Shown here one piece after another: positions 1 to 64,000 of a stretch of 64,000 bases of DNA. The translations under genes and the position numbers were made by a program. The notes beneath the pieces were generated by a model. That model was not told the DNA's origin. It made no database searches and was given only the letters and a program-made list of their open reading frames with translations. How positions within the stretch are numbered: position 1 is the first letter of the stretch; every line of letters begins with the position of its first letter. The stretch comes from Gordonibacter sp. Marseille-P4307 (GTDB lineage: Bacteria > Actinomycetota > Coriobacteriia > Coriobacteriales > Eggerthellaceae), in the NCBI RefSeq assembly GCF_900604965.1, contig NZ_UWPD01000001.1:1341311-1405310 (forward strand), read 5' to 3'.

Positions 1-364
1 AATCGTCCTTCGCATGCTCGTAGGCGGTACCCTGGCTCTTGTCAATCAGGATAACCAGCAACTTGTGGTGAGCCAACATGTCGAGCAGCGGTCCCTCGGC
101 GGCAATCTGGTACCTCTCAGAGGGCGTATCCGCAATGATAGATTCTTCTTCACGTGCAATCCGGTCGAAGTCGAAGGGAGCGGACGAAACGACGCCCTCG
201 AATAGCTTCTCCTTGTTTTCGAAATATGAGTACAGCAGGCTCGCCGATACGTCCGCAATCCTCGCGATGTCCTGCATTTTCGCGCTGCGGAAGTCCTTCT
301 CGTAGAACACCTGGACGGCGGCGGCAAGTATGCGCTCGCGCACCTCTTCCTTGAGAACCTGCAT
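1..364 (-). CDS. TetR/AcrR-family transcriptional regulator, C-terminus cut by window edge
   Basis: Reading from the ATG at 364 toward base 1 gives 121 residues without a stop, so the gene runs off the window. The N-terminus (MQVLKEEVRERILAAAVQVF) followed by KMQDIARIADVSASLLYSYF and ENKEKLF is the classic TetR DNA-binding domain: helix 1, a helix-turn-helix at about residues 27-48 and the Y-F-x-NKE-L signature. The following residues would begin the ligand-binding domain, which is mostly outside the window, so no ligand can be inferred. A perfect palindrome lies 29 bases upstream of the start and could be its own operator. The family assignment is secure; the regulated genes are unknown and probably lie to the left. 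Confidence 0.88.
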   Translation of the reverse strand, partial: MQVLKEEVRERILAAAVQVFYEKDFRSAKMQDIARIADVSASLLYSYFENKEKLFEGVVSSAPFDFDRIAREEESIIADTPSERYQIAAEGPLLDMLAHHKLLVILIDKSQGTAYEHAKDD

Positions 365-392
365 GCCCTACCCCTCAATTCCTCTTGCTGTT

Positions 393-404
393 GAATTATA
401 ATTC
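393..404. promoter_or_regulatory. Palindrome GAATTATAATTC, candidate TetR autoregulatory operator
   Basis: A perfect 12-base AT-rich palindrome sits 29 bases upstream of the TetR-type start codon in an otherwise GC-rich sequence, followed by a further half-site-like TTGAATCAT. Position and symmetry fit a repressor operator in the regulator's own promoter. This is inference from position only. Confidence 0.4.
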
Positions 405-553
405 GGTATTGAATCATTCTAAACGATGCCCAGAGAACGGCGAAGGGCAGAAACCGGGGGCGTTTCCGTTCGATTATCTGGCTTGGCGAAAAGCATTCGT
501 CATACTTTGACTTGCGCCGTAAGCCAGCAAAACAGATTCGAGATGAAGTATTG

Positions 554-1837
554 ATGACAAGAGAAAACTACGAAAACTCGGGCAAGCGCGAATCAGTCAA
601 CGACCTCTCCTCCATCAAGGAACTAAAACGCAGCGCGTCGGGACTCGAATGGCTCGGAAGGCTGCTCAGGAACGACGAGGCGAGGAAGAGCGCACGGGGA
701 GTCCGAGAAGAGCTCGACGGCCTCGTCTCGCTCGTCGATGGCTTCTACCGTCTGCTGGGCGATAGAAACTGGGCCTTCTCAGATGCGCTGAACCTCGAAA
801 GGATGCGCGCGGTCGTCAGCAAGCCCACGCCCGGGGAAGCCGAGCGAGAGCTCATCGAATACCTCAAGGAGGAAGAGGTTCTGCATCGAATGATCACCAG
901 GCTGAACCGCTTTCCCGACATGCGCCCGCGCATACCGCTCCTGGAGAAGGCCGAACAAGACTACCTCCGGGGGCGTTACTACAGCTCGGTCCTCGTGACG
1001 GTCACCGTGATGGACGGATTCGTGAACGACGCCTTCCGGTCCGAAGGGAGGAAGGGCCTCCATGCGAGGGAGTCGGAAGAGCTCCATGCGGGAGACTGCG
1101 TCGCGACCGTGTGGGATGGGCTCCCGTCCATCCAGAAGGCCTTCACGAAATCAATCCACGCGAGGATAGATGAACCGGTTTGCGAAGTCTACCGTCACGG
1201 AATCATGCACGGGATGGTCACCGACTATGACAACGACGTGGTTGCCTCGAAAGCGTGGTGCATGCTCTTCGCCGTCGGAGACTGGGTCGATGCCGAGGTT
1301 AGGAAACGAGAGACTGAAGACGAGGACCCTCGTAATATCGTTCAAGTGCTCAAGGGCCTCTCGGATATGCAGAGGCGCAACGCCGAAAATGACAGGAGAC
1401 TCGAGAACTGGGAGAAGCACCGTGTGAATCTCGAGCATCCCGCAGGCCCAGACGAAGAGCTCGTCAGAGTCTGCGCGGGATTCCTCGAGGCCTGGAAGGC
1501 GAAGAACTACGGGGTGCTGGGGTCGTTCTTCCCCAATTTCGCGAACAAGACGCCAGGCGCGCAGGCCGGTGAAGCGAGAGAGATCTATTCTCCCCATCCG
1601 ATCGAGGGGTACAAGATAGAGGAAATTATCAGGCCCGCCGCCGCGGTCGCCAGCGCAAAGATAAGGCTCCGCACTTCGGACAGATCGTGGACCGCGGCGA
1701 TCCGCCTCTCTCGGCTGGAGGGAACCGCTCCGGCTGCTGATTGGGAACCGGGCGCATGGAAGGTGATGGGATACGGGGTCGACCCCTTCGTTGATGCAGA
1801 GAAGAATAGACTAGCAGGTGATGTTTCTCCGGCTTGA
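554..1837 (+). CDS. Hypothetical protein with an HEPN-like R-x4-H motif
   Basis: I do not recognise a named family. The protein is about 427 residues from ATG 554; the frame extends to a TTG at 512, but ATG 554 is the first strong codon. It is charged and mostly helical. The segment near residue 215 reads VYRHGIMHGM, which fits the R-polar-x3-H pattern of HEPN ribonucleases and resembles the RNxxxHG signature of Abi-type proteins. It lies in a helical region preceded by a YLRGRYYSSVLVTVTVMDGF segment of the kind seen in HEPN bundles. A separate C-terminal region (about 310-420) may be a small alpha/beta domain. No partner gene is adjacent: the next gene is an IS256 element. A phage-defence or RNase role is possible but rests on one motif. 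Confidence 0.5.
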   Translation: MTRENYENSGKRESVNDLSSIKELKRSASGLEWLGRLLRNDEARKSARGVREELDGLVSLVDGFYRLLGDRNWAFSDALNLERMRAVVSKPTPGEAERELIEYLKEEEVLHRMITRLNRFPDMRPRIPLLEKAEQDYLRGRYYSSVLVTVTVMDGFVNDAFRSEGRKGLHARESEELHAGDCVATVWDGLPSIQKAFTKSIHARIDEPVCEVYRHGIMHGMVTDYDNDVVASKAWCMLFAVGDWVDAEVRKRETEDEDPRNIVQVLKGLSDMQRRNAENDRRLENWEKHRVNLEHPAGPDEELVRVCAGFLEAWKAKNYGVLGSFFPNFANKTPGAQAGEAREIYSPHPIEGYKIEEIIRPAAAVASAKIRLRTSDRSWTAAIRLSRLEGTAPAADWEPGAWKVMGYGVDPFVDAEKNRLAGDVSPA

Positions 1838-2221
1838 TGGAAGACGCTATGCAGCCTACCCGCGCTGATGCCACAAAGCTGAAGAGACGCCGTGCAACCT
1901 GGCTTGAAACCTCGAATCGCGAAACGAGCGCAAATCATGCCATCAAATTGCACTTTCCAACGTCAGTAGTAAATCGACGCGGAACGCACGGTTTTCGACG
2001 ATTTGGATGTATGAGATTGGGCCAAGCTTGCCGATTTTCACCTTCGCGGACCTGATCGTTTGTTCTCTGGGAAATTACGGAACCCTTGCAGAAGCCAATT
2101 CAAAAGAGAAATCGGCCACGTGCAACATGACCACGCTTTCGCAGTCGGTAGCGTGCCGAATGTTGGTGTAGCCACTCGATTTGCGAGGCGCGGGCTTCAG
2201 CCCGCCCGAGCGAATCGAGCT
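1838..2221. other. Intergenic stretch with no supported gene
   Basis: About 380 bases between the orphan gene and the IS256 element. Short open frames exist on both strands but none has a recognisable protein or ribosome-binding site. No repeat or terminator is evident. Confidence 0.5.
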
Positions 2222-3606
2222 ATCACCTAGAACCGAGAGCCCGGTTACTGTCGTGCCATGTTATGCCGCCTTCCCGATAGAGTCAACGTTGCCCGACAGG
2301 ACCAGCGCGATTATCCTGGCCGCATGCTCGGCCGCCGTGCCCTTGTAGGTGGGCTTGGGCGCCGGTTTCCTGCGTTCCGGTTCCTCGCACGCCTCAGATA
2401 TGGACGTTGCCGTGAACCGCCTGCGCGTCGACCAGTCCTCGTCCTTCTCGGAGAGCACGGCGCCGAGCATCCTGATGAGCGATTTCCTCGACGGGAAGAC
2501 CTGGACGACGCGGCTGCGGCGCTTGACCTCGCGGTTCACGCGCTCCTGCACGTTGTTGGCGCGAAGGCGGCGGTGGTGCCCGTGGGGGAAGTCGAGGTAC
2601 GCGAGCGCGTCGGCCTCCGCCTCTTCCAGGAGCTCGGCGGCCTTCGCGTTGAAACCGGCGATCTTCTCGCAGGCCAGGTGGTACAGCTCGCGCACGAGCG
2701 CGGGGTCCTTCTCGGCGAAGACGGCGTGCAGTATGGAGCCTATGGCGGCCTTGTGGCGCTGGCTCTTCGCGCATGGCGTCGCGTTTCTCTCCAAGTGAAC
2801 GATGCAGCGCTGCCAGGCGGCGCCGGGGAAGACCTCCTCTATCGCCTTCCTGAGCCCTTCGTGGGCGTCGCTCGTGACGCACACGACGCCGTCGACGCCG
2901 CGGGAGCGAAGCGATTGCAGGAAGCCCCTCCACCCTAGGTACGACTCGGTGTCGATGGCGTCCAGGCCGACGAGGCGGCGGTAGCCGTCGTCGCCGCAGG
3001 CGGTCGCGGTGACGAGCGCGGTCGGGCTCGCATGCCCGGCGTCGCGGCACTTGAGGTAGGTCGCGTCGAGCCATAGGTACGGGAACCGCAGCTCCCCGAA
3101 AACGCGGGTCTGCAGGTCCTCCACGACGGCGTCGAGCGACTCGCAGATCCTCGAGACCTGGCTGGCGCTCATGCGGCCGATGCCCATCGCGTGCGCCGCC
3201 TTCTCGACCTTGCGCGTGCTCACGCCGTTCGTGACCATCTCGGAGACGGCCGCGATCACGGCCCGGTCGACGCGGGAGTAGCGCACGAGCAGGTCCTCGG
3301 GGAAGTAGCTGCCCACGCGGAGCTTCGGTATCCGCAGGGTTATCGGCCCGACGCTCGTCACGAGCGTCCGCTCGCGGTAGCCGTTGCGCTGGTTGCCCTC
3401 CGCGCACGCTTCGTCGGCCTGCGCGTCCATGATCTCGTTGACGAGCGCCTCGGCCATCAACCTTATTAGCTCCCGCAGGTTGACCATCCCGTCGTCGAAT
3501 CTCGAAATCCCGGGCGCGACGGCGCCCATCTGCTCTAAACTTTCCATTGCGGTCATCGCCTTTCTTGTGAATCCATCAATCTCGACAATTGACGATTCTA
3601 GGCGAT
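2222..3606 (-). mobile_element. IS256-family insertion sequence
   Basis: The transposase gene is bracketed by imperfect inverted ends: ATCACCTAGAACCG at 2222 on the left and the reverse complement of CGATTCTAGGCGAT at 3593-3606 on the right, agreeing at 12 of 14 positions. I could not find a convincing 8-base target duplication outside these ends, so the copy may be old or the true ends may be offset by a few bases. It is the only element in the window with both ends and a full-length transposase. Confidence 0.75.
2261..3556 (-). CDS. IS256-family (mutator-type) transposase
   Basis: 431 residues, the usual length for the family. The N-terminal region contains the MAEALVNEIMDAQADEAC helix and an NGYRERTLVTSVGPITLRIP block typical of IS256 transposases. 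The DDE catalytic residues are visible: Asp in YLWLDATYLKC (about residue 164), Asp in VCVTSDAHEGL (about residue 230) and Glu in NNVQERVNREVKRRSRVV (about residue 340). The HLERNA segment after the second Asp is the usual C/DxxH-like region. It moves the surrounding element by a cut-and-paste or copy-out mechanism. The reading frame is uninterrupted, so this copy may be active. Family confidence is high. Confidence 0.93.
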   Translation of the reverse strand: MTAMESLEQMGAVAPGISRFDDGMVNLRELIRLMAEALVNEIMDAQADEACAEGNQRNGYRERTLVTSVGPITLRIPKLRVGSYFPEDLLVRYSRVDRAVIAAVSEMVTNGVSTRKVEKAAHAMGIGRMSASQVSRICESLDAVVEDLQTRVFGELRFPYLWLDATYLKCRDAGHASPTALVTATACGDDGYRRLVGLDAIDTESYLGWRGFLQSLRSRGVDGVVCVTSDAHEGLRKAIEEVFPGAAWQRCIVHLERNATPCAKSQRHKAAIGSILHAVFAEKDPALVRELYHLACEKIAGFNAKAAELLEEAEADALAYLDFPHGHHRRLRANNVQERVNREVKRRSRVVQVFPSRKSLIRMLGAVLSEKDEDWSTRRRFTATSISEACEEPERRKPAPKPTYKGTAAEHAARIIALVLSGNVDSIGKAA

Positions 3607-3850
3607 GGCCGTTTCCTTCACGAAATCATCCCGCTAGCGAAACGGCCGTTACACCAACTTTTGGGACGCGATCCGTGCTCAGGCGGAGAAGCACTCGCAT
3701 AACGTTGTCGTTTGCTGCGAGAGAGAGAAGCGACGATGGCGCACAGGTGGGACGCCACGTGTCGACAGGGCGCCCCACGGCGGCAGGGCTCCGCGCGCGG
3801 ATGGGACGCTTTTGTCATTGACAGAATTTCCCTGGCTGAATGCGGGAGTT

Positions 3851-4582
3851 TCAAGGCCCGTATAATAAAAAAGTGTGCTGCTGCAAATGCGACGATGGGA
3901 GGCGATCATGAACGATGGTCGAGCCGGGCCTGATGTGCGTTTCCAGCGCGGCGTTGACCCTCCCGGTGGACGGCTTGCCGTTCTCGCTGACGACCGCCAG
4001 CACGTTCTTGAATGCGTCTATGGCGACGACCACGCAAATCAGGTCCTTCGAGAGCCCGCGCCTGGGCTTTCTCCCGAGATCGTGGAGCAGGTCGGTGTCG
4101 TTGAAGTACATCGCGTCGATCCACACTCGCCCGGAGAACACGACCTTCTCCTGCCAGGAGTCTACCGTCGAGAACACCTTGTGGCGCCATAGGAACGCCG
4201 TTCCGTGGCTCACCTCCGCGACGAGCTCCATGAGCCTGAGGGAGGCGCTGTGGCACATCACCTCGGCTATTCGCATGATCTTGTGCAACGGCAGCTTCGC
4301 GTCGGCGAAAATCGTGCCGGTCAGCGCGCTGAACCTGCATCCGCATTCGCGGCACCGGTACCTCCTGGCCCCGTTGGAGGCCTTCCCGTCGAGCCTCGGC
4401 CGGACCGATCCGCAGTCCGGGCAAGCAGGCGCATGCCTCCACTTGTCGAGCAGCCCCTCGATGGTTCTGGCCCCGTACTTCTCGAAGCGCTTCCGCGATT
4501 GCGCTACGTCTCATAGCTCAGCGAACTGCCGCTCATCGAGACCGTTGACGAGCGAAGCGAGATCAAGGCGGGCTTCCACCAT
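3851..4582 (-). pseudogene. IS1595-family transposase remnant with an in-frame stop and lost C-terminus
   Basis: From ATG 4582 the frame encodes an N-terminal helical region, meets an in-frame TGA at 4513-4511 (after the residues RQFAEL), then continues with a zinc ribbon (CPDCG, then YRCRECGCRF) and the start of a DDE-type core (GRVWIDAMYF, then LICVVVAIDAFKNV). It ends at 3851 after TIVHDRL, where about half of the catalytic domain is missing compared with the roughly 300-residue family norm. The zinc ribbon plus this core is characteristic of the IS1595 (ISXO2-like) group. With the stop and the truncation it cannot be active by itself. The interleaved inverted repeat at 4605-4676 lies directly upstream and may be the element's end. 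Confidence 0.78.
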
Positions 4583-4604
4583 ATCCGCTCCTGACATCCT
4601 GCAT

Positions 4605-4676
4605 CGCCCGAACGACCATCTCCCAGGATGTCGCCAAACAAAGAAGGAGATGGCCGATTGGGCGACTTTGTTTGGC
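4605..4676. repeat. Interleaved inverted repeats A-B-A'-B' (copy 1)
   Basis: Segment A (4605-4623) is complementary to A' (4646-4664) at 17 of 19 positions, and B (4633-4643, GCCAAACAAAG) is perfectly complementary to B' (4666-4676, CTTTGTTTGGC). The order is A, B, A', B', with 9, 2 and 1 bases between them. Either hairpin can form but not both, because one base cannot bridge a 19-pair stem. A second copy with the same order and a near-identical B lies at 42160-42227. It may be a transposon end or an alternative-hairpin regulatory element. Confidence 0.7.
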
Positions 4677-4740
4677 TGGAACGATTATATGGCGGCCGTA
4701 AGAGTGCCGCTATAGGGAACACCACAACGTAGACCTTCAG

Positions 4741-5369
4741 AAAACGCGTTTTACGGTCATCCTTGCGATCTGCGCCTGCATGATTGCGGCAATCGGGCTG
4801 GCAGCATGCTCGGGAAGCGGACAGGTGCTTCCCAGTCCTCCGAAAAGCAGGAGACCGTCGTAGCCGCGCCCTCGGACGAAGACCTCATCAGGGCGGATAT
4901 TGAGAGCATCGTCGGAACCAGCGTTTCCAAGGAAGCGCTCGCCGCCAGTTTCAGAACCGATTCCCAGATGGTCGAATTCGAGAAGATAGGCATGGATATC
5001 GACGCCTACGCTGAAGCCTTCTCGAAGAAGTGCAAGCTCGAAATCGATTTCATCGAGGTGAAAAGCGATACGGCCGTCGCAAAAGTCACGTTCACCACAC
5101 CCCGACTCGATGATGAAGCCGAGAAACTGCTCGATGAGACTCTTGATACCGAACTGGAGAATGTAAACATCGAGAACGCTTCCGAAGAGAAGCTGTTCAC
5201 GCTACTCTTCGGGGTCATGCAGAAAACGATCGAGAGCCCCGACTTCCCCCTGGGAAGCGAGAGTTTCGACATCGAGTACACGAAGACGAACGGGACATGG
5301 AGCATGGTCGATCAGAGCTTCGTCGAAAGCAGCTTCGTCGCGGCGGCAGCCAGCGCCGCAAACGTGTAG
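4741..5369 (+). pseudogene. Lipoprotein-like gene, 5' end lost and frameshifted after the lipobox
   Basis: From about 4741 one frame encodes a hydrophobic leader ending in a lipobox (CMIAAIGLAAC, Cys at 4807-4809), but it has no start codon downstream of the stop at 4699-4701 and terminates near 4863. The main frame (ATG 4806, 187 residues) overlaps it and continues with an acidic, lysine-rich protein (QSSEKQETVVAAPSDEDL onwards), which reads as the mature part of the same lipoprotein. So the leader and body are in different frames and the original start is gone, probably removed when the IS1595-type end arrived at 4676. The mature part has no domain I recognise. The 187-residue frame could still be translated as a cytoplasmic protein. 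Confidence 0.6.
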
Positions 5370-5391
5370 CCCTCGTCGGCAGCGAGCAGCT

Positions 5392-6885
5392 TTACATCCC
5401 GAAGAAGCGCTTGAGCTTGGCAACGCCCGCCTCGTCCATATCGTAGCGTTCCCGTATCGCACCGTCCTTCAGGTGCACCACCTCATCGCAAACTTCGGCG
5501 ATGAGCTCGTAGTCGTGCGTGATAACGAAAATGAAGGCGCCTGCATCGCGCAGGCGCCGCAAAATCCGCGCCGTTTGCAGCATATGGGCGTAGTCCAGAC
5601 CGCTCGTCGGCTCGTCGAACAGCAGGACCCTTTTGCCGCTGAAGCAGGCCGAGGCTATAATGACCCGCTGCTTCTGACCGCCTGAAAGCGTCATGGGGTG
5701 GCGCTGCTCCAATCCTGAAAGATCGAGGTCGTCGAGCACATGCTCCAGCTTTCGGGCCCGTGCCGCCTCGTCGGCTTCGCGCGAGCCGAGCGTCACCTCC
5801 GTCTCGACGCTATCGGAAAAGATCTGGTGCCCTACCTCCTGCATGACCAGGTAGCTCAGCTTCAGGCGCCTGCGGGCGGACAGGCGCTCGCCGTCAAGCG
5901 AACAATCCGCAGACGCCTTCTTAAGCGTCGCGCACAGCGCGGCTGCAAACGTCGATTTCCCGGCCCCGTTAGGCCCTACGACGGCATGGATCCGCCCGGC
6001 CTCAAACGTTTCATCCTCCACGCAGAGCACCCGCTGCTTGCCGCGGAACCCCTCAAGGCGCGAGAGCACCAGGCGCTCGCCTGGCACCGCACCCGCACGC
6101 ATCGCCGCAGTGACATCGCTGTTGGACGCACGAACGGGCACCTCGGCAAGCGAGAGGAATCGCAAGCCCATGCGTTCGCGCTCGGCGGCATCGAACGCTG
6201 CGAGCTCGCTTTGCGTGTACTCGGCGCGCACCCGCCCGTCCTCCATGCAAACCGCCCTATCGAACAGGTCGCGCAGGTAGAACAGCCTGTGCTCCGCAAT
6301 CACGATCGTCGCCCCCTGGCGCTTGAGCAGAGCCAGGATGCGCCTCAACCGCTCGACAGCGGACATGTCGAGGTTCGCGGAGGGCTCGTCGAGCACGTAC
6401 ACGCTCGGCCTCATCGCGTACACGCTGGCAAAGGCGACGATCTGCTTCTCCCCGCCCGAAAGCTCGAAGATGCTCCGATCCATCAGGTCCTCGATTTCCA
6501 GGTCCTCGACCGTCCTTTGCACCCGTTCAACGATTCTCTCGCGCGGCATGCCCAGGTTCTCGCACCCGAACGCTATCTCGCTCGTTGTGTTCACGGTGTA
6601 GAACTGTGTGCGCGGGTTCTGGAACACCGTGCCGGTCTTCTCGGCTATCGCATACAGGGGAAGCTCGGACACGAGCCGACCGTCGTGGAGCACCGATCCT
6701 GTGAGCTCGCCTTCGTAGAAATTAGGGATCATGCCGTTGATCAGCCTGATTACGCTCGACTTACCGCACCCGCTCTTTCCGCAGAGCAGCACGCACTCGC
6801 CGTCCGCAACGGACAGCGACACCTCCTTCAAGGCGGGTGCGACCGCCTCCGGGTAGGTATACGTGACGTTCTCGATCTTGATCAT
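5392..6885 (-). CDS. ECF transporter energy-coupling ATPase, two ABC domains fused (EcfA1-EcfA2)
   Basis: About 497 residues with two complete ABC ATPase domains in tandem. Domain 1 has Walker A CGKSGCGKSS (about 32-41), signature LSGGEKQ and Walker B VYVLDEPSAN with His in IAEHRL. Domain 2 has GPNGAGKST, LSGGQKQ, VLLFDEPTSG and THDYE. This organisation powers energy-coupling-factor importers. An upstream extension of the frame would run into ecfT, and the ATG at 6885 overlaps the ecfT stop as ATGA, so that start is chosen. It is the last gene of the operon and would drive uptake through the T and S components encoded just before it. The likely cargo is the cluster's product or its metal complex, by context only. 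Confidence 0.9.
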   Translation of the reverse strand: MIKIENVTYTYPEAVAPALKEVSLSVADGECVLLCGKSGCGKSSVIRLINGMIPNFYEGELTGSVLHDGRLVSELPLYAIAEKTGTVFQNPRTQFYTVNTTSEIAFGCENLGMPRERIVERVQRTVEDLEIEDLMDRSIFELSGGEKQIVAFASVYAMRPSVYVLDEPSANLDMSAVERLRRILALLKRQGATIVIAEHRLFYLRDLFDRAVCMEDGRVRAEYTQSELAAFDAAERERMGLRFLSLAEVPVRASNSDVTAAMRAGAVPGERLVLSRLEGFRGKQRVLCVEDETFEAGRIHAVVGPNGAGKSTFAAALCATLKKASADCSLDGERLSARRRLKLSYLVMQEVGHQIFSDSVETEVTLGSREADEAARARKLEHVLDDLDLSGLEQRHPMTLSGGQKQRVIIASACFSGKRVLLFDEPTSGLDYAHMLQTARILRRLRDAGAFIFVITHDYELIAEVCDEVVHLKDGAIRERYDMDEAGVAKLKRFFGM

Positions 6886-7562
6886 AGCACCCCGCATCCT
6901 TTGAGGACGGCGACCGCGACGCCGTACGACGCGAGCACGCCGATTGCCAGGTAATCCGCAAGCCCGAACGCCACCTCCACGTACGAGGTATGCTCGCCCG
7001 GCGCATCGAGCCCACGGCACAGGGCCGCTGCGGAAAGTTCTTCGGCGACGTTCACCGCCGAGAATATGAGCGGGACCATGATATGCTCGAGCGAGACGCG
7101 GATACCGCGCATTTTCATGGCCGCGCGAATAGAATCCCACTCCTCGCGAATCGTCGGGAAGTAGCGAAATGTCACGGATAGCGGAATCACCACCGACTGC
7201 GGGAGCCGCAGCTTGCGCATGGCGGCCACGAACTCGCTCACCTCCGTGGTGTCGAGAATCCACTTCCCCAGAATCCAGCAGGGCATGAACTTGCGCAAGG
7301 TGAGTGCCAAAAACGACACGAGAGCGAAAGCCATCCCCGAAAGCTGCGGGGCCATCAACCTGTCGACAAGAAGCATGACCAGAAAGACGACCAGGTACCG
7401 CACCGCGTTCTTAGCCCGCCTCGACACGAGGCTTACGACCTCGCAGTACAAGAACAGCATGACCTCGAGCACAAGGGAATGGCTCGCAAGGAGCAGGAAG
7501 TTCACACCGAGCAGCAGCGCGAACTTCGTTCTCGGGTCGAATCTGGCGATCGGCAGGCTCAC
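6882..7562 (-). CDS. ecfT: ECF transporter transmembrane T component
   Basis: 226 residues, strongly hydrophobic in its first 130 with about five membrane spans. Two Ala-x-x-Arg-Gly-type coupling motifs are visible, AAMKMRG (about 145) and AALCRGL (about 182), which in the EcfT/CbiQ family touch the ATPase grooves. It starts at GTG 7562, overlapping the stop of the S-like gene (GTGA), and its own stop overlaps the ATPase start (ATGA), so the three genes are translationally coupled. It would scaffold the S component and the fused ATPase in the membrane. Confidence 0.9.
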   Translation of the reverse strand: MSLPIARFDPRTKFALLLGVNFLLLASHSLVLEVMLFLYCEVVSLVSRRAKNAVRYLVVFLVMLLVDRLMAPQLSGMAFALVSFLALTLRKFMPCWILGKWILDTTEVSEFVAAMRKLRLPQSVVIPLSVTFRYFPTIREEWDSIRAAMKMRGIRVSLEHIMVPLIFSAVNVAEELSAAALCRGLDAPGEHTSYVEVAFGLADYLAIGVLASYGVAVAVLKGCGVL

Positions 7563-8167
7563 GAGACGATGCCGGCTTTCTGGAAGTGCTTCTTGAACAT
7601 TCTCTCGCTGATAAGCACGCCGACAAATCCGCAGGCCACGGTTGCAACGATCATGACGAGCAGAACCCAGATCGGCGTGATGGAAGCGAGCGCGTCAACG
7701 AACTCCTGGCTCATGCCGCGGCTCAGCGTGTCGGCGAAGAAATAGTCCCGCATGACCCAGATCGGCAGAAAGCCGCCGATGAGGTTCAGGTCGAAGAACA
7801 AATAGCTTATCGCATTGCGCCCCTTGCTCTTGAACCCGCCGCTCCCGGCGATGACCTCGGCGATGATACCGAACAGGGCCCCGAACGGGACCACGATCCA
7901 GATATTGCCCATGAGCAGCAAGAATAGACTCGGCAGCACAGCCGCGATGAAAATCGGCCCGTGCAAGGGAGCCTTCGTCACGAGCATGAGGTACACCGGC
8001 GCCCCCACGAGCGCGATGATGCTCGTCATGGCAAGGTAGAGCGGCGGCACGGGCATGCACACGGTCCCGATGACCGCGAACACCACGAAATACAGCGCGA
8101 TGAACACGCCTGCCGAAACGAGCTGCTTCGATTTCTTAACGTTCGTTTTCCCCATTTGATCGGACAT
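7559..8167 (-). CDS. MptD/Trep_Strep-type integral membrane protein, putative ECF substrate-binding (S) component
   Basis: 202 residues with about five or six hydrophobic spans (for example QLVSAGVFIALYFVVFAVIG, PPLYLAMTSIIALVGAPVYL). The overall pattern, with GPIFIAAVLPSLFLLLMGN and an AEVIAGSGGFKS segment, fits the Trep_Strep/MptD family, which act as S components in ECF-type systems and often sit beside YbtP/YbtQ-like genes. AAGGAGAAG lies six bases before the ATG. The gene is between the two ABC half transporters and ecfT, so it is the best candidate for recognising the imported ligand. Ligand identity cannot be read from sequence. Confidence 0.8.
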   Translation of the reverse strand: MSDQMGKTNVKKSKQLVSAGVFIALYFVVFAVIGTVCMPVPPLYLAMTSIIALVGAPVYLMLVTKAPLHGPIFIAAVLPSLFLLLMGNIWIVVPFGALFGIIAEVIAGSGGFKSKGRNAISYLFFDLNLIGGFLPIWVMRDYFFADTLSRGMSQEFVDALASITPIWVLLVMIVATVACGFVGVLISERMFKKHFQKAGIVS

Positions 8168-8191
8168 GTTCTTCTCCTTACAATCGATTCA

Positions 8192-9931
8192 TCATGCGAC
8201 CCACGCGCGGCTTTTCTCCTGAATGGTGAAAAGCCGCGCGTACAGGCCGTTTCTGCCCATAAGCTCGTCGTGCGTCCCAATGTCGTCCACCCGCCCCCGA
8301 TCGAGCACGATAATCTGGTCGGCATCGGTTACCGTGCTCAGCTTGTGCGCGACAACGAGCACCGTCCTTCCCGCGACCAACCGCGACAGCGCCCGATGGA
8401 CTTCGTACTCGCTGGCGGGATCGAGCGCAGCCGTGGCCTCATCGAGCAGGATGACCGGGGAGTCCTTGAGCATGGCGCGCGCGATGGATATGCGCTGCCG
8501 CTCGCCGCCGGAAAGCGTGCTGCCGTTCTCACCGAGCAGCGTGTCGTAACCGTCGGGCAGCGCGCGCACGAACCCGTCGCAGCACGCCGCGCGAGCAGCG
8601 ACCATGACCTGCTCGTCCGTCGCTTGGGAGTTCCCGATGCGAATGTTGTTCATCACGGTGTCGTCGAAAAGGACGACGTCTTGGAACACGAAGGACAGGT
8701 AGTTCATAAGGTGCTCGGAATCGACCGAGCGCACGTCGATTCCGCCGATGCGCACCGCGCCTGCATCGACGTCCCAGAACCGGGCGATCAGGCGCAGAAG
8801 CGTGCTCTTTCCGCTTCCGGAAGGGCCGACGATCGCCGTCACCTTCCGCTCGGGAATCTCGAGGTCGATCCCGCTGAGGACCTCGTCGTTTCCATAGGAG
8901 AACGACGCGTTGTCGAAATGGATGTCGAAGCGCTCGATTTCGATCGCCTCGCCTTCCATGCGCGGGATGGCGAACAGCTCCCTGATGCGCTTCGTCGAGG
9001 CGATGGTATGGAACAGCATGGGCAGCAGCGTGAGAATGGAGAGGATGGGGCCGTACACCCGACACACGACCGCGCACGACAGCAAGAACGGGAGCAGTTC
9101 CATATCGCCGCCGATGAACAGGCGCGCGCCTACGAACACCGTGATGCCGATGCCCGCCTGCAGCACGAACTGAGCGACCGATATGACCACGCCGGTCTTC
9201 AGCTCCATCTTCACCGAAGCATCGCGCAGCTCGGCGAGCGCGCTCTTAAGCTCGGACGCCTTTTCGCCCCCGAGGCGGCATTCCTTGATGACCCTGATGC
9301 CCTCAAGGTACTCCTGCGTCTTCTCGGAAGCGGCCGCTTTCGCCGCCACCTGCCGCACACTCGCCCGCTGCTGCGCCCTGCGGCTTACGATCACGATGAG
9401 CAGTGCCAACGGCAACGTGCAGAATATGGCGAGCGCCATCCTCCAATCGAAGAACGCGATGCCGACGCACACGATCGCCATGGAGATGCAGTCGGCGACG
9501 AGCGGCGGAACGATATGGCTCAACGCATGCTCTATGTTGGCACAATCGCCCATGAGGCTCCCCGTCAACTCGGCGAGGCTCTTCTCGTTGAACACGCTCA
9601 TCGGGAAGTGGCGGACGGTCTCGGCGATGCGCAGGCGGCTGTCCTCGGCCGCCGTATAGCAGCTGACGTAGGTTTTCCGGTAGTCGTTGCGCGAGCAGAA
9701 ATAGGAAAGGACCATGATGACCAGCCCCGCTCCGAAGAGCATCCACAGACGCTCCCAGGAAACCTCTCCGCCGTCGAGGGGCGCGAGAATCTCCTGGAAT
9801 ACGAGCACGACCACGAGCACGGACAGAAGCGTCACCACGTTCGTGAGCGTGCAGGCGAGAATGCCCCGTCCGAGATCGGCCGTCGCAGCGTCGGATATTT
9901 GGAACAGGTCCTGAAGCTTCTTCATGATCAT
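8192..9931 (-). CDS. ABC half transporter (permease-ATPase), YbtP/YbtQ-like
   Basis: 579 residues: an N-terminal six-span membrane domain (about 1-310) fused to an ABC ATPase with Walker A GPSGSGKST (about 365), signature LSGGERQR, Walker B VILLDEATA and switch His in VVAHKLST. It overlaps the preceding half-transporter gene by four bases (start ATG 9931, upstream stop at 9928), so the two probably form a heterodimer. In the yersiniabactin locus the homologous pair YbtP/YbtQ takes up the metal-siderophore; other members of this fold export. Directly upstream of an ECF module within a metallophore-like operon, import or handling of the product is the more likely job. Confidence 0.87.
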   Translation of the reverse strand: MIMKKLQDLFQISDAATADLGRGILACTLTNVVTLLSVLVVVLVFQEILAPLDGGEVSWERLWMLFGAGLVIMVLSYFCSRNDYRKTYVSCYTAAEDSRLRIAETVRHFPMSVFNEKSLAELTGSLMGDCANIEHALSHIVPPLVADCISMAIVCVGIAFFDWRMALAIFCTLPLALLIVIVSRRAQQRASVRQVAAKAAASEKTQEYLEGIRVIKECRLGGEKASELKSALAELRDASVKMELKTGVVISVAQFVLQAGIGITVFVGARLFIGGDMELLPFLLSCAVVCRVYGPILSILTLLPMLFHTIASTKRIRELFAIPRMEGEAIEIERFDIHFDNASFSYGNDEVLSGIDLEIPERKVTAIVGPSGSGKSTLLRLIARFWDVDAGAVRIGGIDVRSVDSEHLMNYLSFVFQDVVLFDDTVMNNIRIGNSQATDEQVMVAARAACCDGFVRALPDGYDTLLGENGSTLSGGERQRISIARAMLKDSPVILLDEATAALDPASEYEVHRALSRLVAGRTVLVVAHKLSTVTDADQIIVLDRGRVDDIGTHDELMGRNGLYARLFTIQEKSRAWVA

Positions 9932-11739
9932 GCTCCCTCCCCTCCTTTCAGCTTCCAGGTCATCGAGGCGCTATAGTGATTCCATAGATCGTAGAAGCGT
10001 CCCTTCGAATCCATGAGCTGGTCGAACGTTCCCTGTTCCACAATCGAGCCCTTATCCATGACCAGAATGTTGTCCGCATTGCGAACGGTCGAGAGGCGAT
10101 GGGCGATCATGATGACCGTCTTGTCCTTCATAAGCTCGCCGAGCGCAGCCTGGATTAGGTGCTCGTTCTCCGCATCGGCGAACGCGGTCGCCTCGTCGAG
10201 CACGAGGACGGGCGAGTTCTTGGCAAGGGCGCGGGCTATGGCGAGCCGCTGGACCTGTCCGCCGGAAAGCTTCGCGCCGCCCGAACCGTACACCGTGTCG
10301 TAGCCCTGCGGCAAAGCCCGGACGAACTCGTCGCACTGGGCGGCCTTCGCGGCAGCAACCACCTCCTCGCGCGTCGCATCCTTGCGCCCCATGCGGATGT
10401 TCTCGAGAATGCTCTGCCCGAACAGGAACGTGTCCTGGAACACGAACCCGACCGTCTTCATGAGGTCGTCGCCTTTCAGGTCGCGCACATCGACGCCGCC
10501 GATGCGCACCGAACCCTCGTCCACATCGTAGAAACGGGGAATGAGGCTCGCGATAGTGCTCTTGCCGCCGCCGGAAGCGCCGACGATGGCAGTCACCTGC
10601 TTCTCGGGAGCCGTGAACGTGATGTCCGAAAGCGCACGGGAACCCTCGGGGCCTTCGTAAGAGAAACTCACATGGTCGAACGTCACATCGAAACTTTGCG
10701 GAGCATTCTGCACGCCTTCGGGAAGGGATTTCTCGGCGAGAATGGCGTCCATGCGCTCCGCAGCGCTTACGAACTGCTGCGCGTTCGCCATGGCGTAGAT
10801 CAAGCGCATGAGCACGCTTCCGATAACGGGAACGAATATCAAATAGAAGATGAACGAGGCCGCGAAAACCCGGTAGTCCTCCGCATGGGCCCCGATGAGG
10901 ATGCCCGCCGGAATCAACAGCAGATAAATCGACGAGAACGCCGTGGTCAACGAAGCCGTCATGTTCTCCTGGCTCAACGAATACGGGATGACCGCGCTCG
11001 TGTAGCGGTTAATGGATCCTTTCAGGCGCCCGAACGATTCCGCCGTCTGCTGGAACGCCTTGATGACGCCGATGCCGCGCACATACTCGGTCGACGCGTT
11101 CCCCATGTCCTCGAGGGCAGAGCGGTACTCCTCTATCATCTGCTTCTTCTGGGCGCCGGCCGACGTCGCTCCGTACAGCACGAACGCGATGACGATGCCG
11201 AGTAGCGACACCAGGCCGAAGCGCCAATCGAAGGCGAGGACCACCGCGATCATGAGCAGCGGGGCCACGCAGGCCGACACCATGTTGGCCAGATCATGGG
11301 CGATGAACCCTTCCAGGCTCTCGATCTGGTCGTCCATGACCTCGCGCAGACGCCCCGTGCCGGTGCAGAAGAAGAACCCGAGGGGCAGCGTCGCCAAGTG
11401 CTCGAGGAAGTTGACCTTGAGCTGGTACAACGTGCCGTACGCAGCAATGTGCGACAGCGCGACCGACACCATGTACAGCACGATGTTCGCGAACACCCCC
11501 GCAAGCGCCAGAGCGGCGTAGAGCAGCACCGCCTGCGCATCGAGTGCCGAAACATCCGGGTATACGGAAAGCACCTCCCTGATGACCAGGTAGATGGCCG
11601 CGTAAGGGACGAACGAGGCCGCAGCCGAGGCGACCGAGAACACGATGGCCACCACCATCGGCCCCTTCTTCATCATCGCGATTTCGAGCAGACGGGAAAG
11701 CCCTGCGTTCCCGCCGTCCCCCTCGCTTTTCTCGCGCAT
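9928..11739 (-). CDS. ABC half transporter (permease-ATPase), partner of the following gene
   Basis: 603 residues. Six-span membrane domain (about 1-330) followed by an ATPase with GASGGGKST, LSGGQVQR, VLVLDEATA and IAHRLST. The stop codon overlaps the start of the next half transporter, and its own start overlaps the stop of the carrier-protein gene (TGATG), which fits stoichiometric expression as a heterodimer. Both ATPase sites look catalytically complete, unlike many exporters with one degenerate site. Sequence style matches YbtP/YbtQ, IrtAB and related siderophore transporters. Direction of transport is inferred, not proven. Confidence 0.87.
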   Translation of the reverse strand: MREKSEGDGGNAGLSRLLEIAMMKKGPMVVAIVFSVASAAASFVPYAAIYLVIREVLSVYPDVSALDAQAVLLYAALALAGVFANIVLYMVSVALSHIAAYGTLYQLKVNFLEHLATLPLGFFFCTGTGRLREVMDDQIESLEGFIAHDLANMVSACVAPLLMIAVVLAFDWRFGLVSLLGIVIAFVLYGATSAGAQKKQMIEEYRSALEDMGNASTEYVRGIGVIKAFQQTAESFGRLKGSINRYTSAVIPYSLSQENMTASLTTAFSSIYLLLIPAGILIGAHAEDYRVFAASFIFYLIFVPVIGSVLMRLIYAMANAQQFVSAAERMDAILAEKSLPEGVQNAPQSFDVTFDHVSFSYEGPEGSRALSDITFTAPEKQVTAIVGASGGGKSTIASLIPRFYDVDEGSVRIGGVDVRDLKGDDLMKTVGFVFQDTFLFGQSILENIRMGRKDATREEVVAAAKAAQCDEFVRALPQGYDTVYGSGGAKLSGGQVQRLAIARALAKNSPVLVLDEATAFADAENEHLIQAALGELMKDKTVIMIAHRLSTVRNADNILVMDKGSIVEQGTFDQLMDSKGRFYDLWNHYSASMTWKLKGGEGA

Positions 11740-11978
11740 CAGTTGCCCCGCTTTCCCTCGACCATCGAAACGATCCTGCCAGGGGTCTCGAAGTCCTCAA
11801 GGCTCAGATCGTCCAGATCGATCGAGATTGAGAAGGCCTGCTCGAGTTTCATAAGCAAGGTCACTACCTCGTAGGAATCCATGTAGCCAGAAGCGATAAG
11901 CGAGGTGTCCGCATCAAGGGTCACGTCTTCGAGTTCGTCCACATTCTCGCGCAACAGGCCAATAATCTCATCAAGCAT
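11739..11978 (-). CDS. Free-standing acyl/peptidyl carrier protein
   Basis: 79 residues, acidic, four-helix carrier-protein size. The phosphopantetheine attachment site is the Ser in SGYMDSYEVV (about residue 35), preceded by acidic helix 1 and followed by FSISIDLDDL, typical of ACP/PCP helix 3. It overlaps the 3' end of the PP-loop gene by eight bases and has a ribosome-binding site GGAGAACG. Next to an aaRS-like ligase and a PP-loop enzyme, it is the natural acceptor for the amino acid that the aaRS-like protein would load. It needs activation by the PPTase encoded at the operon's first position. Confidence 0.88.
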   Translation of the reverse strand: MLDEIIGLLRENVDELEDVTLDADTSLIASGYMDSYEVVTLLMKLEQAFSISIDLDDLSLEDFETPGRIVSMVEGKRGN

Positions 11979-13032
11979 CGTTTCGTTCTCCTTCTAGGTC
12001 TTGTATGGTCAACCCGAGCTTTTCGAGCGACTCGCCGATGGCGTCCTGCAGAATGGGGCTGCTGCAGATCTGCAGAGCCCGCTGTCGGGTCATTTCCCCG
12101 TCGCGCACGAGCTCGGAAAGCTCCACCTCGTGTTGCGCGTAGCCGAAATCCTTCTCGACCAGGTACTGGGCAACATGGTTGAACAGGCAGTTCGACGAGT
12201 TGACTGGCCAACTGCGAGCAGAGCGCTTGAATCCTAGCTCGCGCGTCAGCAGATCCACGATCTCGTCCTCGTCCCACCTCACGTACTTGAACGGGGAGAT
12301 CTGCGCGATTTCGGGGTAGCGACGATGAAAGAAAGCCGTCTGGTTCTTCACGAGGTCGGACAACTCGCGGTACTGCGGATAGTCGGCAAGGACCTCGACG
12401 ACGTTCCGGTCCGAGACCTCGTAAATCCAGAACAGCTCGTTGCTCTTGATGTACTGCTGTCCTTTCGTGTAACCGCCGAGAATCAGCTTCACGCCGAAAC
12501 GCTGGGCTATCTCGTGAATATTCCAGTCGAGAATCGCGTGACACAAACGGCAGTAGTACACGCGCTTCTTGGATTTCAAGAACAATCTGAACAGGTCCTG
12601 GATGTCCGAGGTCTTGAAAATCATGCTGTCGACGCCGAGCACGTCGGTCGCATGGGCCAGGTTCTCGGGCATCTCGGGAAGCGCGAACCCGCTGTCGATC
12701 ATTACGGCAAGCGGCCGTAGCCCGAGCACGTTTTTGGCAAGGTAGAGCGTCATGATACTGTCCTTGCCCCCTGAAACGCTGCACACGCAGTCGTAGGGCC
12801 CCTCGGTTCTGAATCGGTTCACCTTCTTCTTCAAAAGGTTCAGGCGCTTCTCCTCGTCGAAACTTGCGAAGTCGGTGCGCTGCGACACCAGCTCGCGGCG
12901 ACGCTTGCAGATATTGCACACGCACTCGTCGTCGAGCACGACATGGCCGGGCGTCTCGGGCATGATGCAGCAACTGCAATGGTGCCTGGTTGCGCGCGCT
13001 ATCGTTTCGGTGCTTGCGATCACGGTTGCCAT
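11971..13032 (-). CDS. PP-loop (adenine nucleotide alpha-hydrolase) enzyme with paired Cys motifs
   Basis: 353 residues. The PP-loop SVSGGKDS (residues 85-92) binds ATP and forms an adenylated intermediate, as in WbpG-type N-acetyl sugar amidotransferases, TtcA/TtuA thiolation enzymes and argininosuccinate-type ligases. An N-terminal zinc-finger-like block (CSCC at 19-22, CVCNIC at 37-42) and a second YYCRLC pair around residue 160 resemble both WbpG and thiolases. There is no glutaminase domain here. In closthioamide biosynthesis a PP-loop enzyme forms thioamides on carrier-bound substrates, so sulfur transfer, or amidation, of a carrier-bound acyl group is a reasonable but unproven role. 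It lies between the carrier protein and the aaRS-like ligase, nine bases from the latter. Confidence 0.8.
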   Translation of the reverse strand: MATVIASTETIARATRHHCSCCIMPETPGHVVLDDECVCNICKRRRELVSQRTDFASFDEEKRLNLLKKKVNRFRTEGPYDCVCSVSGGKDSIMTLYLAKNVLGLRPLAVMIDSGFALPEMPENLAHATDVLGVDSMIFKTSDIQDLFRLFLKSKKRVYYCRLCHAILDWNIHEIAQRFGVKLILGGYTKGQQYIKSNELFWIYEVSDRNVVEVLADYPQYRELSDLVKNQTAFFHRRYPEIAQISPFKYVRWDEDEIVDLLTRELGFKRSARSWPVNSSNCLFNHVAQYLVEKDFGYAQHEVELSELVRDGEMTRQRALQICSSPILQDAIGESLEKLGLTIQDLEGERNDA

Positions 13033-13041
13033 CCTTTCCGG

Positions 13042-14268
13042 TTACAGTTCAACGTAGCGTGCGAGCTCGGCGCGCGTAGGGTCGTCCCAGGCATCCACAT
13101 CGAGCCCTTTCTGGGAGAGCAGGGCGAACGCGAGCCGTTCGACGCCGAACGCGAAGCACGACGTGTAGCAGTAGTCGCGCGCCTCGTTGCGAATGGAGAA
13201 GGGCTTCGAGAAATGGGTGCGATGGAAGTTCATCGATCCGCACGATATATACGAAGAATGCGCCGGGATATTCCATTTGAACTCGCGTTTCGAGTCGCCG
13301 AGCACCTGGAAGAACTTGAGCTTCTTGTAGTTCGACGCGAAAAACGAGTCGTTCGCGGTATCGAGCTTCGTGTTCGCGGAGAACGTCTCGCGCCAGAAAT
13401 CCCACAGCAGCTTCGCCTTCACCATGCGCTCGCTGCACTGCTCGGGGGACCCGACGAACACGTACTCCTTCATATGGAACTCGTTGATGCGCGCAAGCTC
13501 GAACACGTTCGCGCCTTCGTTGCGAAAGCACGTGCCCGACACGAGGAATTCAAGCGGGGCGTCGCTTGGAACCGTGGCGCCTTCGAGCATCTCGTAGACC
13601 GGGACGCAGGCGGCATGGCGCAGGACGTTTTCGGGGGTACGGGTCTGTTCGAACACCGATCCGTCGCCGACGCCTTCGCGGGCGAAGCGATCGAGCACCT
13701 GGATGTCGTTCTTCAGGGAGGTTTGGAACATCATGTAGTGGGGGAAGTTCTCGAAGTACCCACCCTGCTCGTACCGGGAAATCGGATGGAGCACCGGGAA
13801 ATCGTGCTCGCAGATGCTCGGGAAAGTCGCACGCCCGTAGTCCTCGATCTTGGCATCGAAGTACTGGAGCGCCTTCAGGAAGAGGCCGCTGTACGCATAG
13901 GAGCCGTGCGCCATCTCGCGGACATCGCCGCGCGCGAGCAGCTGCTCGAAGATCGATTCCTCATTCGCCACGGGCACTCCAGAGTAATCCTCGAGCGTCT
14001 TCACGGGCACCTCCCTGCCCTTGAGCCCTCCCCCTTCGACCATGCCGTAGAGGATTTCGATCTGAGCCCGCACCTCGCCCTCATCGCACGCGCGGCACGC
14101 TACCGCAATGCCACGGTCGTCCTTATCGACGCTAACGATCTTCGGGGAAACGTACGGGAGCATCTCGTAGAAGAACTGCCGGTCTGAGGAGATGCGCTCC
14201 TCGTCGCACAAAAACGTCACCATCTGAACAACGACTCCCTGATCGTTCGTGTAATCCTTTTCCATCAT
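13042..14268 (-). CDS. Class II aaRS-like amino acid:[carrier protein] ligase
   Basis: 408 residues resembling the catalytic core of atypical seryl-tRNA synthetases but without the coiled-coil tRNA arm. Motif 2 is visible as GTCFRNEGANVFELAR (about 245-260) followed by INEFHMKEY, and motif 3 as CFAFGVERLAFALL (371-384). Cys221, Glu263 and Cys371 are spaced (42 and 108 residues) much like the zinc ligands Cys-Glu-Cys of the characterised Bradyrhizobium amino acid:[carrier protein] ligase (spacing 45 and 103), so an active-site zinc is likely. Those enzymes adenylate a small amino acid (Gly or Ala) and load it on a carrier-protein phosphopantetheine. The partner is probably the 79-residue carrier two genes downstream. 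The start overlaps the NRPS stop by four bases. Confidence 0.88.
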   Translation of the reverse strand: MMEKDYTNDQGVVVQMVTFLCDEERISSDRQFFYEMLPYVSPKIVSVDKDDRGIAVACRACDEGEVRAQIEILYGMVEGGGLKGREVPVKTLEDYSGVPVANEESIFEQLLARGDVREMAHGSYAYSGLFLKALQYFDAKIEDYGRATFPSICEHDFPVLHPISRYEQGGYFENFPHYMMFQTSLKNDIQVLDRFAREGVGDGSVFEQTRTPENVLRHAACVPVYEMLEGATVPSDAPLEFLVSGTCFRNEGANVFELARINEFHMKEYVFVGSPEQCSERMVKAKLLWDFWRETFSANTKLDTANDSFFASNYKKLKFFQVLGDSKREFKWNIPAHSSYISCGSMNFHRTHFSKPFSIRNEARDYCYTSCFAFGVERLAFALLSQKGLDVDAWDDPTRAELARYVEL

Positions 14269-17200
14269 CGTCGTGCCTCATGGGCGTCCCGCGCACGACG
14301 CCAGCAATCGGGCCAGGGAAGCGCAAGCACCTCGAACCACGTCAAGCCGAACGCGGAGGCAAGGGCGAGGGCGTCCTGCTCGTTTCCGCCCATCTCGACA
14401 AGGCTCGTGGCATCGCCGATATCCTTGTCGGGAAGGTGCGCGCGGCAGGTCGCGAGGACGAAATCATCGCCCGAATCCTCGTTTCGGGCGGCGAGCCGTT
14501 CCTCAACAAGCGGAATCCAGTCCGCTACGATCGGATTGTTCAGCACGTCGTACACTTCGAGTTCCACGCCCATGCTCCGATAGAGCTTTGAGATGAACTG
14601 CATGGCGGCAACCGAATCTCCGCCGATGAAGTAGTAGTTGTCGTCGGGCGCGACGCGATCGAGATGCAGGGTCTCCGCCAACAGAGAGCACACCTGCTCC
14701 TCCACGAGGGCCCCTTCGGTCGCAGCGCGGCAACAAGCTTCTTCAGATTGCCCGCGCCCGACGCCGACCTTCCACTCCGCGAGCGCCTTTCGATCGGGTT
14801 TGCCGTTATACGTAAGCGGCAGCGCTTCGAGGGCGACGATGTACGCGGGAACCATGTAGTCGATAAGCCTGCTCTCGAGCACAGAGCGCACCTCGGCCGG
14901 CGCGGGGAATCCGACGTAGAACAGCGCGATGCGCCCCGTCTCGCGATGGAGCACGCAACAGCTTGCCTCGATACTGGAAAGCTCGGTGACCCGCCGCTCG
15001 ATCCCTCCGAGCTCGATCCGCTTCCCGTGCACTTTCACCTGATTGTCGGCGCGCCCCATAAAGCGGATGTTTCCGTCGGGCAGGCGCACCCCCCGATCCC
15101 CGCTTTCGAACATCCTGGCACGGCGCACCGTGCGGAAGCGAAGCGCAGTCTGCTCGGGATCGCCCGCGTAGCCCGTCGCGACCCCGACGCCCTCGATGAA
15201 CATCGTTCCCGCAACGCCAAGGGGGCATTCGCGCAGGCGACCGTCGAGCAGGTGGTACTTCGCATTGGGAAACGGACGGCCGTACGGAACGAACCCTCGC
15301 TCGATATCCTCCCGCTCGATAGGATGCGAGATGTTCCAGATAGTGGTCTCGGTCGGACCGCCGACGCTGAACGCCCGCACCTCGTCCGAAAGCGAGAGCG
15401 CAGCTTCGGCGGTTGCGAGCCGGATCCAATCCCCGCCGAGCACAACGCGCTTGAGATGCCCCAACGCGCGCTTGGCCTCGGACGATTCGGAAGCGAGGGC
15501 CATCTCGAACAGCGCGGGCACCGAATTCCAGAAATTCACGCCGTAATCGCAGATGAGCGACGCAAGGTATCTCTGGTCGCGCACGCGCTGGGAGTCCGGC
15601 ACCACAATACTACCGCCGAGGGCGAGCATCCCAAGGTAGTCGAACAGCGACATATCGTGGCAAAAACTCGTAACCGCAAGCGCCCGCCACGAAACACCCG
15701 AATCGAGCGCAAAGCGCTCACGTGAATGTACAAGGCAGTTGACGATACCGGCCTCTCCCAGAAGAACGCTTTTCGGATATCCCGTCGTGCCCGAAGTATT
15801 GATGATCACAGCCGCACCATCGGGGTCGTTCAGCACTGCGGGACTCCAAGTCGAAGCCTTGGCTGCCCACGCCTCGGCGATCGAGGACCCGAGCGATCCG
15901 TCCCATCTGTTCCCGTCGATCACCGGCACGCCTATCGATGCGGCTTTCTCCTGCAGGGACCTGTCCGCAACGATAAGGTTCACCTGCGCGTGCTCGATGC
16001 ACCACGCGATTCCGTCCGCAGGCAGCGTGGCTTCGATGGGCATGTAGGCGATTCCCGCGAATACGACGCCTAAAGCGACCTCGATCTGTCGAAGCCCCTT
16101 CTCCATGAGGATGCCGATACGCAGACCGCAGGCATCGCGCTTCCAGGCGAGCAGGTCCTCAGCGATTTGAGCGGCACAGGCCCACACCTCGCCGTACGAA
16201 TGCGCGCGTCCTTCGGCGATAATCGCGGGTTCGTCCCAGTGCGCGCGCACCGATTCCAGCAGAAGGTCGGCAAGCGCAGGCCCCGCATCCGACTCGTCCC
16301 CGTTCGCAGAATCCACGACGGCCTGCTCGTCAGAACCCAAGCCGAGCTCTTCGACGTCAAGGACACCCGCATCGCCGCATACCGAGCGCACCAGGTCGAA
16401 AAAACGACGAATCACGCGCTCAAGCAAATCGCCGTCAACGCGGTCGGGGCGATAGGTCGTAAGAATGTCGAAGCCGTCCTCGCCGCCGAGAACCAGGGTC
16501 TCGACGTCCAACGACGCCGTTTCGACACGGACCGATTTCAGCGAGAAGGGCGCAAACGATGCACTCTCCCCTCCTGGCAGAACGGCCGTGAAGGACCACG
16601 GTAACGCAATCGGAGCTCCTTTGCGCTCCTGCAAAAGCCGCACGGTATCGGGCCCGGACAGCGCCGCATGGTCCTGCAGGTCCCAAAGCGTCCCCTGCAC
16701 CCGATCGGCCGTTTCGCCGAGCGTCTCAGGGCCGTTTGCAGCCTGCCACGGGTACACGAAGAAGTCGGCACACATGCCCACGGTGTTCTCGATGCCCTCG
16801 AGCTCGTAGGAGCGCAGCGAACGCGGCATCAAGAGCAAAAACGACGGAGCCTCGCTGTATCGGTCGAGCACGCGCAAATACAGGGAGAGCAGGAGCGCGA
16901 AGGACGTGAGGCCGCGCCCGCGCGCGACCTCTTCGAAGCGCGCTCGCTCATCCCACCCGATCGCATGTGCGATATGCACCGTTTCCGCAGATTGAATCGG
17001 AGGCGCACAGCGAGTCAGCGCGAACCCCTCCGCCTCCACAGGAACGGCACCTTTCCAGAACCCCCGCGCGCGTTCGGTCTCGGCAGCATCGTGCGCCGTA
17101 TTCAGGTAGTCGACGAATCGCCCAAACGGGCATTCCTCCTCGACTTGGTCGCCCTGGTATAACATTCCCAGGTCGCGCACCATGATGTGCTGGCTTTCAC

Positions 17201-17630
17201 CGTCCATGCCGATACCATCGGTCAACGTGAGAATCGACGCGCTGCCGTCGGGAAAACGCACGACATGTACCGCCTGCAGCGCCGTCTCCTGCGGGGCGCG
17301 CTCCGAGAACACCTTCTGTTTCAGGTTCTCCACCTGCTCCGATGACTTATCGTGGCTCCCTTCGACATCGTGGTAGACAATAGGAACGGCGCCCTTTGTC
17401 CCCACCTGCTGGAAGCCCTCATCGACCGAGAAGACGGCCGTGAGCATAGGATGCGTCCGGCAAAGCTCTTCCAAAGCGCACTCGAAACGCCCGGCATCGA
17501 AGCTTGAGCAGAACAGCTCGTAAAGCTCCCGATCCGGAGCAGGACCCTGATCCGTGCGGCTCTGCCGCTGCAGAGCGTAGCTTTCCTGCAAGGGCGTGAA
17601 CGCGATACGCTCGATCGATTCACCCAGCAT
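14265..17630 (-). CDS. NRPS with Cy-A-PCP organisation, predicted Cys/Ser/Thr-type module
   Basis: 1121 residues. Residues 1-420: condensation-fold domain with DGIGMDGES at 138-146, matching the D-x4-D-x2-S motif of heterocyclization domains, although the later SQTPQ-type motif is not recognisable. Residues 450-950: adenylation domain with the A3 core INTSGTTGYPKSVLL, A5 GGPTETTIWNI and A7-like ESGDRGVRLPDG. Pocket residues around HDMSLFDYLG, NFWNSVPALFEM and TTIWNI resemble Cys-type codes (DLYN...), so Cys, or Ser/Thr, is expected. About residues 970-1040: PCP with FIGGDSVAAMQF. There is no thioesterase domain; release must use a separate enzyme. The last 60 residues match nothing I know. 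It would form a thiazoline or oxazoline ring. Start overlaps the upstream carrier stop (TAATG). Confidence 0.88.
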   Translation of the reverse strand: MLGESIERIAFTPLQESYALQRQSRTDQGPAPDRELYELFCSSFDAGRFECALEELCRTHPMLTAVFSVDEGFQQVGTKGAVPIVYHDVEGSHDKSSEQVENLKQKVFSERAPQETALQAVHVVRFPDGSASILTLTDGIGMDGESQHIMVRDLGMLYQGDQVEEECPFGRFVDYLNTAHDAAETERARGFWKGAVPVEAEGFALTRCAPPIQSAETVHIAHAIGWDERARFEEVARGRGLTSFALLLSLYLRVLDRYSEAPSFLLLMPRSLRSYELEGIENTVGMCADFFVYPWQAANGPETLGETADRVQGTLWDLQDHAALSGPDTVRLLQERKGAPIALPWSFTAVLPGGESASFAPFSLKSVRVETASLDVETLVLGGEDGFDILTTYRPDRVDGDLLERVIRRFFDLVRSVCGDAGVLDVEELGLGSDEQAVVDSANGDESDAGPALADLLLESVRAHWDEPAIIAEGRAHSYGEVWACAAQIAEDLLAWKRDACGLRIGILMEKGLRQIEVALGVVFAGIAYMPIEATLPADGIAWCIEHAQVNLIVADRSLQEKAASIGVPVIDGNRWDGSLGSSIAEAWAAKASTWSPAVLNDPDGAAVIINTSGTTGYPKSVLLGEAGIVNCLVHSRERFALDSGVSWRALAVTSFCHDMSLFDYLGMLALGGSIVVPDSQRVRDQRYLASLICDYGVNFWNSVPALFEMALASESSEAKRALGHLKRVVLGGDWIRLATAEAALSLSDEVRAFSVGGPTETTIWNISHPIEREDIERGFVPYGRPFPNAKYHLLDGRLRECPLGVAGTMFIEGVGVATGYAGDPEQTALRFRTVRRARMFESGDRGVRLPDGNIRFMGRADNQVKVHGKRIELGGIERRVTELSSIEASCCVLHRETGRIALFYVGFPAPAEVRSVLESRLIDYMVPAYIVALEALPLTYNGKPDRKALAEWKVGVGRGQSEEACCRAATEGALVEEQVCSLLAETLHLDRVAPDDNYYFIGGDSVAAMQFISKLYRSMGVELEVYDVLNNPIVADWIPLVEERLAARNEDSGDDFVLATCRAHLPDKDIGDATSLVEMGGNEQDALALASAFGLTWFEVLALPWPDCWRRARDAHEARR

Positions 17631-17860
17631 TACTCCACACCCTGCTCAGTTAGGTATGCGGCAAGCGCGGCTGCGCTCCCCCGCTCGTAGAGGGTGCGGA
17701 AATCCACTTTCACGCCGAACCGTTTGCGCATCTCGATCTGAAGCTTCATGGCATCGATCGATTTTCCGCCCAATTCGGAGAACGTTGCGTTCACATCGGG
17801 ATCCTCCACGCGGAAGACCTCCTCGAACACAGCCTTAACCCGTTCCTCCAAAGCGTTCAT
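17630..17860 (-). CDS. Free-standing peptidyl/aryl carrier protein
   Basis: 76 residues from ATG 17860, which overlaps the stop of the Cy-domain gene as ATGA; a longer frame to 17893 exists but would overlap the upstream gene by more. The attachment site is Ser in LGGKSIDAMKLQIEM, the GGxS form typical of PCPs, followed by FGVKVDFRTLYERGS, a PCP helix 3-4 pattern. Lying between a free Cy domain and the NRPS, it is a likely holder of the aryl or first acyl unit that the Cy domain uses as donor. Confidence 0.88.
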   Translation of the reverse strand: MNALEERVKAVFEEVFRVEDPDVNATFSELGGKSIDAMKLQIEMRKRFGVKVDFRTLYERGSAAALAAYLTEQGVE

Positions 17861-19125
17861 CGCCTCTCCTCTCCAGATTCGCGCCCCTCGCATACCGCCG
17901 CCGCGGCACCTGCACCCGCCCCTGCTGCCGGGCGCGCCAACAGCTCGTGCACGAGCTTCGAAAAACGTTCGAACCAGGCCTCGATTTCGCCGGCGCCCTC
18001 CATTTCCTGCGGAAACACCCAGCTTGTCAGAAGCCCGTCGTTCAAAAGGAAGAACTGCGCGTCAAGGCAGACGTTCGGGGTCTGCGAGATCATGTAGGTC
18101 AAATCCCCGAAGGCAGCGCGAAACGTATCGCCGATAAACGTACCGTTCTGATTGAACGAGTACACGAGCGGCACCAGGGAATCCGAGCATGCGTACCGAG
18201 TCGGCCGAGCCGATGCGCGCTGCTCGAGAAAGCCGGCGCGTATCTCGCGTGCGAGTGCGATCGCATCCCTCTCGGCCGTACGTTCGACCGAAAGCCAGAC
18301 AAGCTCGGTCAGATCGCGCACGGGATCCTCTCCGTCAGGAGCCGGCGCGAACCAGGGGATGTTCGCAACGAATCCGTCGCGATTGCCGGACGCAGCGGTT
18401 TTCGCCAAGCAAGCGAGCATACCGCAGAACAGATCGCTGCCCGCACCTTCGAAGAGCGCCTGCAAACGTTCGCGACTCGCCTCATCGAAACGCTCGTCAA
18501 GGGAGCGGTAGCGGCATCCGCTCAGTCCTGCGGCATTCTTTCCAAAAGCGAACGAGGGGACCAGAGAATCGACTTCCACAACGTTGAAATCTCGCACGGA
18601 GGGAGCGCCTCCCCAGATGAGAGGCGGGAGCGCGCAATCAGGATCCTCGTAGATCCGCGCGAGTTCGCCCAACAGCTCCTGGAAGCCGTTAACGTCGCAA
18701 AGCACGAGGTCGACATCGAAGCACATCCTCGAACGTCCAGCGGGTAGCAGCACGAGCACGAGCCCGCAACCCTGACCGCGCGAAAGGTCCATGATGCGGT
18801 GCGAGAAGTTCTTCCTGCAATCGTCGAGCAACCCGCGCACGTTCTCGTCATCGTGCTCCCGCGCATCGATCAGCCAGAACGTATTGTTCCCTGCATCCGA
18901 ACCGATGCGAAGATCTCCGTCTTTGTCCACTCGAGCACGCGTCATCGCATGGCGCGCCGTAAGGCGCTTCCACGCCCGTCGCAAACGCGCGCCGTCAACG
19001 TCCGCGCCGTCGAACTCCAGGTACGTATGGCACGCGACCCCGCCGAGCGAGCGCTTCAGCTCCCGCCCCACCAGGTAGGACTTCTGCAAGTCGGTCAGCT
19101 GCGGACGAACCTCACTTCCCACCAT
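17857..19125 (-). CDS. Free-standing NRPS cyclization (Cy) domain
   Basis: 422 residues, the size of a single condensation-fold domain. The N-terminus LTDLQKSYLVGR is the Cy-type C1 motif and SQTPNVCLDAQFF (about 360) is the Cy-specific motif also seen in VibF, Irp2 and BacA Cy domains. The core motif reads DLVLCDVNG (about 163-171), so both Asp are kept but the final Ser of D-x4-D-x2-S is Gly. The NRPS Cy domain shows the opposite pattern (core intact, SQTPQ lost). This suggests one domain condenses and the other dehydrates, as in the tandem Cy domains of VibF. An alanine/glycine-rich tail ends the protein. It overlaps the aryl ligase end by 14 bases. Confidence 0.86.
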   Translation of the reverse strand: MVGSEVRPQLTDLQKSYLVGRELKRSLGGVACHTYLEFDGADVDGARLRRAWKRLTARHAMTRARVDKDGDLRIGSDAGNNTFWLIDAREHDDENVRGLLDDCRKNFSHRIMDLSRGQGCGLVLVLLPAGRSRMCFDVDLVLCDVNGFQELLGELARIYEDPDCALPPLIWGGAPSVRDFNVVEVDSLVPSFAFGKNAAGLSGCRYRSLDERFDEASRERLQALFEGAGSDLFCGMLACLAKTAASGNRDGFVANIPWFAPAPDGEDPVRDLTELVWLSVERTAERDAIALAREIRAGFLEQRASARPTRYACSDSLVPLVYSFNQNGTFIGDTFRAAFGDLTYMISQTPNVCLDAQFFLLNDGLLTSWVFPQEMEGAGEIEAWFERFSKLVHELLARPAAGAGAGAAAAVCEGRESGEERR

Positions 19126-20656
19126 GGACCGCCGCCTCCTTCAGCCCCTCGCGATCAATCTTCCCCACTGCAGTGAGCGGCCAGCTGTCGAGCCGCTGCA
19201 GCTGGTCGGGAATGCAGCAGTCCTCCATATGACGGCTGCGCATATACGCGGCAGCCTCGACAAGCTCGATATCCCGCTCGCCGATATAGAACGCGCATAT
19301 CGCCGTTCCGAGCACCTCGTCCGCAACGCCGACGACAGCGCACTCGGAAACGGCATCCATTCCCATCAGCACGTCCTCCACCTCCGAGGGCATGATCTTC
19401 TCTCCCGCGCGATTGATCTGCTCGTGCACGCGCCCGGTAATGCGGATGTCGCCCGAAGGAAGGCGCAGGCCCTTGTCGCCGGGCCGGTAGAACCCGTCCC
19501 TGAAGCTCGACTCGTTCGCCGGCACGTCGCCGAAGTAGCGCTTGATGGTATAGGGACCCTTCACGATCACCTCGCCCTCGACTCCGTCCTCGACATCGGC
19601 GAAATCCTCGTCGACGATGCGGAAGACGTCCTCAGGCGAACGAGGCCGTCCCTGGGACCCATAACGGACGTCGTCGGGAGCGTCGAGGTCCGTAAGAAAC
19701 GTCATGCCCTCCGCCATGCCGTATACCTGAACCAAGCGCGCTTCGAATGCGGCTTCGGCCTCGCGGGCCTGAACGGGCGAGAACACCGACCCGCCTACAA
19801 GGAAGTATTGCAACGAGCCGATATCGTCGCTCGCATCGATGCTGCGGTAGCGGACGCACAAACTCGACACCGTGGGCACGAAGCTCGCGATGGTCACCTG
19901 CTCCCGTCCGATCCAGTCGAGAATCTCGAGGGGACTGGGGTACTCGCACATGACGTTCTTGCCGCCAACCAGCACCGTTCCGATCATGCCGGGAGTGCCC
20001 AACGCGAAATTGTGAGCAGCGGGAATCGCCGTGAGCATCACGCTGTCCGCATCCATGCGGCAATGGCGCGCGGTGATGAGCGCATTGTAGCTGTACGCCC
20101 CGTTCGTGCGCCCGATAAGCTTCGGTATGCCGGTCGTTCCCCCCGAAAGCGAGAGGAAGGCGACATCACCTGGCTTCGGAGACTCGATATCGCACTCCAC
20201 GACACGACCGCTCGAAAGCTCATTGCGCAGCTGCACATCGGTGAACAGCCGCTCGAGGCTTCCGCAGCGCTCGAGCATGCGAACGCCGATGGCATAGCAT
20301 TCCCGGTCGAGCGAGTCTTGCGACGTGACGTAGGCCTTCGGTTGCGACGCTTCGCAGAGCGCCTCGATGACGTGCTCGCGATGCATCGGCAAAATGAACA
20401 CGGGAAGCGCCCCGAGCGAGAACAGCGCGAAGCACACCACCTCGAACATCACCGAATTCGGCATCTGCACGATGACCCGGTCGCCCTTCTCGATGCTGTG
20501 CGCGAAGAAAAAGCCCGCTATCCGCTTCGATGCATCGAGCAGCTCGGCGTAGGTCATGCGCTCGAACCGATCGACGACCGCCGTCCTTTCGCCGAACGAG
20601 GCCGCCGTGCGCTCGAGCAATCCCACAAGCGTCTCCGTTTCCCATTCCCGTTCCAT
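19112..20656 (-). CDS. Aryl-acid AMP ligase of the EntE/DhbE/YbtE type
   Basis: 514 residues from ATG 20656, chosen because AAGGGG lies eight bases before it; a start at 20680 is also possible. AMP-binding cores are LSLSGGTTGIPKLIGRT, VQVYGMAEGM and GFYRPGDKG, and the catalytic Lys is in TAVGKIDRE near the C-terminus. The segment AAHNFALGTPG corresponds to the AHNYPLSSPG of DhbE, whose Asn235 contacts the ortho-hydroxyaryl acid; here Asn is kept while Tyr236 is Phe and Ser240 is Thr. Changes at these positions are associated with salicylate rather than 2,3-dihydroxybenzoate in the family, so a hydroxybenzoate-like starter is likely but its exact identity is open. No gene for making salicylate or DHB is in the cluster. 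Confidence 0.88.
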   Translation of the reverse strand: MEREWETETLVGLLERTAASFGERTAVVDRFERMTYAELLDASKRIAGFFFAHSIEKGDRVIVQMPNSVMFEVVCFALFSLGALPVFILPMHREHVIEALCEASQPKAYVTSQDSLDRECYAIGVRMLERCGSLERLFTDVQLRNELSSGRVVECDIESPKPGDVAFLSLSGGTTGIPKLIGRTNGAYSYNALITARHCRMDADSVMLTAIPAAHNFALGTPGMIGTVLVGGKNVMCEYPSPLEILDWIGREQVTIASFVPTVSSLCVRYRSIDASDDIGSLQYFLVGGSVFSPVQAREAEAAFEARLVQVYGMAEGMTFLTDLDAPDDVRYGSQGRPRSPEDVFRIVDEDFADVEDGVEGEVIVKGPYTIKRYFGDVPANESSFRDGFYRPGDKGLRLPSGDIRITGRVHEQINRAGEKIMPSEVEDVLMGMDAVSECAVVGVADEVLGTAICAFYIGERDIELVEAAAYMRSRHMEDCCIPDQLQRLDSWPLTAVGKIDREGLKEAAVHGGK

Positions 20657-20666
20657 GGGAATCCCC

Positions 20667-20930
20667 TTACGCCCGCTCATCGAGCTTGCGCTCGATGAGC
20701 GCGGTCAGAGAGTTCACGGATATGGGCTCCATTAGGTTCAACTCGTCGGCCAGCGTAACGTCGAACGTCTCCTGGCACGTGAGGAACACCTGGACGATGG
20801 CGATACTGTCGGCTCCCACGTCCTCGTAGAACAGTGCGTCGTCGTCGAATTCAGCGCCCCCGTCCGAGAGCATCTGCTCGAGCGTCGTCCGGATCGTCTC
20901 CTTGATCTGCGTCTCGTTTACCGTGCTCAT
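20667..20930 (-). CDS. Free-standing acyl/aryl carrier protein
   Basis: 87 residues, acidic. The phosphopantetheine Ser lies in YEDVGADSIAIVQVF (about residue 42), the GxDS form typical of ACPs. It follows a ligase gene with a four-base ATGA overlap and precedes the aryl ligase gene by ten bases, so either adenylating enzyme could load it. It probably carries the acyl substrate of the 528-residue ligase. Needs modification by the operon's PPTase. Confidence 0.88.
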   Translation of the reverse strand: MSTVNETQIKETIRTTLEQMLSDGGAEFDDDALFYEDVGADSIAIVQVFLTCQETFDVTLADELNLMEPISVNSLTALIERKLDERA

Positions 20931-22513
20931 GCGCGCGCACCTCCCTTCCTCAGCCCGTACCGCTCGAATGCCGTATCCGCACCCTCCGCAGCAGCGAGCA
21001 GCGCGGCGACGGCTTTACGGTCGACTTCCTTCTTCGAGGTGAGCGGCAAAGGGGAGGCCGATACGAACGCCGCTTCGACGCGCTTGTAGTGAGGCAGGGC
21101 CCCGTTGACCGCGCACAACTCCTCGATTAGCTCGTCCACTTCGCTCAGAGCGCCTGCTAAAACGAGAGCGGGTCTCCCTTCGAAACCGACGGCGCAGTAC
21201 TGTTCGGCGCGGTCGCGCAGAATCGCGAAATCCTCCTCAAGCTCCTCGACGTAGATGTTCTCGCCCGCGTCCGTAAGAATCATGTTGTCGACGCGACCCA
21301 GGTAGTAAAAGTCCTCGCCTTCTATCTGGAAAATATCGCCCGTGTGGTACAGCTCGCCAGCCGTCTCCTGCCGCGAGACGAACTCCCCGGCATCCACGAA
21401 CCCGTCGGCGATGTTCTTGCCCGTGACCGCCAACTCCCCGATTCCCTGCGGCTGCCATGAGCCGTCTTCCGCGATAACGCCGGGCCTATGGGCGTTGAAC
21501 AGCTGCCCGGAATAGCTGGCGGGTCCTTCGATAGAGCGGACGTCGTTGAGGAATCCGAGCGTAATGCAGCCGCCGGTCTCCGTCGAACCGTAGGCATTGC
21601 CCATATTGAAATCGATCGAGGCGATGAAAGCGCGCAGCTCCTCGTCGACCTTCGCACCGCCGATGAGCCCGTGGCGGAACTGCTCGCCGAAGAACTCCCG
21701 GAAGCTCTCCTTGCTCACCTCGCCTGCCTGGTTTCGATACACGTTGAAGATGACCTTCCAGAGCGCCGGGACGCCGTACGTGCTCCAAATGCGCTCCTCG
21801 CGAATGGTGCGTACCATTTCGAGGATTCCGGGGTTCTTCGGGAACACGAGCGTGCAGCCGTACCCACCGAAGATATGCGGGACCTCGAAACCGAACACAT
21901 GGCGCATCGGCAACGTCATCATGACGCGCATCTGCTCGAGCGAAAGGCTCTCGGCGCTTCTCGTAGTGAAGGGGCTTCCGAACACCGTGGAGCGCACCGT
22001 GCGCTGAAGGCGCGTGAACGTGCCCGCCTTGAAGACGACCGCCTTGGCGCTTCCCGTGGTTCCCGACGTGCACAGGCACATCGTGTCCTCCCACGCAACC
22101 GACGAGGGCTCTCCGTCCTGCACAGCCGTCGCCTCCTCGAAGGGGATGTTCAAAACCGGGTACTCCTCTCCCTGGACCCCGACGATGGCGGCGAGTTTAC
22201 CCAATTCGACCACGTTCTTCACATAGAGCGGCGTGGCCCCTTCGTCAAGGAGCATCACCTTGTAGCCGATCATCTCAAGACCGTAGAATACGGTCATCCA
22301 CAAAGGATGGGTCGCGTACTTCAGACCGACCCAGCGGCCCCGCTCCACACCGGCAAGCCGCTCTTCCAGAAACGCGGCGACGGCCTTCGTCTTTACCCGG
22401 TAATCCCGCGCGTACATGAGCCGCTTCTCATCGTCGACATAGTATTCGACTAGAGGATAGTCAGGGGAGAACCCTCCGTAGGCGTCCTCGTACATCGTTT
22501 CCAGCGTTATCAT
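20927..22513 (-). CDS. Free-standing adenylate-forming ligase (acyl-carrier protein ligase-like)
   Basis: 528 residues of the ANL superfamily. Motifs: CLCTSGTTGSAKAVVF (A3), NAYGSTETGG (A5), GELYHTGDIF (A7) and a C-terminal LTSKKEVDRKAV containing the catalytic Lys. The substrate region PMRHVFGFEVPHIFGGYG shows an aromatic-rich pocket but I cannot assign the acid. It is not obviously EntE-like, unlike its neighbour. The stop overlaps the downstream carrier-protein start (ATGA), a strong hint that it loads that carrier. A KAS III-like enzyme 22 bases upstream may extend or transfer the loaded acyl group. It could activate a second aromatic or aliphatic acid. Confidence 0.85.
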   Translation of the reverse strand: MITLETMYEDAYGGFSPDYPLVEYYVDDEKRLMYARDYRVKTKAVAAFLEERLAGVERGRWVGLKYATHPLWMTVFYGLEMIGYKVMLLDEGATPLYVKNVVELGKLAAIVGVQGEEYPVLNIPFEEATAVQDGEPSSVAWEDTMCLCTSGTTGSAKAVVFKAGTFTRLQRTVRSTVFGSPFTTRSAESLSLEQMRVMMTLPMRHVFGFEVPHIFGGYGCTLVFPKNPGILEMVRTIREERIWSTYGVPALWKVIFNVYRNQAGEVSKESFREFFGEQFRHGLIGGAKVDEELRAFIASIDFNMGNAYGSTETGGCITLGFLNDVRSIEGPASYSGQLFNAHRPGVIAEDGSWQPQGIGELAVTGKNIADGFVDAGEFVSRQETAGELYHTGDIFQIEGEDFYYLGRVDNMILTDAGENIYVEELEEDFAILRDRAEQYCAVGFEGRPALVLAGALSEVDELIEELCAVNGALPHYKRVEAAFVSASPLPLTSKKEVDRKAVAALLAAAEGADTAFERYGLRKGGARA

Positions 22514-22535
22514 CGCATCCTCCTGTCGAAATCCA

Positions 22536-23549
22536 CTACATTACCGCTGACAGAACGCCCATGTTCGCCCCTACGGCGCCGCCGAGCATCAAGGTTCTAC
22601 TTCCCCGCTTCAAAATGCCGAGCCTACGGGCTTCGCAAGCCATAATCGGTATGTTCGCCGCGCCGACGTTGCCGACGCTCTCGACGATTTCCGGCATCAC
22701 CTCCTTCTCCACGCCTACGATCGCCCGGATGTTCTTCGTGATCCACTTGGCAACCTGGCTCACCACGATGCAGTCGATATCGTCGACGCCCCACCCGCTT
22801 TCCTCGAGCACCGGCGGGATGTAAGCTCGTGAAACATCCTGATGCATATCGATCAGGGCCTTCGTGGTCCCCGGGATGTAGAGCTTGTCGCCCGCCTTCG
22901 GGTAGACGACCCCGCCGCCCCAGATAACATTGTTGTTCCAAACCTCCGGCACGGTGCGGAACAGCGAGGCCACGATGCCGCGCCCATCCTTGGCATCGTT
23001 GCGGCTCACCACGAACGCCCCGCCCCCGTCGCCGACGCTCAGGGCAGCCGGCGCACGTTGCAAGAGCTCGTCTTTGTCCTCGTAATCGAACTTCGTCCAG
23101 CGCGAAAGCGCCTCGCCCGAAACCACGAGGACATGCTCGGCCTTGTCGGATTTTATGAGGCTGTCGGCCACGTCGAGGCCGCTCAGAAACGCATTGCAGG
23201 CGTTCTTGATGTCGAACGAGTAGGCGTTTCTGATATCGAGCTTGTCCATGACGACGTTCACGGTCGCCGGCTCGGCAAAATCCTGCGTGATGGAGCAGAA
23301 GAGCACGGCATCGATGTCCGCAGGAACGATGCCGGCATCCGCAAGCGCCTCTCGCCCCGCTCGAGCGGCTATGTCGGAGCAATGCTCCCCCTCCGTCGCG
23401 TAATGGCGGCTCGCACAGCCCGTAAGCATCTTCACCAGCCCGGTTTTGAGGCCGAAGCGCTCGTATCCCGCGCGCCGCTCGACTTCTTCGCTTGAAAGCA
23501 CCTGTTCGGGAAGGTACATCCCCATACCCGCAATAACGCTTCGTGCCAT
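22536..23549 (-). CDS. KAS III/FabH-like enzyme lacking the catalytic His
   Basis: 337 residues, the usual FabH length. The nucleophilic Cys is in IKNACNAFLSGL (Cys118) and the Asn region is VGNVGAANIPIM, as in FabH. Where FabH has HQAN, this protein has VVSQVAKWITKN, so the catalytic His is replaced. Loss of that residue usually argues against decarboxylative condensation with malonyl-ACP and for a changed role such as acyl transfer to O, N or S, as in several KAS III-like acyltransferases in natural-product pathways. The start has AAAGAGGG upstream. It is flanked by an acyl ligase/ACP pair and thioesterases, which supports moving a carrier-bound acyl group within the pathway. Confidence 0.85.
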   Translation of the reverse strand: MARSVIAGMGMYLPEQVLSSEEVERRAGYERFGLKTGLVKMLTGCASRHYATEGEHCSDIAARAGREALADAGIVPADIDAVLFCSITQDFAEPATVNVVMDKLDIRNAYSFDIKNACNAFLSGLDVADSLIKSDKAEHVLVVSGEALSRWTKFDYEDKDELLQRAPAALSVGDGGGAFVVSRNDAKDGRGIVASLFRTVPEVWNNNVIWGGGVVYPKAGDKLYIPGTTKALIDMHQDVSRAYIPPVLEESGWGVDDIDCIVVSQVAKWITKNIRAIVGVEKEVMPEIVESVGNVGAANIPIMACEARRLGILKRGSRTLMLGGAVGANMGVLSAVM

Positions 23550-23589
23550 CGAACCCTCTTTCCGTTTGAAAAACGCCGTTCGAATACCC

Positions 23590-24318
23590 CTACGCTCCCC
23601 TGCGAAGCCCTGCCGCAGCGCTCGCGCGCAAACGCTCGTTCATGAAAGCGACGAGTTCTTCCTCCCGTTCGCGCAGGTAGAAATGGTTTCCATGCATCAC
23701 TTTTACCTGCGGCGGTACCGCGAAGTAGCCCCGCCAGTCCTCCAATTCATCGAGCGACACCTCAAGATCGTCATCCCCGCAGATAACGCTGCCGACAAGC
23801 GGGCGATTCGCGGGATCGGGCGGACGGGGACTGTACGTCTGCAGTATCCGCAGATCCTTCGCGCACAGCCCGATGAAGTAGCGCGCGATGCCCTCGTCTT
23901 CTAGGATGAGCTCGGGAACGCCTCCAAGGCGCTTAAGGAAGTCGATCCCGTCCGACTCGCACTGGGCGTAGTGTTCGGGCACCACGCGGCACGGAGGCTT
24001 CTGACCGGAGACGAACACATGGAGCGGCCGCAGCCCGTAACGCTCCTGCAAAAGGCAAGCGACCTCGTAGGCCACGAATGCTCCCATGCTGTGGCCGAAC
24101 AGGACATAGCATCCGTCCTCGAGCCCCTCATCGGCCAAACGAGCGCTCACGCGCTCGACGCAGTCCTGGAAGTCCCGATAGCCCTCCTGCGCCGCGCGCG
24201 ACCCCCTTCCGGGGTACTCGACGAGGTCGACAAAATCGATTCCCGCAAGGGGGGCGCGTTTGAGGAAGGCATAGTACCCCGACATCCCGCCCGCATGGGG
24301 GAAGCAGATCAGCTTCAT
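23590..24318 (-). CDS. Type II thioesterase, Ser nucleophile
   Basis: 242 residues from ATG 24318 (ATGA overlap with the preceding thioesterase gene); a much longer in-frame extension would lie inside that gene and is rejected. Signature elements of NRPS/PKS type II thioesterases: CFPHAGG at 5-11, the nucleophile Ser77 in LFGHSMGAF, and a late HGNHFYLRE motif giving the His. Such enzymes clear misloaded carriers; because the NRPS lacks its own thioesterase domain, one of this pair may also release the product. Confidence 0.88.
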   Translation of the reverse strand: MKLICFPHAGGMSGYYAFLKRAPLAGIDFVDLVEYPGRGSRAAQEGYRDFQDCVERVSARLADEGLEDGCYVLFGHSMGAFVAYEVACLLQERYGLRPLHVFVSGQKPPCRVVPEHYAQCESDGIDFLKRLGGVPELILEDEGIARYFIGLCAKDLRILQTYSPRPPDPANRPLVGSVICGDDDLEVSLDELEDWRGYFAVPPQVKVMHGNHFYLREREEELVAFMNERLRASAAAGLRRGA

Positions 24319-25187
24319 GCCCGGCTCGCTTCCCGAGCGCGGGCAAGGTCGTTGATGATCGGAATGCAGTTCTGATATCCGTCGATCAGGATAAGGTGCC
24401 CTCCGTCGATCACGCGCAGATCGAATTCCCCGCCCGCCATTCGACTCCAGCCGCTCACTGCCTCGAGCGTGGTCATGGTATCGCGGTCTCCCGCGAACAC
24501 GGTCACGGGCGCCTCGATGCGGAAGTAGTCCTGCGGAGAATTCTGGTATTCCTGCACGATCTTCTGATCGATATCGAGCAGGTCCATCGTATGGTTGGCG
24601 AACTCGAGCGCCTTCGACTTTTCGAAGTAGCGCTCCTCGTTGCCTGCATAGTCCGCGAATATCTCTTCGGGACGAACCGCGACTACCTGCCCAGCGCGTT
24701 CGTAGCTTTCGTAGCACAGCTGCGTGTACTTCCCGGCGAAAGCCGCAAGGTCTTCGGGGCCTTCGAACAGGGAGGGATGGAAGTAGCGCGTAAGCGTCTC
24801 CTTCAGCTCGTCCTCGCGGGCTCGGTCGGTGAAGATAGAGGTCTTGTACGTGTTGCCGTCAGGCGGGTCGCTCGCACAGAAGAACATGTGCGATGGCAGC
24901 TTCGTGCCCGACTCCGCAATGCGACGGTACAGCTCGTAACCGGCCACCGCACCGAAGCAGTACCCGAGGACCATGTAGTCCTCTCCATCCTTAAGCTGCG
25001 ATTGTAGGTTCGAGAACAGATCGTCGGCGACCTCGGCCATATGCGCGCGCGACTCCTCTTTGCGCCGAAGGCCCCTGCCCGGAATTTCAAGCAAGCACAG
25101 CTTGACGTCCTTGTCGAGCAGTTTCACCCAAGGCAAATAGGCCGTAGCAGACGCCGCCCCTCCGGGGATGCAGAACAGTTTGATCAT
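24315..25187 (-). CDS. Thioesterase-fold alpha/beta hydrolase with Cys in the nucleophile elbow
   Basis: 290 residues. The N-terminal FCIPGGAAS and PGRGLRRKEE blocks are those of type II thioesterases, with acid in AGDRDTMTT and His in IDGGHLILID. The nucleophile elbow reads LGYCFGA (Cys77) in place of the usual GxSxG. Cys at this position is known in a few NRPS thioesterase domains, for example the obafluorin beta-lactone-forming and the monobactam (sulfazecin) enzymes, where it supports ring formation. So this copy may catalyse product release or cyclisation while its tandem neighbour edits. Ribosome-binding site AGGAGC; four-base overlap with the next gene. Confidence 0.85.
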   Translation of the reverse strand: MIKLFCIPGGAASATAYLPWVKLLDKDVKLCLLEIPGRGLRRKEESRAHMAEVADDLFSNLQSQLKDGEDYMVLGYCFGAVAGYELYRRIAESGTKLPSHMFFCASDPPDGNTYKTSIFTDRAREDELKETLTRYFHPSLFEGPEDLAAFAGKYTQLCYESYERAGQVVAVRPEEIFADYAGNEERYFEKSKALEFANHTMDLLDIDQKIVQEYQNSPQDYFRIEAPVTVFAGDRDTMTTLEAVSGWSRMAGGEFDLRVIDGGHLILIDGYQNCIPIINDLARAREASRA

Positions 25188-25196
25188 GAAAGGCTC

Positions 25197-25970
25197 CTAA
25201 ATAAAGCTTCCCGTTGCCATTCCACCGTCCACGGCGATGCACTGGCCCGTTACGTACGACGCCGACTCGCTTGCAAGGAACAGAATAGGACCGACTATCT
25301 CATCGGGGCGCCCCGGCCTGCCCGCTGGAATCTGCCGATTGAATGTGGACAGGGCGAAGGAGTTGGAGAAGAAGCCCTGCGTCATCTCGGTCTCGAAAAG
25401 ACCTGGGCACAGCGCGTTCACCGTGATGCCTGCCGAGGCGTACGTCGAGGATATCCCCCTGGTCAAGCCGCATACTCCCGCCTTCGAAGCGTTGTAGGGA
25501 TGCCGCGGGACGGTCTTGGACGCCAAAAACGCGTTCACCGAGGCGATGTTGACGATACGCCCCCACCCTCGCTCGAGCATGGAGGGGATTGCAGCGCCGC
25601 ACACGTAGGCGCACCCGTTGAGGTTCACGTCCACCTCGCGGCGCCATTCGTCGAAACCCGCTTCGGCATTGCCGACGGCGAACTGCCCGCTCGTCCCCGC
25701 TGAGTTGACCACGATGTCGACCCGACCGAAGCGATCGAGCACCTCGGCCATCATGCGCGAAACCTCGCCTTCGTCCGAAACGTCGCAAACCGCGTACATG
25801 CCGGCGCCACCCTCAAAACGCAAAGCGCCGAGCGTCTCGGCAAGCCGATCCTCCCTCCTGCCCGCGATGCAGACCCGCGCGCCGCGTTCGGCGAAGGCCG
25901 CAGCGGCAAAGCTCCCGATTCCGCTGGCACCGCCGGTCACGAGCACCGTCTTTCCGTCGAACTCCCCCAT
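25197..25970 (-). CDS. Short-chain dehydrogenase/reductase
   Basis: About 257 residues from ATG 25970, preceded by AAGGAAGGGG; an ATG at 25991 upstream of that site is less likely. NAD(P) binding TGGASGIG near the N-terminus, structural NSAG, catalytic Ser in NIASVNAF and Tyr/Lys in YNASKAG, and PGLFETEMT. A classical SDR with all catalytic residues. In this operon it could reduce a carrier-bound ketone or an azoline-type ring, or act on the starter acid. A 2,3-dihydro-2,3-DHB dehydrogenase (EntA-like) role is worth considering because an aryl ligase is present, but the isochorismate enzymes that EntA needs are absent here. Confidence 0.88.
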   Translation of the reverse strand: MGEFDGKTVLVTGGASGIGSFAAAAFAERGARVCIAGRREDRLAETLGALRFEGGAGMYAVCDVSDEGEVSRMMAEVLDRFGRVDIVVNSAGTSGQFAVGNAEAGFDEWRREVDVNLNGCAYVCGAAIPSMLERGWGRIVNIASVNAFLASKTVPRHPYNASKAGVCGLTRGISSTYASAGITVNALCPGLFETEMTQGFFSNSFALSTFNRQIPAGRPGRPDEIVGPILFLASESASYVTGQCIAVDGGMATGSFI

Positions 25971-26009
25971 GCATACCCCTTCCTTGCGCATCGCTACCGA
26001 ACACCGCTA

Positions 26010-26486
26010 CTACCGGACAACCCGTTTGACCATGAGCACCTCCGTAGCCTTGCGCCTGAACAGCCCGTCAAGCTCGGTCACCTCGCGGTAACCGCGCTTC
26101 TCGTACATGGACCGGGCGAAGTCGTTGTCCTTGTTCACCAAAAGGAAGGCGTTGGTGCAGACGAGCCGCCTGCCGTCGTCTTCCAGGATCTCGTTCTCGA
26201 AAAAGTCCATGAGCGCGCGACCGAAACCCCTGCCCTGACAGTCCTCCCTGACCACGATCAGATGCAGATAGGGAAACGAACGGAAAGCGCCCCGACGCTG
26301 AAACCACACGACCCCTACCGCCTCGCCGTCATCGGTGGCGAGAAAGCAATCGTCCTCGCTGATTCCCCGTTCGAGCTCGCGACGAAGGAACTCCTCGGTC
26401 GGATAGTAGCCCCTTCCCAGGGCGGTACCGAAGATCAAGCGCGCACACGGGGCCGCTTCTTCCCGTGTCAGCCTTTTCGTTACCAC
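26010..26486 (-). CDS. GNAT-family N-acetyltransferase
   Basis: 158 residues from a GTG at 26486 with a strong AAGGAGG seven bases before it; the start overlaps the PPTase stop. The acetyl-CoA-binding motif is visible as VVREDCQGRGFGRALMDFF (R/Q-x-x-G-x-G/A). Followed by NKDNDFARSMYEKRGYREV, the typical motif B. It would acylate an amine on a small molecule or protein. In the operon it may modify the product or serve in self-protection; the substrate cannot be told. Confidence 0.85.
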   Translation of the reverse strand: MVTKRLTREEAAPCARLIFGTALGRGYYPTEEFLRRELERGISEDDCFLATDDGEAVGVVWFQRRGAFRSFPYLHLIVVREDCQGRGFGRALMDFFENEILEDDGRRLVCTNAFLLVNKDNDFARSMYEKRGYREVTELDGLFRRKATEVLMVKRVVR

Positions 26487-27154
26487 AGCGACCTCCTTCT
26501 CCCTGTTTCCAAAAGCTCCTTGGAAGATGTGAACTCCCAGGAAATCGACTCGTCTTCCGCCGTGCAGACGGAAAGCAGGTAGTCCCTTCCCACTGCAAAG
26601 GTTCGAAACGACGGCCCTTTGCAGCCGTCCGAAAGAACCGGAACACGACCTTCCAGATCGAAGGAGACCGCCTTCAGGTCGTAGCCCAACCCGCAACCCC
26701 GATATTTCCCGAGCGCCTCCTTCAACGTCCAGATAGCGCACGCGAAGCGGTTCCTATGCGCAGGGGCGAGGCGACCGCGCACCGCACGCTCGCCCGCCGA
26801 AAGCACGTGGGAGGCGATGCCCGAAAAGTCACGCGACGCATTCTCGATATCGATTCCGACAGGCCCCTCGCCGAGTGCGCAGACCGCATAATCGCCGGAG
26901 TGGGCGATGCTGAACTGGATGTTCGGCTCGCTCGCGAACGCGGGCTTCCCCTGCGGCCCGCGCACTATATCGAGCTTGCGGGAAGAGGCCCGCTCGGCCA
27001 AAACAAGAGCCAGCAAGTACCCAGTGCTCGAAGCGCTCCGAAAACGTGCACTGGAGGCCTTCTTGTACTGGTTCACCTTCCACTCGGGAAGCGCGCCCCA
27101 ACACTCCTCAAGGGAAGCTTCTTCGTCGACTTCCGCGATCGAGATGAAGGCCAC
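26480..27154 (-). CDS. Sfp-type 4'-phosphopantetheinyl transferase
   Basis: 224 residues from GTG 27154, with AAAGGAG upstream. Motifs of the Sfp/EntD family: GKPAF and IQFSIAHSGDYAVCAL, then the metal-binding VGIDIE, and WTLKEALGKYRG (W-x-x-KEA). It activates the carrier domains of the operon: three free carriers and the NRPS PCP. First gene after the promoter and operators at about 27.2 kb, a sensible place for a gene that must act early. Confidence 0.92.
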   Translation of the reverse strand: MAFISIAEVDEEASLEECWGALPEWKVNQYKKASSARFRSASSTGYLLALVLAERASSRKLDIVRGPQGKPAFASEPNIQFSIAHSGDYAVCALGEGPVGIDIENASRDFSGIASHVLSAGERAVRGRLAPAHRNRFACAIWTLKEALGKYRGCGLGYDLKAVSFDLEGRVPVLSDGCKGPSFRTFAVGRDYLLSVCTAEDESISWEFTSSKELLETGRRRSLW

Positions 27155-27172
27155 GCGCTTCTCCTTTCGAAG

Positions 27173-27205
27173 TTAGCTTTAACTAATCAAGTTAGGCGTT
27201 ACTAA
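27173..27205. promoter_or_regulatory. Tandem TTAG-N6-CTAA operators before the biosynthetic operon
   Basis: Two palindromes, TTAGCTTTAACTAA (27173-27186) and TTAGGCGTTACTAA (27192-27205), lie 19 bases apart between the start codon of the PPTase and its promoter. TTAG-N6-CTAA is the core repeated in the 19-base DtxR/IdeR iron-box consensus; extended over 19 positions these sites match it at 12 and 11 positions. A third copy precedes the MFS gene (28589). Site 2 overlaps the predicted -10, the layout of a repressor. Confidence 0.68.
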
Positions 27206-27232
27206 CTGTATACAAAAAAGCGAGTGTGTCAA
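27205..27232 (-). promoter_or_regulatory. Predicted sigma-70-type promoter of the biosynthetic operon
   Basis: On the minus strand TTGACA (27232-27227) is followed after 16 bases by TACAGT (27210-27205), a perfect -35 with a 4/6 -10. Transcription would begin at about 27198 and read the PPTase gene. The -10 is covered by the downstream operator, consistent with repression. Confidence 0.6.
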
Positions 27233-27290
27233 AGGAAAAATTGCCGCAAATATCTTCTAAGTTGAATAAAACGCGCGAAAGGCAGCGGAA

Positions 27291-28547
27291 CTAAGCTGCC
27301 CCGTCCGAAAACGAAGGACGCGCCGCCTGCGACTTCACCCTATAGGGCGCATACAGGAGCAACGCGGCAGCCCCCAGCATATCGGCGCAGGCGAGCATCG
27401 CCAGAACGTAAGCGGGATCAAGACCGAGCTGCAAAATAAGCCCGCCTGCAGCTGGCGACGCAACGGCCCCCAAACGACCGAACCCGAGCGTGAATCCGAG
27501 CGCCGCAGAACGGGACTCCTCGGGGAAGGCATTCGAAACGAGCGCATTCGTCAAGTTCTGGGCGCTGATGGCGCCCACGCCGGCAAAGAACACCAGAACC
27601 ACCAGCGCAACGCTCCCCTCGGGACGCGCAGCAACCCCCAGAAGACAGAGAGTCGCAAGGGCGGCGCTCGTCATGGCCACGCCCTTCGCAGAAACCTTCG
27701 TTGCAAGCCAGGCCGTCACGAGCGAACCGAGCACGCATCCGAAGTTCAGGACGACCATCATTTGCAGCGAGTTCTCCAAAGGCAGATTGAATTCGCGCAT
27801 GAGCTGGGCGAGCCAGGTGCTGATACCGTAGTAGGCCATAAGGAACAGAAACGTGGTCAACGCCAGCAGGCACAGGCGGAAGAGCGCGCGACCCTCGAAA
27901 CGCACCGGGGCCGTCGGATGTCCGTTCGATCGCGCGGTTCGAGACAGGCGCGGCGATTGCTCCACCTGCTTCGCCACGAACGGCATGATGAACGCGAGCA
28001 GAACGAGTCCGATCAAGCCGGCGACGAACATGAGGGGCCGCCATCCGAAGACCGAGAGGAGCGCGGCGCACAGAAACGCCGCCATAAGACCCCCGAACGG
28101 TATCCCCGTCATAACGATGCTGATGACCAGGGCGGACATACGACGCGTCGAATAGGCGCGCGCAAGCGACATCGCAACGGGAAGCACGACCCCCAGCCCC
28201 AACCCCGCCAGCGCGCGCAGAGCACCGAGCACCGCACCCGAGGGAGCGAACGCCGCCGCTGCGACAGCCAGGCTGAACCAGATGACGCCGAAGGCAATCG
28301 TGCGAACGTAGCCGAGCCTGCGTTTCACGGCACCTGCCGAAATACCGCCGAAGAACATACCCAAAAAGGTCATGCTTCCGATGAAACCGGCAGCGGCCTT
28401 ATCGACGCCCATATCGGCATCGCCGATCAGAGGCGGAATCAGACTGCTGTAGATAATCAAATCGAAGCCCTCGCAGAGCATAACGCATGCCATGCCGAAG
28501 ACGATAGGCCAGTTCACCAGTCGAGAAAACGGTGATGAGATTCCCAC
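27291..28547 (-). CDS. MFS transporter of the aromatic acid/proton symporter (AAHS) type
   Basis: 418 residues from GTG 28547 (AAGGAGG six bases upstream), with twelve predicted spans. The first span region (LCEGFDLIIYSSLIPPL) carries the GFDL-type charged motif of AAHS transporters such as PcaK, BenK and MhbT, and AGAVKRRLGYVRT is the MFS loop 2-3 motif. Such proteins import benzoates and related aromatic acids. It is in the same orientation as the biosynthetic operon, 137 bases upstream, and shares its operator. Import of a hydroxybenzoate starter for the aryl ligase is an attractive reading; efflux of the product is the alternative. Confidence 0.8.
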   Translation of the reverse strand: MGISSPFSRLVNWPIVFGMACVMLCEGFDLIIYSSLIPPLIGDADMGVDKAAAGFIGSMTFLGMFFGGISAGAVKRRLGYVRTIAFGVIWFSLAVAAAAFAPSGAVLGALRALAGLGLGVVLPVAMSLARAYSTRRMSALVISIVMTGIPFGGLMAAFLCAALLSVFGWRPLMFVAGLIGLVLLAFIMPFVAKQVEQSPRLSRTARSNGHPTAPVRFEGRALFRLCLLALTTFLFLMAYYGISTWLAQLMREFNLPLENSLQMMVVLNFGCVLGSLVTAWLATKVSAKGVAMTSAALATLCLLGVAARPEGSVALVVLVFFAGVGAISAQNLTNALVSNAFPEESRSAALGFTLGFGRLGAVASPAAGGLILQLGLDPAYVLAMLACADMLGAAALLLYAPYRVKSQAARPSFSDGAA

Positions 28548-28588
28548 GTCGCGCCTCCTTCGCATCTGATGGCATTGCCGCCTTTTTA

Positions 28589-28602
28589 TTAGATGTTCCT
28601 AA
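28589..28602. promoter_or_regulatory. TTAG-N6-CTAA operator before the MFS gene
   Basis: TTAGATGTTCCTAA, 42 bases before the MFS start codon. Extended to 19 bases it matches the DtxR/IdeR box at 13 positions, the best of the three copies in the window. It links this gene to the biosynthetic operon's regulation. Confidence 0.6.
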
Positions 28603-28629
28603 CTTATCACAGGAAGGACCCTATTCCAG

Positions 28630-28660
28630 AAAAAAGCGACCCCGGCGGGATCGCTTTTCT
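28630..28660. terminator. Bidirectional terminator-like hairpin
   Basis: AAAAGCGACCCC (about 28632) pairs with GGGATCGCTTTT with one mismatch around a short loop, flanked by A-rich and T-rich runs. It lies just downstream of the broken membrane-protein gene on the minus strand and upstream of the MFS promoter. Confidence 0.7.
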
Positions 28661-28730
28661 CGATCGCTTTTCTCGGCGGGATCGCAGGGCATTGCGGCGT
28701 CGGGATGCTCAAGGCCTGCGGAACAACGTG

Positions 28731-29530
28731 CTAGAAAACGGGCTTCTTTCCGTTCTCCAGACGGGCGGGCTTTTTGGGCAGCCTGGCGTAGACGACGACG
28801 TCGTACGCTGCGAAGGCGAGCACGCCCGCTCCCATGACGTAATACCACGGGTTGTTCTCGAACGCGAAGTACGGGCTGATGAGGCTCCACATATTGCCCA
28901 GCGGGTTGAACGACATGACGCACACGAGCACGAGCGTGACGACGAGCTGCCAGCAGCTCCCCAAAAGCGTATTGCGCTCGCGCCAGAACAGACCCGGGCG
29001 CATACGATGATGACCTGCGTGAAGATCCAGAACTTGAACATGCTCGCATCACCGAGCTCCACGCGCAGGAAATTGAGCGCAACGAAGAAAATCAGGATCT
29101 GCGCGCAGATCACGAACACGGCATGCCCGACCGTGGCATCCTTGCCCCACATCTCCCAACGCTCGACGGTCACGGTCTTGTACAGGCAGTAGATTTCGAC
29201 GCCAACCCACACGGCCTCGCCAACCGCCCCGAGCATGAAGAACCAGAAGCCTCCGACCGCATCGTAAGCCGAAAGGAAGGCCCAGACGCCCATGAAGTCG
29301 GCCGCACAGTAGAACGTATGCATCCAGACAGGGTACGGACCTGCACCCTCGCGGTTGACCAAGATAACCGAGTACACGTACACCATGAACCCGAGGAAGA
29401 ACGTGAAGAGCGTAGCGAACAGCGCCATGCCGAAGGCGGGGTTCTCGGGGCTGAGGCTGTACGTGAAGTCGCTCAGCTGAAGCTCGACCCCCTGCGGATA
29501 ACTCGCGAAAACGCTTTTGATAAGGTCCAT
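28731..29530 (-). pseudogene. Integral membrane protein of unknown function, frameshifted
   Basis: From ATG 29530 (GAGGAG upstream) the frame encodes five or so hydrophobic spans (for example NPAFGMALFATLFTFFLGFM) up to IFTQVIIV near 29005, after which it degenerates into Ser/Arg-rich nonsense. The adjacent frame resumes at once with MRPGLFWRERNTLLGSC and two more spans, ending in GKKPVF at 28731. Joining the frames gives a continuous polytopic protein of about 265 residues, so a single frameshift near 29000 has broken the gene (or a sequencing error is present). I do not recognise the family. Confidence 0.65.
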
Positions 29531-29639
29531 TATGCACTCCTCGCTATCGTCGGGCTTCGACAGCTGCCGGGCAGCCACTAACGAACGCCATGATCACCAC
29601 GGCATTCGGGTCGGCGAAAACATTGGCCATGCCCTCGGC

Positions 29640-30579
29640 AGTTCTCCTCCGACGCGGAGGGCTCCGTGGACTCCACCTTCGCCGCCTTCTACGAGGTCTA
29701 CGAGGCGGACATGCGCCCCCGCCTGCGCGAGCACACCTGGTACACCAAGAGCTACATGATTGAGGGCAAGATCCTGCCGTACTTTGGCAACATGCGTGTG
29801 GACGAGATAGAGCCCATCGACGTGGTGCGCTGGCAGAACCGCCTCATGGCCTACCGCAACGAGAAGGGCGAGCCCTACGCGCCCACCTACCTGCGCTCGG
29901 TGAACAACCAGCTCTCCGCCATCTTCAACCACGCCGTGCGCTACTACGGTCTCAAGAGCAACCCCTGCGCGAAGACCACGCGCAGGGGCTCGTCCAAGGG
30001 CGGCGAGATGCTTTTCTGGACGCGCGAGGAGTACCTGCGCTTCGCCGACGCGGTGTCCGACAAGCCGGAGAGCTACTACGCCTTCGAGATCCTCTACTGG
30101 TGCGGCCTGCGCCTGGGCAGCTGTTGGCCCTCACGCCGGGAGACTTCGACTTCTCCCGTTCCGAGCTCAAGGTGACGAAGTCCTACCAGCGCCTTCACGG
30201 GCGCGACGTGGTGACGCCGCCCAAGACGCCGAAGTTCGTGCGCACCATCGTGATGCCCAAGTTCCTCACCGACGAGCTCGAGCAGTGGGTTGGCTCGCTT
30301 CCGACCGGAGAGGACGAGCGCATCTTCACCTTCACCAAGGCCAAGCTCCACCACGAGCTCGACTGCGGCTGCAAGATCTCGCATGTCAAGCGCATCCGCA
30401 TCCACGACCTGCGCCACAGCCACGTCTCGCTGCTCATAGAGATGGGCTTCTCCGCCGTGGCCATAGCCGAGCGCCTGGGCCACGAGAGCTCGGACGTGAC
30501 CTTCCGCTACGCGCACCTCTTCCCCGACAAGCAGGGCGAGATGGCGCGCGCCCTCGACGCGACCAGGGCGGGCATCTGA
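29640..30579 (+). pseudogene. Tyrosine recombinase (phage/ICE integrase), N-truncated and frameshifted
   Basis: The first frame (29666-30175) contains a core-binding domain (YFGNMRVDEIEPIDVVRWQ, SVNNQLSAIFNHAVRYYGL) and reaches YWCGLRLG with the first catalytic Arg; it then shifts. The second frame (to 30579) continues LLALTPGDFDFS and holds the rest of the catalytic site: HDLRHSHVS and LGHESSDVTFRYAHLFP with the nucleophilic Tyr. The junction at about 30117 lacks one G compared with the expected GLRLGELLALTP. The N-terminal arm-binding domain is missing as well, the homology starting abruptly near 29640. It is the relic of an integrated element whose left boundary probably lies here. Confidence 0.82.
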
Positions 30580-30947
30580 TGCCGTGCCCGAACGACCGCA
30601 GGAGAAGGAGCGTCACGGTGGCCTTCAGGATGACGCCGGAGCAGAAGCGCTGGCTCGACCGCGTGGCGGCGGAGAGCGGCATGAACAAGCAGGACTTCAT
30701 CATGGCGAGGCTGCACGACGAGGCCATCACCGTGTTGCCGAACATCCGGGTGTACCGAGCCCTGCGCGAGAACATGCTGGAGCTGCTTCGGGAGCTGTCG
30801 CGGATACGGGCCGGCGGCGCCGTCGACGAGCGGCTTCACGACGAGGTTGAGCGCCTGACCAAGGAATTCATCGACCTGCGCGGAGAGATGAACGCCACCA
30901 CCGTGAACACCGAGCGGCACGACATCCTCGAGATGAGCCGCCGATAG
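30579..30947 (+). CDS. Small mobilisation-type (MobC/ribbon-helix-helix-like) protein
   Basis: 122 residues, starting at an ATG that overlaps the integrase stop (TGATG). The N-terminal part RRRSVTVAFRMTPEQKRWLD and SGMNKQDFIMARL fits a ribbon-helix-helix/MobC-like fold used by conjugative and mobilisable elements, followed by a helical coiled-coil-like C-terminus. Coupled to an integrase, it is likely an accessory DNA-binding protein of the former element. Its frame is intact. Confidence 0.65.
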   Translation: MPCPNDRRRRSVTVAFRMTPEQKRWLDRVAAESGMNKQDFIMARLHDEAITVLPNIRVYRALRENMLELLRELSRIRAGGAVDERLHDEVERLTKEFIDLRGEMNATTVNTERHDILEMSRR

Positions 30948-31318
30948 CCCCACGTGCCTGGCAGAGGGCAGAAGCACCGCCCCTCGTGGCGGTGAGAGCA
31001 ACGTTGCCAGCGCGCGCACCCTCCAGAGCCCGAGACGCCCCTGCGACGCACCCTGACGCTTCCCCTTGGTCCTGTGAGGACATCCAATGCCTCCTTGCAC
31101 CTTGCCCGCCTCCAGGGGCTCTCCTTGGACTCTTGCAGGCTCGCCGGGAACCGCTTACGGCCGCAAGGGCCGCAAAAACTTTTCGCCGGGCACAGAGCGC
31201 CCTTGCGAAAACTCAGGCCCTCTGGGTTTTGCTTTCCCCCTTGCGCCCGCGCGAACCCCGCCGGCATGCGAGCCACAAGGCGCGCCGCCGGGGCGGGCCG
31301 GGAGCTAAGGAGGACATT
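30948..31318. other. GC-rich intergenic stretch, no supported gene
   Basis: About 370 bases between the MobC-like and YraN-like genes. Short open frames on both strands show no recognisable protein. The last 15 bases hold the strong AAGGAGG ribosome-binding site of the next gene. Confidence 0.5.
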
Positions 31319-31660
31319 ATGGAAGCCATCGACACCAGGGCCAAGAAGGGCATCAGGGTCTACCTCGAGCGCAGGGGCTTCGAGATCTTGGAGGAAGGCT
31401 GGGCGCACGGCGGCGACTTCATCGCCCGCGATGAGGACGAGCTGGTCTTCGTCCACTGCCAGGTCACGCAGAACGGCGGCGAGGGATTCCCCGAGGAGGA
31501 TGCGGATCGCACGGCGCTCGAACGGCTGGCGGCTGCCTACCTCGCCGAGCACCTGGACTCCGAGGACATTCGGATCAGGTTCGACGTCGTGAGCATGCTC
31601 ATCGTCGGCGAGAGCCGGGCGCTTCTCCGCCACCACCTCAACGCGCTCGGCACGCTCTAA
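31319..31660 (+). CDS. YraN/UPF0102-like protein with altered active site
   Basis: 113 residues with AAGGAGG six bases before ATG 31319. The order of elements is that of YraN-family endonuclease-like proteins: KKGIRVYLERRGFEILEEGW, then a GGDFIARDEDELVFVHCQV segment, an LERLAAAYLAEH helix and a C-terminal IRFDVVSMLIVGESRALL. In the family the second segment reads EIDLI...VFVEVK; here the E-x-K is H-x-Q, so the metal-binding triad is incomplete. A non-catalytic relative is therefore likely. A decayed copy of its C-terminus lies at 60688-60802. Confidence 0.68.
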   Translation: MEAIDTRAKKGIRVYLERRGFEILEEGWAHGGDFIARDEDELVFVHCQVTQNGGEGFPEEDADRTALERLAAAYLAEHLDSEDIRIRFDVVSMLIVGESRALLRHHLNALGTL

Positions 31661-31668
31661 GCGCAGGG

Positions 31669-31698
31669 CGCCCCCAGGAGCTCCGGCTCCCGGGGGCG
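31669..31698 (+). terminator. GC-rich hairpin after the YraN-like gene
   Basis: CGCCCCC followed by AGGAGC and its complement GCTCC then GGGGGCG form a stem starting nine bases after the stop codon. The T-run is weak (TCTGGTCT), so termination strength is uncertain. Confidence 0.55.
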
Positions 31699-31724
31699 TC
31701 TGGTCTATAGGCTGCTTGCTCTGT

Positions 31725-32489
31725 CTACCGGGCGATGATGACAGTAACGAACCCAGGATCTATCTTCTCCAGATCGCGCTTGAGGCCGGTTGGATTGCGG
31801 ACACGTCTGTCCGGGTCGTAGATGAAGCAGAAAAGCCGCTCGCATCCCGGATGCCCCTTGTAATGGGGAATGTCGATGCTCAACTCATCGCCAAGATTCT
31901 TGTCGCGCAAGCCATTACGTGTCATCTTCACCTCAATGAAGCGCGCCTCATCTTTTAGAAAGAGATCAATGCGCGAGTTCTTTCCGGCGAAACTTGGCAC
32001 GGCTTCTTCATCGCGTACATCGTCGAAGTAGGCTAGGCAAATAGATCTGAGAAGATCTTGGACGTCGTATTCATCATTGATTGCATACCTGTCTCTCCCG
32101 TTATGCCTACGATTAATTGAGGCGACAACATCAGGAAATCTGTTGAGCATGCTCTCAATGACCGCATCAACATCATCCTCGTTAGTTTCGTCAAGATTGA
32201 TAATGCCGTTCTCGATTGCTTCACGCACACCTTGCAGTTGTCCCTGCCATTCCTCGGCAGTAGAGGTGTGATTAGTCTCTTCCTCCTCTAGCTTCTTAAG
32301 CAGCGTCTGTTGGTGCTCAGGCAAGACCTCATGCAGCATCATTGCTGCCGTAGCCTGCCAAGGGGAATAAAGCTCCGACTTTACCCAAGGTCCTCCAAAG
32401 ACGCCGTTGACGAAATAGGAAGTATCGAGTACCGCTTTACCTTCTTCGATTAATGATTCAAGCTTTGCAACGGCATCGTCTTTATTCAT
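31725..32489 (-). CDS. PD-(D/E)XK nuclease-fold protein associated with McrBC
   Basis: About 254 residues from ATG 32489, which follows the upstream stop by one base and has AAGGA four bases before it; an ATG at 32501 is an alternative. The C-terminal half carries the PD-(D/E)XK core: SRIDLFLKDEARFIEVKMT, with Asp and E-x-K, after a helical DVQDLLRSICLAYFDDV segment. The N-terminal half is helical (ATAAMMLHEVLPEHQQTLL). It is the last gene of a four-gene run with mcrB, mcrC and a DUF6508 gene. It probably contributes an extra nuclease to the defence locus. Base composition is lower in GC than in mcrB, suggesting separate acquisition. Confidence 0.75.
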   Translation of the reverse strand: MNKDDAVAKLESLIEEGKAVLDTSYFVNGVFGGPWVKSELYSPWQATAAMMLHEVLPEHQQTLLKKLEEEETNHTSTAEEWQGQLQGVREAIENGIINLDETNEDDVDAVIESMLNRFPDVVASINRRHNGRDRYAINDEYDVQDLLRSICLAYFDDVRDEEAVPSFAGKNSRIDLFLKDEARFIEVKMTRNGLRDKNLGDELSIDIPHYKGHPGCERLFCFIYDPDRRVRNPTGLKRDLEKIDPGFVTVIIAR

Positions 32490-32490
32490 G

Positions 32491-32919
32491 TCATCCTTCA
32501 TCCCCATCTTGCTCGTCAATCTCGCGCAGCCGCACAAGCCAGCGCCTTATGCTTCCATCCTCAAAGAAGCCGAGCAGAGCTCCATCGCAGAAGCGTTCTG
32601 CTCTCACAGCTCCCAGTAAAAGTGCCATTACTGCCTGGCCGCTGAGTTTCGATACATCTGCCTCGGACATTGCCTGGCTATCCCACTCGAGTCCGTTGTG
32701 CTCGAGTATGTCGCGGTAATGTGTGAGCTTATATTCCGGGTGCTCGTCCACAAAGCCATAGATTGCCTGGTCAACTTCCGTGACTGTCGTTACATAGTCC
32801 ACGTAGGGCATCTGGATTGGGTCGTCCATGGTGCCCTTGCTCTCTCGGTCTACGACCCAGCTGCCAAATCTCTCGGCTTTCTCAATGGCAGGTAGGTGCT
32901 TCGTTAGTCCTTCAAACAT
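32491..32919 (-). CDS. DUF6508-like protein
   Basis: 142 residues from ATG 32919, which overlaps the mcrC stop and has GGGAGG upstream. The pattern LPAIEKAERFGSW, MPYVDYVTTVTEVDQAIYGF and DGALLGFFEDGSIRRWLVRL is that of the small DUF6508 family, of unknown function, often in mobile or defence neighbourhoods. Tight coupling to mcrC suggests an accessory part in the McrBC operon. Confidence 0.7.
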   Translation of the reverse strand: MFEGLTKHLPAIEKAERFGSWVVDRESKGTMDDPIQMPYVDYVTTVTEVDQAIYGFVDEHPEYKLTHYRDILEHNGLEWDSQAMSEADVSKLSGQAVMALLLGAVRAERFCDGALLGFFEDGSIRRWLVRLREIDEQDGDEG

Positions 32920-33967
32920 AGGCCGCCTCCCTTGAGAAATGAGCGTATGCAATCTCATCGAGCTGCGAGCGTATCGCCTCAAAGGGCTGGTTCAGATCGA
33001 GCGTTTTCACGCTAATCTGGTTGCCGCTCATCTGGTACACGCCGTCCGGCTGGATTTCTTCATCCGTCTTGGCATAGAGCAGCATTCCTAACACGCCATG
33101 CGGCTCAGTCGTGTCAGCTAGCTCCGCTTCCTTGTTCTTCACGTAGGTGAAGATCTGGTACAGGTTGCCCGAGTGGACGCTTCGCTTGTCGAACTGCTGT
33201 TGCATTGTGCGGCTGTAGTACTTTGCGTCGATGATGAGAACAGTTCTGCCTTGTGCGAGCGTTATGTCGGTATGCATGGCGGGGAGCATGTCATCGAAGC
33301 CGTCGTCGAGAGCCCAACTGATGTACGGCGCCCCTGCGGAGAGCTCTGGGTGCTCGCGCCTGTAGTACTCGAGAATGAACTTCTCGTACAGGTGGCTCAT
33401 GCGCGGCTCGTCTAGGAAGCTCATCATGCGGAGGCTCCCGTCCTCCTGCGTCTGGAGGAGGCCCTTCACGACCAGCCAGCACACGTTCATGAACATGCGG
33501 TAGGCCTGGTTGTTCCGGTCGAAGCGCATGTGCCAGTCCTCATGCACAAGGTCTACGTCGTCCACGTCCGCGAAGTACGGGAGCAGCCGCCTTAGCGCCT
33601 TCTTACGCGCCTTGTCGATGTCCGAACGGACCAGGAGCACAATCGTCGCCTTGAGAATGCGGTTCATGCGGGTGTCCGTGCTGAACTCGTCGTAGCTGCA
33701 GACCAGCTGCCTGCGAAGAATCGAGCGCGCCTTCAGAGACCCGGAAAGTTCGATCTTTCCCCTCGGAGAGGAGAGCGCCTCCTCTCGGTCGACGTATTCC
33801 CGGCCAAGGCCGCGCTTGAGCTGCAGGCTCACGCCCCGCGCCAGTATCTCGGCGAGAAGGTCGGCGGTGTTTCCGAACTCCTCGGCGGCGATGTCGCGGT
33901 AGCCCTGCCCCTGCAGCGTCTGGAACGCGTAGGCGAGCATGTGGTAGATGTTCTGAATCCGAATCAC
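32912..33967 (-). CDS. mcrC: McrC-type subunit of a modification-dependent restriction system
   Basis: 351 residues from the GTG at 33967 (VIRIQNIYHMLAYAF is the typical McrC start), overlapping the mcrB stop by GTGA. The N-terminal region is the usual McrC helical/beta module; the C-terminal PD-(D/E)XK nuclease is seen in DITLAQGRTVLIIDAKYYS, where Asp, D-x-K supply the active site, followed by YQIFTYVKNKEA. McrC binds the McrB hexamer and performs double-strand cleavage of DNA containing modified cytosine. Intact frame. A decayed relative lies at 40123-40735. Confidence 0.9.
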   Translation of the reverse strand: MIRIQNIYHMLAYAFQTLQGQGYRDIAAEEFGNTADLLAEILARGVSLQLKRGLGREYVDREEALSSPRGKIELSGSLKARSILRRQLVCSYDEFSTDTRMNRILKATIVLLVRSDIDKARKKALRRLLPYFADVDDVDLVHEDWHMRFDRNNQAYRMFMNVCWLVVKGLLQTQEDGSLRMMSFLDEPRMSHLYEKFILEYYRREHPELSAGAPYISWALDDGFDDMLPAMHTDITLAQGRTVLIIDAKYYSRTMQQQFDKRSVHSGNLYQIFTYVKNKEAELADTTEPHGVLGMLLYAKTDEEIQPDGVYQMSGNQISVKTLDLNQPFEAIRSQLDEIAYAHFSREAAYV

Positions 33968-36141
33968 TGGATGGACCTGCGCAACTTGCCCGCCCACTCA
34001 TCGACCTTGGAAGGCTCGTCGAACCAATACTCGCGCAGCATCGGCACGAGCTCGTAGTCAACAATTTCCGTGAGCTTCTCGTCCGTCACGTCGTCCGGGG
34101 ACATGCGGCAGAAGTAGCTGTGGCCGATGCAGAAGCCGTTGCCCAGCAACTCGTCGGACGCGATCGCTTCGTTCAGTTTCACGACACAAGAGATGAGCCT
34201 GTCGAATTTCTCGCTGTTCAGTCCCTCCTGATAGGCGATGAAGCTCTCCGTGTCGAAGGCGGGGCGGAGGTCGAAGAACGCGAAGCGGCGGCGCAGGGCG
34301 TAGTCGAGCATAGCGAGCGAGCGGTCCGCCGTGTTCATCATGCCGATGAGATAGACGTTGCTCGGGACGTAGAACAGCTCGTGCGAATAGAGGAGCTGCA
34401 GCGTGTTTCTGGGCCCGCGCTTATCGTTCTCGATGAGCATGAACAGCTCGCCGAAGATCTTCGAGAGGTTGCCGCGGTTGATCTCGTCGATGATGAAAAA
34501 GTAATCGTTGTCGGAATCGTCCTGCGCCTTCTTGCAGAAGCTGTAAAATGCGCCCTTCTCGAGGTCGAAGCCCTGTGCGTTCGGGCGGAACCCCTCTATG
34601 AAGTCCTCGTAGCTGTAGCTCTGGTGGAACTGCACCATCATCACGCGCTCGGCGTCCTTCACGCCCATCATGGAGTAGGCCAGGCGCTTGGCGGCGAAGG
34701 TCTTGCCCACGCCCGGAGCGCCCTGCAGGATGATGTTCTTCTTCGCGCGTAGGACGTTGACGAGGGTCCTGTAGCGCTCGGCGTCCATGAAGACCTCCGA
34801 GAGGAAGTCATCGGGCGTGTACGCCGGGTATTCGGCTTCCCCTGCATCTTCCTCGGCCTCGCCGTCCTCTTCCTCGAAGAATGAGTTCAGCTTCTCGACG
34901 AGGTCAGGGTAGGCGGTGATGTCCGTCAGGGTCTTCATGGCGAGGAGGTCTTCCGTGTGCCACTCTCCGCTGTGCGTCCAGCGCACCCTGCGGATGTTCG
35001 GATAGGAGTCGCCGTTCTCGTCGAATTGGTAGTCTCCCTCGACGACGCCGCGGCCTATGACCACGCTGCGGCCCCGCTTTGCGAAGACGACGTCGCCCGG
35101 CTTGAGCTCGCGCGAGAACTGCCAGAGCGCGAGCGCGGAGTTCTTCTGCGAGTACTTGCTGCTGTACAGGGTGCGCAGGCTCTTGCGGATGTCTTCCTTG
35201 CTGGCGTATTGCTCGACGTTGCCGAGCTTGCTCCAGCCGATGCCCATCACGCCGCGTGCGTAGAAGTCATCCCATCTCGCGGCGCCGTCTCCCGGGGAGT
35301 AGGTCCAGTAGTGCGTGGTCCTGACCCCCTCGTCTCCGAGGGAATTTTCCTCCGCCTTCTCGGCTGCCGCCTTCTCGGCGGCTTTCTTCTCCCTGTTGAC
35401 GCGCTCGGACTCCACGAACGCGGCCGCCGTCAACGAGGGGAAGTCCGCATACGGGCATTCGTCGCTTCCGAGCTTCGACTTGACGGCGTCGCAAATGGCG
35501 AGGTAGCGCCCTCCATTGTGAATCGGCGAGTCCTTCTCCTTCGGCATGATGCCGGCGATGGTGGCGCCAGTCTTTGCGACGTCAGCCATGAACCAGCGGT
35601 TGCGCGAGTCCAGGCTGATGAAGCTGTAGGGTCTCGCCCAGTAGAGACCCATGGTGAGCTTCCAGCCAAGCCCGAACTGGGTAACAGTAGTGTCGAATGC
35701 CTCGACGAATGCCTTCCGGTTCTCTTCGTTATCGTCGGCGGCTAGTACAAGTTCGGCCTCGAAAACGAGCCAAAGGTTGTCGATGTCGTGCTTGCCGCGC
35801 CGGTCGTCGTTGGCGAAGGCGTAGAAGGTCGCGTTGAGGTTGTTAAGCACGGGAATGCCCTCGAAATCCGTGGGCTGGTCCGCTTCGATGTCGAATACCT
35901 CGGCAATGCCTGCGATGATCTTCCGCCTGTTTGCATCTGTGATGCCCTTGTTGAAGAGGCCGAAGACTGTGAACGGATCGATGTCTTGGAGCTCATCTGC
36001 CTCAAGCTTTGGCAGCGGCATCCCAATGCGTGAATACACGTCGTCCAGCATGGAGATGAGCGTCTGCCGGTCGTTCAAATATGCGAGCAGCTTGTCTGCG
36101 AGTTCCTGATAAAAGCTCGTCCATGTGTGTTGGGTATTCAT
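33964..36141 (-). CDS. mcrB: McrB-type GTPase with an internal EVE/PUA-like reader region
   Basis: 725 residues. The C-terminal AAA+ GTPase has Walker A GAPGVGKT (about 471), Walker B FFIIDEINRGNLSKIFGE and sensor GMMNTADRSLAMLDYALRRR, the standard McrB motifs. Residues about 265-390 (HYWTYSPGDGAARWDDFY, GVMGIGWSKLG, KPGDVVFAKRGRSVVIGRG) look like an EVE/PUA-type domain of the kind that reads modified bases in McrB-like proteins. The N-terminal 230 residues form a DUF-type alpha/beta region of unknown role. Starts the operon mcrB-mcrC-DUF6508-nuclease. It would recognise modified phage DNA and power McrC. Confidence 0.9.
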   Translation of the reverse strand: MNTQHTWTSFYQELADKLLAYLNDRQTLISMLDDVYSRIGMPLPKLEADELQDIDPFTVFGLFNKGITDANRRKIIAGIAEVFDIEADQPTDFEGIPVLNNLNATFYAFANDDRRGKHDIDNLWLVFEAELVLAADDNEENRKAFVEAFDTTVTQFGLGWKLTMGLYWARPYSFISLDSRNRWFMADVAKTGATIAGIMPKEKDSPIHNGGRYLAICDAVKSKLGSDECPYADFPSLTAAAFVESERVNREKKAAEKAAAEKAEENSLGDEGVRTTHYWTYSPGDGAARWDDFYARGVMGIGWSKLGNVEQYASKEDIRKSLRTLYSSKYSQKNSALALWQFSRELKPGDVVFAKRGRSVVIGRGVVEGDYQFDENGDSYPNIRRVRWTHSGEWHTEDLLAMKTLTDITAYPDLVEKLNSFFEEEDGEAEEDAGEAEYPAYTPDDFLSEVFMDAERYRTLVNVLRAKKNIILQGAPGVGKTFAAKRLAYSMMGVKDAERVMMVQFHQSYSYEDFIEGFRPNAQGFDLEKGAFYSFCKKAQDDSDNDYFFIIDEINRGNLSKIFGELFMLIENDKRGPRNTLQLLYSHELFYVPSNVYLIGMMNTADRSLAMLDYALRRRFAFFDLRPAFDTESFIAYQEGLNSEKFDRLISCVVKLNEAIASDELLGNGFCIGHSYFCRMSPDDVTDEKLTEIVDYELVPMLREYWFDEPSKVDEWAGKLRRSIQ

Positions 36142-36475
36142 CCTTAAAGCCTCTGAGCCGAATTTTATTGATACACGATGATTTTAAGGCTTTGACAATT
36201 CGAAAAGTTACAGACGATAGCGAACGGAGAGGTGACCGTGCGAACAGAGTGCAGTTGTCACGCTCAAATACTAGATGGAGTTACTGTAGATGGTCGAAAG
36301 CAGCAACCTTGTTCAGGCCCAAATCGCAGTTTTGTGCTCTCACCGCTCTGCAGCGATCCGATTGCGAAAAACAGACAGACGGGTATTCCTTTCTCCTCTG
36401 CTCCCCTTCGTTTCAGAACTATTCAACGTGAACTCGGTCGCTAGGACTCAAATACTGTTTTCCCAGTTCAGAGCC

Positions 36476-36775
36476 TTTACTCCCCGGTAGCGAAAATTTA
36501 CTCCCCAGTAAAACTTTGGGAAGTGCTCGGAGCATCAATTCCGACGTGAACTCAGTTGCGCGCTATCGTTTTATGTTTCCGCTGGTCAGGGATTTACTCC
36601 CCGGCAACCTGTTACCATTCCAGCACTTGCGCGTGCTAAAGCGGAACTCGGTACTGAGTTCCAGGTGAGTCCCGGTTTTGAGACGATTTCGCGATGTCGA
36701 GAATAAATAAATCAAGTGATCAGACGACTCGTTGAGTTCATGCGTGCTTGAATATCAACGATCGAGTGGGAGTAG
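36476..36775. repeat. Dispersed intergenic array, locus 1
   Basis: Upstream of mcrB, 36142-36980 holds no gene but several short repeats: TTTACTCCCC with G or A at 36476, 36497 and 36593; GAACTCRGT at 36430, 36548 and 36644, with inverted copies at 36653 and about 36732; and the family-wide 17-mer CGATCGAGTGGGAGTAG at 36759-36775. Related arrays lie near 39.4, 49.7 and 60.4 kb, each with different private repeats. Confidence 0.65.
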
Positions 36776-36810
36776 TAAAAATACGTGCAATGCACGTGCA
36801 TGACAGGCTA

Positions 36811-36850
36811 GATAGCACCCATGGCGCACTGCATCATGGGTGCTATCTTT
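36811..36850. terminator. Strong hairpin, terminator-like
   Basis: GATAGCACCCATG (36811-36823) pairs perfectly with CATGGGTGCTATC, a 13-pair stem with a loop of about ten bases, followed by TTTGCG. It separates the array from the antitoxin promoter; no gene obviously ends here on the plus strand. Confidence 0.6.
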
Positions 36851-36888
36851 GCGTATGGGAGCGGGTCACGGCGCATTCCAGTCGCCAC

Positions 36889-36906
36889 GTGACGGATATC
36901 CGTCAC
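36889..36906. promoter_or_regulatory. Perfect 18-base palindrome before the DinJ-like gene
   Basis: GTGACGGATATCCGTCAC, with an extra half-site ATGACGGAT starting four bases later. It lies 80 bases before the antitoxin start, the usual place for an autoregulatory operator bound by ribbon-helix-helix antitoxins. Confidence 0.6.
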
Positions 36907-36986
36907 GCCATGACGGATTCCAGGAACATACCGCCTGCCGCGCGTACAATGGCCGCATGACGCACCCATAACGCAAGGAGGCATCG

Positions 36987-37220
36987 TTGGAAACGGTCAA
37001 CGTGACGGTACGCATGGAGAGGCAGACGAGGGACGGCGCGGCGAAGCTGTTCTCGGAGCTTGGCATCAGCACCACCCAGGCGATCAACATGTTCCTCAAG
37101 CAGGCCGTGAGGGAACAGGGAATCCCCTTCAAGGTCGCCGCCAGGCCGGCCGAGAGCCTGGAAGAGCAGAACCGGCTTACCGCATCGGCCGCCGCGCCCT
37201 CGGAGCCCTTTCACCCCTAA
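36987..37220 (+). CDS. RelB/DinJ-family antitoxin without a visible toxin gene
   Basis: 77 residues starting at TTG 36987, preceded by AAGGAGG. The N-terminus METVNVTVRMERQTRDGA with SELGISTTQAINMFLKQAV and EQGIPFKV is the ribbon-helix-helix DNA-binding domain of RelB/DinJ. Normally a YafQ/RelE-type toxin gene follows immediately; here the next gene begins 91 bases on and encodes a membrane protein. So this is an orphan antitoxin or a residual regulator. The palindrome upstream is a likely operator. Confidence 0.8.
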   Translation: METVNVTVRMERQTRDGAAKLFSELGISTTQAINMFLKQAVREQGIPFKVAARPAESLEEQNRLTASAAAPSEPFHP

Positions 37221-37311
37221 GTGGTTACGACCGACGTGTTATGAACTTGAAATTTGTAACACGTTTCTATACCATATATGCTTGCCAGCAATTAGACGAG
37301 AGGAGAAGATA

Positions 37312-37704
37312 ATGGCATGCTTTATCGTTCCTGGAACAGAGGCCATCGTGGCTTCGATAGTAGAGAAAGCTGTTGCGTCCAAGGAAGATGAAAACGGCTC
37401 GGCCAAGAAAGCCGTTGCTGAGGGAAAGATTACTTGGAAGCAAAAGCTCTCTTGGCTGACGGCGATGTTGTGGGGAGGTGCCGCCCTTCTGGCGCTTGAG
37501 CACATCTGGCATGGTGAAGTCGTGCTCTACCCGCCGTTCCTCACGGCGATGTCAAACGCTGCGGATACATCTGCGATGCTGCATGAAATGAGTACCGTTG
37601 GCGTTGCCATGGCTGTAACGGTAACGGTCATTTGGATCGCGATGGTCCTCATTTCGGATCATGTCCCTGCTATCAAGAAGAAGCTAGCGGGAGGAGTGGC
37701 ATAA
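37312..37704 (+). CDS. Small membrane protein, first of a two-gene pair
   Basis: 130 residues from ATG 37312 (GAGGAG upstream). A charged linker (KAVASKEDENGSAKKAVAE) precedes two membrane spans (LSWLTAMLWGGAALLALEHI and VGVAMAVTVTVIWIAMVLIS). The region between them has EHIWHGEVV and PPFLTAM. Similar paired small membrane proteins occur in anaerobes but I know of no assigned function. One base separates it from the next gene's start region, so the two are coexpressed. Confidence 0.75.
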   Translation: MACFIVPGTEAIVASIVEKAVASKEDENGSAKKAVAEGKITWKQKLSWLTAMLWGGAALLALEHIWHGEVVLYPPFLTAMSNAADTSAMLHEMSTVGVAMAVTVTVIWIAMVLISDHVPAIKKKLAGGVA

Positions 37705-37705
37705 G

Positions 37706-38011
37706 ATGACTCTAGTAATCTGCGCAATAGCGGCGATCATCTGCATCGCGCTTCGTTTCGCAAAGCCCGAATGGGCAAAGACGTACTCCATCGGACTTCT
37801 GGCTCTCATGTTCGCAGGAGCCAGTCTCATGTGGAGCATGGACATGGTCTTCACGCTCATGGAAGGTGAGGCGTTCATTGATCTGGCCGATGCCGAAAGC
37901 ACGATGGACGACGCGTTCCTAGGTGCTTTGGTCGTTGTATTGGGGCTTGCTATATGGGGCGTTGTCAACGTCATCAAGGGCACTCGTGCCAGCAAGCGAG
38001 CGGCTGCATAA
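37706..38011 (+). CDS. Small membrane protein, second of a two-gene pair
   Basis: 101 residues with three hydrophobic stretches (MTLVICAIAAIICIAL, SIGLLALMFAGASLMWSM, GALVVVLGLAIWGVVNVI). An acidic loop EGEAFIDLADAESTMDD lies between spans two and three. Starts right after the stop of its partner and is followed by a clear terminator, so the pair forms a complete transcription unit. Function unknown. Confidence 0.75.
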   Translation: MTLVICAIAAIICIALRFAKPEWAKTYSIGLLALMFAGASLMWSMDMVFTLMEGEAFIDLADAESTMDDAFLGALVVVLGLAIWGVVNVIKGTRASKRAAA

Positions 38012-38040
38012 CTCGGATTGCATGATGTGTTGTACCACCA

Positions 38041-38073
38041 GAGCCTTGTCCGAAGAGAGGGCTCTTTTTTTGT
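38041..38073 (+). terminator. Rho-independent terminator
   Basis: AGAGCC and GGCTCT form a stem around a 14-base loop and run into seven T residues. It ends the two-gene membrane-protein unit. Confidence 0.85.
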
Positions 38074-38236
38074 AATGGTCGAGGCATGACGCAGTTACAT
38101 GATCAATGCTTCTTTTCTAGTTCGTTCGTCGGATCATCTGGATGGGCTGATGGCTATCGCGATGAACCTCCAATATCCCACTGTCGTTAAATCGTATAGC
38201 ATGGCAAGCCCCCCGAATGATGCGACCACATGAATC

Positions 38237-39211
38237 CTAGCTCGTCGCTTTGCCTTTCTTTGACGGCAAGTCAAGCTTTTGGATCGCGCGGGCGATAACC
38301 GCCAGCGAGGGAAGCTCTATCAGGGATCCGACGACCAGGGCGAGTGAGATCAACGGCCTGTTCGGAAATGCGGCTATGCCGATAGCGAGCGCTAGAGGCG
38401 AGTTCCTCGCCAGCGTGGTGAAGCTGAGCGGGATAAGGTCGTATCCGCTCAGGCAGAGCCTCCTTCCCACCCATCTTACCAGCATGAAGTTGACCACGTA
38501 GAACAAAACGAGCGGAATGAGCATCTTCAACAGCATGTCGGGGCGCTCGAACAGGGATTCGCTCTCTGAGGCGAACATGCAAGCAACTGCAAGGCAAAGG
38601 ACGATCAATTGCGCGTTGTCGCCCCAAGCGCGCAGCTTCGCCACGATGCTCCTGCCCACGCCCCTCCTCTCGAACAACTTGCAGACGAAAGCCAGCGCGA
38701 ACGGGACCAGCAAGACGATTGCGATGCTGGGCAGCGCCGACCCCCCAGCGATGCTCGCGCTGCCGCCGAAGAACACCATGAGGTAGACCGGCAGCAATAC
38801 AATCTGGAGCAGCAGGTTCAGGGGCAGGATGGAAGCACCAAGCGCGACATTGCCCTTCGCCAGGGACGTGAACACGAGGTACCAGTCGGTACAGGGCGTG
38901 ACCAGCAGCATCAGCAGGCCGATGCGCATATCCACACTCTCGCCGAAGAACAGCAGGCCGAGCAAGAACGCGAACACAGGAGTCCAGACGAAGTTGACGA
39001 GAGTGGCGGTCAGGGTGAACCGGACGTTCTTAAAGGCCTCCCTGAGCTTCTGCCCCTCGACGGACAGGAACACGAAAAACAGCAGCGCCATTAGGAAAGG
39101 CTCGACGAGGCCGGCGGACACGCCTCCTAAGCCCGTCGACTGCCCTAGCAGGAGTCCGACCAGCGCCGCTCCTATGATGAATAGCGATTGCAACTTCGTT
39201 ATCAGATCCAA
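38237..39211 (-). CDS. ACR3/bile-acid-sodium-symporter-fold transporter, arsenite-efflux-like
   Basis: 324 residues starting at TTG 39211, with ten predicted spans. The segment LLVTPCTDWYLVFTSLAKGN contains a Cys in the position characteristic of ACR3-type arsenite carriers, and FTTLARNSPLALAIGIAAFP is the second half-repeat core of the SBF fold. Such proteins export arsenite or related oxyanions, but remote members carry other organic anions. No arsR or arsC gene is adjacent, so an arsenic role is not supported by context. Confidence 0.75.
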   Translation of the reverse strand: MDLITKLQSLFIIGAALVGLLLGQSTGLGGVSAGLVEPFLMALLFFVFLSVEGQKLREAFKNVRFTLTATLVNFVWTPVFAFLLGLLFFGESVDMRIGLLMLLVTPCTDWYLVFTSLAKGNVALGASILPLNLLLQIVLLPVYLMVFFGGSASIAGGSALPSIAIVLLVPFALAFVCKLFERRGVGRSIVAKLRAWGDNAQLIVLCLAVACMFASESESLFERPDMLLKMLIPLVLFYVVNFMLVRWVGRRLCLSGYDLIPLSFTTLARNSPLALAIGIAAFPNRPLISLALVVGSLIELPSLAVIARAIQKLDLPSKKGKATS

Positions 39212-39305
39212 GTGCTCACCTAACTATTCCACAACGTCCGTAATGCCGTACGCGCCTTGCAGCTTCAGTCGATGTAATAATACAAACGGCTGTCTTGGCG
39301 TTGCC

Positions 39306-39625
39306 CGTGACCCGCCGTGACCCACGAAAGCGCCCTGCCCCGCCCCGAAAAACCGTGACCCAGATTTGACCCCATGGATTCGCGGCAATTTTTGAGACTG
39401 GGCGTAAATAGGACGAACTGGAGCGAACTGCGACAAACTGGAACAAACTGGAGAGAGATTTTAACGATTGAGTGGGAGTAACGGAAAGGCGATATCGCAA
39501 AGCCACCTGCTACCAGTCACTGCAACGCAGAGCGAAGCACAGCGTTTCAATGCATGCCACGCCACCTGCAACAACTCCCGAGCGCAGAAACGCGGATTTC
39601 CGGCTGATTCGCAATTATTCCCCAA
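39306..39625. repeat. Dispersed intergenic array, locus 2
   Basis: Contains GTGACCC at 39307, 39316 and 39355 with TGACCCC after it; GAACTGGA/CAAACTGGA four times at about 39413-39451; the family 17-mer CGATTGAGTGGGAGTAA at 39465-39481; GCCACCTGC at 39502 and GCCACCTGCAAC at 39561; and ATTATTCCCC near 39614. No gene is supported here. Confidence 0.65.
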
Positions 39626-39634
39626 GTGGCTTGC

Positions 39635-39893
39635 TCAGGCGCCGAATTCAGCCTTCCAGGCGTCGAGCTCCTCTGGGGTGACTTCCCCCGCCTTCACCGA
39701 ATCAAGCATTTCCTTCCACGCCCTGATTGCGATGTCGAGCTTGGGTGACTTCTTCGCAGAAGCATCGAAGCCGAGCACCATCGTCCCGTCGAACTCCATC
39801 GGCGTAAGCCCGAGCTCCTCGTTCAGCCTGAAAAGCAGTTCCAGAGTCTGCCTGCTGGATTCTAGGGGCACTTCCCTTAGCGCCTCGGAGGAG
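39635..39893 (-). pseudogene. C-terminal fragment of a small protein ending in a D-AWK-x-F-x-A tail
   Basis: The open frame runs from the junction near 39893 to 39635 and encodes LREVPLESSRQTLELLFRL onwards, ending in EVTPEELDAWKAEFGA. It lacks a normal start (a GTG at 39871 is the only candidate) and its upstream part is cut where the excisionase-like gene begins on the other strand. Its C-terminus resembles those of the gene at 50194 and the fragment at 48578 (ELTRDEYVAWKDSFKA). Probably a decayed member of the same family. Confidence 0.5.
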
Positions 39894-40079
39894 ATGAACA
39901 GGGCGGCGGAGGTGGCCGACAGGTTCGGCGTCTGCCGCTCGAAGGCCTACGGAATCATCCGGGAGCTCAACGAGGTGATGGAGACGCGCGGCTGCAAGGT
40001 GATTGCCGGCCGTGTGAGCAACGAGATCTTCGAGGAGATCTACTTCAACCCGAAGGGAGGTGCGCGCCATGATTGCTGA
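39894..40079 (+). CDS. Short excisionase-like HTH protein of the ICE/Tn916 type, probably N-truncated
   Basis: 61 residues from ATG 39894 (GGAG upstream). The sequence AAEVADRFGVCRSKAYGIIR followed by ELNEVMETRGCKVIAGRVSNEIFEEIYF is a winged-helix excisionase-like or conserved small ICE regulator pattern. The usual leader before AAEVA is missing, and the frame continues upstream only by chance. It is a relic of an integrative element. Confidence 0.62.
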   Translation: MNRAAEVADRFGVCRSKAYGIIRELNEVMETRGCKVIAGRVSNEIFEEIYFNPKGGARHDC

Positions 40080-40122
40080 CATGGAGCGGGGGTAATCGAC
40101 TCAGCTCGATGCGCTAATGAAG

Positions 40123-40735
40123 TCAGCCGAGAAGAGCGGCTATCTTGTCCAGTTGTATTTCGGTTTCATGGAACTCACGTCCTAAGTCGAGCGTGTAACA
40201 GTAGAGGTCCATGCCGATTTCCTGCCAATGCTCGCTTCTCTCTTCATCGCGATCGGTCAACGCGTACAGGAGCATGCCCTCGACCTCCTTCGAGTTGCCG
40301 AACTGCTCATGCGCCACGTACGACTCGATTTGGTTGAGGTGCGCCGAGGACAGGATCTCGTTTCCGAAGGCGTTGGTCTTCAGGATGCGGCCGTAGCATT
40401 TCGTGTCGATGATCAGCGTCCTCGTTGACGATGAGAGCGTGATGTCCGTTTGCAGCCTCGGGAGGTACCCGGGGGCGCCGTCGGAAGCTTGTCTCGGGAT
40501 TTCCTTGGCGGACGCGTGCAGGTTTCGGTGGTGTCACCGGAAGTACTCGAGCACGAACTTTTCATAGAGGGCGCGCAGCTCCTGATTGTCCGCAAAGCTG
40601 GCGAAGTGGACGTCGCCCGAATCCTGCGTGGCGAGCTGGCGGCTGATAATCATGCAGCACACGCCCATCAGCAGCTCGTATGACCTGTTGTTCCGATGAA
40701 AGCGTAGGGACTCCACTCGATGCAAACTGGCTCGC
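40123..40735 (-). pseudogene. Second mcrC, decayed
   Basis: Several frames read together give pieces of McrC: LRALYEKFVLEYFR (compare LYEKFILEYYR in the intact copy), then RLQTDITLSSSTRTLIIDTK, LNQIESYVAHEQF and EGMLLYALTDRDEERS, ending with IQLDKIAALLG at 40123. The N-terminal half is absent and there is a frame change at about 40530. No mcrB partner is nearby. It is a relic of another McrBC locus, diverged from the intact one. Confidence 0.75.
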
Positions 40736-40881
40736 CATTACCGCGCTTCTCATGGTGCGAGTCATCAGAAACACCTGAAGGCGATCTTGGACTGATAGGT
40801 GCCGTGTCGAATGATGGTCGAAGCGATTCCCACATCAGATAGGTATAATGGCCTGAGATTACCCTCTTGGGAAGGATGGAT

Positions 40882-42078
40882 ATGCGCCGCTCCGACGACC
40901 TCATCGCGAATCTGGAATATGCTCAGTCTCTGATGAGGGACTACTCGCAGTGCATCCGGAAGATTAAAGAGTGCAAGTACGTCCCTATTTGGGAAAAACT
41001 GCCGGAGCTTCCAACGCGTCCCCGTCTCCTGAGCGCTGCGGAAGCACCGTTCGATTCGGGTATCGTGTTCGACTTTGCACCCATGTTAGCATTCTCCTCC
41101 CAAACAGAACGCACGATTGAAAGCATGGCTCGAGAGGAGCTCGAGTATTGTATTGCGGGCCTCGTCTATAAGGAGCTCGAGCAAAAGCGGTCCGGTGCAT
41201 TATCCAAATCGAACCACTCCGGCTACTTCAAAATGAGATTCCACGAACGAGAAGCCGAGCGATTCAAGGCTCAATTGGATGCGTTGAACAGATCGTTCGA
41301 TCGGAGATCCGGAATTTTTGGATTGAACCGCTTCAACCTTCCCCTTGAGGGACGGTACTCTTGGACGATCGCCACACCATCTACGGGCCAAAGCGGTGCC
41401 GCCGAACCCCGATTCGTCCTTTCGATCGACGACGACTTGCTGCAAGAGCAATGCGATAGATACGTTGCCCTTAAAACTAAAAAGGCGAAGGAGCGCAACG
41501 AAAAAAACTTGGCTGAGTATCGGAAAAGATACGCCGATACCGAGAAACGCAGAAAGGATTATAGGGATCACAACGAAAAAGCCGAACGGAGCAACCAAGA
41601 GACCCGCCGAATAGTGAGCGAGCAGGTCGGCGAGATGCACAGGATATACGAAACGTATCTGAGCAGCGTAGACCCCTGGTATCCGCGCGATTATTGCAGC
41701 CTCGAAGCAGTAGGGGCGTTCATTAGAATAGCCTGCGATCGATCCTCTATCGACCTGGACGGTTGTATCGACCGTTATGAAGAAGAGTTGCGCCACAGGG
41801 AGACCATGCAGGCATTCGACGCCATGGGAAACAAGATCGACCGGTTGACTAACGAAGTCGCTGCAACTCGCCAAGCCGTCATGTCCATGGAAATGAAGCT
41901 CGATTGTATTCGCAGTAGCATCATGAACATCGAATCGAGTGCGCGGGAGTCCGTCAAGCTTTCGAGCATGCAGCTTCATCGGGCAGAGGAAGCTCTCCAG
42001 CTGCAGCAAGCGGGTAATGTTTTGCTGTGCGACATCGCCGATGTGCAGTGGATCAACACGTTCTTGATGAATAGATAA
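40882..42078 (+). CDS. Coiled-coil protein of unknown function
   Basis: 398 residues from ATG 40882 (GGGAAGGA upstream). A central charged coiled coil (KTKKAKERNEKNLAEYRKRY, TEKRRKDYRDHNEKAERSNQ) separates an N-terminal alpha/beta part from a helical C-terminus rich in SSIMNIESSARESVKLSSMQ-type repeats. The last 40 residues (QQAGNVLLCDIADVQWINTF) are more hydrophobic. No signal peptide, membrane span or catalytic motif is evident. It is lower in GC than its surroundings and stands alone beside the mcrC relic and the second interleaved repeat, which suggests horizontal acquisition. I cannot assign a function. Confidence 0.7.
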   Translation: MRRSDDLIANLEYAQSLMRDYSQCIRKIKECKYVPIWEKLPELPTRPRLLSAAEAPFDSGIVFDFAPMLAFSSQTERTIESMAREELEYCIAGLVYKELEQKRSGALSKSNHSGYFKMRFHEREAERFKAQLDALNRSFDRRSGIFGLNRFNLPLEGRYSWTIATPSTGQSGAAEPRFVLSIDDDLLQEQCDRYVALKTKKAKERNEKNLAEYRKRYADTEKRRKDYRDHNEKAERSNQETRRIVSEQVGEMHRIYETYLSSVDPWYPRDYCSLEAVGAFIRIACDRSSIDLDGCIDRYEEELRHRETMQAFDAMGNKIDRLTNEVAATRQAVMSMEMKLDCIRSSIMNIESSARESVKLSSMQLHRAEEALQLQQAGNVLLCDIADVQWINTFLMNR

Positions 42079-42159
42079 ACCGGTTTGATAGAGATTCCAA
42101 GCGAGTCGATAACGGCATCGGATTCGCTTGCGTCATGGATGATCATCCTATCCGCCCAA

Positions 42160-42227
42160 GCGCCCACCCGACAGAATCGTCGCCAAACAAAGAATCAGGT
42201 GGGCGCCCGGGTACATTCTTTGTTGGC
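42160..42227. repeat. Interleaved inverted repeats A-B-A'-B' (copy 2)
   Basis: A GCGCCCACC (42160-42168) pairs with A' GGTGGGCGC (42198-42206); B GCCAAACAAAGAAT (42182-42195) pairs with B' ATTCTTTGTTGGC (42215-42227), 13 pairs with one bulge. Same order and same B as at 4605-4676, but a different A/A' pair. The flanks TCGTCGCC before B and GGCTG plus AAC after B' are shared as well. Confidence 0.7.
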
Positions 42228-42527
42228 TGAAACCATCACTGAATGGTCGCGCGTTTTTTGTCCCCGAGGGCGAAACAGGGCCGTTTCGGGGTCCGTGAAA
42301 CTCAAATCAAACTCAATAGGCTTTTCGACGGTCTTTGCACGGCGTTTCCCCAGGTGGTTAATGGGGGGGGGTAAAGAATCTCGCTATCTCAAGGAAGACG
42401 GGAGTAATCAAGGGAAATGCCGCGGCATACCGCCGTAAGAGGGCATGATCTTGTCGACGATGAACTCCCCAACCTCGGTAGGCGGAAGACCCTGATTTCC
42501 GTGCCTTCTGCCTCCCGGGTCTTTGCG
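42228..42527. other. Intergenic stretch with a G9 run
   Basis: No gene is supported. A run of nine G residues occurs at 42363-42371 and a GC-rich imperfect hairpin near 42270-42295 (CCCCGAGGGC with CCGTTTCGGGG). A minus-strand frame at 42420-42500 encodes PPTEVGEFIVDKIM, too short to assign. Confidence 0.5.
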
Positions 42528-42950
42528 CTACATGTTCTCGATGGCGTCATTGAACCTGTCGAGGAGATAGGAATCAAAGTCCTCGTAAACCTCGACGACC
42601 CCGCCGCCGTCGTAGGGCGACCAACTGACCACCTTGCCGTTGGAGCAGTCGATGCAATACAACCACTCGTCGCAGTTCTCCACGGCAACCAGGCCGTCGG
42701 GGAGGCCGTCGGGACGGTACTCCTCGGTCTCCTCCGCAAAGACCATCGACCCGTCGAGCCCGACGCCGAGTACCGTCACGCCGCCTATGCCGCCGTGGCC
42801 GTACCTGCGGAGGAAGTCGACGTACTGCGCGGGGAGCTTCACCCCGAGTTCCGATTCCGCGTTCCTCAACGCGCCGTCGTCGAGCGGGGCGCGGAGGAAG
42901 TCACCCTCGCGCTCATACTCCAAGATCAGCGCTTCTACTTGCTGGTTCAT
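42528..42950 (-). CDS. SMI1/KNR4 (SUKH)-family immunity protein
   Basis: 140 residues from ATG 42950, which overlaps the stop of the toxin gene (ATGA). The core RNAESELGVKLPAQYVDFLR and YGHGGIGG, with the acidic EVYEDFDSYLLDRF end, is the SUKH fold of polymorphic-toxin immunity proteins. It should neutralise the LHH nuclease encoded just before it. Confidence 0.82.
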   Translation of the reverse strand: MNQQVEALILEYEREGDFLRAPLDDGALRNAESELGVKLPAQYVDFLRRYGHGGIGGVTVLGVGLDGSMVFAEETEEYRPDGLPDGLVAVENCDEWLYCIDCSNGKVVSWSPYDGGGVVEVYEDFDSYLLDRFNDAIENM

Positions 42951-43399
42951 CGTTTCCCGCCCTTCCTCTTGTATTCGTCCGCGCGCCATTTCCAGTACGC
43001 GCTTCGAAAATTGTTGAACTGCTTGCTGAGAATCGGGTCGTTGCGGAAGCTTCCTCCGTTTCCGACCAATCCGTGCAACGTTTTCTTGTACTCTCGATGA
43101 GTCACCTCACGAATCTCAACCACGGGTCCCGATTCCTTCTGGATCACGTGGTGCAACTGGACAGGACGTCCGTCGTTGCCGATGGGAGGCCTGCCCTCTT
43201 CCATTAGTTGGAGATTCGTCTTTCGATGCTTTGGATTATACTGCGCGAAATCGATGTCGTTCCTCTGATAGACCCTTCGACTCACGTCGCGCTCTTCTCC
43301 CATCACTTTGACGGACCCAGTGTATTCAGTTCGAGTGAAACTATTCGAGCGCCTTGCCCCGACGGTATGGCCGAATCCTCCGTTCGCCCCGGTGCCCAT
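42947..43399 (-). CDS. Polymorphic toxin, LHH-type (HNH/endonuclease VII) nuclease domain
   Basis: 150 residues. GRPVQLHHVIQKESGPVVEI followed by REVTHREYKKTLHGL matches the LHH variant of the HNH fold, in which the LHH His pair and a later His form the active site. The N-terminal 60 residues (VGARRSNSFTRTEYTGSVKV) look like the tail of a longer carrier protein, so this gene may be the detached C-terminal tip of a polymorphic toxin. Start overlaps the DUF4417 stop (TAATG). SUKH immunity gene follows. Confidence 0.8.
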   Translation of the reverse strand: MGTGANGGFGHTVGARRSNSFTRTEYTGSVKVMGEERDVSRRVYQRNDIDFAQYNPKHRKTNLQLMEEGRPPIGNDGRPVQLHHVIQKESGPVVEIREVTHREYKKTLHGLVGNGGSFRNDPILSKQFNNFRSAYWKWRADEYKRKGGKR

Positions 43400-44132
43400 T
43401 ATTTACCGCCCTTGTGGGCGATGGATGCATCGCTTCCGAAGGCGACGATGCGAATCCCGGCTTTGGAATACCTGCCGAAGATATCCTCTGGGGCGCTGCC
43501 GTAGACGACGATCGTCGTTGGGGCGAGCTCTCCGACAATCCAATCGATGTCGTCTCGCATGAAGCTCCGGTCAGCTTCGTCGTCGATGGCTCCGTTAGTC
43601 CCGACCGCGATGACGCATCCGTGCGGTGCGCCATCGCAGCAGAGGGGAAATGTCCTCTCGTCTCCGAAACGCATGTTGACGATCACATCAACCCCGTTGT
43701 CCTGTAACCACGTCCCGATGGCGCGGCTCCTGTAGATGTTCCAGGTCTGCATGCAAAGGGGCATGTCGCGGTAGAGGCTGAAGTCGGGGAGTATGACGCC
43801 TTGAAACCGCTTGAGGATTGGAAGGTACCGTCTCGGGCTGCGCCAGACGCGTTCGAACTGGTAATCGTATTCAAAGAAGTGGACCCACTGGTCGTGGTCC
43901 TTTGACGAAATGGCCTTCGAAAACGCGACTAGCCTGCCTGGAACGGAATCGGTCGGTTGAATGACGGGGAATTCCAGGCCGCCATCGTAATAGGCGCGCG
44001 ATACAAGGTATGAGTTGAACACGTCCTTGTATCCCCTGTTGTCGCAGTTGAGTTTTCCGGCGCGACGCCCGTTTTGTTTCCCGTTGCCATGCAGGTCGGA
44101 GGTGTTGGTGTTTTGCCTATTGTTCGACTGGG
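43399..44132 (-). pseudogene. DUF4417 gene with 5' end lost at the IS3 junction
   Basis: From about 44050 downward the frame encodes a typical DUF4417 protein: CDNRGYKDVFNSYLVSRAYY, SKDHDQWVHFFEYDYQFERV, LPDFSLYRDMPLCMQTWNIY and VNMRFGDERTFPLCCDG. The start codon region lies under the IS3-type element, whose transposase frame begins near 44120 on the opposite strand, and no start codon is found before the junction. The protein is otherwise complete to its stop at 43399. Function unknown; the family is common on mobile elements. Confidence 0.7.
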
Positions 44133-45433
44133 TCAGGAATCCCGGCCCCAAGCCTAAGCCCGAAAGCCCCGGCAAGCCGGCGAAAAGGTACGGTTGGGAG
44201 CTCAAGAAGCTCGCCGTCGAGGAAGTCGCAAACGGGCAAGATATAAGGAGTGTTGCCGACCAGCTCGGCGTGGTCAACTACGCTACCGTTCACGAGTGGA
44301 TCCGCAAATGGAGGACGGAAGGCGACGTGGGGCTCATGGGCAAGAGGGAGCAGATCGAGGCGGGCGCCTACAAGACCCGCGCGCAGCTCGAGGCCGCCCT
44401 GCCTGATGGCGTGGACGAGCTCAAGCGGCTGGCCGCCAGGCTGACGACGGAGAAGGCCGTGCTCGAACGCGAGCTGGAGCTGGCAAAAAAATCCCCGGGC
44501 GGCATCCCGGGAAAACTGCCGAACAAGTCGAAAGCCAAGATAGCTGACGAGCTCAAGGGCAAGCTGCCGCTGGCGCTGCTGCTCGAGGTCCTGGAGTTGC
44601 CGCCGAGCAGCCACTGCTACGCCGCTGCGGCCGCGAAACGCCCCGATGCCTACGCCGAGGTGCGCCCGCCCATCCACGAGATAGCCGCGGGAAGCGGCAA
44701 CGCATACGGGTCACCGCGCATATGGCTGGCCCTGCGCGGACGAGGCGTGTTCATATCCGAAAAAGTCGTGCGCCGGCTCATGAAGGAGGAGCGCGTCGAG
44801 GTTCGCTACGCCAAGCGGAAAAGGAAGTACCCGAGCTACGCCGGCGAGATCACTCCGGCGGTCGACAACCTGGCCAAAGGCGACTTCCACGCCGAGAGGC
44901 CCGACGAGCTCTGGCTCACCGACATCACCGGGTTCGCCGCGATCGACGGGAAGGTCTACCTGAGCCCCATGATTGACTGCCACGACGGCATGGTGGCGTC
45001 GTGGTCGACCTCCCGGCACCCGGATTCGGATCTGGCGTCGAAAACGCTCGAGGGATCGGTCGGGACGCTCGACGCCGCCAAACGCGCCTCCTTGAAGCAG
45101 GGGGACGGCCGCGATTCCCTCGTGATGCACACGGACCGCGGAGGGCATTATCGGGGCGGAGCCTGGATCGAGCGGCTGGAAGGGCTCGGCATCGCCCGCT
45201 CGATGTCGAGGAAGGGCAACAGCGGCGATAATGCGGCGTGCGAAGGCTTCTTCGGGAGGATGAAGACAGAGATGCATTACGGCATCAAGTGGAGGAAGGC
45301 CAGCGACCTGGAATCTGCAATCGACGCGTACATCGACTTCTACAACAACGGGAGAATCACGTCAAAACTGGGAGGGATGACCATCGCCGAGCACCGTGAT
45401 ACTCTAACGAAAGTCTCCAAGAAAGCGTCCTAA
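44120..45433 (+). mobile_element. IS3-family element, transposase (left end truncated)
   Basis: The open frame from about TTG 44120 encodes an OrfA-like HTH (AKRYGWELKKLAVEEVANGQ, SVADQLGVVNYATVHEWIRK) and leucine-zipper region fused with an OrfB-type catalytic domain. The DDE residues are Asp in ELWLTDITGF, Asp in LVMHTDRGGHY and Glu in NAACEGFFGRMK. A single continuous frame resembles IS150/ISL3-like one-ORF variants rather than frameshifted IS3. No start with a good ribosome-binding site exists and I could not find terminal inverted repeats, so the left end appears lost. It has replaced the 5' end of the DUF4417 gene. Confidence 0.82.
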
Positions 45434-45563
45434 CCCCCTTCCAAACTCGGCTTGCATTCTGGACATTCTTCGATTTCCAGGAATGCGGTGTTTGATGGTA
45501 TCTACGAGGGCGAGTTTCGATGGGTGCTCTCATTGGGATTGGAGTTGCAGTTCTTCTAAAGAG

Positions 45564-45598
45564 ATTCGCCCTGGAAAGGCGGGGTTTCCAGGGCGAAT
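45564..45598 (-). terminator. Terminator of the surface-protein gene
   Basis: ATTCGCCCTGGAAA (45564-45577) and TTTCCAGGGCGAAT (45585-45598) form a perfect 14-pair stem with a seven-base loop, 25 bases past the surface-protein stop. On the minus strand it is followed by CTCTTTAG. Confidence 0.8.
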
Positions 45599-45622
45599 GA
45601 GGATGATTGACGAGGGCTTGGT

Positions 45623-48397
45623 TTATTGTCGCTGTAGGCGAACCCAGCTTGCAAGGCAGAGCGCAAGCCCCAAGATGGCGGCTAGTCCAAACATTCCCAT
45701 TGGCGATTCGTCTCCAGTCTGGGGTTGTTTCTTCGGGTTTGGAACATCCGGTTTGGGGGGTTCGGGTATTAACCTGTTGACGAAGATTGCTCGGGAAGTG
45801 GTATTCGCTTCGATGGTTCCCAGATTTCCCTCGGAAGTCATTTCGAACTTCGAAGGGTCTACATCGATTTCGTTTACAGTGAAGGTAACGCCTTCGGGAA
45901 GAAGGTCGGCTTGAATTGATTCGCCATCGGCCAGTTGGAACGTGGCTTTTCCGTCGACGAAATCCATGTCGCCGTATTTTCCGGTTAGGGGTTGAGAAAG
46001 CTCCACCGTAAAGGTGAATTTGCCGTTTGCGGAATTTGGCTTGGCAGGTTCTTCTGATTTTACGATTTTTGATACGTTCAGACTGCCGACGATTTCGTTC
46101 TTAAGTTCGATTGCATAGATCTTGGTTTCGGGGTCGGTGGTCTTGCTTACTTCGATGAGGGTGTATTTTCCAGAATCGACTTCTTCGAAATGGACGGGCA
46201 GCAGTTGGCCCGTTTTCACATCGATTAGGGTTTCGGGGTTGGGGAAGTTATCTACAATAGCTTCCCATCCATTTTCTTCGGTAAGCACCACGTCTTCGAT
46301 GTAATGGTTGCCCACATATAGCTTGAGCTTGATTTCGGATGGATGGGATGTTTTTTCATCGACCTTCCAGCTTTTATGAATCTTGAGCTGGTAAGTATCG
46401 TCTTCGCCGAAGACGAGCGTTCCATTGTTGGCAATGCCTCCGCCAGAAATGCCCGCATGGGTGGCTTTGTTATTGCGGATGACGACCGTCGCCAACTGTT
46501 CGGCTAGGTTCTTCGAATCCTGCGTGGGGACCGACTTGAAGTTTAGCTGGGTGTCCAGTTCAACGTCATAGGCGATTCGGCTGCCTGGGTTGTCGGGGTC
46601 GTACCGCGGCAGGAACTTTGCATCGCTTGGCTTGAAGTTCACGTGTATTCCTTGGTTTGAACCGTCTTGATACCATAGTCGGTAGCCACCGCCGAGCATG
46701 CGTTCGTCAATCACGACGGGTTTGCCACCGTCCTTCTCTTTTTCCCCGAACGAATACTTCCACATTCCCACAAAGTCATCGCCGGCACCGTAATAGTCTT
46801 TGTTGGTTCCGGCATCATTGGCCTTGTTGTCGTAGAGGGCAAGGCCCTTGGTGATGTGCATGGTCGTCTTGCCTGTGGGGCAGTTCCAGATGCCCCCGCC
46901 TTGTTCGCTTGGCGGCTTGTTTCCTGCACCCACCAGGAAGGGTTCGTCTATTTGATTGTTGGTTATCAAAGCGTTGTGAAGGGTGAGCTTCGAGTTCGTG
47001 TCGTTGTAGATGGCTCCTCCACCCCAAAAGCCGGTTGCTTCGTTTTCGGCGAACAGTCCGGCGGTGATCAGGGCGTTGGCTTTTCCCAAAAAGGAAATGC
47101 CACCTCCTGATTTTGAAGCCTTGTTCTGGGTTATCGACCCACCGCTCATTTTGAAGTTCGTGTTTGCGGCTTTGCTTGTGGTGTAGTAAATTCCGCCGCC
47201 AAACCCATTGGCTGCATTCTGGGTTATCAATCCACCCGTGAGAGTGAAGTCGGAATCTGCAATGTAAGCACCACCGCCTTTGCCGTTGTATTCGCCGCTG
47301 GTATTGCCGGAAATCACGCCTCCGGACATACTCGTGCGCGTGTTCGTGGCGAACAATCCCGAACCTATTTCCGCCGTATTGTCAGAAATAATTCCTCCGG
47401 TGATCGTCACGCTTCCACCGTCGGCATGAACCCCGCCACCGAATGCGTTTTTCTCGGGATGGGTTCCTATGTTTTCGGAAATGGAACCTCCGGATAAGAT
47501 GAGATCGGAATTTTTAAGGTAGATTCCCCCACCCTTGGTCGCTTGATTTCGAGTGATTGATCCATCCTGCATGATTACGGTTGCGTTTACGGCATGAACC
47601 GCACCGCCTTCGGGCATGTCATCGCCCGCTCCTTCAATCTTGTTGTTTTGCAGCAGGGCGCCAGATGCTATTTTCAGCGTTCCGCCTTCTACGTACATCA
47701 GCGCCTGTTCGGCGATGACGTCATCACCGTTTCCGTCGATGGTGATGTTTGCGAGCGTTGCTTCGGCTCCCTTGATGACTTTCAGCAAGGCGCTTTTGAA
47801 AGTGCGCTCGCGCATGAGGATGGCATTGGTCCCCGACAGGGAAATCTCGCCCGACACGTTGGTGGTGCCTACTACCAAAATTTTCGTAATGCCTTGGTTC
47901 GCCTTCGCCAGTTCTTTCGCCCTGTCGAAGCTCTTGACCGCGCTTTCGGTGCTGGCACCGTCTTTCGCATCGTCTCCGCTTTCGCCGTTAAGATAAATCA
48001 CCTGCGAATCGCTTGCTTCCAATTTGAGGGGGAGTGACATGACGGAGCTCCCCACCGATCTTTCTATTTCCTTGGGTTGAATCGAATCGCTGTTCGAATC
48101 GGTTGCGGAATAATCTGCGCCAATCGGCGTGCTCGAAGATGGAGCGATGTCATCGACATCAGTTTCTTCTTCAGATGCTTCAGGTTCGGAAGGGGCTGAC
48201 GGGGGCATGGTTTCCGCCTGGTCCGTTTCGGTGAAGGGCAGGGCAGGATCGCTTTCGACTACAACGCTTTCGATACCGGCATCTTCGGTCGGGGACGTCG
48301 CCTGGTTGGCATACGCGCTTGTCGCACCACCAAAGGAAATCGATGAAACGAGTGCCGCAACGAGAAGCGTGGTTAATGTGCGGTGGGCAATTCTCAT
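45623..48397 (-). CDS. Sortase-anchored surface protein with right-handed beta-helix
   Basis: About 924 residues from ATG 48397 (AAGGA upstream). A signal peptide (MRIAHRTLTTLLVAALVSSI) is followed by a Ser/Asp/Glu-rich stretch, then repeated GGG-x-Y/I units (GGGIYLKNSDLILSGGSI, GGGVHADGGSVTITGG and many more), typical of a parallel beta-helix adhesin. Near residues 695-790 and 800-890 there are two Cna-B/SpaA-like domains. The end is QPQTG (a variant of LPxTG) followed by a membrane span and RLQRQ, which should be a sortase substrate. GC is clearly lower than in neighbours. A longer frame start at 48517 is rejected because the signal peptide begins at 48397. Confidence 0.88.
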   Translation of the reverse strand: MRIAHRTLTTLLVAALVSSISFGGATSAYANQATSPTEDAGIESVVVESDPALPFTETDQAETMPPSAPSEPEASEEETDVDDIAPSSSTPIGADYSATDSNSDSIQPKEIERSVGSSVMSLPLKLEASDSQVIYLNGESGDDAKDGASTESAVKSFDRAKELAKANQGITKILVVGTTNVSGEISLSGTNAILMRERTFKSALLKVIKGAEATLANITIDGNGDDVIAEQALMYVEGGTLKIASGALLQNNKIEGAGDDMPEGGAVHAVNATVIMQDGSITRNQATKGGGIYLKNSDLILSGGSISENIGTHPEKNAFGGGVHADGGSVTITGGIISDNTAEIGSGLFATNTRTSMSGGVISGNTSGEYNGKGGGAYIADSDFTLTGGLITQNAANGFGGGIYYTTSKAANTNFKMSGGSITQNKASKSGGGISFLGKANALITAGLFAENEATGFWGGGAIYNDTNSKLTLHNALITNNQIDEPFLVGAGNKPPSEQGGGIWNCPTGKTTMHITKGLALYDNKANDAGTNKDYYGAGDDFVGMWKYSFGEKEKDGGKPVVIDERMLGGGYRLWYQDGSNQGIHVNFKPSDAKFLPRYDPDNPGSRIAYDVELDTQLNFKSVPTQDSKNLAEQLATVVIRNNKATHAGISGGGIANNGTLVFGEDDTYQLKIHKSWKVDEKTSHPSEIKLKLYVGNHYIEDVVLTEENGWEAIVDNFPNPETLIDVKTGQLLPVHFEEVDSGKYTLIEVSKTTDPETKIYAIELKNEIVGSLNVSKIVKSEEPAKPNSANGKFTFTVELSQPLTGKYGDMDFVDGKATFQLADGESIQADLLPEGVTFTVNEIDVDPSKFEMTSEGNLGTIEANTTSRAIFVNRLIPEPPKPDVPNPKKQPQTGDESPMGMFGLAAILGLALCLASWVRLQRQ

Positions 48398-48577
48398 GGA
48401 AAAATCCTTCACTTTAATCGGGATTTGGTTGAGAGCGGGTTTTCTATCACTGCTCGTATATCCAGCTGTTCTGCAAGGATGGTGGAGCTTCATTTTCGAC
48501 GGTTGCCAATATATCACATTCAGGCATACAAACGGTTTTCTGACGAGGCCATTTTTTTTTGGTTCTATTTGGGGAAT

Positions 48578-48651
48578 TTAGGCCTTGAAGGAGTCCTTCC
48601 AGGCAACATACTCGTCTCTCGTTAGCTCATCGCCCTTCAAGTCCCTGTTAG
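48578..48651 (-). pseudogene. C-terminal fragment of the 50194 gene family
   Basis: TNRDLKGDELTRDEYVAWKD then SFKA and a stop, nearly identical to the last residues of the gene at 50194. The following non-coding bases (a GGTTCTATTTGGGG segment) also match that locus, so about 100 bases were duplicated or are the remains of a second copy. The rest of the gene is gone. Confidence 0.75.
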
Positions 48652-48689
48652 TCGCAGAAGATACACTTTGTCAAGAAGAAGGGAAAGTG

Positions 48690-49271
48690 ATGGACGTGGA
48701 GCATACAAGCAAGAGATTCAACCGCACGGAGGAGTCACTGCTGAAACAGATGAAGGGTTCTCGGCTGCTCACCATTGATGCGGTCTTGGCCGCCCCTCCC
48801 GACAACAGTTGGAACACAGTGAGGCTGCACTTCGCTGGCTTCGACGTCGACGTCAACAACCGACTTCACGAAATCGTCGTCGACGAGCTCGGCTCGCTGG
48901 AGGAGTTCGGACTGCTGTCCATCGCCAAGGCAACGAAGGACACCCTCGATATCCCCGAGGTGGGAACCGACACCACCGTTTTCAAAATCAACGAGGTGGT
49001 CAACGGAGTCTCCGTCATCAACGATATCGCGGAGGTCTACGGCGATGGGACGCTCGTCGCGAAATTGGAATACCCACAGGCGATCGCCCTTCGCGCGGAA
49101 TCCGGCTTCATAATGCTCGACAAGGAGGTCTGGTTCTCCGAGATGATCGTCATCAAGCGGGGAAAAAGCATCGATGAACTCCTCTACGACGAATCGGTCA
49201 ATTGGGAGGACGACCTCGAAGAGGATCCGACGACCCATTTCAAGTTCCGTACAGAAATCCAACCGCTGTAG
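48690..49271 (+). CDS. Hypothetical protein, beta-rich
   Basis: 193 residues from ATG 48690; GAAGGG lies eight bases upstream. Acidic, with alternating hydrophobic residues in NTVRLHFAGFDVDVNNRLHE and ALRAESGFIMLDKEVWFSEM suggesting beta structure. No signal peptide or known motif. It is alone between the surface-protein gene and the third array. Not recognised. Confidence 0.6.
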   Translation: MDVEHTSKRFNRTEESLLKQMKGSRLLTIDAVLAAPPDNSWNTVRLHFAGFDVDVNNRLHEIVVDELGSLEEFGLLSIAKATKDTLDIPEVGTDTTVFKINEVVNGVSVINDIAEVYGDGTLVAKLEYPQAIALRAESGFIMLDKEVWFSEMIVIKRGKSIDELLYDESVNWEDDLEEDPTTHFKFRTEIQPL

Positions 49272-49483
49272 TCCCCGAACGCCTCCGCTGGTTCACGCTG
49301 CCCCAGTGGAGGCGTCTCCAACTCATGTCCAAGCACTTTAACGCTTTCGCGATACCGCAATACAACAGGGAGAAGAATGTGGCTGAAGAATATAACTCGG
49401 TCCACGCATTTGTACCGGTGACTCTTGCGATGTGGTCAGCTTCGTCTCCGACGAATCGCATTTTCTCAGCTCAGAAGCATTAT

Positions 49484-50100
49484 TCTCCTATGGGAAATCT
49501 ATACTCTCGTATTGGAGCGCCCCGGGCTCCATTTCCGCTGGCATCGGGCATGTAGTCAGTTGCACGCAACCAAATGCCGTTTCCGCAGCTCAAAGGCTCT
49601 ATTCTCGTATCGCTCGAAAATACTCTCCCGAAGTGACTACATTCCGTGTAGTCACCCCTGACTACACGGTGACTACACGGTTTTCGCGATGGAAGAATAA
49701 ATATAAATGCAGGTCAGATGCCATGCATGACTACATGCAAACGGCCTATGCAACGATTGAGTGGGAATAAAAGTTGATACACTAGCGTATCGATATATGA
49801 CCTAAACACTCCTCGATAATAACCTGTTCAAGGGGTGGTTTTGTATTCAAACACGAAGTGAGTCATACGAAGAAATAAAAGGATGACCAACGTAAACTTA
49901 GTCATTTTGAAGTTAGCTTGCAGGTGGCTAACAAGTCGAAATACTCGATTTCACCTGTAATTTTTGCCGAATCGAGCAAGCACAGCAAAGAGTAACATTG
50001 ATACGGATATGTATCATTACCTGCAAATGCACCGTTGCCTGAATAGTTGCAACCCGATAGCCACCTGCAACTCTGAAACTAATACGATTTCGTATCAAAT
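49484..50100. repeat. Dispersed intergenic array, locus 3
   Basis: Between 49272 and 50189 there is no gene. TGACTACA or its complement occurs about six times at 49551-49735, including a perfect GTGACTACA-N5-TGTAGTCAC hairpin at 49631. The family 17-mer CGATTGAGTGGGAATAA is at 49754-49770. After it come three GATAC/GTATC inverted repeats (about 49785, 49999, 50081), a GTTAGC-N9-GCTAAC repeat at 49912 and GCCACCTGCAAC at 50060. Confidence 0.65.
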
Positions 50101-50153
50101 ATTGAGGGCATTTATTTTGAAGTTTGGGTCACGAACGGGCCATGGCATAAAAA

Positions 50154-50176
50154 CAGCCTCTGACAAGGCTATTTTC
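50154..50176 (-). terminator. Terminator-like hairpin after the 50194 gene
   Basis: On the minus strand AGCC-TTGTCAG-AGGCT forms a short stem running into GTTTTT, 20 bases beyond the stop of the 50194 gene. Confidence 0.65.
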
Positions 50177-50193
50177 GGTTCTATTTAGGGAGT

Positions 50194-50490
50194 CTAGGCC
50201 TTGAAGGAGTCCTTCCAGGCAACGTACTCGTCACGCGTGAGCTCGTCATCCTTCGGATCTCTATTGTTCCTGTACCAATGATGGAGCGCCCCTGCCAGTG
50301 CTTCCCGGTCCTCGTTATCCATGTCTTCCGGAAGAGCCAAGACAACAGTGTCCCCAACCTTGATAGGCTCTAGGCAAAACGCTTCCTCCTGATCGAGCAG
50401 CATATGTATCGCATCGTTCGCGTCGTTTCCCCAATCAGACTTGAGAGATGAAAGGTTTACCTCGAGGCATCGCGCAATCTCGGTAACCAT
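50194..50490 (-). CDS. Small acidic protein of the -AWKDSFKA family, function unknown
   Basis: 98 residues from ATG 50490 (GAAGGAG just before it); a longer frame to 50583 is possible. N-terminal MVTEIARCLEVNLSSLKSDW looks helical, DTVVLALPEDMDNEDREALA is acidic, and the end is ELTRDEYVAWKDSFKA. A copy of the last 25 residues lies at 48578 and a diverged relative at 39635. It faces away from hipBA and its promoter shares the intergenic region with hipB, so it may be coregulated. Confidence 0.6.
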   Translation of the reverse strand: MVTEIARCLEVNLSSLKSDWGNDANDAIHMLLDQEEAFCLEPIKVGDTVVLALPEDMDNEDREALAGALHHWYRNNRDPKDDELTRDEYVAWKDSFKA

Positions 50491-50569
50491 AGGCTCCTTC
50501 GGCAAACCAGGGCGTTTCGGCCGGAATGTGAAAACGAATAATGTTGCGAGAATATTGACACGCATAATA

Positions 50570-50591
50570 TTGCGAACTATCATAATCGCAA
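50570..50591. promoter_or_regulatory. Candidate HipB operator
   Basis: TTGCGA-N10-TCGCAA, with further TTGCGA and ATGCGA half-sites around it (50544-50600) in an AT-rich segment. It lies 41 bases before hipB, the usual position for HipB autoregulation. Confidence 0.55.
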
Positions 50592-50632
50592 AATGATGCG
50601 AAAGAATTATTCACCTGGGATGGGAGATATCC

Positions 50633-50944
50633 ATGGTCGACGCGCTGGAGATAGGCTACGCCATAAAGGACAGGCGCGCTGAATTGGGGATGACCCAGGC
50701 CCAGCTGGCAGAGGCCGCGGGCGTGTCGAAGCGCTGCCTTTGGTCGCTGGAGCTGGGACAAAACCCCGGCGTGCAACTGGACAAGCTCACCGCCGTGCTC
50801 GGGGCCCTGGGGCTGGGGTTGGAGCTGACCGTCGGGAACCCCTCAGATGAGCCGCAAGCTGAGCAGTTGGGCATCGGAGAGCTGGCGGCTCGCGATAACG
50901 CCTCCGCAGGCGCTCTCTCCATCCTGACGGGAGGTGCGCGATGA
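50633..50944 (+). CDS. hipB: HipB-type antitoxin (XRE/Cro HTH)
   Basis: 103 residues from ATG 50633. The N-terminal half is an XRE-type HTH: YAIKDRRAELGMTQAQLAEA and AGVSKRCLWSLELGQNPGVQ, then LDKLTAVLGALGLGLEL. The C-terminal 30 residues are flexible. It binds operator DNA and HipA; its stop overlaps the hipA start (ATGA). The pair is complete. Confidence 0.88.
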   Translation: MVDALEIGYAIKDRRAELGMTQAQLAEAAGVSKRCLWSLELGQNPGVQLDKLTAVLGALGLGLELTVGNPSDEPQAEQLGIGELAARDNASAGALSILTGGAR

Positions 50945-52239
50945 CGGCCGGCGTCCTCGACGTGCTCATCGCCGGCAAGCTCGCAGGAACCCTTTCCCAG
51001 GACGGGGCCGGCTCGCTTTCCTTCGCCTACGAGAGAGGCTACCGCGGCGTTCCGCTGTCGTCGTCCATGCCGCTTTCCACCAGGCCCTACCGGGACAAGG
51101 TCGTGCTGCCCTACCTCTGGGGGCTTTTGCCAGAGGACCCGGCTGTGAGAAGGCATGTCGCCGCCGACGCCGGCATCTCTCCCAACAACCCCTTCGCGCT
51201 CCTCGGCGTCATCGGCCTGGACTGCCCCGGCGCGGTGCAGTTCGTCCCCCAAGGTTCCGACGCCTACCGCGATGAGCGCCTTGTTGCCGTGAGCGACGCC
51301 GAAATTGCCCGGAGGCTGGCCATAGGTCGCCAGGATGGCACCGGCTGGATTGCCGACAACGAGCATTGGAGCCTCGGCGGCCAGCAGAGCAAGTTCGCCT
51401 TACGGCGCATGGATGGCAGGTGGTACTCCTGCGAGGGCTCTGCGGCAACCACCCACATCCTGAAGAGCGGCGTGCGCGGACTGGCCCATCAGGCGCTCAA
51501 CGAGTACGTCTGCATGCGGCTCGCGACAAGCCTAGACGTGCCTGCGGCAAGCGTCGAGTACCTGGAATTCGAGGGCGAGAGCGGCGTGGAGCCCGCCATC
51601 GTCATCGAGCGCTACGACCGTTTGGTCGAGGGGAACAACGTGACGAGGCTCCATCAGGAGGATCTCTGCCAGGCCCTGGGATGCCTTCCCGACAACAAGT
51701 ACACCATGTACGGTGGGCCGAACTGCGCCGAACTGCTGGGGCTTCTCACCTCGACCGGGCCCACTGCCCAGGCAAACGCCGCGGGTTTCCTGCAGATGCT
51801 CTTCCTCAACTACCTGCTCGCGGCGACGGACGCGCACGCCAAGAACTACTCCATCATGCTCGCCGCCGACGGGTCACACAGGCTGGCGCCCATGTACGAC
51901 GCGGCATCCATCGCCCCCTACGTCGAGGTGGCGAAGATGAAGGTCAAGCCGCCCAAGCTCGCCATGTCCATCGGCGGCGAGAACCGCGCAGGCCACGTTT
52001 CGGCAAACGACCTCGCCAAGCTGGTCGAGCAGTGCAGCCTCGAACGATTCGGCATAACCGTCGAGGGCTGCCGCGACTTGCTGGCACTCTACGCTAGAGA
52101 GATCCCCGGCAAGCTGGCCCAGGAGTTCGACGCTTTGGAAAAAACGGGGTCGGCCGACGCAGCCAGGGAGCTCAGGGGGCGCATGGAGAAACCAATCGCG
52201 CAGCTGTGCGCAAGGTCGCTGAAAGGACTGGGGAGCTAA
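50941..52239 (+). CDS. hipA: HipA-type Ser/Thr kinase toxin
   Basis: 432 residues. An N-terminal beta domain (VLIAGKLAGTLSQDGAGSLS) is followed by the kinase: SLGGQQSKFALRRMDG (ATP/lysine region, about 145-160), the catalytic loop LLAATDAHAKNYSIM (Asp and Asn) and metal-binding PMYDAASIAPY. These residues are as in E. coli HipA, which phosphorylates glutamyl-tRNA synthetase and slows growth. All catalytic positions look intact. Followed by a strong terminator. Confidence 0.9.
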   Translation: MTAGVLDVLIAGKLAGTLSQDGAGSLSFAYERGYRGVPLSSSMPLSTRPYRDKVVLPYLWGLLPEDPAVRRHVAADAGISPNNPFALLGVIGLDCPGAVQFVPQGSDAYRDERLVAVSDAEIARRLAIGRQDGTGWIADNEHWSLGGQQSKFALRRMDGRWYSCEGSAATTHILKSGVRGLAHQALNEYVCMRLATSLDVPAASVEYLEFEGESGVEPAIVIERYDRLVEGNNVTRLHQEDLCQALGCLPDNKYTMYGGPNCAELLGLLTSTGPTAQANAAGFLQMLFLNYLLAATDAHAKNYSIMLAADGSHRLAPMYDAASIAPYVEVAKMKVKPPKLAMSIGGENRAGHVSANDLAKLVEQCSLERFGITVEGCRDLLALYAREIPGKLAQEFDALEKTGSADAARELRGRMEKPIAQLCARSLKGLGS

Positions 52240-52298
52240 GCCCCATGCCGCTCGCGGCCAACTAGCGAATCATGGGGAACGGCCAGTAAGCACGGAAA

Positions 52299-52327
52299 GA
52301 GCCCCTCGGGATGACCCCGAGGGGCTC
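52299..52327. terminator. Terminator after hipA
   Basis: GAGCCCCTCGGG and CCCGAGGGGCTC form a 12-pair stem with a four- or five-base loop; another GC-rich hairpin follows. It can serve transcription from either side. Confidence 0.75.
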
Positions 52328-52550
52328 CCGGCCCTCCAGCGGGGGCCGGGGATGGAGGTCGGTTACTCGATTTCTCCGCCTCAGCGCAAATGGTCGAGTG
52401 CCCAAAATGATTGCGACTACCGTAAATCTCAGGTAGGGCTTTATAGATAACGTCAGAGTTTGCCGTTGACCTTCCTTTGAGAAAAAGAAACTTATGGGTC
52501 TCCCCCGTCTTACGAAGAGCCAGGAGCTTGTCAGCAATAACTCCACACGC

Positions 52551-52724
52551 CTAATCCCAGTTCATAGAAACAAAGCCCGGGTCTTCGTTGCGCCCTTTTC
52601 TCGGATTAGATTGCGAGGTTTCGGCGAATGCATGGAGCATGGGAGTGCCCAGCGTTGCTGCAGCCACCGATGTTGTCGCGGTCTCGACAAAGCCGCGACG
52701 AGTGATATTAATATTCACGCTCAT
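52551..52724 (-). pseudogene. Tat signal-peptide fragment of a secreted redox-type protein
   Basis: From ATG 52724 (AAAGGAG upstream) the frame gives a twin-arginine leader, ITRRGFVETATTSVAAATLG then PMLHAFAE, and ends after 57 residues. Such leaders begin the molybdopterin and flavin oxidoreductases that are numerous in coriobacteria, but the mature enzyme is missing here. It is the remains of a truncated gene. Confidence 0.65.
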
Positions 52725-52750
52725 GATTGGCAGGCTCCTTTCGCAAAACA

Positions 52751-53405
52751 CTAGCTAATGACTATCTGAGCAGATGAAGCCGGAATTGCTTTAACGGCTA
52801 CACTTCCAGCGAGTGAACAAAGGAGAATGGATAATGTGCGAAAGGACGCAATAGGGCCCTGCAAGATCGACTTGCATGCACTCACTTCTATTTGGAAAAG
52901 CAATTGCGACACTGCCTGGTTGGCAAATGAAACCTCGTACGGATAGCACGCTTTCCACGGCTTTTCTATGTCCATTTCTGTTTGGAGCTCGATCGACAGC
53001 CAAGTTGAAGAGGTGATGCTCGTTCTCAGGCAAGTTTACTGTCTCCCGGCGTACAAACGGTGTCAAGGTCGTCCTTGCCGCAGATGATGCTTGTAAACGT
53101 AGATTTCTGCATCTCGACGAGCCGAACAGGCTCGTGCAATCTTCCGTCGCTATCGAGAGGGTGCAACCATCCGGCACTATCGTAGCTCTGAGGAAGAAAA
53201 AATGGATAGCAATCGATATCAAAAGGTATGGATGCGCCTCGTCCTGCCGCCACGAACGTCATGCAAGAGAATTCTGCGAGGTCCGCTGGCTGGCCCATCC
53301 GGAGAACACCATGACAATTCGCGTCACGCGGGAAGGTGATTTATAGCTCTTGCGTAGACTGACTGGCAGGTTTTGATGCCAAGCTCAACCCCAGCCTACA
53401 GAATG
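52751..53405. other. Probable gene debris, unassigned
   Basis: Overlapping minus-strand frames of 90 and 143 residues (for example LHEPVRLVEMQKSTFTSIIC) run through this stretch without a convincing start, ribosome-binding site or known domain. It may be the rest of decayed genes between the Tat fragment and the terminator at 53406. Confidence 0.4.
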
Positions 53406-53440
53406 AAGCACCGCTGGGACAATTTGTCCCAGCGGTGCTT
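53406..53440 (-). terminator. Terminator, long perfect palindrome
   Basis: A 17-base arm AAGCACCGCTGGGACAA is followed, after one base, by its exact complement and then TTTTA. It lies seven bases beyond the stop of the zinc-ribbon protein gene. Confidence 0.8.
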
Positions 53441-53446
53441 TTACCA

Positions 53447-54718
53447 TTAGTGTTTCTTTGAGCACCAGGGGCACGGCTTGCCGCCCTTGATCCTCGTCGC
53501 AGTGGTCGCCGTCCAGACGTGCTCCGGGTTGTTGCGGCAGACCCACTTGGGAATGAAGTCTAGCTGCCCGTGGGGCTTGGTGTTCCAGGGGCTCACCGGG
53601 TTCTCGGGACTCCACTCCTCGGCGAGCTCGGGGTACTGCCAGGCGAACGACCCCATGACCTTCCCGCACGAGGGGCAACGGTTGTTCATCCTCAATTCCC
53701 TGTTCCGGACGGTGTCCACCCATTCGTGCCCGCACGCTATGCAGCGCCACCGGACTTTCCGCTTGCTGCCGCTCTTCACCGTCTCGGGCGTGTACTTCGG
53801 GCCGTCGACTGCTTCGAGCCACTCCTCGGCGAGCTCGGGGTTGGTCTCCCGCAAACAGGATTGCGTCGACAAGCTCTTCGTGTGCTGTGCGCGGCAGACC
53901 ATGCAGCCGTCGATGAGGTAGCTCCCCGGGGTCTGGTAGGGAAGGTGTCCGTTCGGGCAGTGAAGGTGCATCCTCATGTAGCTGTCAGCCGGGACTTCTT
54001 CGGGTTTGGATTCGTCCTCCCAGGCCTCCACTAGCTCGGGGAAGTCCGCAGCCGACTTCCCTCTGAGGTCCGAGAACCCGTATTTCGATGGATTCTCGAC
54101 GTGACGCTCCACCCACGCGTTGACGCTTGCCGCGCCCGGCGTCCTAGGCGCCGTCTTCCTGTCCTCGCGTGCGGTCGTGGGCGTCACTGCTTCCTTTCCA
54201 TACACGACCCCGCCGGTTTTCTTGCCGCCGCACGTGCAGCCGAACTTGACGTCGCAGGGGCGCTCCGCGGTCTGTCGCCCGCACGCCTGGCACTTCACGA
54301 CCATGACGTCGTCTCCCGCCCTCGCGCCGTGGATGAGGTCCACGAGGTCGCAGCCGTTCTCCTGAGCGAGGGATTCGGCCTGCGCCCACGTCGCGTCGTG
54401 CTTTTGGGTGATCACGCCCTGCCGGATAAGCTCAGACCTGGGGACGCCTTCCGCCAGGATCTTCCTGACCGACTGGTCGTACAGGGCATGCGACTGCCCG
54501 TACCACGAGAGCCAGTAGCAGGCCCTGCAGATCGGCTCTCCTACGGCGTTTTTGTCGAGGATGTACTTCAGCCTGTAATGCGCTTGCGTGCCGCAGGTCC
54601 GGCACGTCGTGAACAGATAAGCGTCCTTGCGGTACTTCCCCTTCGGGTCGTGCGGCTGGGACAGTTTCAGGCCTCCCTGCAGGAGGATTTCGTCGAGCTT
54701 GTCATCGCTGAGTTTCAT
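53447..54718 (-). CDS. Repeated zinc-ribbon (DUF4379-like) protein
   Basis: 423 residues with at least five Cys pairs. Two C-terminal units follow the DUF4379 pattern: NPELAEEWLEA ... WRCIACGHEWVDTVRNRELR ... CPSCG, and YPELAEEWSPENPVSPWNTK ... KWVCRNNPEHVWTAT ... CPWC. The N-terminal third has CRTCGTQAHY and CRACYWLSW, and the middle CQACGRQTAERPC. DUF4379 proteins are proposed to bind nucleic acid and are often fused with, or adjacent to, nucleases. No nuclease domain is visible here. The gene is 17 bases downstream of the CpXC gene on the same strand. Confidence 0.8.
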   Translation of the reverse strand: MKLSDDKLDEILLQGGLKLSQPHDPKGKYRKDAYLFTTCRTCGTQAHYRLKYILDKNAVGEPICRACYWLSWYGQSHALYDQSVRKILAEGVPRSELIRQGVITQKHDATWAQAESLAQENGCDLVDLIHGARAGDDVMVVKCQACGRQTAERPCDVKFGCTCGGKKTGGVVYGKEAVTPTTAREDRKTAPRTPGAASVNAWVERHVENPSKYGFSDLRGKSAADFPELVEAWEDESKPEEVPADSYMRMHLHCPNGHLPYQTPGSYLIDGCMVCRAQHTKSLSTQSCLRETNPELAEEWLEAVDGPKYTPETVKSGSKRKVRWRCIACGHEWVDTVRNRELRMNNRCPSCGKVMGSFAWQYPELAEEWSPENPVSPWNTKPHGQLDFIPKWVCRNNPEHVWTATTATRIKGGKPCPWCSKKH

Positions 54719-54735
54719 ATGTGCGCCTTTCTTGC

Positions 54736-56109
54736 CTACAGGATCCCCTCTTCGGAGAACGCGTCGACCGCTCTCTCGGCCCAGGCGCGGCCGACGACGA
54801 GGGGCCGGTCGCCTGCCATGGACGACCTCGCGAGCGCGTCTGCGTAGAGGTCGTACGCCCCGCGCGGGAGCACTGCGGTGAGGCCCGCGCCGTCAGCTTC
54901 CACCTCGAACAGCAGGTCGCCGTCCTCCGTTCCGACGAGGTCGGCCTCGCATTCCCCGTCGGGAGCCACGCTGCCCTGCTGCCTGGCCGAGCCCGCGACC
55001 GCCATCTTCAGGATCTCGACCACGCGGTCGTCGAGGCCGTTGGCGAGCGCGACGGCGACGCCCCGCAAATCCCGCCGGTCGAAGACTATGCGCTTCTCGC
55101 TGCGCCCGATGGCGCTGTCCTCGCCGTCGAGCCCTTCGAACATCTCCGCGGCCCTCCGCGCCATGCCCTCGTCCACGACGAGGTAGACGCAGGCGTCGTG
55201 CTCCGGGTCCAGGTAGAGGCAGGGCGACGTCAGGCTCGCGGAGTACCCGCACTCTGGGCAGCTGAACTCGAAGAGCGTCCCCGCGAGCAGCCGATCGGCG
55301 AGCTCGGGGCTCCTCCGCGCGTTCACGAGCGTCCAGGCGTCGTGTTCCACGGTTGCGCCGCACCCGGGGCACGGGAACTTCACCGGGTCCGACTCCGAGC
55401 CGCTCCACCCCTCGTCGAGGTCCGCCTCGAAGGCGAGGGTCTCCCTCATGCGCTTCGCCGGAACTCCGATCTCCATCATCGCGTTGTCGAACGTCCCGGG
55501 CTGCTGGGCCATCTGCGGGTACCATCGGTCGATCGTGTCCGCGTCGCCGGCGAGCGCCCGGGCGGCCATCCCAGTGGGGTCGCAGACGACCTCCCAGCTT
55601 CCGGGGTCGCACGGGTAGAGGTAAGAAGTGAACTCCTCGTCGTCGATGACGCCCTCGTACACCGGCTTCTCTCTCGAGCACGGCCAGTAGTAGCACCTGC
55701 CCTTCGTGAGCCCCAGCCCCGGCGCGCCGTCCCCGTCGTACTCGTCGCCGATGTAGCGGACGACCGACCAGTCCTCCTTCACGTTCATGCGCTTTACGGC
55801 CCTGGCGAGCCAGGCGATGGACTCGGACAGGTCTGGGTCCTCCTCCCGGTACTTCTCCTCGTATTCGGCGAGCAGCGAGAAGTACTCCGCATAGCTTTGC
55901 ATGTTGTAGGGGATGAGGCGGCTTCTCCGCCTCTCCGCGTCGGAGCCGTCCTCGCGCTCGGAGATTATCTCGTCGATCGCGTCGAGCTCGGCGGGGTACG
56001 AGAACACCTCACCGCCGCTCTCCCTGAGGCCGGGCAGCAGGCAGTACTTCTCGTGCTCGGGAGGGATGTAGGGCCCGGTCTCCATCGCGAAGGTCTCGGA
56101 CGTCGTCAT
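54736..56109 (-). CDS. CpXC-domain protein
   Basis: 457 residues from ATG 56109 (GAGGAG upstream); an earlier in-frame ATG at 56142 is less likely. The CpXC domain is at about 255-315: KFPCPGCGATVEHDAWTLVN and FEFSCPECGYSASLTSPCLY, i.e. two C-P-x-C pairs. The first 240 residues contain a Trp/Tyr-rich acidic region (LPYNMQ, RCYYWPCSREKPVYEG) not assignable. It forms a unit with the downstream DUF4379 gene and is divergent from the large gene at 56263. Function unknown. Confidence 0.78.
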   Translation of the reverse strand: MTTSETFAMETGPYIPPEHEKYCLLPGLRESGGEVFSYPAELDAIDEIISEREDGSDAERRRSRLIPYNMQSYAEYFSLLAEYEEKYREEDPDLSESIAWLARAVKRMNVKEDWSVVRYIGDEYDGDGAPGLGLTKGRCYYWPCSREKPVYEGVIDDEEFTSYLYPCDPGSWEVVCDPTGMAARALAGDADTIDRWYPQMAQQPGTFDNAMMEIGVPAKRMRETLAFEADLDEGWSGSESDPVKFPCPGCGATVEHDAWTLVNARRSPELADRLLAGTLFEFSCPECGYSASLTSPCLYLDPEHDACVYLVVDEGMARRAAEMFEGLDGEDSAIGRSEKRIVFDRRDLRGVAVALANGLDDRVVEILKMAVAGSARQQGSVAPDGECEADLVGTEDGDLLFEVEADGAGLTAVLPRGAYDLYADALARSSMAGDRPLVVGRAWAERAVDAFSEEGIL

Positions 56110-56262
56110 GCTGCGCTCCTCTCCTGGTGCATCTACGTGCAATTATAGTCTGCCGATCGCCCCCGGCTTCCGGGCTCTGGAGCCTCGTCGCTCCCGCTCG
56201 CCCGTACCGGCGTAAAATGTCTACCAAGTCATCTCTATCATGCTCGAGGGAAGGGGCACGGC

Positions 56263-59200
56263 ATGGCCGACAACGGAGAATTCGCGAACGCCCCGACGTT
56301 CTACCTGCAGAGGCTCGCAATCGACACCTTCGCCGGCGGCGAGGTCCTCTTCGCGGACGCCGACCTCACGCCGGAGCAGGCGTCGCGCTACGCGCTGGGC
56401 ATGCTGGTCAGGGAGCCGGAGTCGCTGCGCGTCACCCGGTCGAACGACGCGCCCGCAGGGCGGTTCCGGTTCGCAGTCGCCACGAACTCGGCGGCCGAGG
56501 AGGACGGCTCGCGCGTGATACCAGGCGGGGCGCGCTTCAAGGTGCTCGACATCTGCGAGCACGATGGGAGAACGCAGATCGCTCTCCTGCACCTGCCCGG
56601 CGACGAGCAATGGCGGCTGTTCGGCGAGGTCGAGTTCAGCTCCGAGCGCGACGCAGTAGACGCATGCCGGAGCGCTTTCGAGGACGCCCTTTCGGGTGAG
56701 CCTGCCCAGGGAGCTGAGTGCCCTACCCTGCAGGCGGTCGGGTTCGACGAGGGTGGGGAGCCCCACCCCGTCGAGACGCCGCTCCAGGAGAGGCTGAAGC
56801 CCCTCTCCGAGATGGGGTTCCGCGAGGTCGACGGCAGCGTGCTCTACGTGGAGGGCGCCCTGAGCCTGTTCGAAGAGGACTCCGGGATGGGGTCCGCCGA
56901 CTTCCCTGATGTGCTCGCGTACGGCTACATCGACCAGCAGGCGGGTCTCAGCATGCAGGTCCTCTGCTCCGCCCGCAGGGTCGGCTCGAAGATCGAGCGG
57001 AGACGCGACCTGGACGAGCACAGGCTCATCATCCGCTCCGGGGGCACCGGGGAAAGGCTCGCGGCACAGGTCGTCGACTCGTCGCTCTCCGAGTTCTCGG
57101 ACCTCATTGGGCAGATCGAAGAGATCTACGGGCCGGACGACGAGTCCCTGCGCGACGTCAGGCGCTCGGCGGACATCGATCCGCTGCGCAGTCTCGAGTA
57201 CCCCGACGACATCCAGGCCTACCTGCTGAAGCAGGGCATCGAGGGCATGGAGCTCGTCTGGATGAGAACGCTCGGCATAAGTGAGGAGGGATCGGTGGTG
57301 GGCAGGCTCCTCAACGAGCCCTACGGCGACTATGGCGTCCACGAGGGCGACTGCATCGAGCTCGGCTTCGGCACGGGCAAGGATGGCGGCATCGTCTGCG
57401 TCGCGGATGCGGGCAGGGTCGCCGGCGAGCCGGCGGCGGGTTCGAGGGACGTTGCCGTGAACGATAGGCCTCATGAGGAGCCCTACGTGACCTGCAAGCC
57501 CAAGGCGGTTAGCGTCTCCGCCGAGGAGTACGCAAGCGGGCGTTGCGACGAGAAAATCGCCGACAGGATGCGAGCGATTGTCGATTCGGAGGCGCCCATC
57601 GAAAAGACCTGGCTCTTCAACCTCGTGAGGGCGAGCTTCGGCATAGGCAGGAGCGGAAGGAACGTGCTCGCGAAGAACGAGGAGGTCCTCTCCCGCCTGC
57701 CCCACGGGACCACGGAATGGGACGGGCACGAGTTCGTCTGGCAGGCCGGCCAGGACCCCGAATCGTACACTTCATTCAGGGCGAACCCCGAGCGCCAGGT
57801 CGGCTGCATCGCCTTCGAGGAGCTAAGAAACGCCATCCTCCACGACCTCCCGTACGGCTTCGCGCTCCAACCAGGTGACGCCGTCTCGCAGGTGGCTGGC
57901 ACGTTCGGCTACACGCGGGTTGCCTCCCGCATAAAAGACGTAATCTCCAAGGCGATCGAGCGCTGCGTCGCAGACGGGCTGCTCGCGCAGGGCGATGACG
58001 GTTCCGTCTCCGCAGCCCCGGGCGAGGGTTTCCGGTTCGCCGCGGGGGTCGAGTCGGGCGACCCCGCACGCGTGACCGAGGGCTACTACCGCGACGGCAA
58101 GGCGTTCATCGGCAGCGTCTCCTACGAGAAGCTGCTCATCGTGCTCGTCTCCTTCATCGTCGCCCTCGAAGGGCGGCCGTGCGGCTTCTTCCTTGAAGTC
58201 CCCTGCACCGCCGACGAGGAGGACGGGCTCCGCAAGGCCGAGGGCGACCCTCTGCATCTTAAGGTCTACCATACGGGCAGGCTTACCTGCGAGGAGGCGT
58301 TCGCGCTGCTGTTCCGCAACCGCGACCTCCTGCTCAACACGGGCCTCGTATCCTTCGGGTTCTTCTCCACCGAGGCCCAGGCCGAGGTCTTCCTCGACCA
58401 GTACAAAGTGGTCGCCCTCACGGGGCTCGGAGAGGAAGGCGCCGCGCACGTGTTCGGTATGGCCGGAATCCCCGACGCCAGACCCGTGACCGTGTGGGAC
58501 ACCATCGGCCCGGAGACTCCCGCGAGGAACTTCGCCGTCTCGTGCGGAGGGGCCACGCTCGACTCGGTCCTCAAGGACCTGGAGGAGGACTTCGGGCTCG
58601 CGCTCGACCACTACGAGGCAGAGGACGAGGAGGGGTCTGCCGTTCCGGTCGATGTGGACCCGGGCATCGCGGACTACGTAGAGCCGGATGCCACCGGCTA
58701 CGAGCTCGCGAACGGCGCCGTCGTGACGATGCCCGCCACGTATCGGGAGGTCGAAGCGATGCCGGACGACCCCGAAGGCACCCGCGCGTTCGCCATGAGG
58801 AACGCGTCTTCGCAGGCCGTCGTACTCGCATATCCCATCGATGGCGGCCCTCAGATGCCCTGCGACGATACGGACGAGGTGGTGTCCGGCATACGATGCT
58901 CGCTCGGCGACGACCAGGGCATCGTGGAGGTCAGGTCCGGCGGCAGCAGCGGCAGTCGGTTCGTGTACAGCATCGTCAAGACCGCGAAGGAACCGTCCGT
59001 AATGCCGTACGCGCTCGTGCTCGATATGAGGAGCTCGAAGCGTCCGGTCCGAATACGGGGCTTCTTCGACGAGTCGGGCACGACCGGCGTCCGGGACTCA
59101 ACGGTCTACTCGATGCTCGCGCAGGCCGGCGGCAACGCGCCCGACGGGTGGGTGCGAGACCCCTACGATGCCGGCTGGGGCAAGGGCCTCCTCGCAAACA

Positions 59201-59298
59201 AGTCGGAGCAGCCGGAGTTCGACGCGCTCTTCCCGGAGCACCCGCTCACGGAGGCGCGGCGCCTTATCAGGTACGCGACGACCCGCACGGTCGGATAG
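56263..59298 (+). CDS. Large multidomain protein with a DUF3320-like region
   Basis: 1011 residues. Residues about 430-480 (KIADRMRAIVDSEAPIEKTW, FNLVRASFGIGRSGRNVL) resemble the DUF3320 wHTH-like region found in large DUF4011/helicase-like defence proteins, but no helicase or nuclease motif is seen here. About 630-745 (GRPCGFFLEVPC, PLHLKVYHTGRLTCEEAFAL) is a separate unit. About 825-1000 (LANGAVVTMPATYREVEAMP, VEVRSGGSSGSRFVYSIVKT) is a beta-rich domain like those of small secreted/cell-surface Eggerthella proteins. It starts the rightward unit facing the CpXC gene. A link to defence is possible from position among restriction relics but not established. Confidence 0.65.
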   Translation: MADNGEFANAPTFYLQRLAIDTFAGGEVLFADADLTPEQASRYALGMLVREPESLRVTRSNDAPAGRFRFAVATNSAAEEDGSRVIPGGARFKVLDICEHDGRTQIALLHLPGDEQWRLFGEVEFSSERDAVDACRSAFEDALSGEPAQGAECPTLQAVGFDEGGEPHPVETPLQERLKPLSEMGFREVDGSVLYVEGALSLFEEDSGMGSADFPDVLAYGYIDQQAGLSMQVLCSARRVGSKIERRRDLDEHRLIIRSGGTGERLAAQVVDSSLSEFSDLIGQIEEIYGPDDESLRDVRRSADIDPLRSLEYPDDIQAYLLKQGIEGMELVWMRTLGISEEGSVVGRLLNEPYGDYGVHEGDCIELGFGTGKDGGIVCVADAGRVAGEPAAGSRDVAVNDRPHEEPYVTCKPKAVSVSAEEYASGRCDEKIADRMRAIVDSEAPIEKTWLFNLVRASFGIGRSGRNVLAKNEEVLSRLPHGTTEWDGHEFVWQAGQDPESYTSFRANPERQVGCIAFEELRNAILHDLPYGFALQPGDAVSQVAGTFGYTRVASRIKDVISKAIERCVADGLLAQGDDGSVSAAPGEGFRFAAGVESGDPARVTEGYYRDGKAFIGSVSYEKLLIVLVSFIVALEGRPCGFFLEVPCTADEEDGLRKAEGDPLHLKVYHTGRLTCEEAFALLFRNRDLLLNTGLVSFGFFSTEAQAEVFLDQYKVVALTGLGEEGAAHVFGMAGIPDARPVTVWDTIGPETPARNFAVSCGGATLDSVLKDLEEDFGLALDHYEAEDEEGSAVPVDVDPGIADYVEPDATGYELANGAVVTMPATYREVEAMPDDPEGTRAFAMRNASSQAVVLAYPIDGGPQMPCDDTDEVVSGIRCSLGDDQGIVEVRSGGSSGSRFVYSIVKTAKEPSVMPYALVLDMRSSKRPVRIRGFFDESGTTGVRDSTVYSMLAQAGGNAPDGWVRDPYDAGWGKGLLANKSEQPEFDALFPEHPLTEARRLIRYATTRTVG

Positions 59299-59397
59299 GC
59301 ACCTGCCTGTCGACGGGTCGGGGATGGCCCTCATATGGCCAGCGCCGACGACAGCCCGCCAGACGTGAAACGGGAAAAGAACCACAGGAGGACAATT

Positions 59398-60102
59398 TTG
59401 AAGCCTTATGAAGAAGAACTTTTGAGCTCGATGGCCACCAGAATCGAGGAGATGGGCATCGGCACTCAGACGACCACCGCCAGGGTCGCCAAGCAATGCG
59501 GATGCGACGACGAGAGCGTTGACATGTTCGGGCTGGACGACGCCCTGCGAAAGGAATGCGCCAGACGGGGCTACCGCCTCGACATGTCCTCTCATGAGAA
59601 TATGTTCGAAGGCCTGCCCTACAACCTGGAGTTCACCGTGAAGGCGATCCGCGACACCAGCAGCTCGGTGGTCCCGCCGCACGTCCGCGGGAGCATACGG
59701 CGCCTGGAGCTCGGCTGGGTGTGCATGGTTGGCAGCATGGTGCGCGACTACGCGTTCCAGAGGCGCGAGGACGGCGGCTACGATGTGAGGGTGGAGCTCG
59801 TAGGCGAGCCCTCGCCCGTCTCCGGCACCATGGACAGAGACGAGGCCGAGTCTTTCGACACAGCGCTCCAGCGGATCGGGGTACTCGGTTGGCGCAGGCC
59901 GCAATACCAGATGGACCGCGGCTACCTCATCACCGACCAGGAGAAGTGGCACCTCGCTATCGAGCGCGAGGGGTACAAGAGGCGCTTCCTCCTCGATGGA
60001 GACGGCCAGTACCCCGCGGGCTTCGAGGACCTCCGATACCTCGTCGAGGGCGTCGGCGCAAAGCTGGGCGTGCCGAGGGCATTCGACGACGATTCCGAAT
60101 AG
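59398..60102 (+). CDS. Hypothetical protein, partner of the 56263 gene
   Basis: 234 residues from TTG 59398, with AGGAGG just upstream; a longer ATG frame exists at 59335 but has no such site. Includes TRIEEMGIGTQTTTARVAKQ (helical), MFEGLPYNLEFTV and an acidic beta region DYAFQRREDGGYDVRVELVG. No recognised domain. It lies 99 bases behind the large gene and is probably cotranscribed. Confidence 0.65.
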   Translation: MKPYEEELLSSMATRIEEMGIGTQTTTARVAKQCGCDDESVDMFGLDDALRKECARRGYRLDMSSHENMFEGLPYNLEFTVKAIRDTSSSVVPPHVRGSIRRLELGWVCMVGSMVRDYAFQRREDGGYDVRVELVGEPSPVSGTMDRDEAESFDTALQRIGVLGWRRPQYQMDRGYLITDQEKWHLAIEREGYKRRFLLDGDGQYPAGFEDLRYLVEGVGAKLGVPRAFDDDSE

Positions 60103-60253
60103 ATGTTGTGAGCCGCTCGTAGCATGAAGACATTTGCTGATTCGGAGCAAGTCAGCTTCTCTGAATCACTCGAGTTTCCAGCACGCATAGACCATCCCGG
60201 ACGTGTAAAAACCCGGGGATGACTGCCGCTATTTGAAGGCATTGACCCGCGGT

Positions 60254-60600
60254 GGCGTGATTCGACAATCGGGGTGACCAGCAAAGCCACCTGCAACTAT
60301 TCCCGCAGGCAAAACGGGGAATGATTGCGCGTTTTTCGTTGCAGTTCCAACGAAACGTGATTCAAATGTCAACTATTCCCCGCGCTCCGAATCATGGCGT
60401 GATTCGGGATTGATTCGCCACTTGGCGCAACTGGGTGGACTGTGGAGCACCATGTGCAACCAGGCGGACGCACGGCGGTGCAGCTGGTCATTGAGTGGGA
60501 ATAAAATCCTAGTTCAGACGGCAAGCCACCAGATTCTATTCATGGTGACGCAGAGTGTTGCAAAACGTTGCACGAAGCGCCAAGCCACCTGACAAATTAA
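60254..60600. repeat. Dispersed intergenic array, locus 4
   Basis: GTGATTC occurs at about 60257, 60357 and 60399, with TGATTCG at 60410 and an inverted copy near 60389. GCCACCTGCAACTATTCCC starts at 60286, another CTATTCCCC at 60372, the family 17-mer TCATTGAGTGGGAATAA is at 60488-60504, and GCCACCT at 60584. It precedes the YraN-like tail. Confidence 0.65.
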
Positions 60601-60687
60601 AGAATAGATAATGAGACGAAGCTCCGAAAATCGCCGTTTTCGGAGCTTCTTTTATGTCATTTCACCTACGATTTTGATTCGGATTTA

Positions 60688-60802
60688 TTCCTTGAGTGTC
60701 CGCTTCGACATCATCTCGATGCTGGTGCTGAGCGAGGATCGCGCCCTCCTGAGGCACCACATCAACTGTCTCGGCGCCGACTTCACCGACTCGACCGACT
60801 AG
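60688..60802 (+). pseudogene. YraN-like C-terminal fragment
   Basis: The frame encodes VRFDIISMLVLSEDRALLRH and HINCLG, then a stop at 60800-60802. This matches the last 33 residues of the YraN-like protein at 31319 (IRFDVVSMLIVGESRALLRH) closely but with a diverged tail. The rest of the gene, including its catalytic part, is missing; the array at 60254-60600 stands where it would be. Confidence 0.75.
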
Positions 60803-60827
60803 CGACCCCACCGGTCGTGGCCGGCTG

Positions 60828-60857
60828 GCCGCCCAGGGCATCCGCCCTGGGCGGCTT
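60828..60857 (+). terminator. GC-rich terminator after the YraN-like fragment
   Basis: GCCGCCCAGGGC and GCCCTGGGCGGC form a perfect 12-pair stem with a four-base loop followed by TTTGCTG. Confidence 0.7.
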
Positions 60858-60952
60858 TGCTGTGGGGTGATTGATGTATCTTCGGATGCCCAGCCGCGCA
60901 CTGACGCGTGCCGGCTTTCCCGCATCTTCGGGTGATGCGAGGGATCGTCGGA

Positions 60953-62398
60953 CTACTGAGACAATTTGTCCCAGTTGGTATGACCTGCGATTTTGTTCGG
61001 AAGCTGCTGCTTCGCGCAATCTTCCTTGAGCAGTTTCAGCATGTCTGCGCCGTGCCGTTGACTGATGGCAAGCCACTCGGAATTCCCCGTTGTCAGCTTG
61101 CTCATCTCCCTTAGCTTGAGGCTGCCTTTCGCAATCATAGCCTCGAAGGTCGTCCGCTTCGCCATCGGAGCCATGTTGGAGAACCTCGAGTTAACGTTTC
61201 GCGTGACGATGCAGAGGTTGCCGAACGAATCGAGGTCGTCCTGCTTCCATTTCTCGAATGTGTTCTCGGAGGGGTTTTGCGGGTACCAATGCTCGACAGA
61301 GTTGCGGAACTCGAAGGTGAAAGGAACTCTGTCATTGCGCTCCCACAGGAGGTAATCAAGATAGTTGAATACGACACGTGGAGTGTTCACGCCCATGTGG
61401 TCGCGATCCTCAACGTTGAGGTAGCCGCGGCTAATCGCACTTCTGACGAAGCCCTTGGTCACTTCGCAGTACTTGTCGAGCCGCTGCTGATTCTCACCTT
61501 CATACAGCCAGGCAAGCAGATAGGTGATCCAGTGCATGTCCTTCGGGGATGTGTAAGAGACCCTGAGCGCTGATTGGAGCATCAAGTTTTTCTTGTTCCT
61601 GGCATCCGACGTCGTATCCCGTTCGCGCTTGACTGCGATTCTGGTATTTCGGTAGTAAGCCTTCTTGTCCCCTCCCCGCCCGCTGACCCTCAGCTCCTTC
61701 AGGCTCCACTCGCCATCGCTGGCCTCGTTCGCATACTCGCGCTTAACGATGTACTTGTCGAACAGATATCGGCATTTAAGCAGGCACGATGCGAAATCCT
61801 CCGAGAAGCGTTCGGGGTTTTCTCCGATGACTGCGCCGTCGATGCGGCCGCGCTCCATGACCTTCTTGAACTCGTCGGTCAGATGTTTGTCGTCAATCGA
61901 ACTGCGGAGCTCGAAGCCCTCGTCGAACTGCACCTTTTCGACCTGAACGAACACTTTCAGGACATGGAGGAGGAAATACGGGAATTCGATGATGCTCTTG
62001 AAGCGCACCCTGTCGTATTTATCGGTCTGACCGTCTGAGATGTCGCATGTAAAGACAGGTGCAAGAATCTGTTCGAGGGACGGGGCGTCTTTTGATGTCG
62101 CCTTTCCCTTTTCCAGATTGACGACGGATGGCATTGATCGCCATTCGCCGCCGAAGAGCCTCTTCCTGGTTTCGACATCGAAGTGCATCTGGACGTAGCC
62201 GCTCATGTCGCTGCATGCTTCCCATATTCTTGCGAACGCGGCTTTTCTCTCGTTTCCGCTGATGGAGCTCATGAGAGAGGCTTTAAGTACGTCATGCTGC
62301 TCAAGCTGCTCGCCGCGAGTGTTCATGATCTCGAAGTAACGGTTCAAGTCTGTTTCTGCAGTGTCGGGGATCGAACATCCGTGCCCTAATTCTTGCAT
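60953..62398 (-). pseudogene. GmrSD-like (DUF262/DUF1524) protein, N-terminus lost
   Basis: The frame from about 62398 downward encodes the second half of the DUF262 domain (AETDLNRYFEIMNTRGEQLE then QHDVLKASL) and continues through a helical middle to a DUF1524 HNH-like region (SVEHWYPQNP, SFGNLCIVTRNVNSRFSN), ending at 60953. The first 100-150 residues, including the DGQQR-type nucleotide motif, are absent; the region to the right is a different gene on the other strand. The GmrSD family cuts glucosylated or otherwise modified DNA and needs both domains, so this copy is probably inactive. The upstream frame to 62635 is not homologous. Confidence 0.75.
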
Positions 62399-62496
62399 AC
62401 GCTCCACGACCAATCCTATGCCACAGCCATCAAATATCTTATACTGGTGACGGCCGATGAGCAGAGACGCATCTGCAGGGAGAAAGGTAAATAGCC

Positions 62497-62706
62497 ATGA
62501 GCAGGAAGATTCAGTGCCCCGAGTGCCGAAGCACGAATTTCGAAGCGGTTTCTTCCAGCAAGAAACCGTTGTCTCTTGGAAAGGGCATCGCTGGAGGAAT
62601 TCTGCTGGGCCCAGTCGGCGCCGTCGGAGGAGCAATCATCGGGAATAAGGGGAAGACCACATTCGTTTGTCACGATTGCGGCAATACGTGGAAAATCAAG
62701 CTCTAG
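62497..62706 (+). CDS. Small zinc-ribbon protein with a glycine-zipper membrane segment
   Basis: 69 residues from ATG 62497. One Cys pair near each end (IQCPECRS at 6-13 and FVCHDCGN at about 56-63) suggests a zinc ribbon, with a small-residue-rich helix between them (GIAGGILLGPVGAVGGAIIG) typical of glycine-zipper spans. This combination occurs in several small bacterial proteins of unknown function. Opposite in strand to the GmrSD relic, whose lost 5' region it occupies. Confidence 0.72.
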   Translation: MSRKIQCPECRSTNFEAVSSSKKPLSLGKGIAGGILLGPVGAVGGAIIGNKGKTTFVCHDCGNTWKIKL

Positions 62707-62786
62707 CCATCGGGCATGAAGGCCCATGGGACAAATCTATCTTTTGAGCATTGATGATTGACGCTCTGATTGGATGACCCCGCCAG

Positions 62787-62915
62787 CAGCCTCCAAACAT
62801 TTTGTTGCAACAGGCCCTTCGAATCTGTCGGGCAGATGGATCAGCGCCTCATCGACAACGTCAACGCCGTCGTCGGCCAGCGCGACGCGCTCTACATCCT
62901 GGGTGATTTCACCGC
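62787..62915 (+). pseudogene. Calcineurin-like phosphoesterase fragment
   Basis: The frame includes CNRPFESVGQMDQRLIDNVN then AVVGQRDALYILGDF, the region around the second metal-binding motif of small YfcE/calcineurin-type phosphoesterases. The first motif and the C-terminal half are missing and the frame degenerates after LGDF. A short relic. Confidence 0.65.
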
Positions 62916-63061
62916 TCCAAAAACGAAGCTCGAAAAGGCCATAGCATATCCTCTCCAGGCACGTTCATTTGATCCGAGGAAATTGCGACAAGAACTTCAG
63001 GGGAACGGAATGCTTCGAGAGCGACCGTGCTATCAAAAATTAATACTGGCCCGGCACCCCG

Positions 63062-64000
63062 CACCACGGAAAGGTCGTAGAGGACATCCTGCGCCGTTTC
63101 CCGGTGCTCTCCCACGGCAACAAGTTCCATGTAATCTTGGCGACGAGCTCCATCCCAGAGGCGATCGACTACTACCGAGCCTTCAAGGAACGCGCCCCGC
63201 AGATGAAGGTGACCGCCCTTTTCGACCCGAGCATCGATAACAACGCTGGCTCCACGGTGAAAGAAGATGTTCTGGTCGAGCCCGTAGAAGACTACAACAA
63301 GGCATACGGCCAGGAGTTCACTATCCCCACGTGGCCCGCCATGAAGAAGAACATCTCAGCGCGCCTGTCCCACAAAAAGCCCTACATCAACGTCGACTCC
63401 AACCGCGACTCCCGCATCGACTTGCCCATTGTGGTGGACCAGATGCTCACGGGCTTCGACTCCAAATGGCTCAACGCTCTCTACCTCGACAAGATCATCG
63501 ACTACGAGAGCATCATCCAGGCGTTCAGCCGCACGAACCGCTTGTTCGGCCCCGACAAGCCCTTCGGCACGATCCGCTATTACCGTCGTCCCTACACCAT
63601 GAAGGGCTATATCGAAGCGGCAGTGAAGCTGTATTAGGGAGATCGCCCGCTCGACATGTTCGTCCAGAAGCTCCCGGACAATATAGCTCTTATGGATGCA
63701 CGGCTGCAGAAGATACTCATGGCGTTCGAGGCCGCTGGCGTTGGCGACCTCTCGAAACTTCCCGCATCGCAAGAGGCCAGGCGCAAGTTCGCCAAGGAGT
63801 TCGTCGAGCTCAACGAGTTCCTCGAAGCCGCGAAGGTGCAGGGCTTCACATGGGAGCAGGACATTTATGAGTTTGAGGAGGAGCCGGAAGAAGGCGAGCT
63901 GAGCGGCAAGTCCTTCTTCGTTCAGCCCATCATCGACGAGCGAACCTATCTCGTCCTCGTGCAGCGCTATAAGGAGCTGTTCGCAGGAGGGGGCGACTCT
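63062..64000 (+). pseudogene. hsdR: Type I restriction enzyme R subunit fragment with an in-frame stop
   Basis: Homology starts abruptly near 63062 (HHGKVVEDI, LSHGNKFHVILATSSIPEAI) within the second helicase lobe of HsdR. LPIVVDQMLTGFDSKWLNAL and SIIQAFSRTNRLFGPDKPFG are the motif V-VI region. An in-frame TAG at 63635-63637 interrupts AVKLY-GDRPLD, where TCG (Ser) would be expected. The frame then continues to the window end (LPDNIALMDARLQKILMAFE). The nuclease and first helicase lobe are missing, so this is a broken relic. Confidence 0.82.

Follow-up and report, generated by a model that had tools for sequence, protein, structure and literature searches.

Predicted DtxR-type operators at an NRPS operon and an MFS transporter gene of an Eggerthellaceae genome

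Results

Gene content of the NRPS operon and the MFS gene

We analyzed a stretch of DNA of 64 kb (hereafter, the window). It contains an NRPS operon and a gene for an MFS transporter, and these are on the same strand and are not divergent. The features are listed in Table 1. Judged by its NRPS, its EntE-like ligase, the ABC pair and the Trep_Strep ECF system, the operon likely directs the formation of a siderophore. For the chorismate-binding family, one partial match (residues 3-102 of 257) was obtained in the source genome, and a complete salicylate or isochorismate synthase was not seen there. Because this family is represented only by a partial match, the aryl starter, if one is used, may come from outside the cell's own synthesis. 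In the case of equibactin, production needed added salicylate (PMC3672683). The initial annotation described the MFS protein as an aromatic-acid transporter. However, this label is unsupported, because the protein scored 192.7 bits against TIGR00895 (aromatic acid/H+ symporter), for which the curated cut-off is 418.55. We consider both aryl-acid import and product export as possible roles of this transporter.

Positions 2797-29275 of the window are 99.57% identical to a segment of Slackia exigua, which belongs to a different genus, with 114 differences in 26.5 kb. This identity across genera implies a recent horizontal transfer. Position 29275 is the right end of the shared segment. On the left, the identity reaches the start of the compared stretch, so that the shared segment may extend further in this direction. 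The record of S. exigua ATCC 700122 (NZ_GG700630.1) contains the same NRPS gene with 99% identity. A Mutator-family transposase is encoded at 2261-3556. Just past the shared segment, at 31725-36141, a DpnII/MboI-type nuclease gene stands by McrBC-like genes and forms a restriction cassette.

Table 1. Features around the NRPS operon and the MFS gene (window positions), and loci of the source genome with high matches to the matrix (C2 positions)
Feature	Position	Strand	Basis or remark
4'-Phosphopantetheinyl transferase, first operon gene	26480..27154	-	PF01648; start GTG 27154
MFS transporter	27291..28565	-	PF07690; Shine-Dalgarno suggests start GTG 28547
Aryl-acid/2,3-DHB-like adenylating ligase (EntE-like)	19112..20680	-	TIGR02275 390 bits, below cut-off 723.55
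NRPS, condensation-adenylation-carrier	14265..17630	-	Domain content
ABC half-transporter pair	8192..11739	-	Operator sites also precede homologous pairs at other loci of the genome (L255)
ECF-type transporter: Trep_Strep S component, CbiQ-like T component, double ATPase	5392..8167	-	Domain content
Predicted sigma-70 promoter of operon	27205..27232	-	TTGACA-16-TACAGT, 10/12 consensus positions; mean in shuffles 0.0
Operator O1 (predicted)	27173..27186	.	GTTAG-CTTTAA-CTAA(T); exact core; immediately 5' of Shine-Dalgarno of first operon gene
Operator O2 (predicted)	27192..27205	.	AGTTAG-GCGTTA-CTAACT; exact core; overlaps -10
Operator O3 (predicted)	28589..28602	.	Reverse complement GTTAG-GAACAT-CTAAT; exact core; 5' of MFS gene
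FecCD ABC operon	C2:674494		High match 5' of operon, plus two more sites
Crp/Fnr-NEAT locus	C2:843135, 844053		High matches 5' of locus
Trep_Strep ECF loci (two)	C2:923197, 1515041		High matches 5' of loci
ABC half-transporter pairs	C2:1155059, 665447		High matches 5' of pairs
dtxR gene, upstream match	C2:764719		High match 5' of gene
dtxR gene, coding region	C2:765096-765479		Downstream of feoB; outside the window

Three TTAG-N6-CTAA sites in the window

An exact search of the window with TTAGNNNNNNCTAA, the pattern for the TTAG-N6-CTAA core, gave three matches in total (O1, O2 and O3 in Table 1). This agrees with the initial annotation, which had placed the core at these three positions and nowhere else in the gene-bearing part of the window. 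When the window was shuffled with preservation of dinucleotides (n=100), the core occurred 0.15 times on average and twice at most, and none of the 100 shuffles contained three sites. At the start of the operon, the GTG codon is followed in the upstream direction by the Shine-Dalgarno sequence, O1 and O2, and the dyad axes of O1 and O2 are 19 bp apart. The only sigma-70-like promoter found there is on the minus strand and its -10 overlaps O2, as had also been noted before. Although this promoter is a consensus match only, the position of O2 on the predicted -10 is a placement of the repression type.

The initial annotation had likened the sites to the DtxR/IdeR box. Using TTAGGTTAGSCTAACCTAA as the 19-bp DtxR consensus, we reproduced its match counts of 12, 11 and 13 in the register used there. 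In the best register, each site matches at 13 of 19 positions, and no other position of the window exceeds 12. Thus, the likeness holds for the match counts and for the spacing, since the sites are palindromes with TTAG/CTAA half-sites at the DtxR distance. It does not extend to the canonical box with its two overlapping dyads and close match, because each site has one dyad and the 19-mer is matched partially. In DtxR-DNA structures, the box consists of two dyads that overlap, and one dimer is bound to each. In accordance with this, TTAGGTTAGCCTAACCTAA holds TTAG-N6-CTAA twice (positions 1-14 and 6-19). Because the box contains the core twice and one dimer occupies each dyad, a lone TTAG-N6-CTAA is understood as a single-dimer site rather than as a degenerate 19-mer. 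The sites are better denoted GTTAG-N6-CTAAC. Such a site is a single dyad that has an axis of its own, and it corresponds to one member of the overlapping pair in the 19-bp box. The sites of the window extend toward (AA)GTTAG-N6-CTAAC(TT).

The dyad stands before iron genes in Eggerthellaceae

AGTTAG-N6-CTAACT was found 55 times in 138 Eggerthellaceae genomes, as compared with 9 times for the reversed control, and at least 10 of the 55 sites stand 5' of feoB. Among 27 readable feoB upstream regions, 21 have the dyad with two mismatches or fewer, whereas none has the reversed control at this level of agreement; it should be mentioned that these loci are mutually related and are not independent counts. 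Other genera also have the site in the interval from the gene for the iron permease FTR1 to a DtxR gene, and in that from feoAB to a DtxR gene in divergent orientation (L113 and L125 for the two arrangements). Further sites stand 5' of genes for flavodoxin, Trep_Strep ECF components and ABC half-transporter pairs. The motif is therefore placed before iron-uptake genes and before the gene of the regulator itself (feoB, FTR1, FecCD, NEAT, ECF and dtxR). A DtxR-family gene is present in 132 of the 138 genomes. The six genomes without a DtxR match are also without the dyad, but their number is too small, and most of them are too incomplete, for this to be evidence.

Palindromes with a 6-bp spacer also fit MarR- and TetR-type proteins, and two Fur-family genes are present in the source genome. 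Therefore, we considered whether the sites bind another dimeric repressor, of the MarR, TetR or Fur family, that senses the product of the cluster or an aromatic acid, in which case the resemblance to DtxR boxes would be fortuitous. Fur boxes have a different sequence, and the stretches around both Fur-family genes are without the site, so Fur was set aside as the regulator. Moreover, the same dyad precedes feoB, FTR1, dtxR and FecCD genes, which are unrelated to the NRPS cluster, and the DtxR-like protein EqbA is known to use this core (PMC3672683). We regard control by such another repressor as quite unlikely.

Scan of the source genome

The initial annotation had proposed a genome-wide search with the motif and a check for iron genes among the matches. 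In the source genome (1.8 Mb), the bare 8-letter core gave 11 matches against 16 for the reversed control, which is no enrichment. The extended palindrome with three mismatches was also tried as a genome-wide test; this gave 27 matches against 35 in the control, and a matrix was used instead. Because the bare core alone is without power, the case rests on comparative evidence, which we judge to be strong. The matrix has 24 columns and was built solely from 21 feoB sites of other genomes, the source genome being excluded. O2 scored 22.7 and ranked second in 1.8 Mb, O1 scored 16.8 (rank 14), and O3 scored 10.8 (rank about 30), which is weak taken alone. At score 12, there were 24 matches against 9-13 in controls. 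Because this excess is only about twofold, some of the single matches will be due to chance. The matches are clustered: nine neighboring pairs lie within 1.5 kb, as compared with a mean of 0.85 and a maximum of 5 in 2000 trials of random placement. Thus, the bare core did not rise above its control, and the expected iron genes are found among the matches of the matrix (Table 1). At the feoB promoter of the source genome, no clear dyad was found among the top matches; the closest ones lie in the interval from feoB to dtxR and upstream of dtxR.

Several matches mark other loci. Two dyads (C2:665447 and 665492, L048) stand 5' of an ABC half-transporter pair that is followed by a YcaO gene, and this is possibly an iron-controlled peptide or metallophore locus. 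Another dyad (C2:1447379, L270) is 28 bp upstream of a ZinT-like gene, after which comes an ORF resembling a zinc-type binding protein; from this dyad, the regulon may touch zinc too. Some matches have no obvious iron gene. For example, the 14 letters of O1 recur at C2:1644387, about 290 bp upstream of an amidinotransferase-like ORF (no Pfam match) and near an arginine deiminase gene, and an iron link was not seen there. Two of the best dyads (C2:1196112 and 824319) are at genes for CWB2 cell-wall-binding surface proteins, of which one has Rib-type repeats and the other is a subtilase.

Conservation of the sites in other genera

Because O3 is weak in its own genome, support for it comes from its orthologs. 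The MFS orthologs of two other genera, G050 and G113, share 65% and 64% protein identity, respectively, with the MFS protein (68% at the DNA level). Both have a near-perfect dyad at the same upstream place (scores 23.4 and 24.0). In these two genomes, the MFS gene is not adjacent to the NRPS cluster, and the clusters have sites of their own: in G050 between a divergent pair of NRPS genes (score 25.9) and in G113 at the ECF end (score 19.2). In G089, the ECF, ABC and MFS genes are beside the NRPS, a DtxR gene is in the locus, and two sites (scores 16.3 and 14.5) lie between divergent transporter genes. In the MFS-side region of G062, no good site was found in the stretch examined (L136), where the best score was 6.7. 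According to these sequence comparisons, the coupling of the NRPS operon and the MFS gene by the site holds across genera even without physical linkage, and they bear out the link drawn in the initial annotation.

The three sites might also be a chance cluster in AT-rich spacer DNA, as the core count in the source genome, which is not above its control, would allow. However, the sites are conserved at orthologs that are only 68% identical in DNA, the family-wide count far exceeds its control, O2 ranks second by an independently trained matrix, and the matches are clustered. Coincidence is thus a highly improbable explanation.

In the S. exigua copy (G099), O1 is identical. Between the two copies, changes are densest in O2 and the -10 (27195-27214), where 5 of 24 bp differ. 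The score of O2 is nevertheless kept (22.7 here and 27.5 in the S. exigua copy), and the -10 is TACAGT here and TATAGT in S. exigua.

The DtxR-family regulator of the host

The source genome contains a single DtxR-family gene with both domains (PF01325, 39.9 bits; PF02742, 58.7 bits; both above the cut-offs), about 600 kb from the sites. A DtxR gene was not found within the NRPS operon, and the chromosomal gene is the only candidate. The encoded protein has about 129 residues and is therefore too short for an SH3-like domain. Its metal residues are Cys-Glu-His of the DtxR type, and the Cys is present in 35 of 36 rows of the family alignment. The recognition-helix segment S-K-A-S-V-N/S-K is conserved among the DtxR proteins of the family. 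Its relatives with solved structures comprise iron-dependent repressors, MntR, DtxR and IdeR. At the position of DtxR Met10, the host protein has Asp, as do most family members.

Because MntR also has this Asp and MntR chains are among the solved relatives, the protein might bind the sites and sense mainly manganese, in which case the operon would be a manganese or mixed-metal system. Against this idea, the metal residues are of the DtxR type and the site recurs at iron genes (feoB, FTR1, FecCD, NEAT and flavodoxin). Furthermore, in EqbA, the cysteine is tied to the Fe2+ response (PMC3672683). We consider that manganese sensing is unlikely, and iron is favored by the genes that share the site.

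Discussion

Judging from the sequence comparisons, it is very probable that the only DtxR-family iron repressor of the host, a protein without an SH3 domain, uses the three sites as operators. It would release the NRPS operon and the MFS gene under low iron, a pattern known from a siderophore system of Streptococcus. The initial annotation had proposed metal-dependent repression of the DtxR/IdeR class, and this proposal gains support from the feoB promoters of other genomes, the iron genes of the source genome, the orthologs and the EqbA operator, for which binding was tested by EMSA (PMC3672683). When Fe2+ is plentiful, the metal-loaded DtxR dimer would bind GTTAG-N6-CTAAC. At the operon promoter, two dimers would sit on the -10 and the start region and thereby keep RNA polymerase out, and at the MFS promoter a single dimer on O3 would repress. 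When iron is low, the repressor would leave the DNA, and the operon and the MFS gene would be expressed alongside the other iron-uptake genes. The output of the operon would then be a siderophore-like product together with the ABC and ECF transporters.

EqbA is an Fe2+-responsive DtxR-like repressor without an SH3 domain that binds the promoter of eqbB in the equibactin NRPS operon (PMC3672683). In EMSA, the palindrome was required for binding, and Fe2+ and Zn2+ enhanced binding, Mn2+ less so (PMC3672683). The printed palindrome, AACTATTATTGTTAGATGTATCTAACAATAATAGTT, contains GTTAG-ATGTAT-CTAAC and was judged by its authors to be unlike other iron boxes (PMC3672683). This core is complete in O2, and one outer base is missing in each of O1 and O3. 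With the matrix built from Eggerthellaceae feoB sites, a score of 19.6 was obtained for the eqbB operator. By analogy, the EqbA operator offers the strongest outside support for regulation by DtxR.

DtxR-family operators before siderophore-type operons are already known. As far as our literature search shows, the iron-regulon motif of Eggerthellaceae is new, and so is the finding that it agrees with the core of the EqbA operator: the motif was met in no paper other than that on EqbA (PMC3672683), and a description of a DtxR regulon in this family did not turn up. The present analysis gives an explicit iron-regulon motif for Eggerthellaceae. It also suggests that the uncharacterized NRPS operon, near-identical in S. 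exigua and a different genus, likely forms a product of iron starvation, and this hints at how the operon could be switched on. Because the core is common to these sites and the EqbA operator of Streptococcus, it suggests a way in which such clusters can come under regulation straight after transfer. A wider proposal, about which we have more doubt than confidence, is that GTTAG-N6-CTAAC represents a distinct iron-box class of SH3-less DtxR proteins in Eggerthellaceae (Actinomycetota) and Streptococcus, and that siderophore clusters move without their own repressor, join the iron regulon of the new host at once and are fine-tuned later. The later fine-tuning is proposed because the operon operator and the -10 are the densest difference between copies that are 99.6% identical.

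Comparison with known systems

Like each of the overlapping dyads in the DtxR/IdeR iron box (TTAGGTTAGSCTAACCTAA), the present sites have TTAG and CTAA half-sites at a distance of 6 bp, and they too are connected to an iron regulon. They differ from this box in having one dyad per site with 13 of 19 matches at best, in a host regulator without the SH3 domain, and in that the two operon sites are in tandem, whereas the dyads of the box overlap. Boxes of the SirR/ScaR/MtsR type (TTAACTTGACTTAA) resemble the present sites in their TTAR/YTAA half-sites with 6 bp between them. However, their half-sites are TTAA and not TTAG, and their Mn/Fe regulators have a third domain. MntR of Bacillus subtilis and E. 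coli is, like the host protein, a two-domain DtxR-family protein of similar length with Asp at the position of DtxR Met10, but MntR has Glu where the host protein has Cys, and the regulon here is one of iron uptake.

The eqb system of ICESe2 in Streptococcus equi has in common with the present one the GTTAG-N6-CTAAC core, an SH3-less DtxR-like repressor and a horizontally mobile cluster. Its operon likewise combines an NRPS with a phosphopantetheinyl transferase, a thioesterase and ABC transporters. The eqb palindrome differs in its length of 36 bp with long AT arms, and the biosynthetic genes differ as well. The gene for EqbA is located inside the eqb cluster; by contrast, the host dtxR is a chromosomal gene outside the NRPS cluster.
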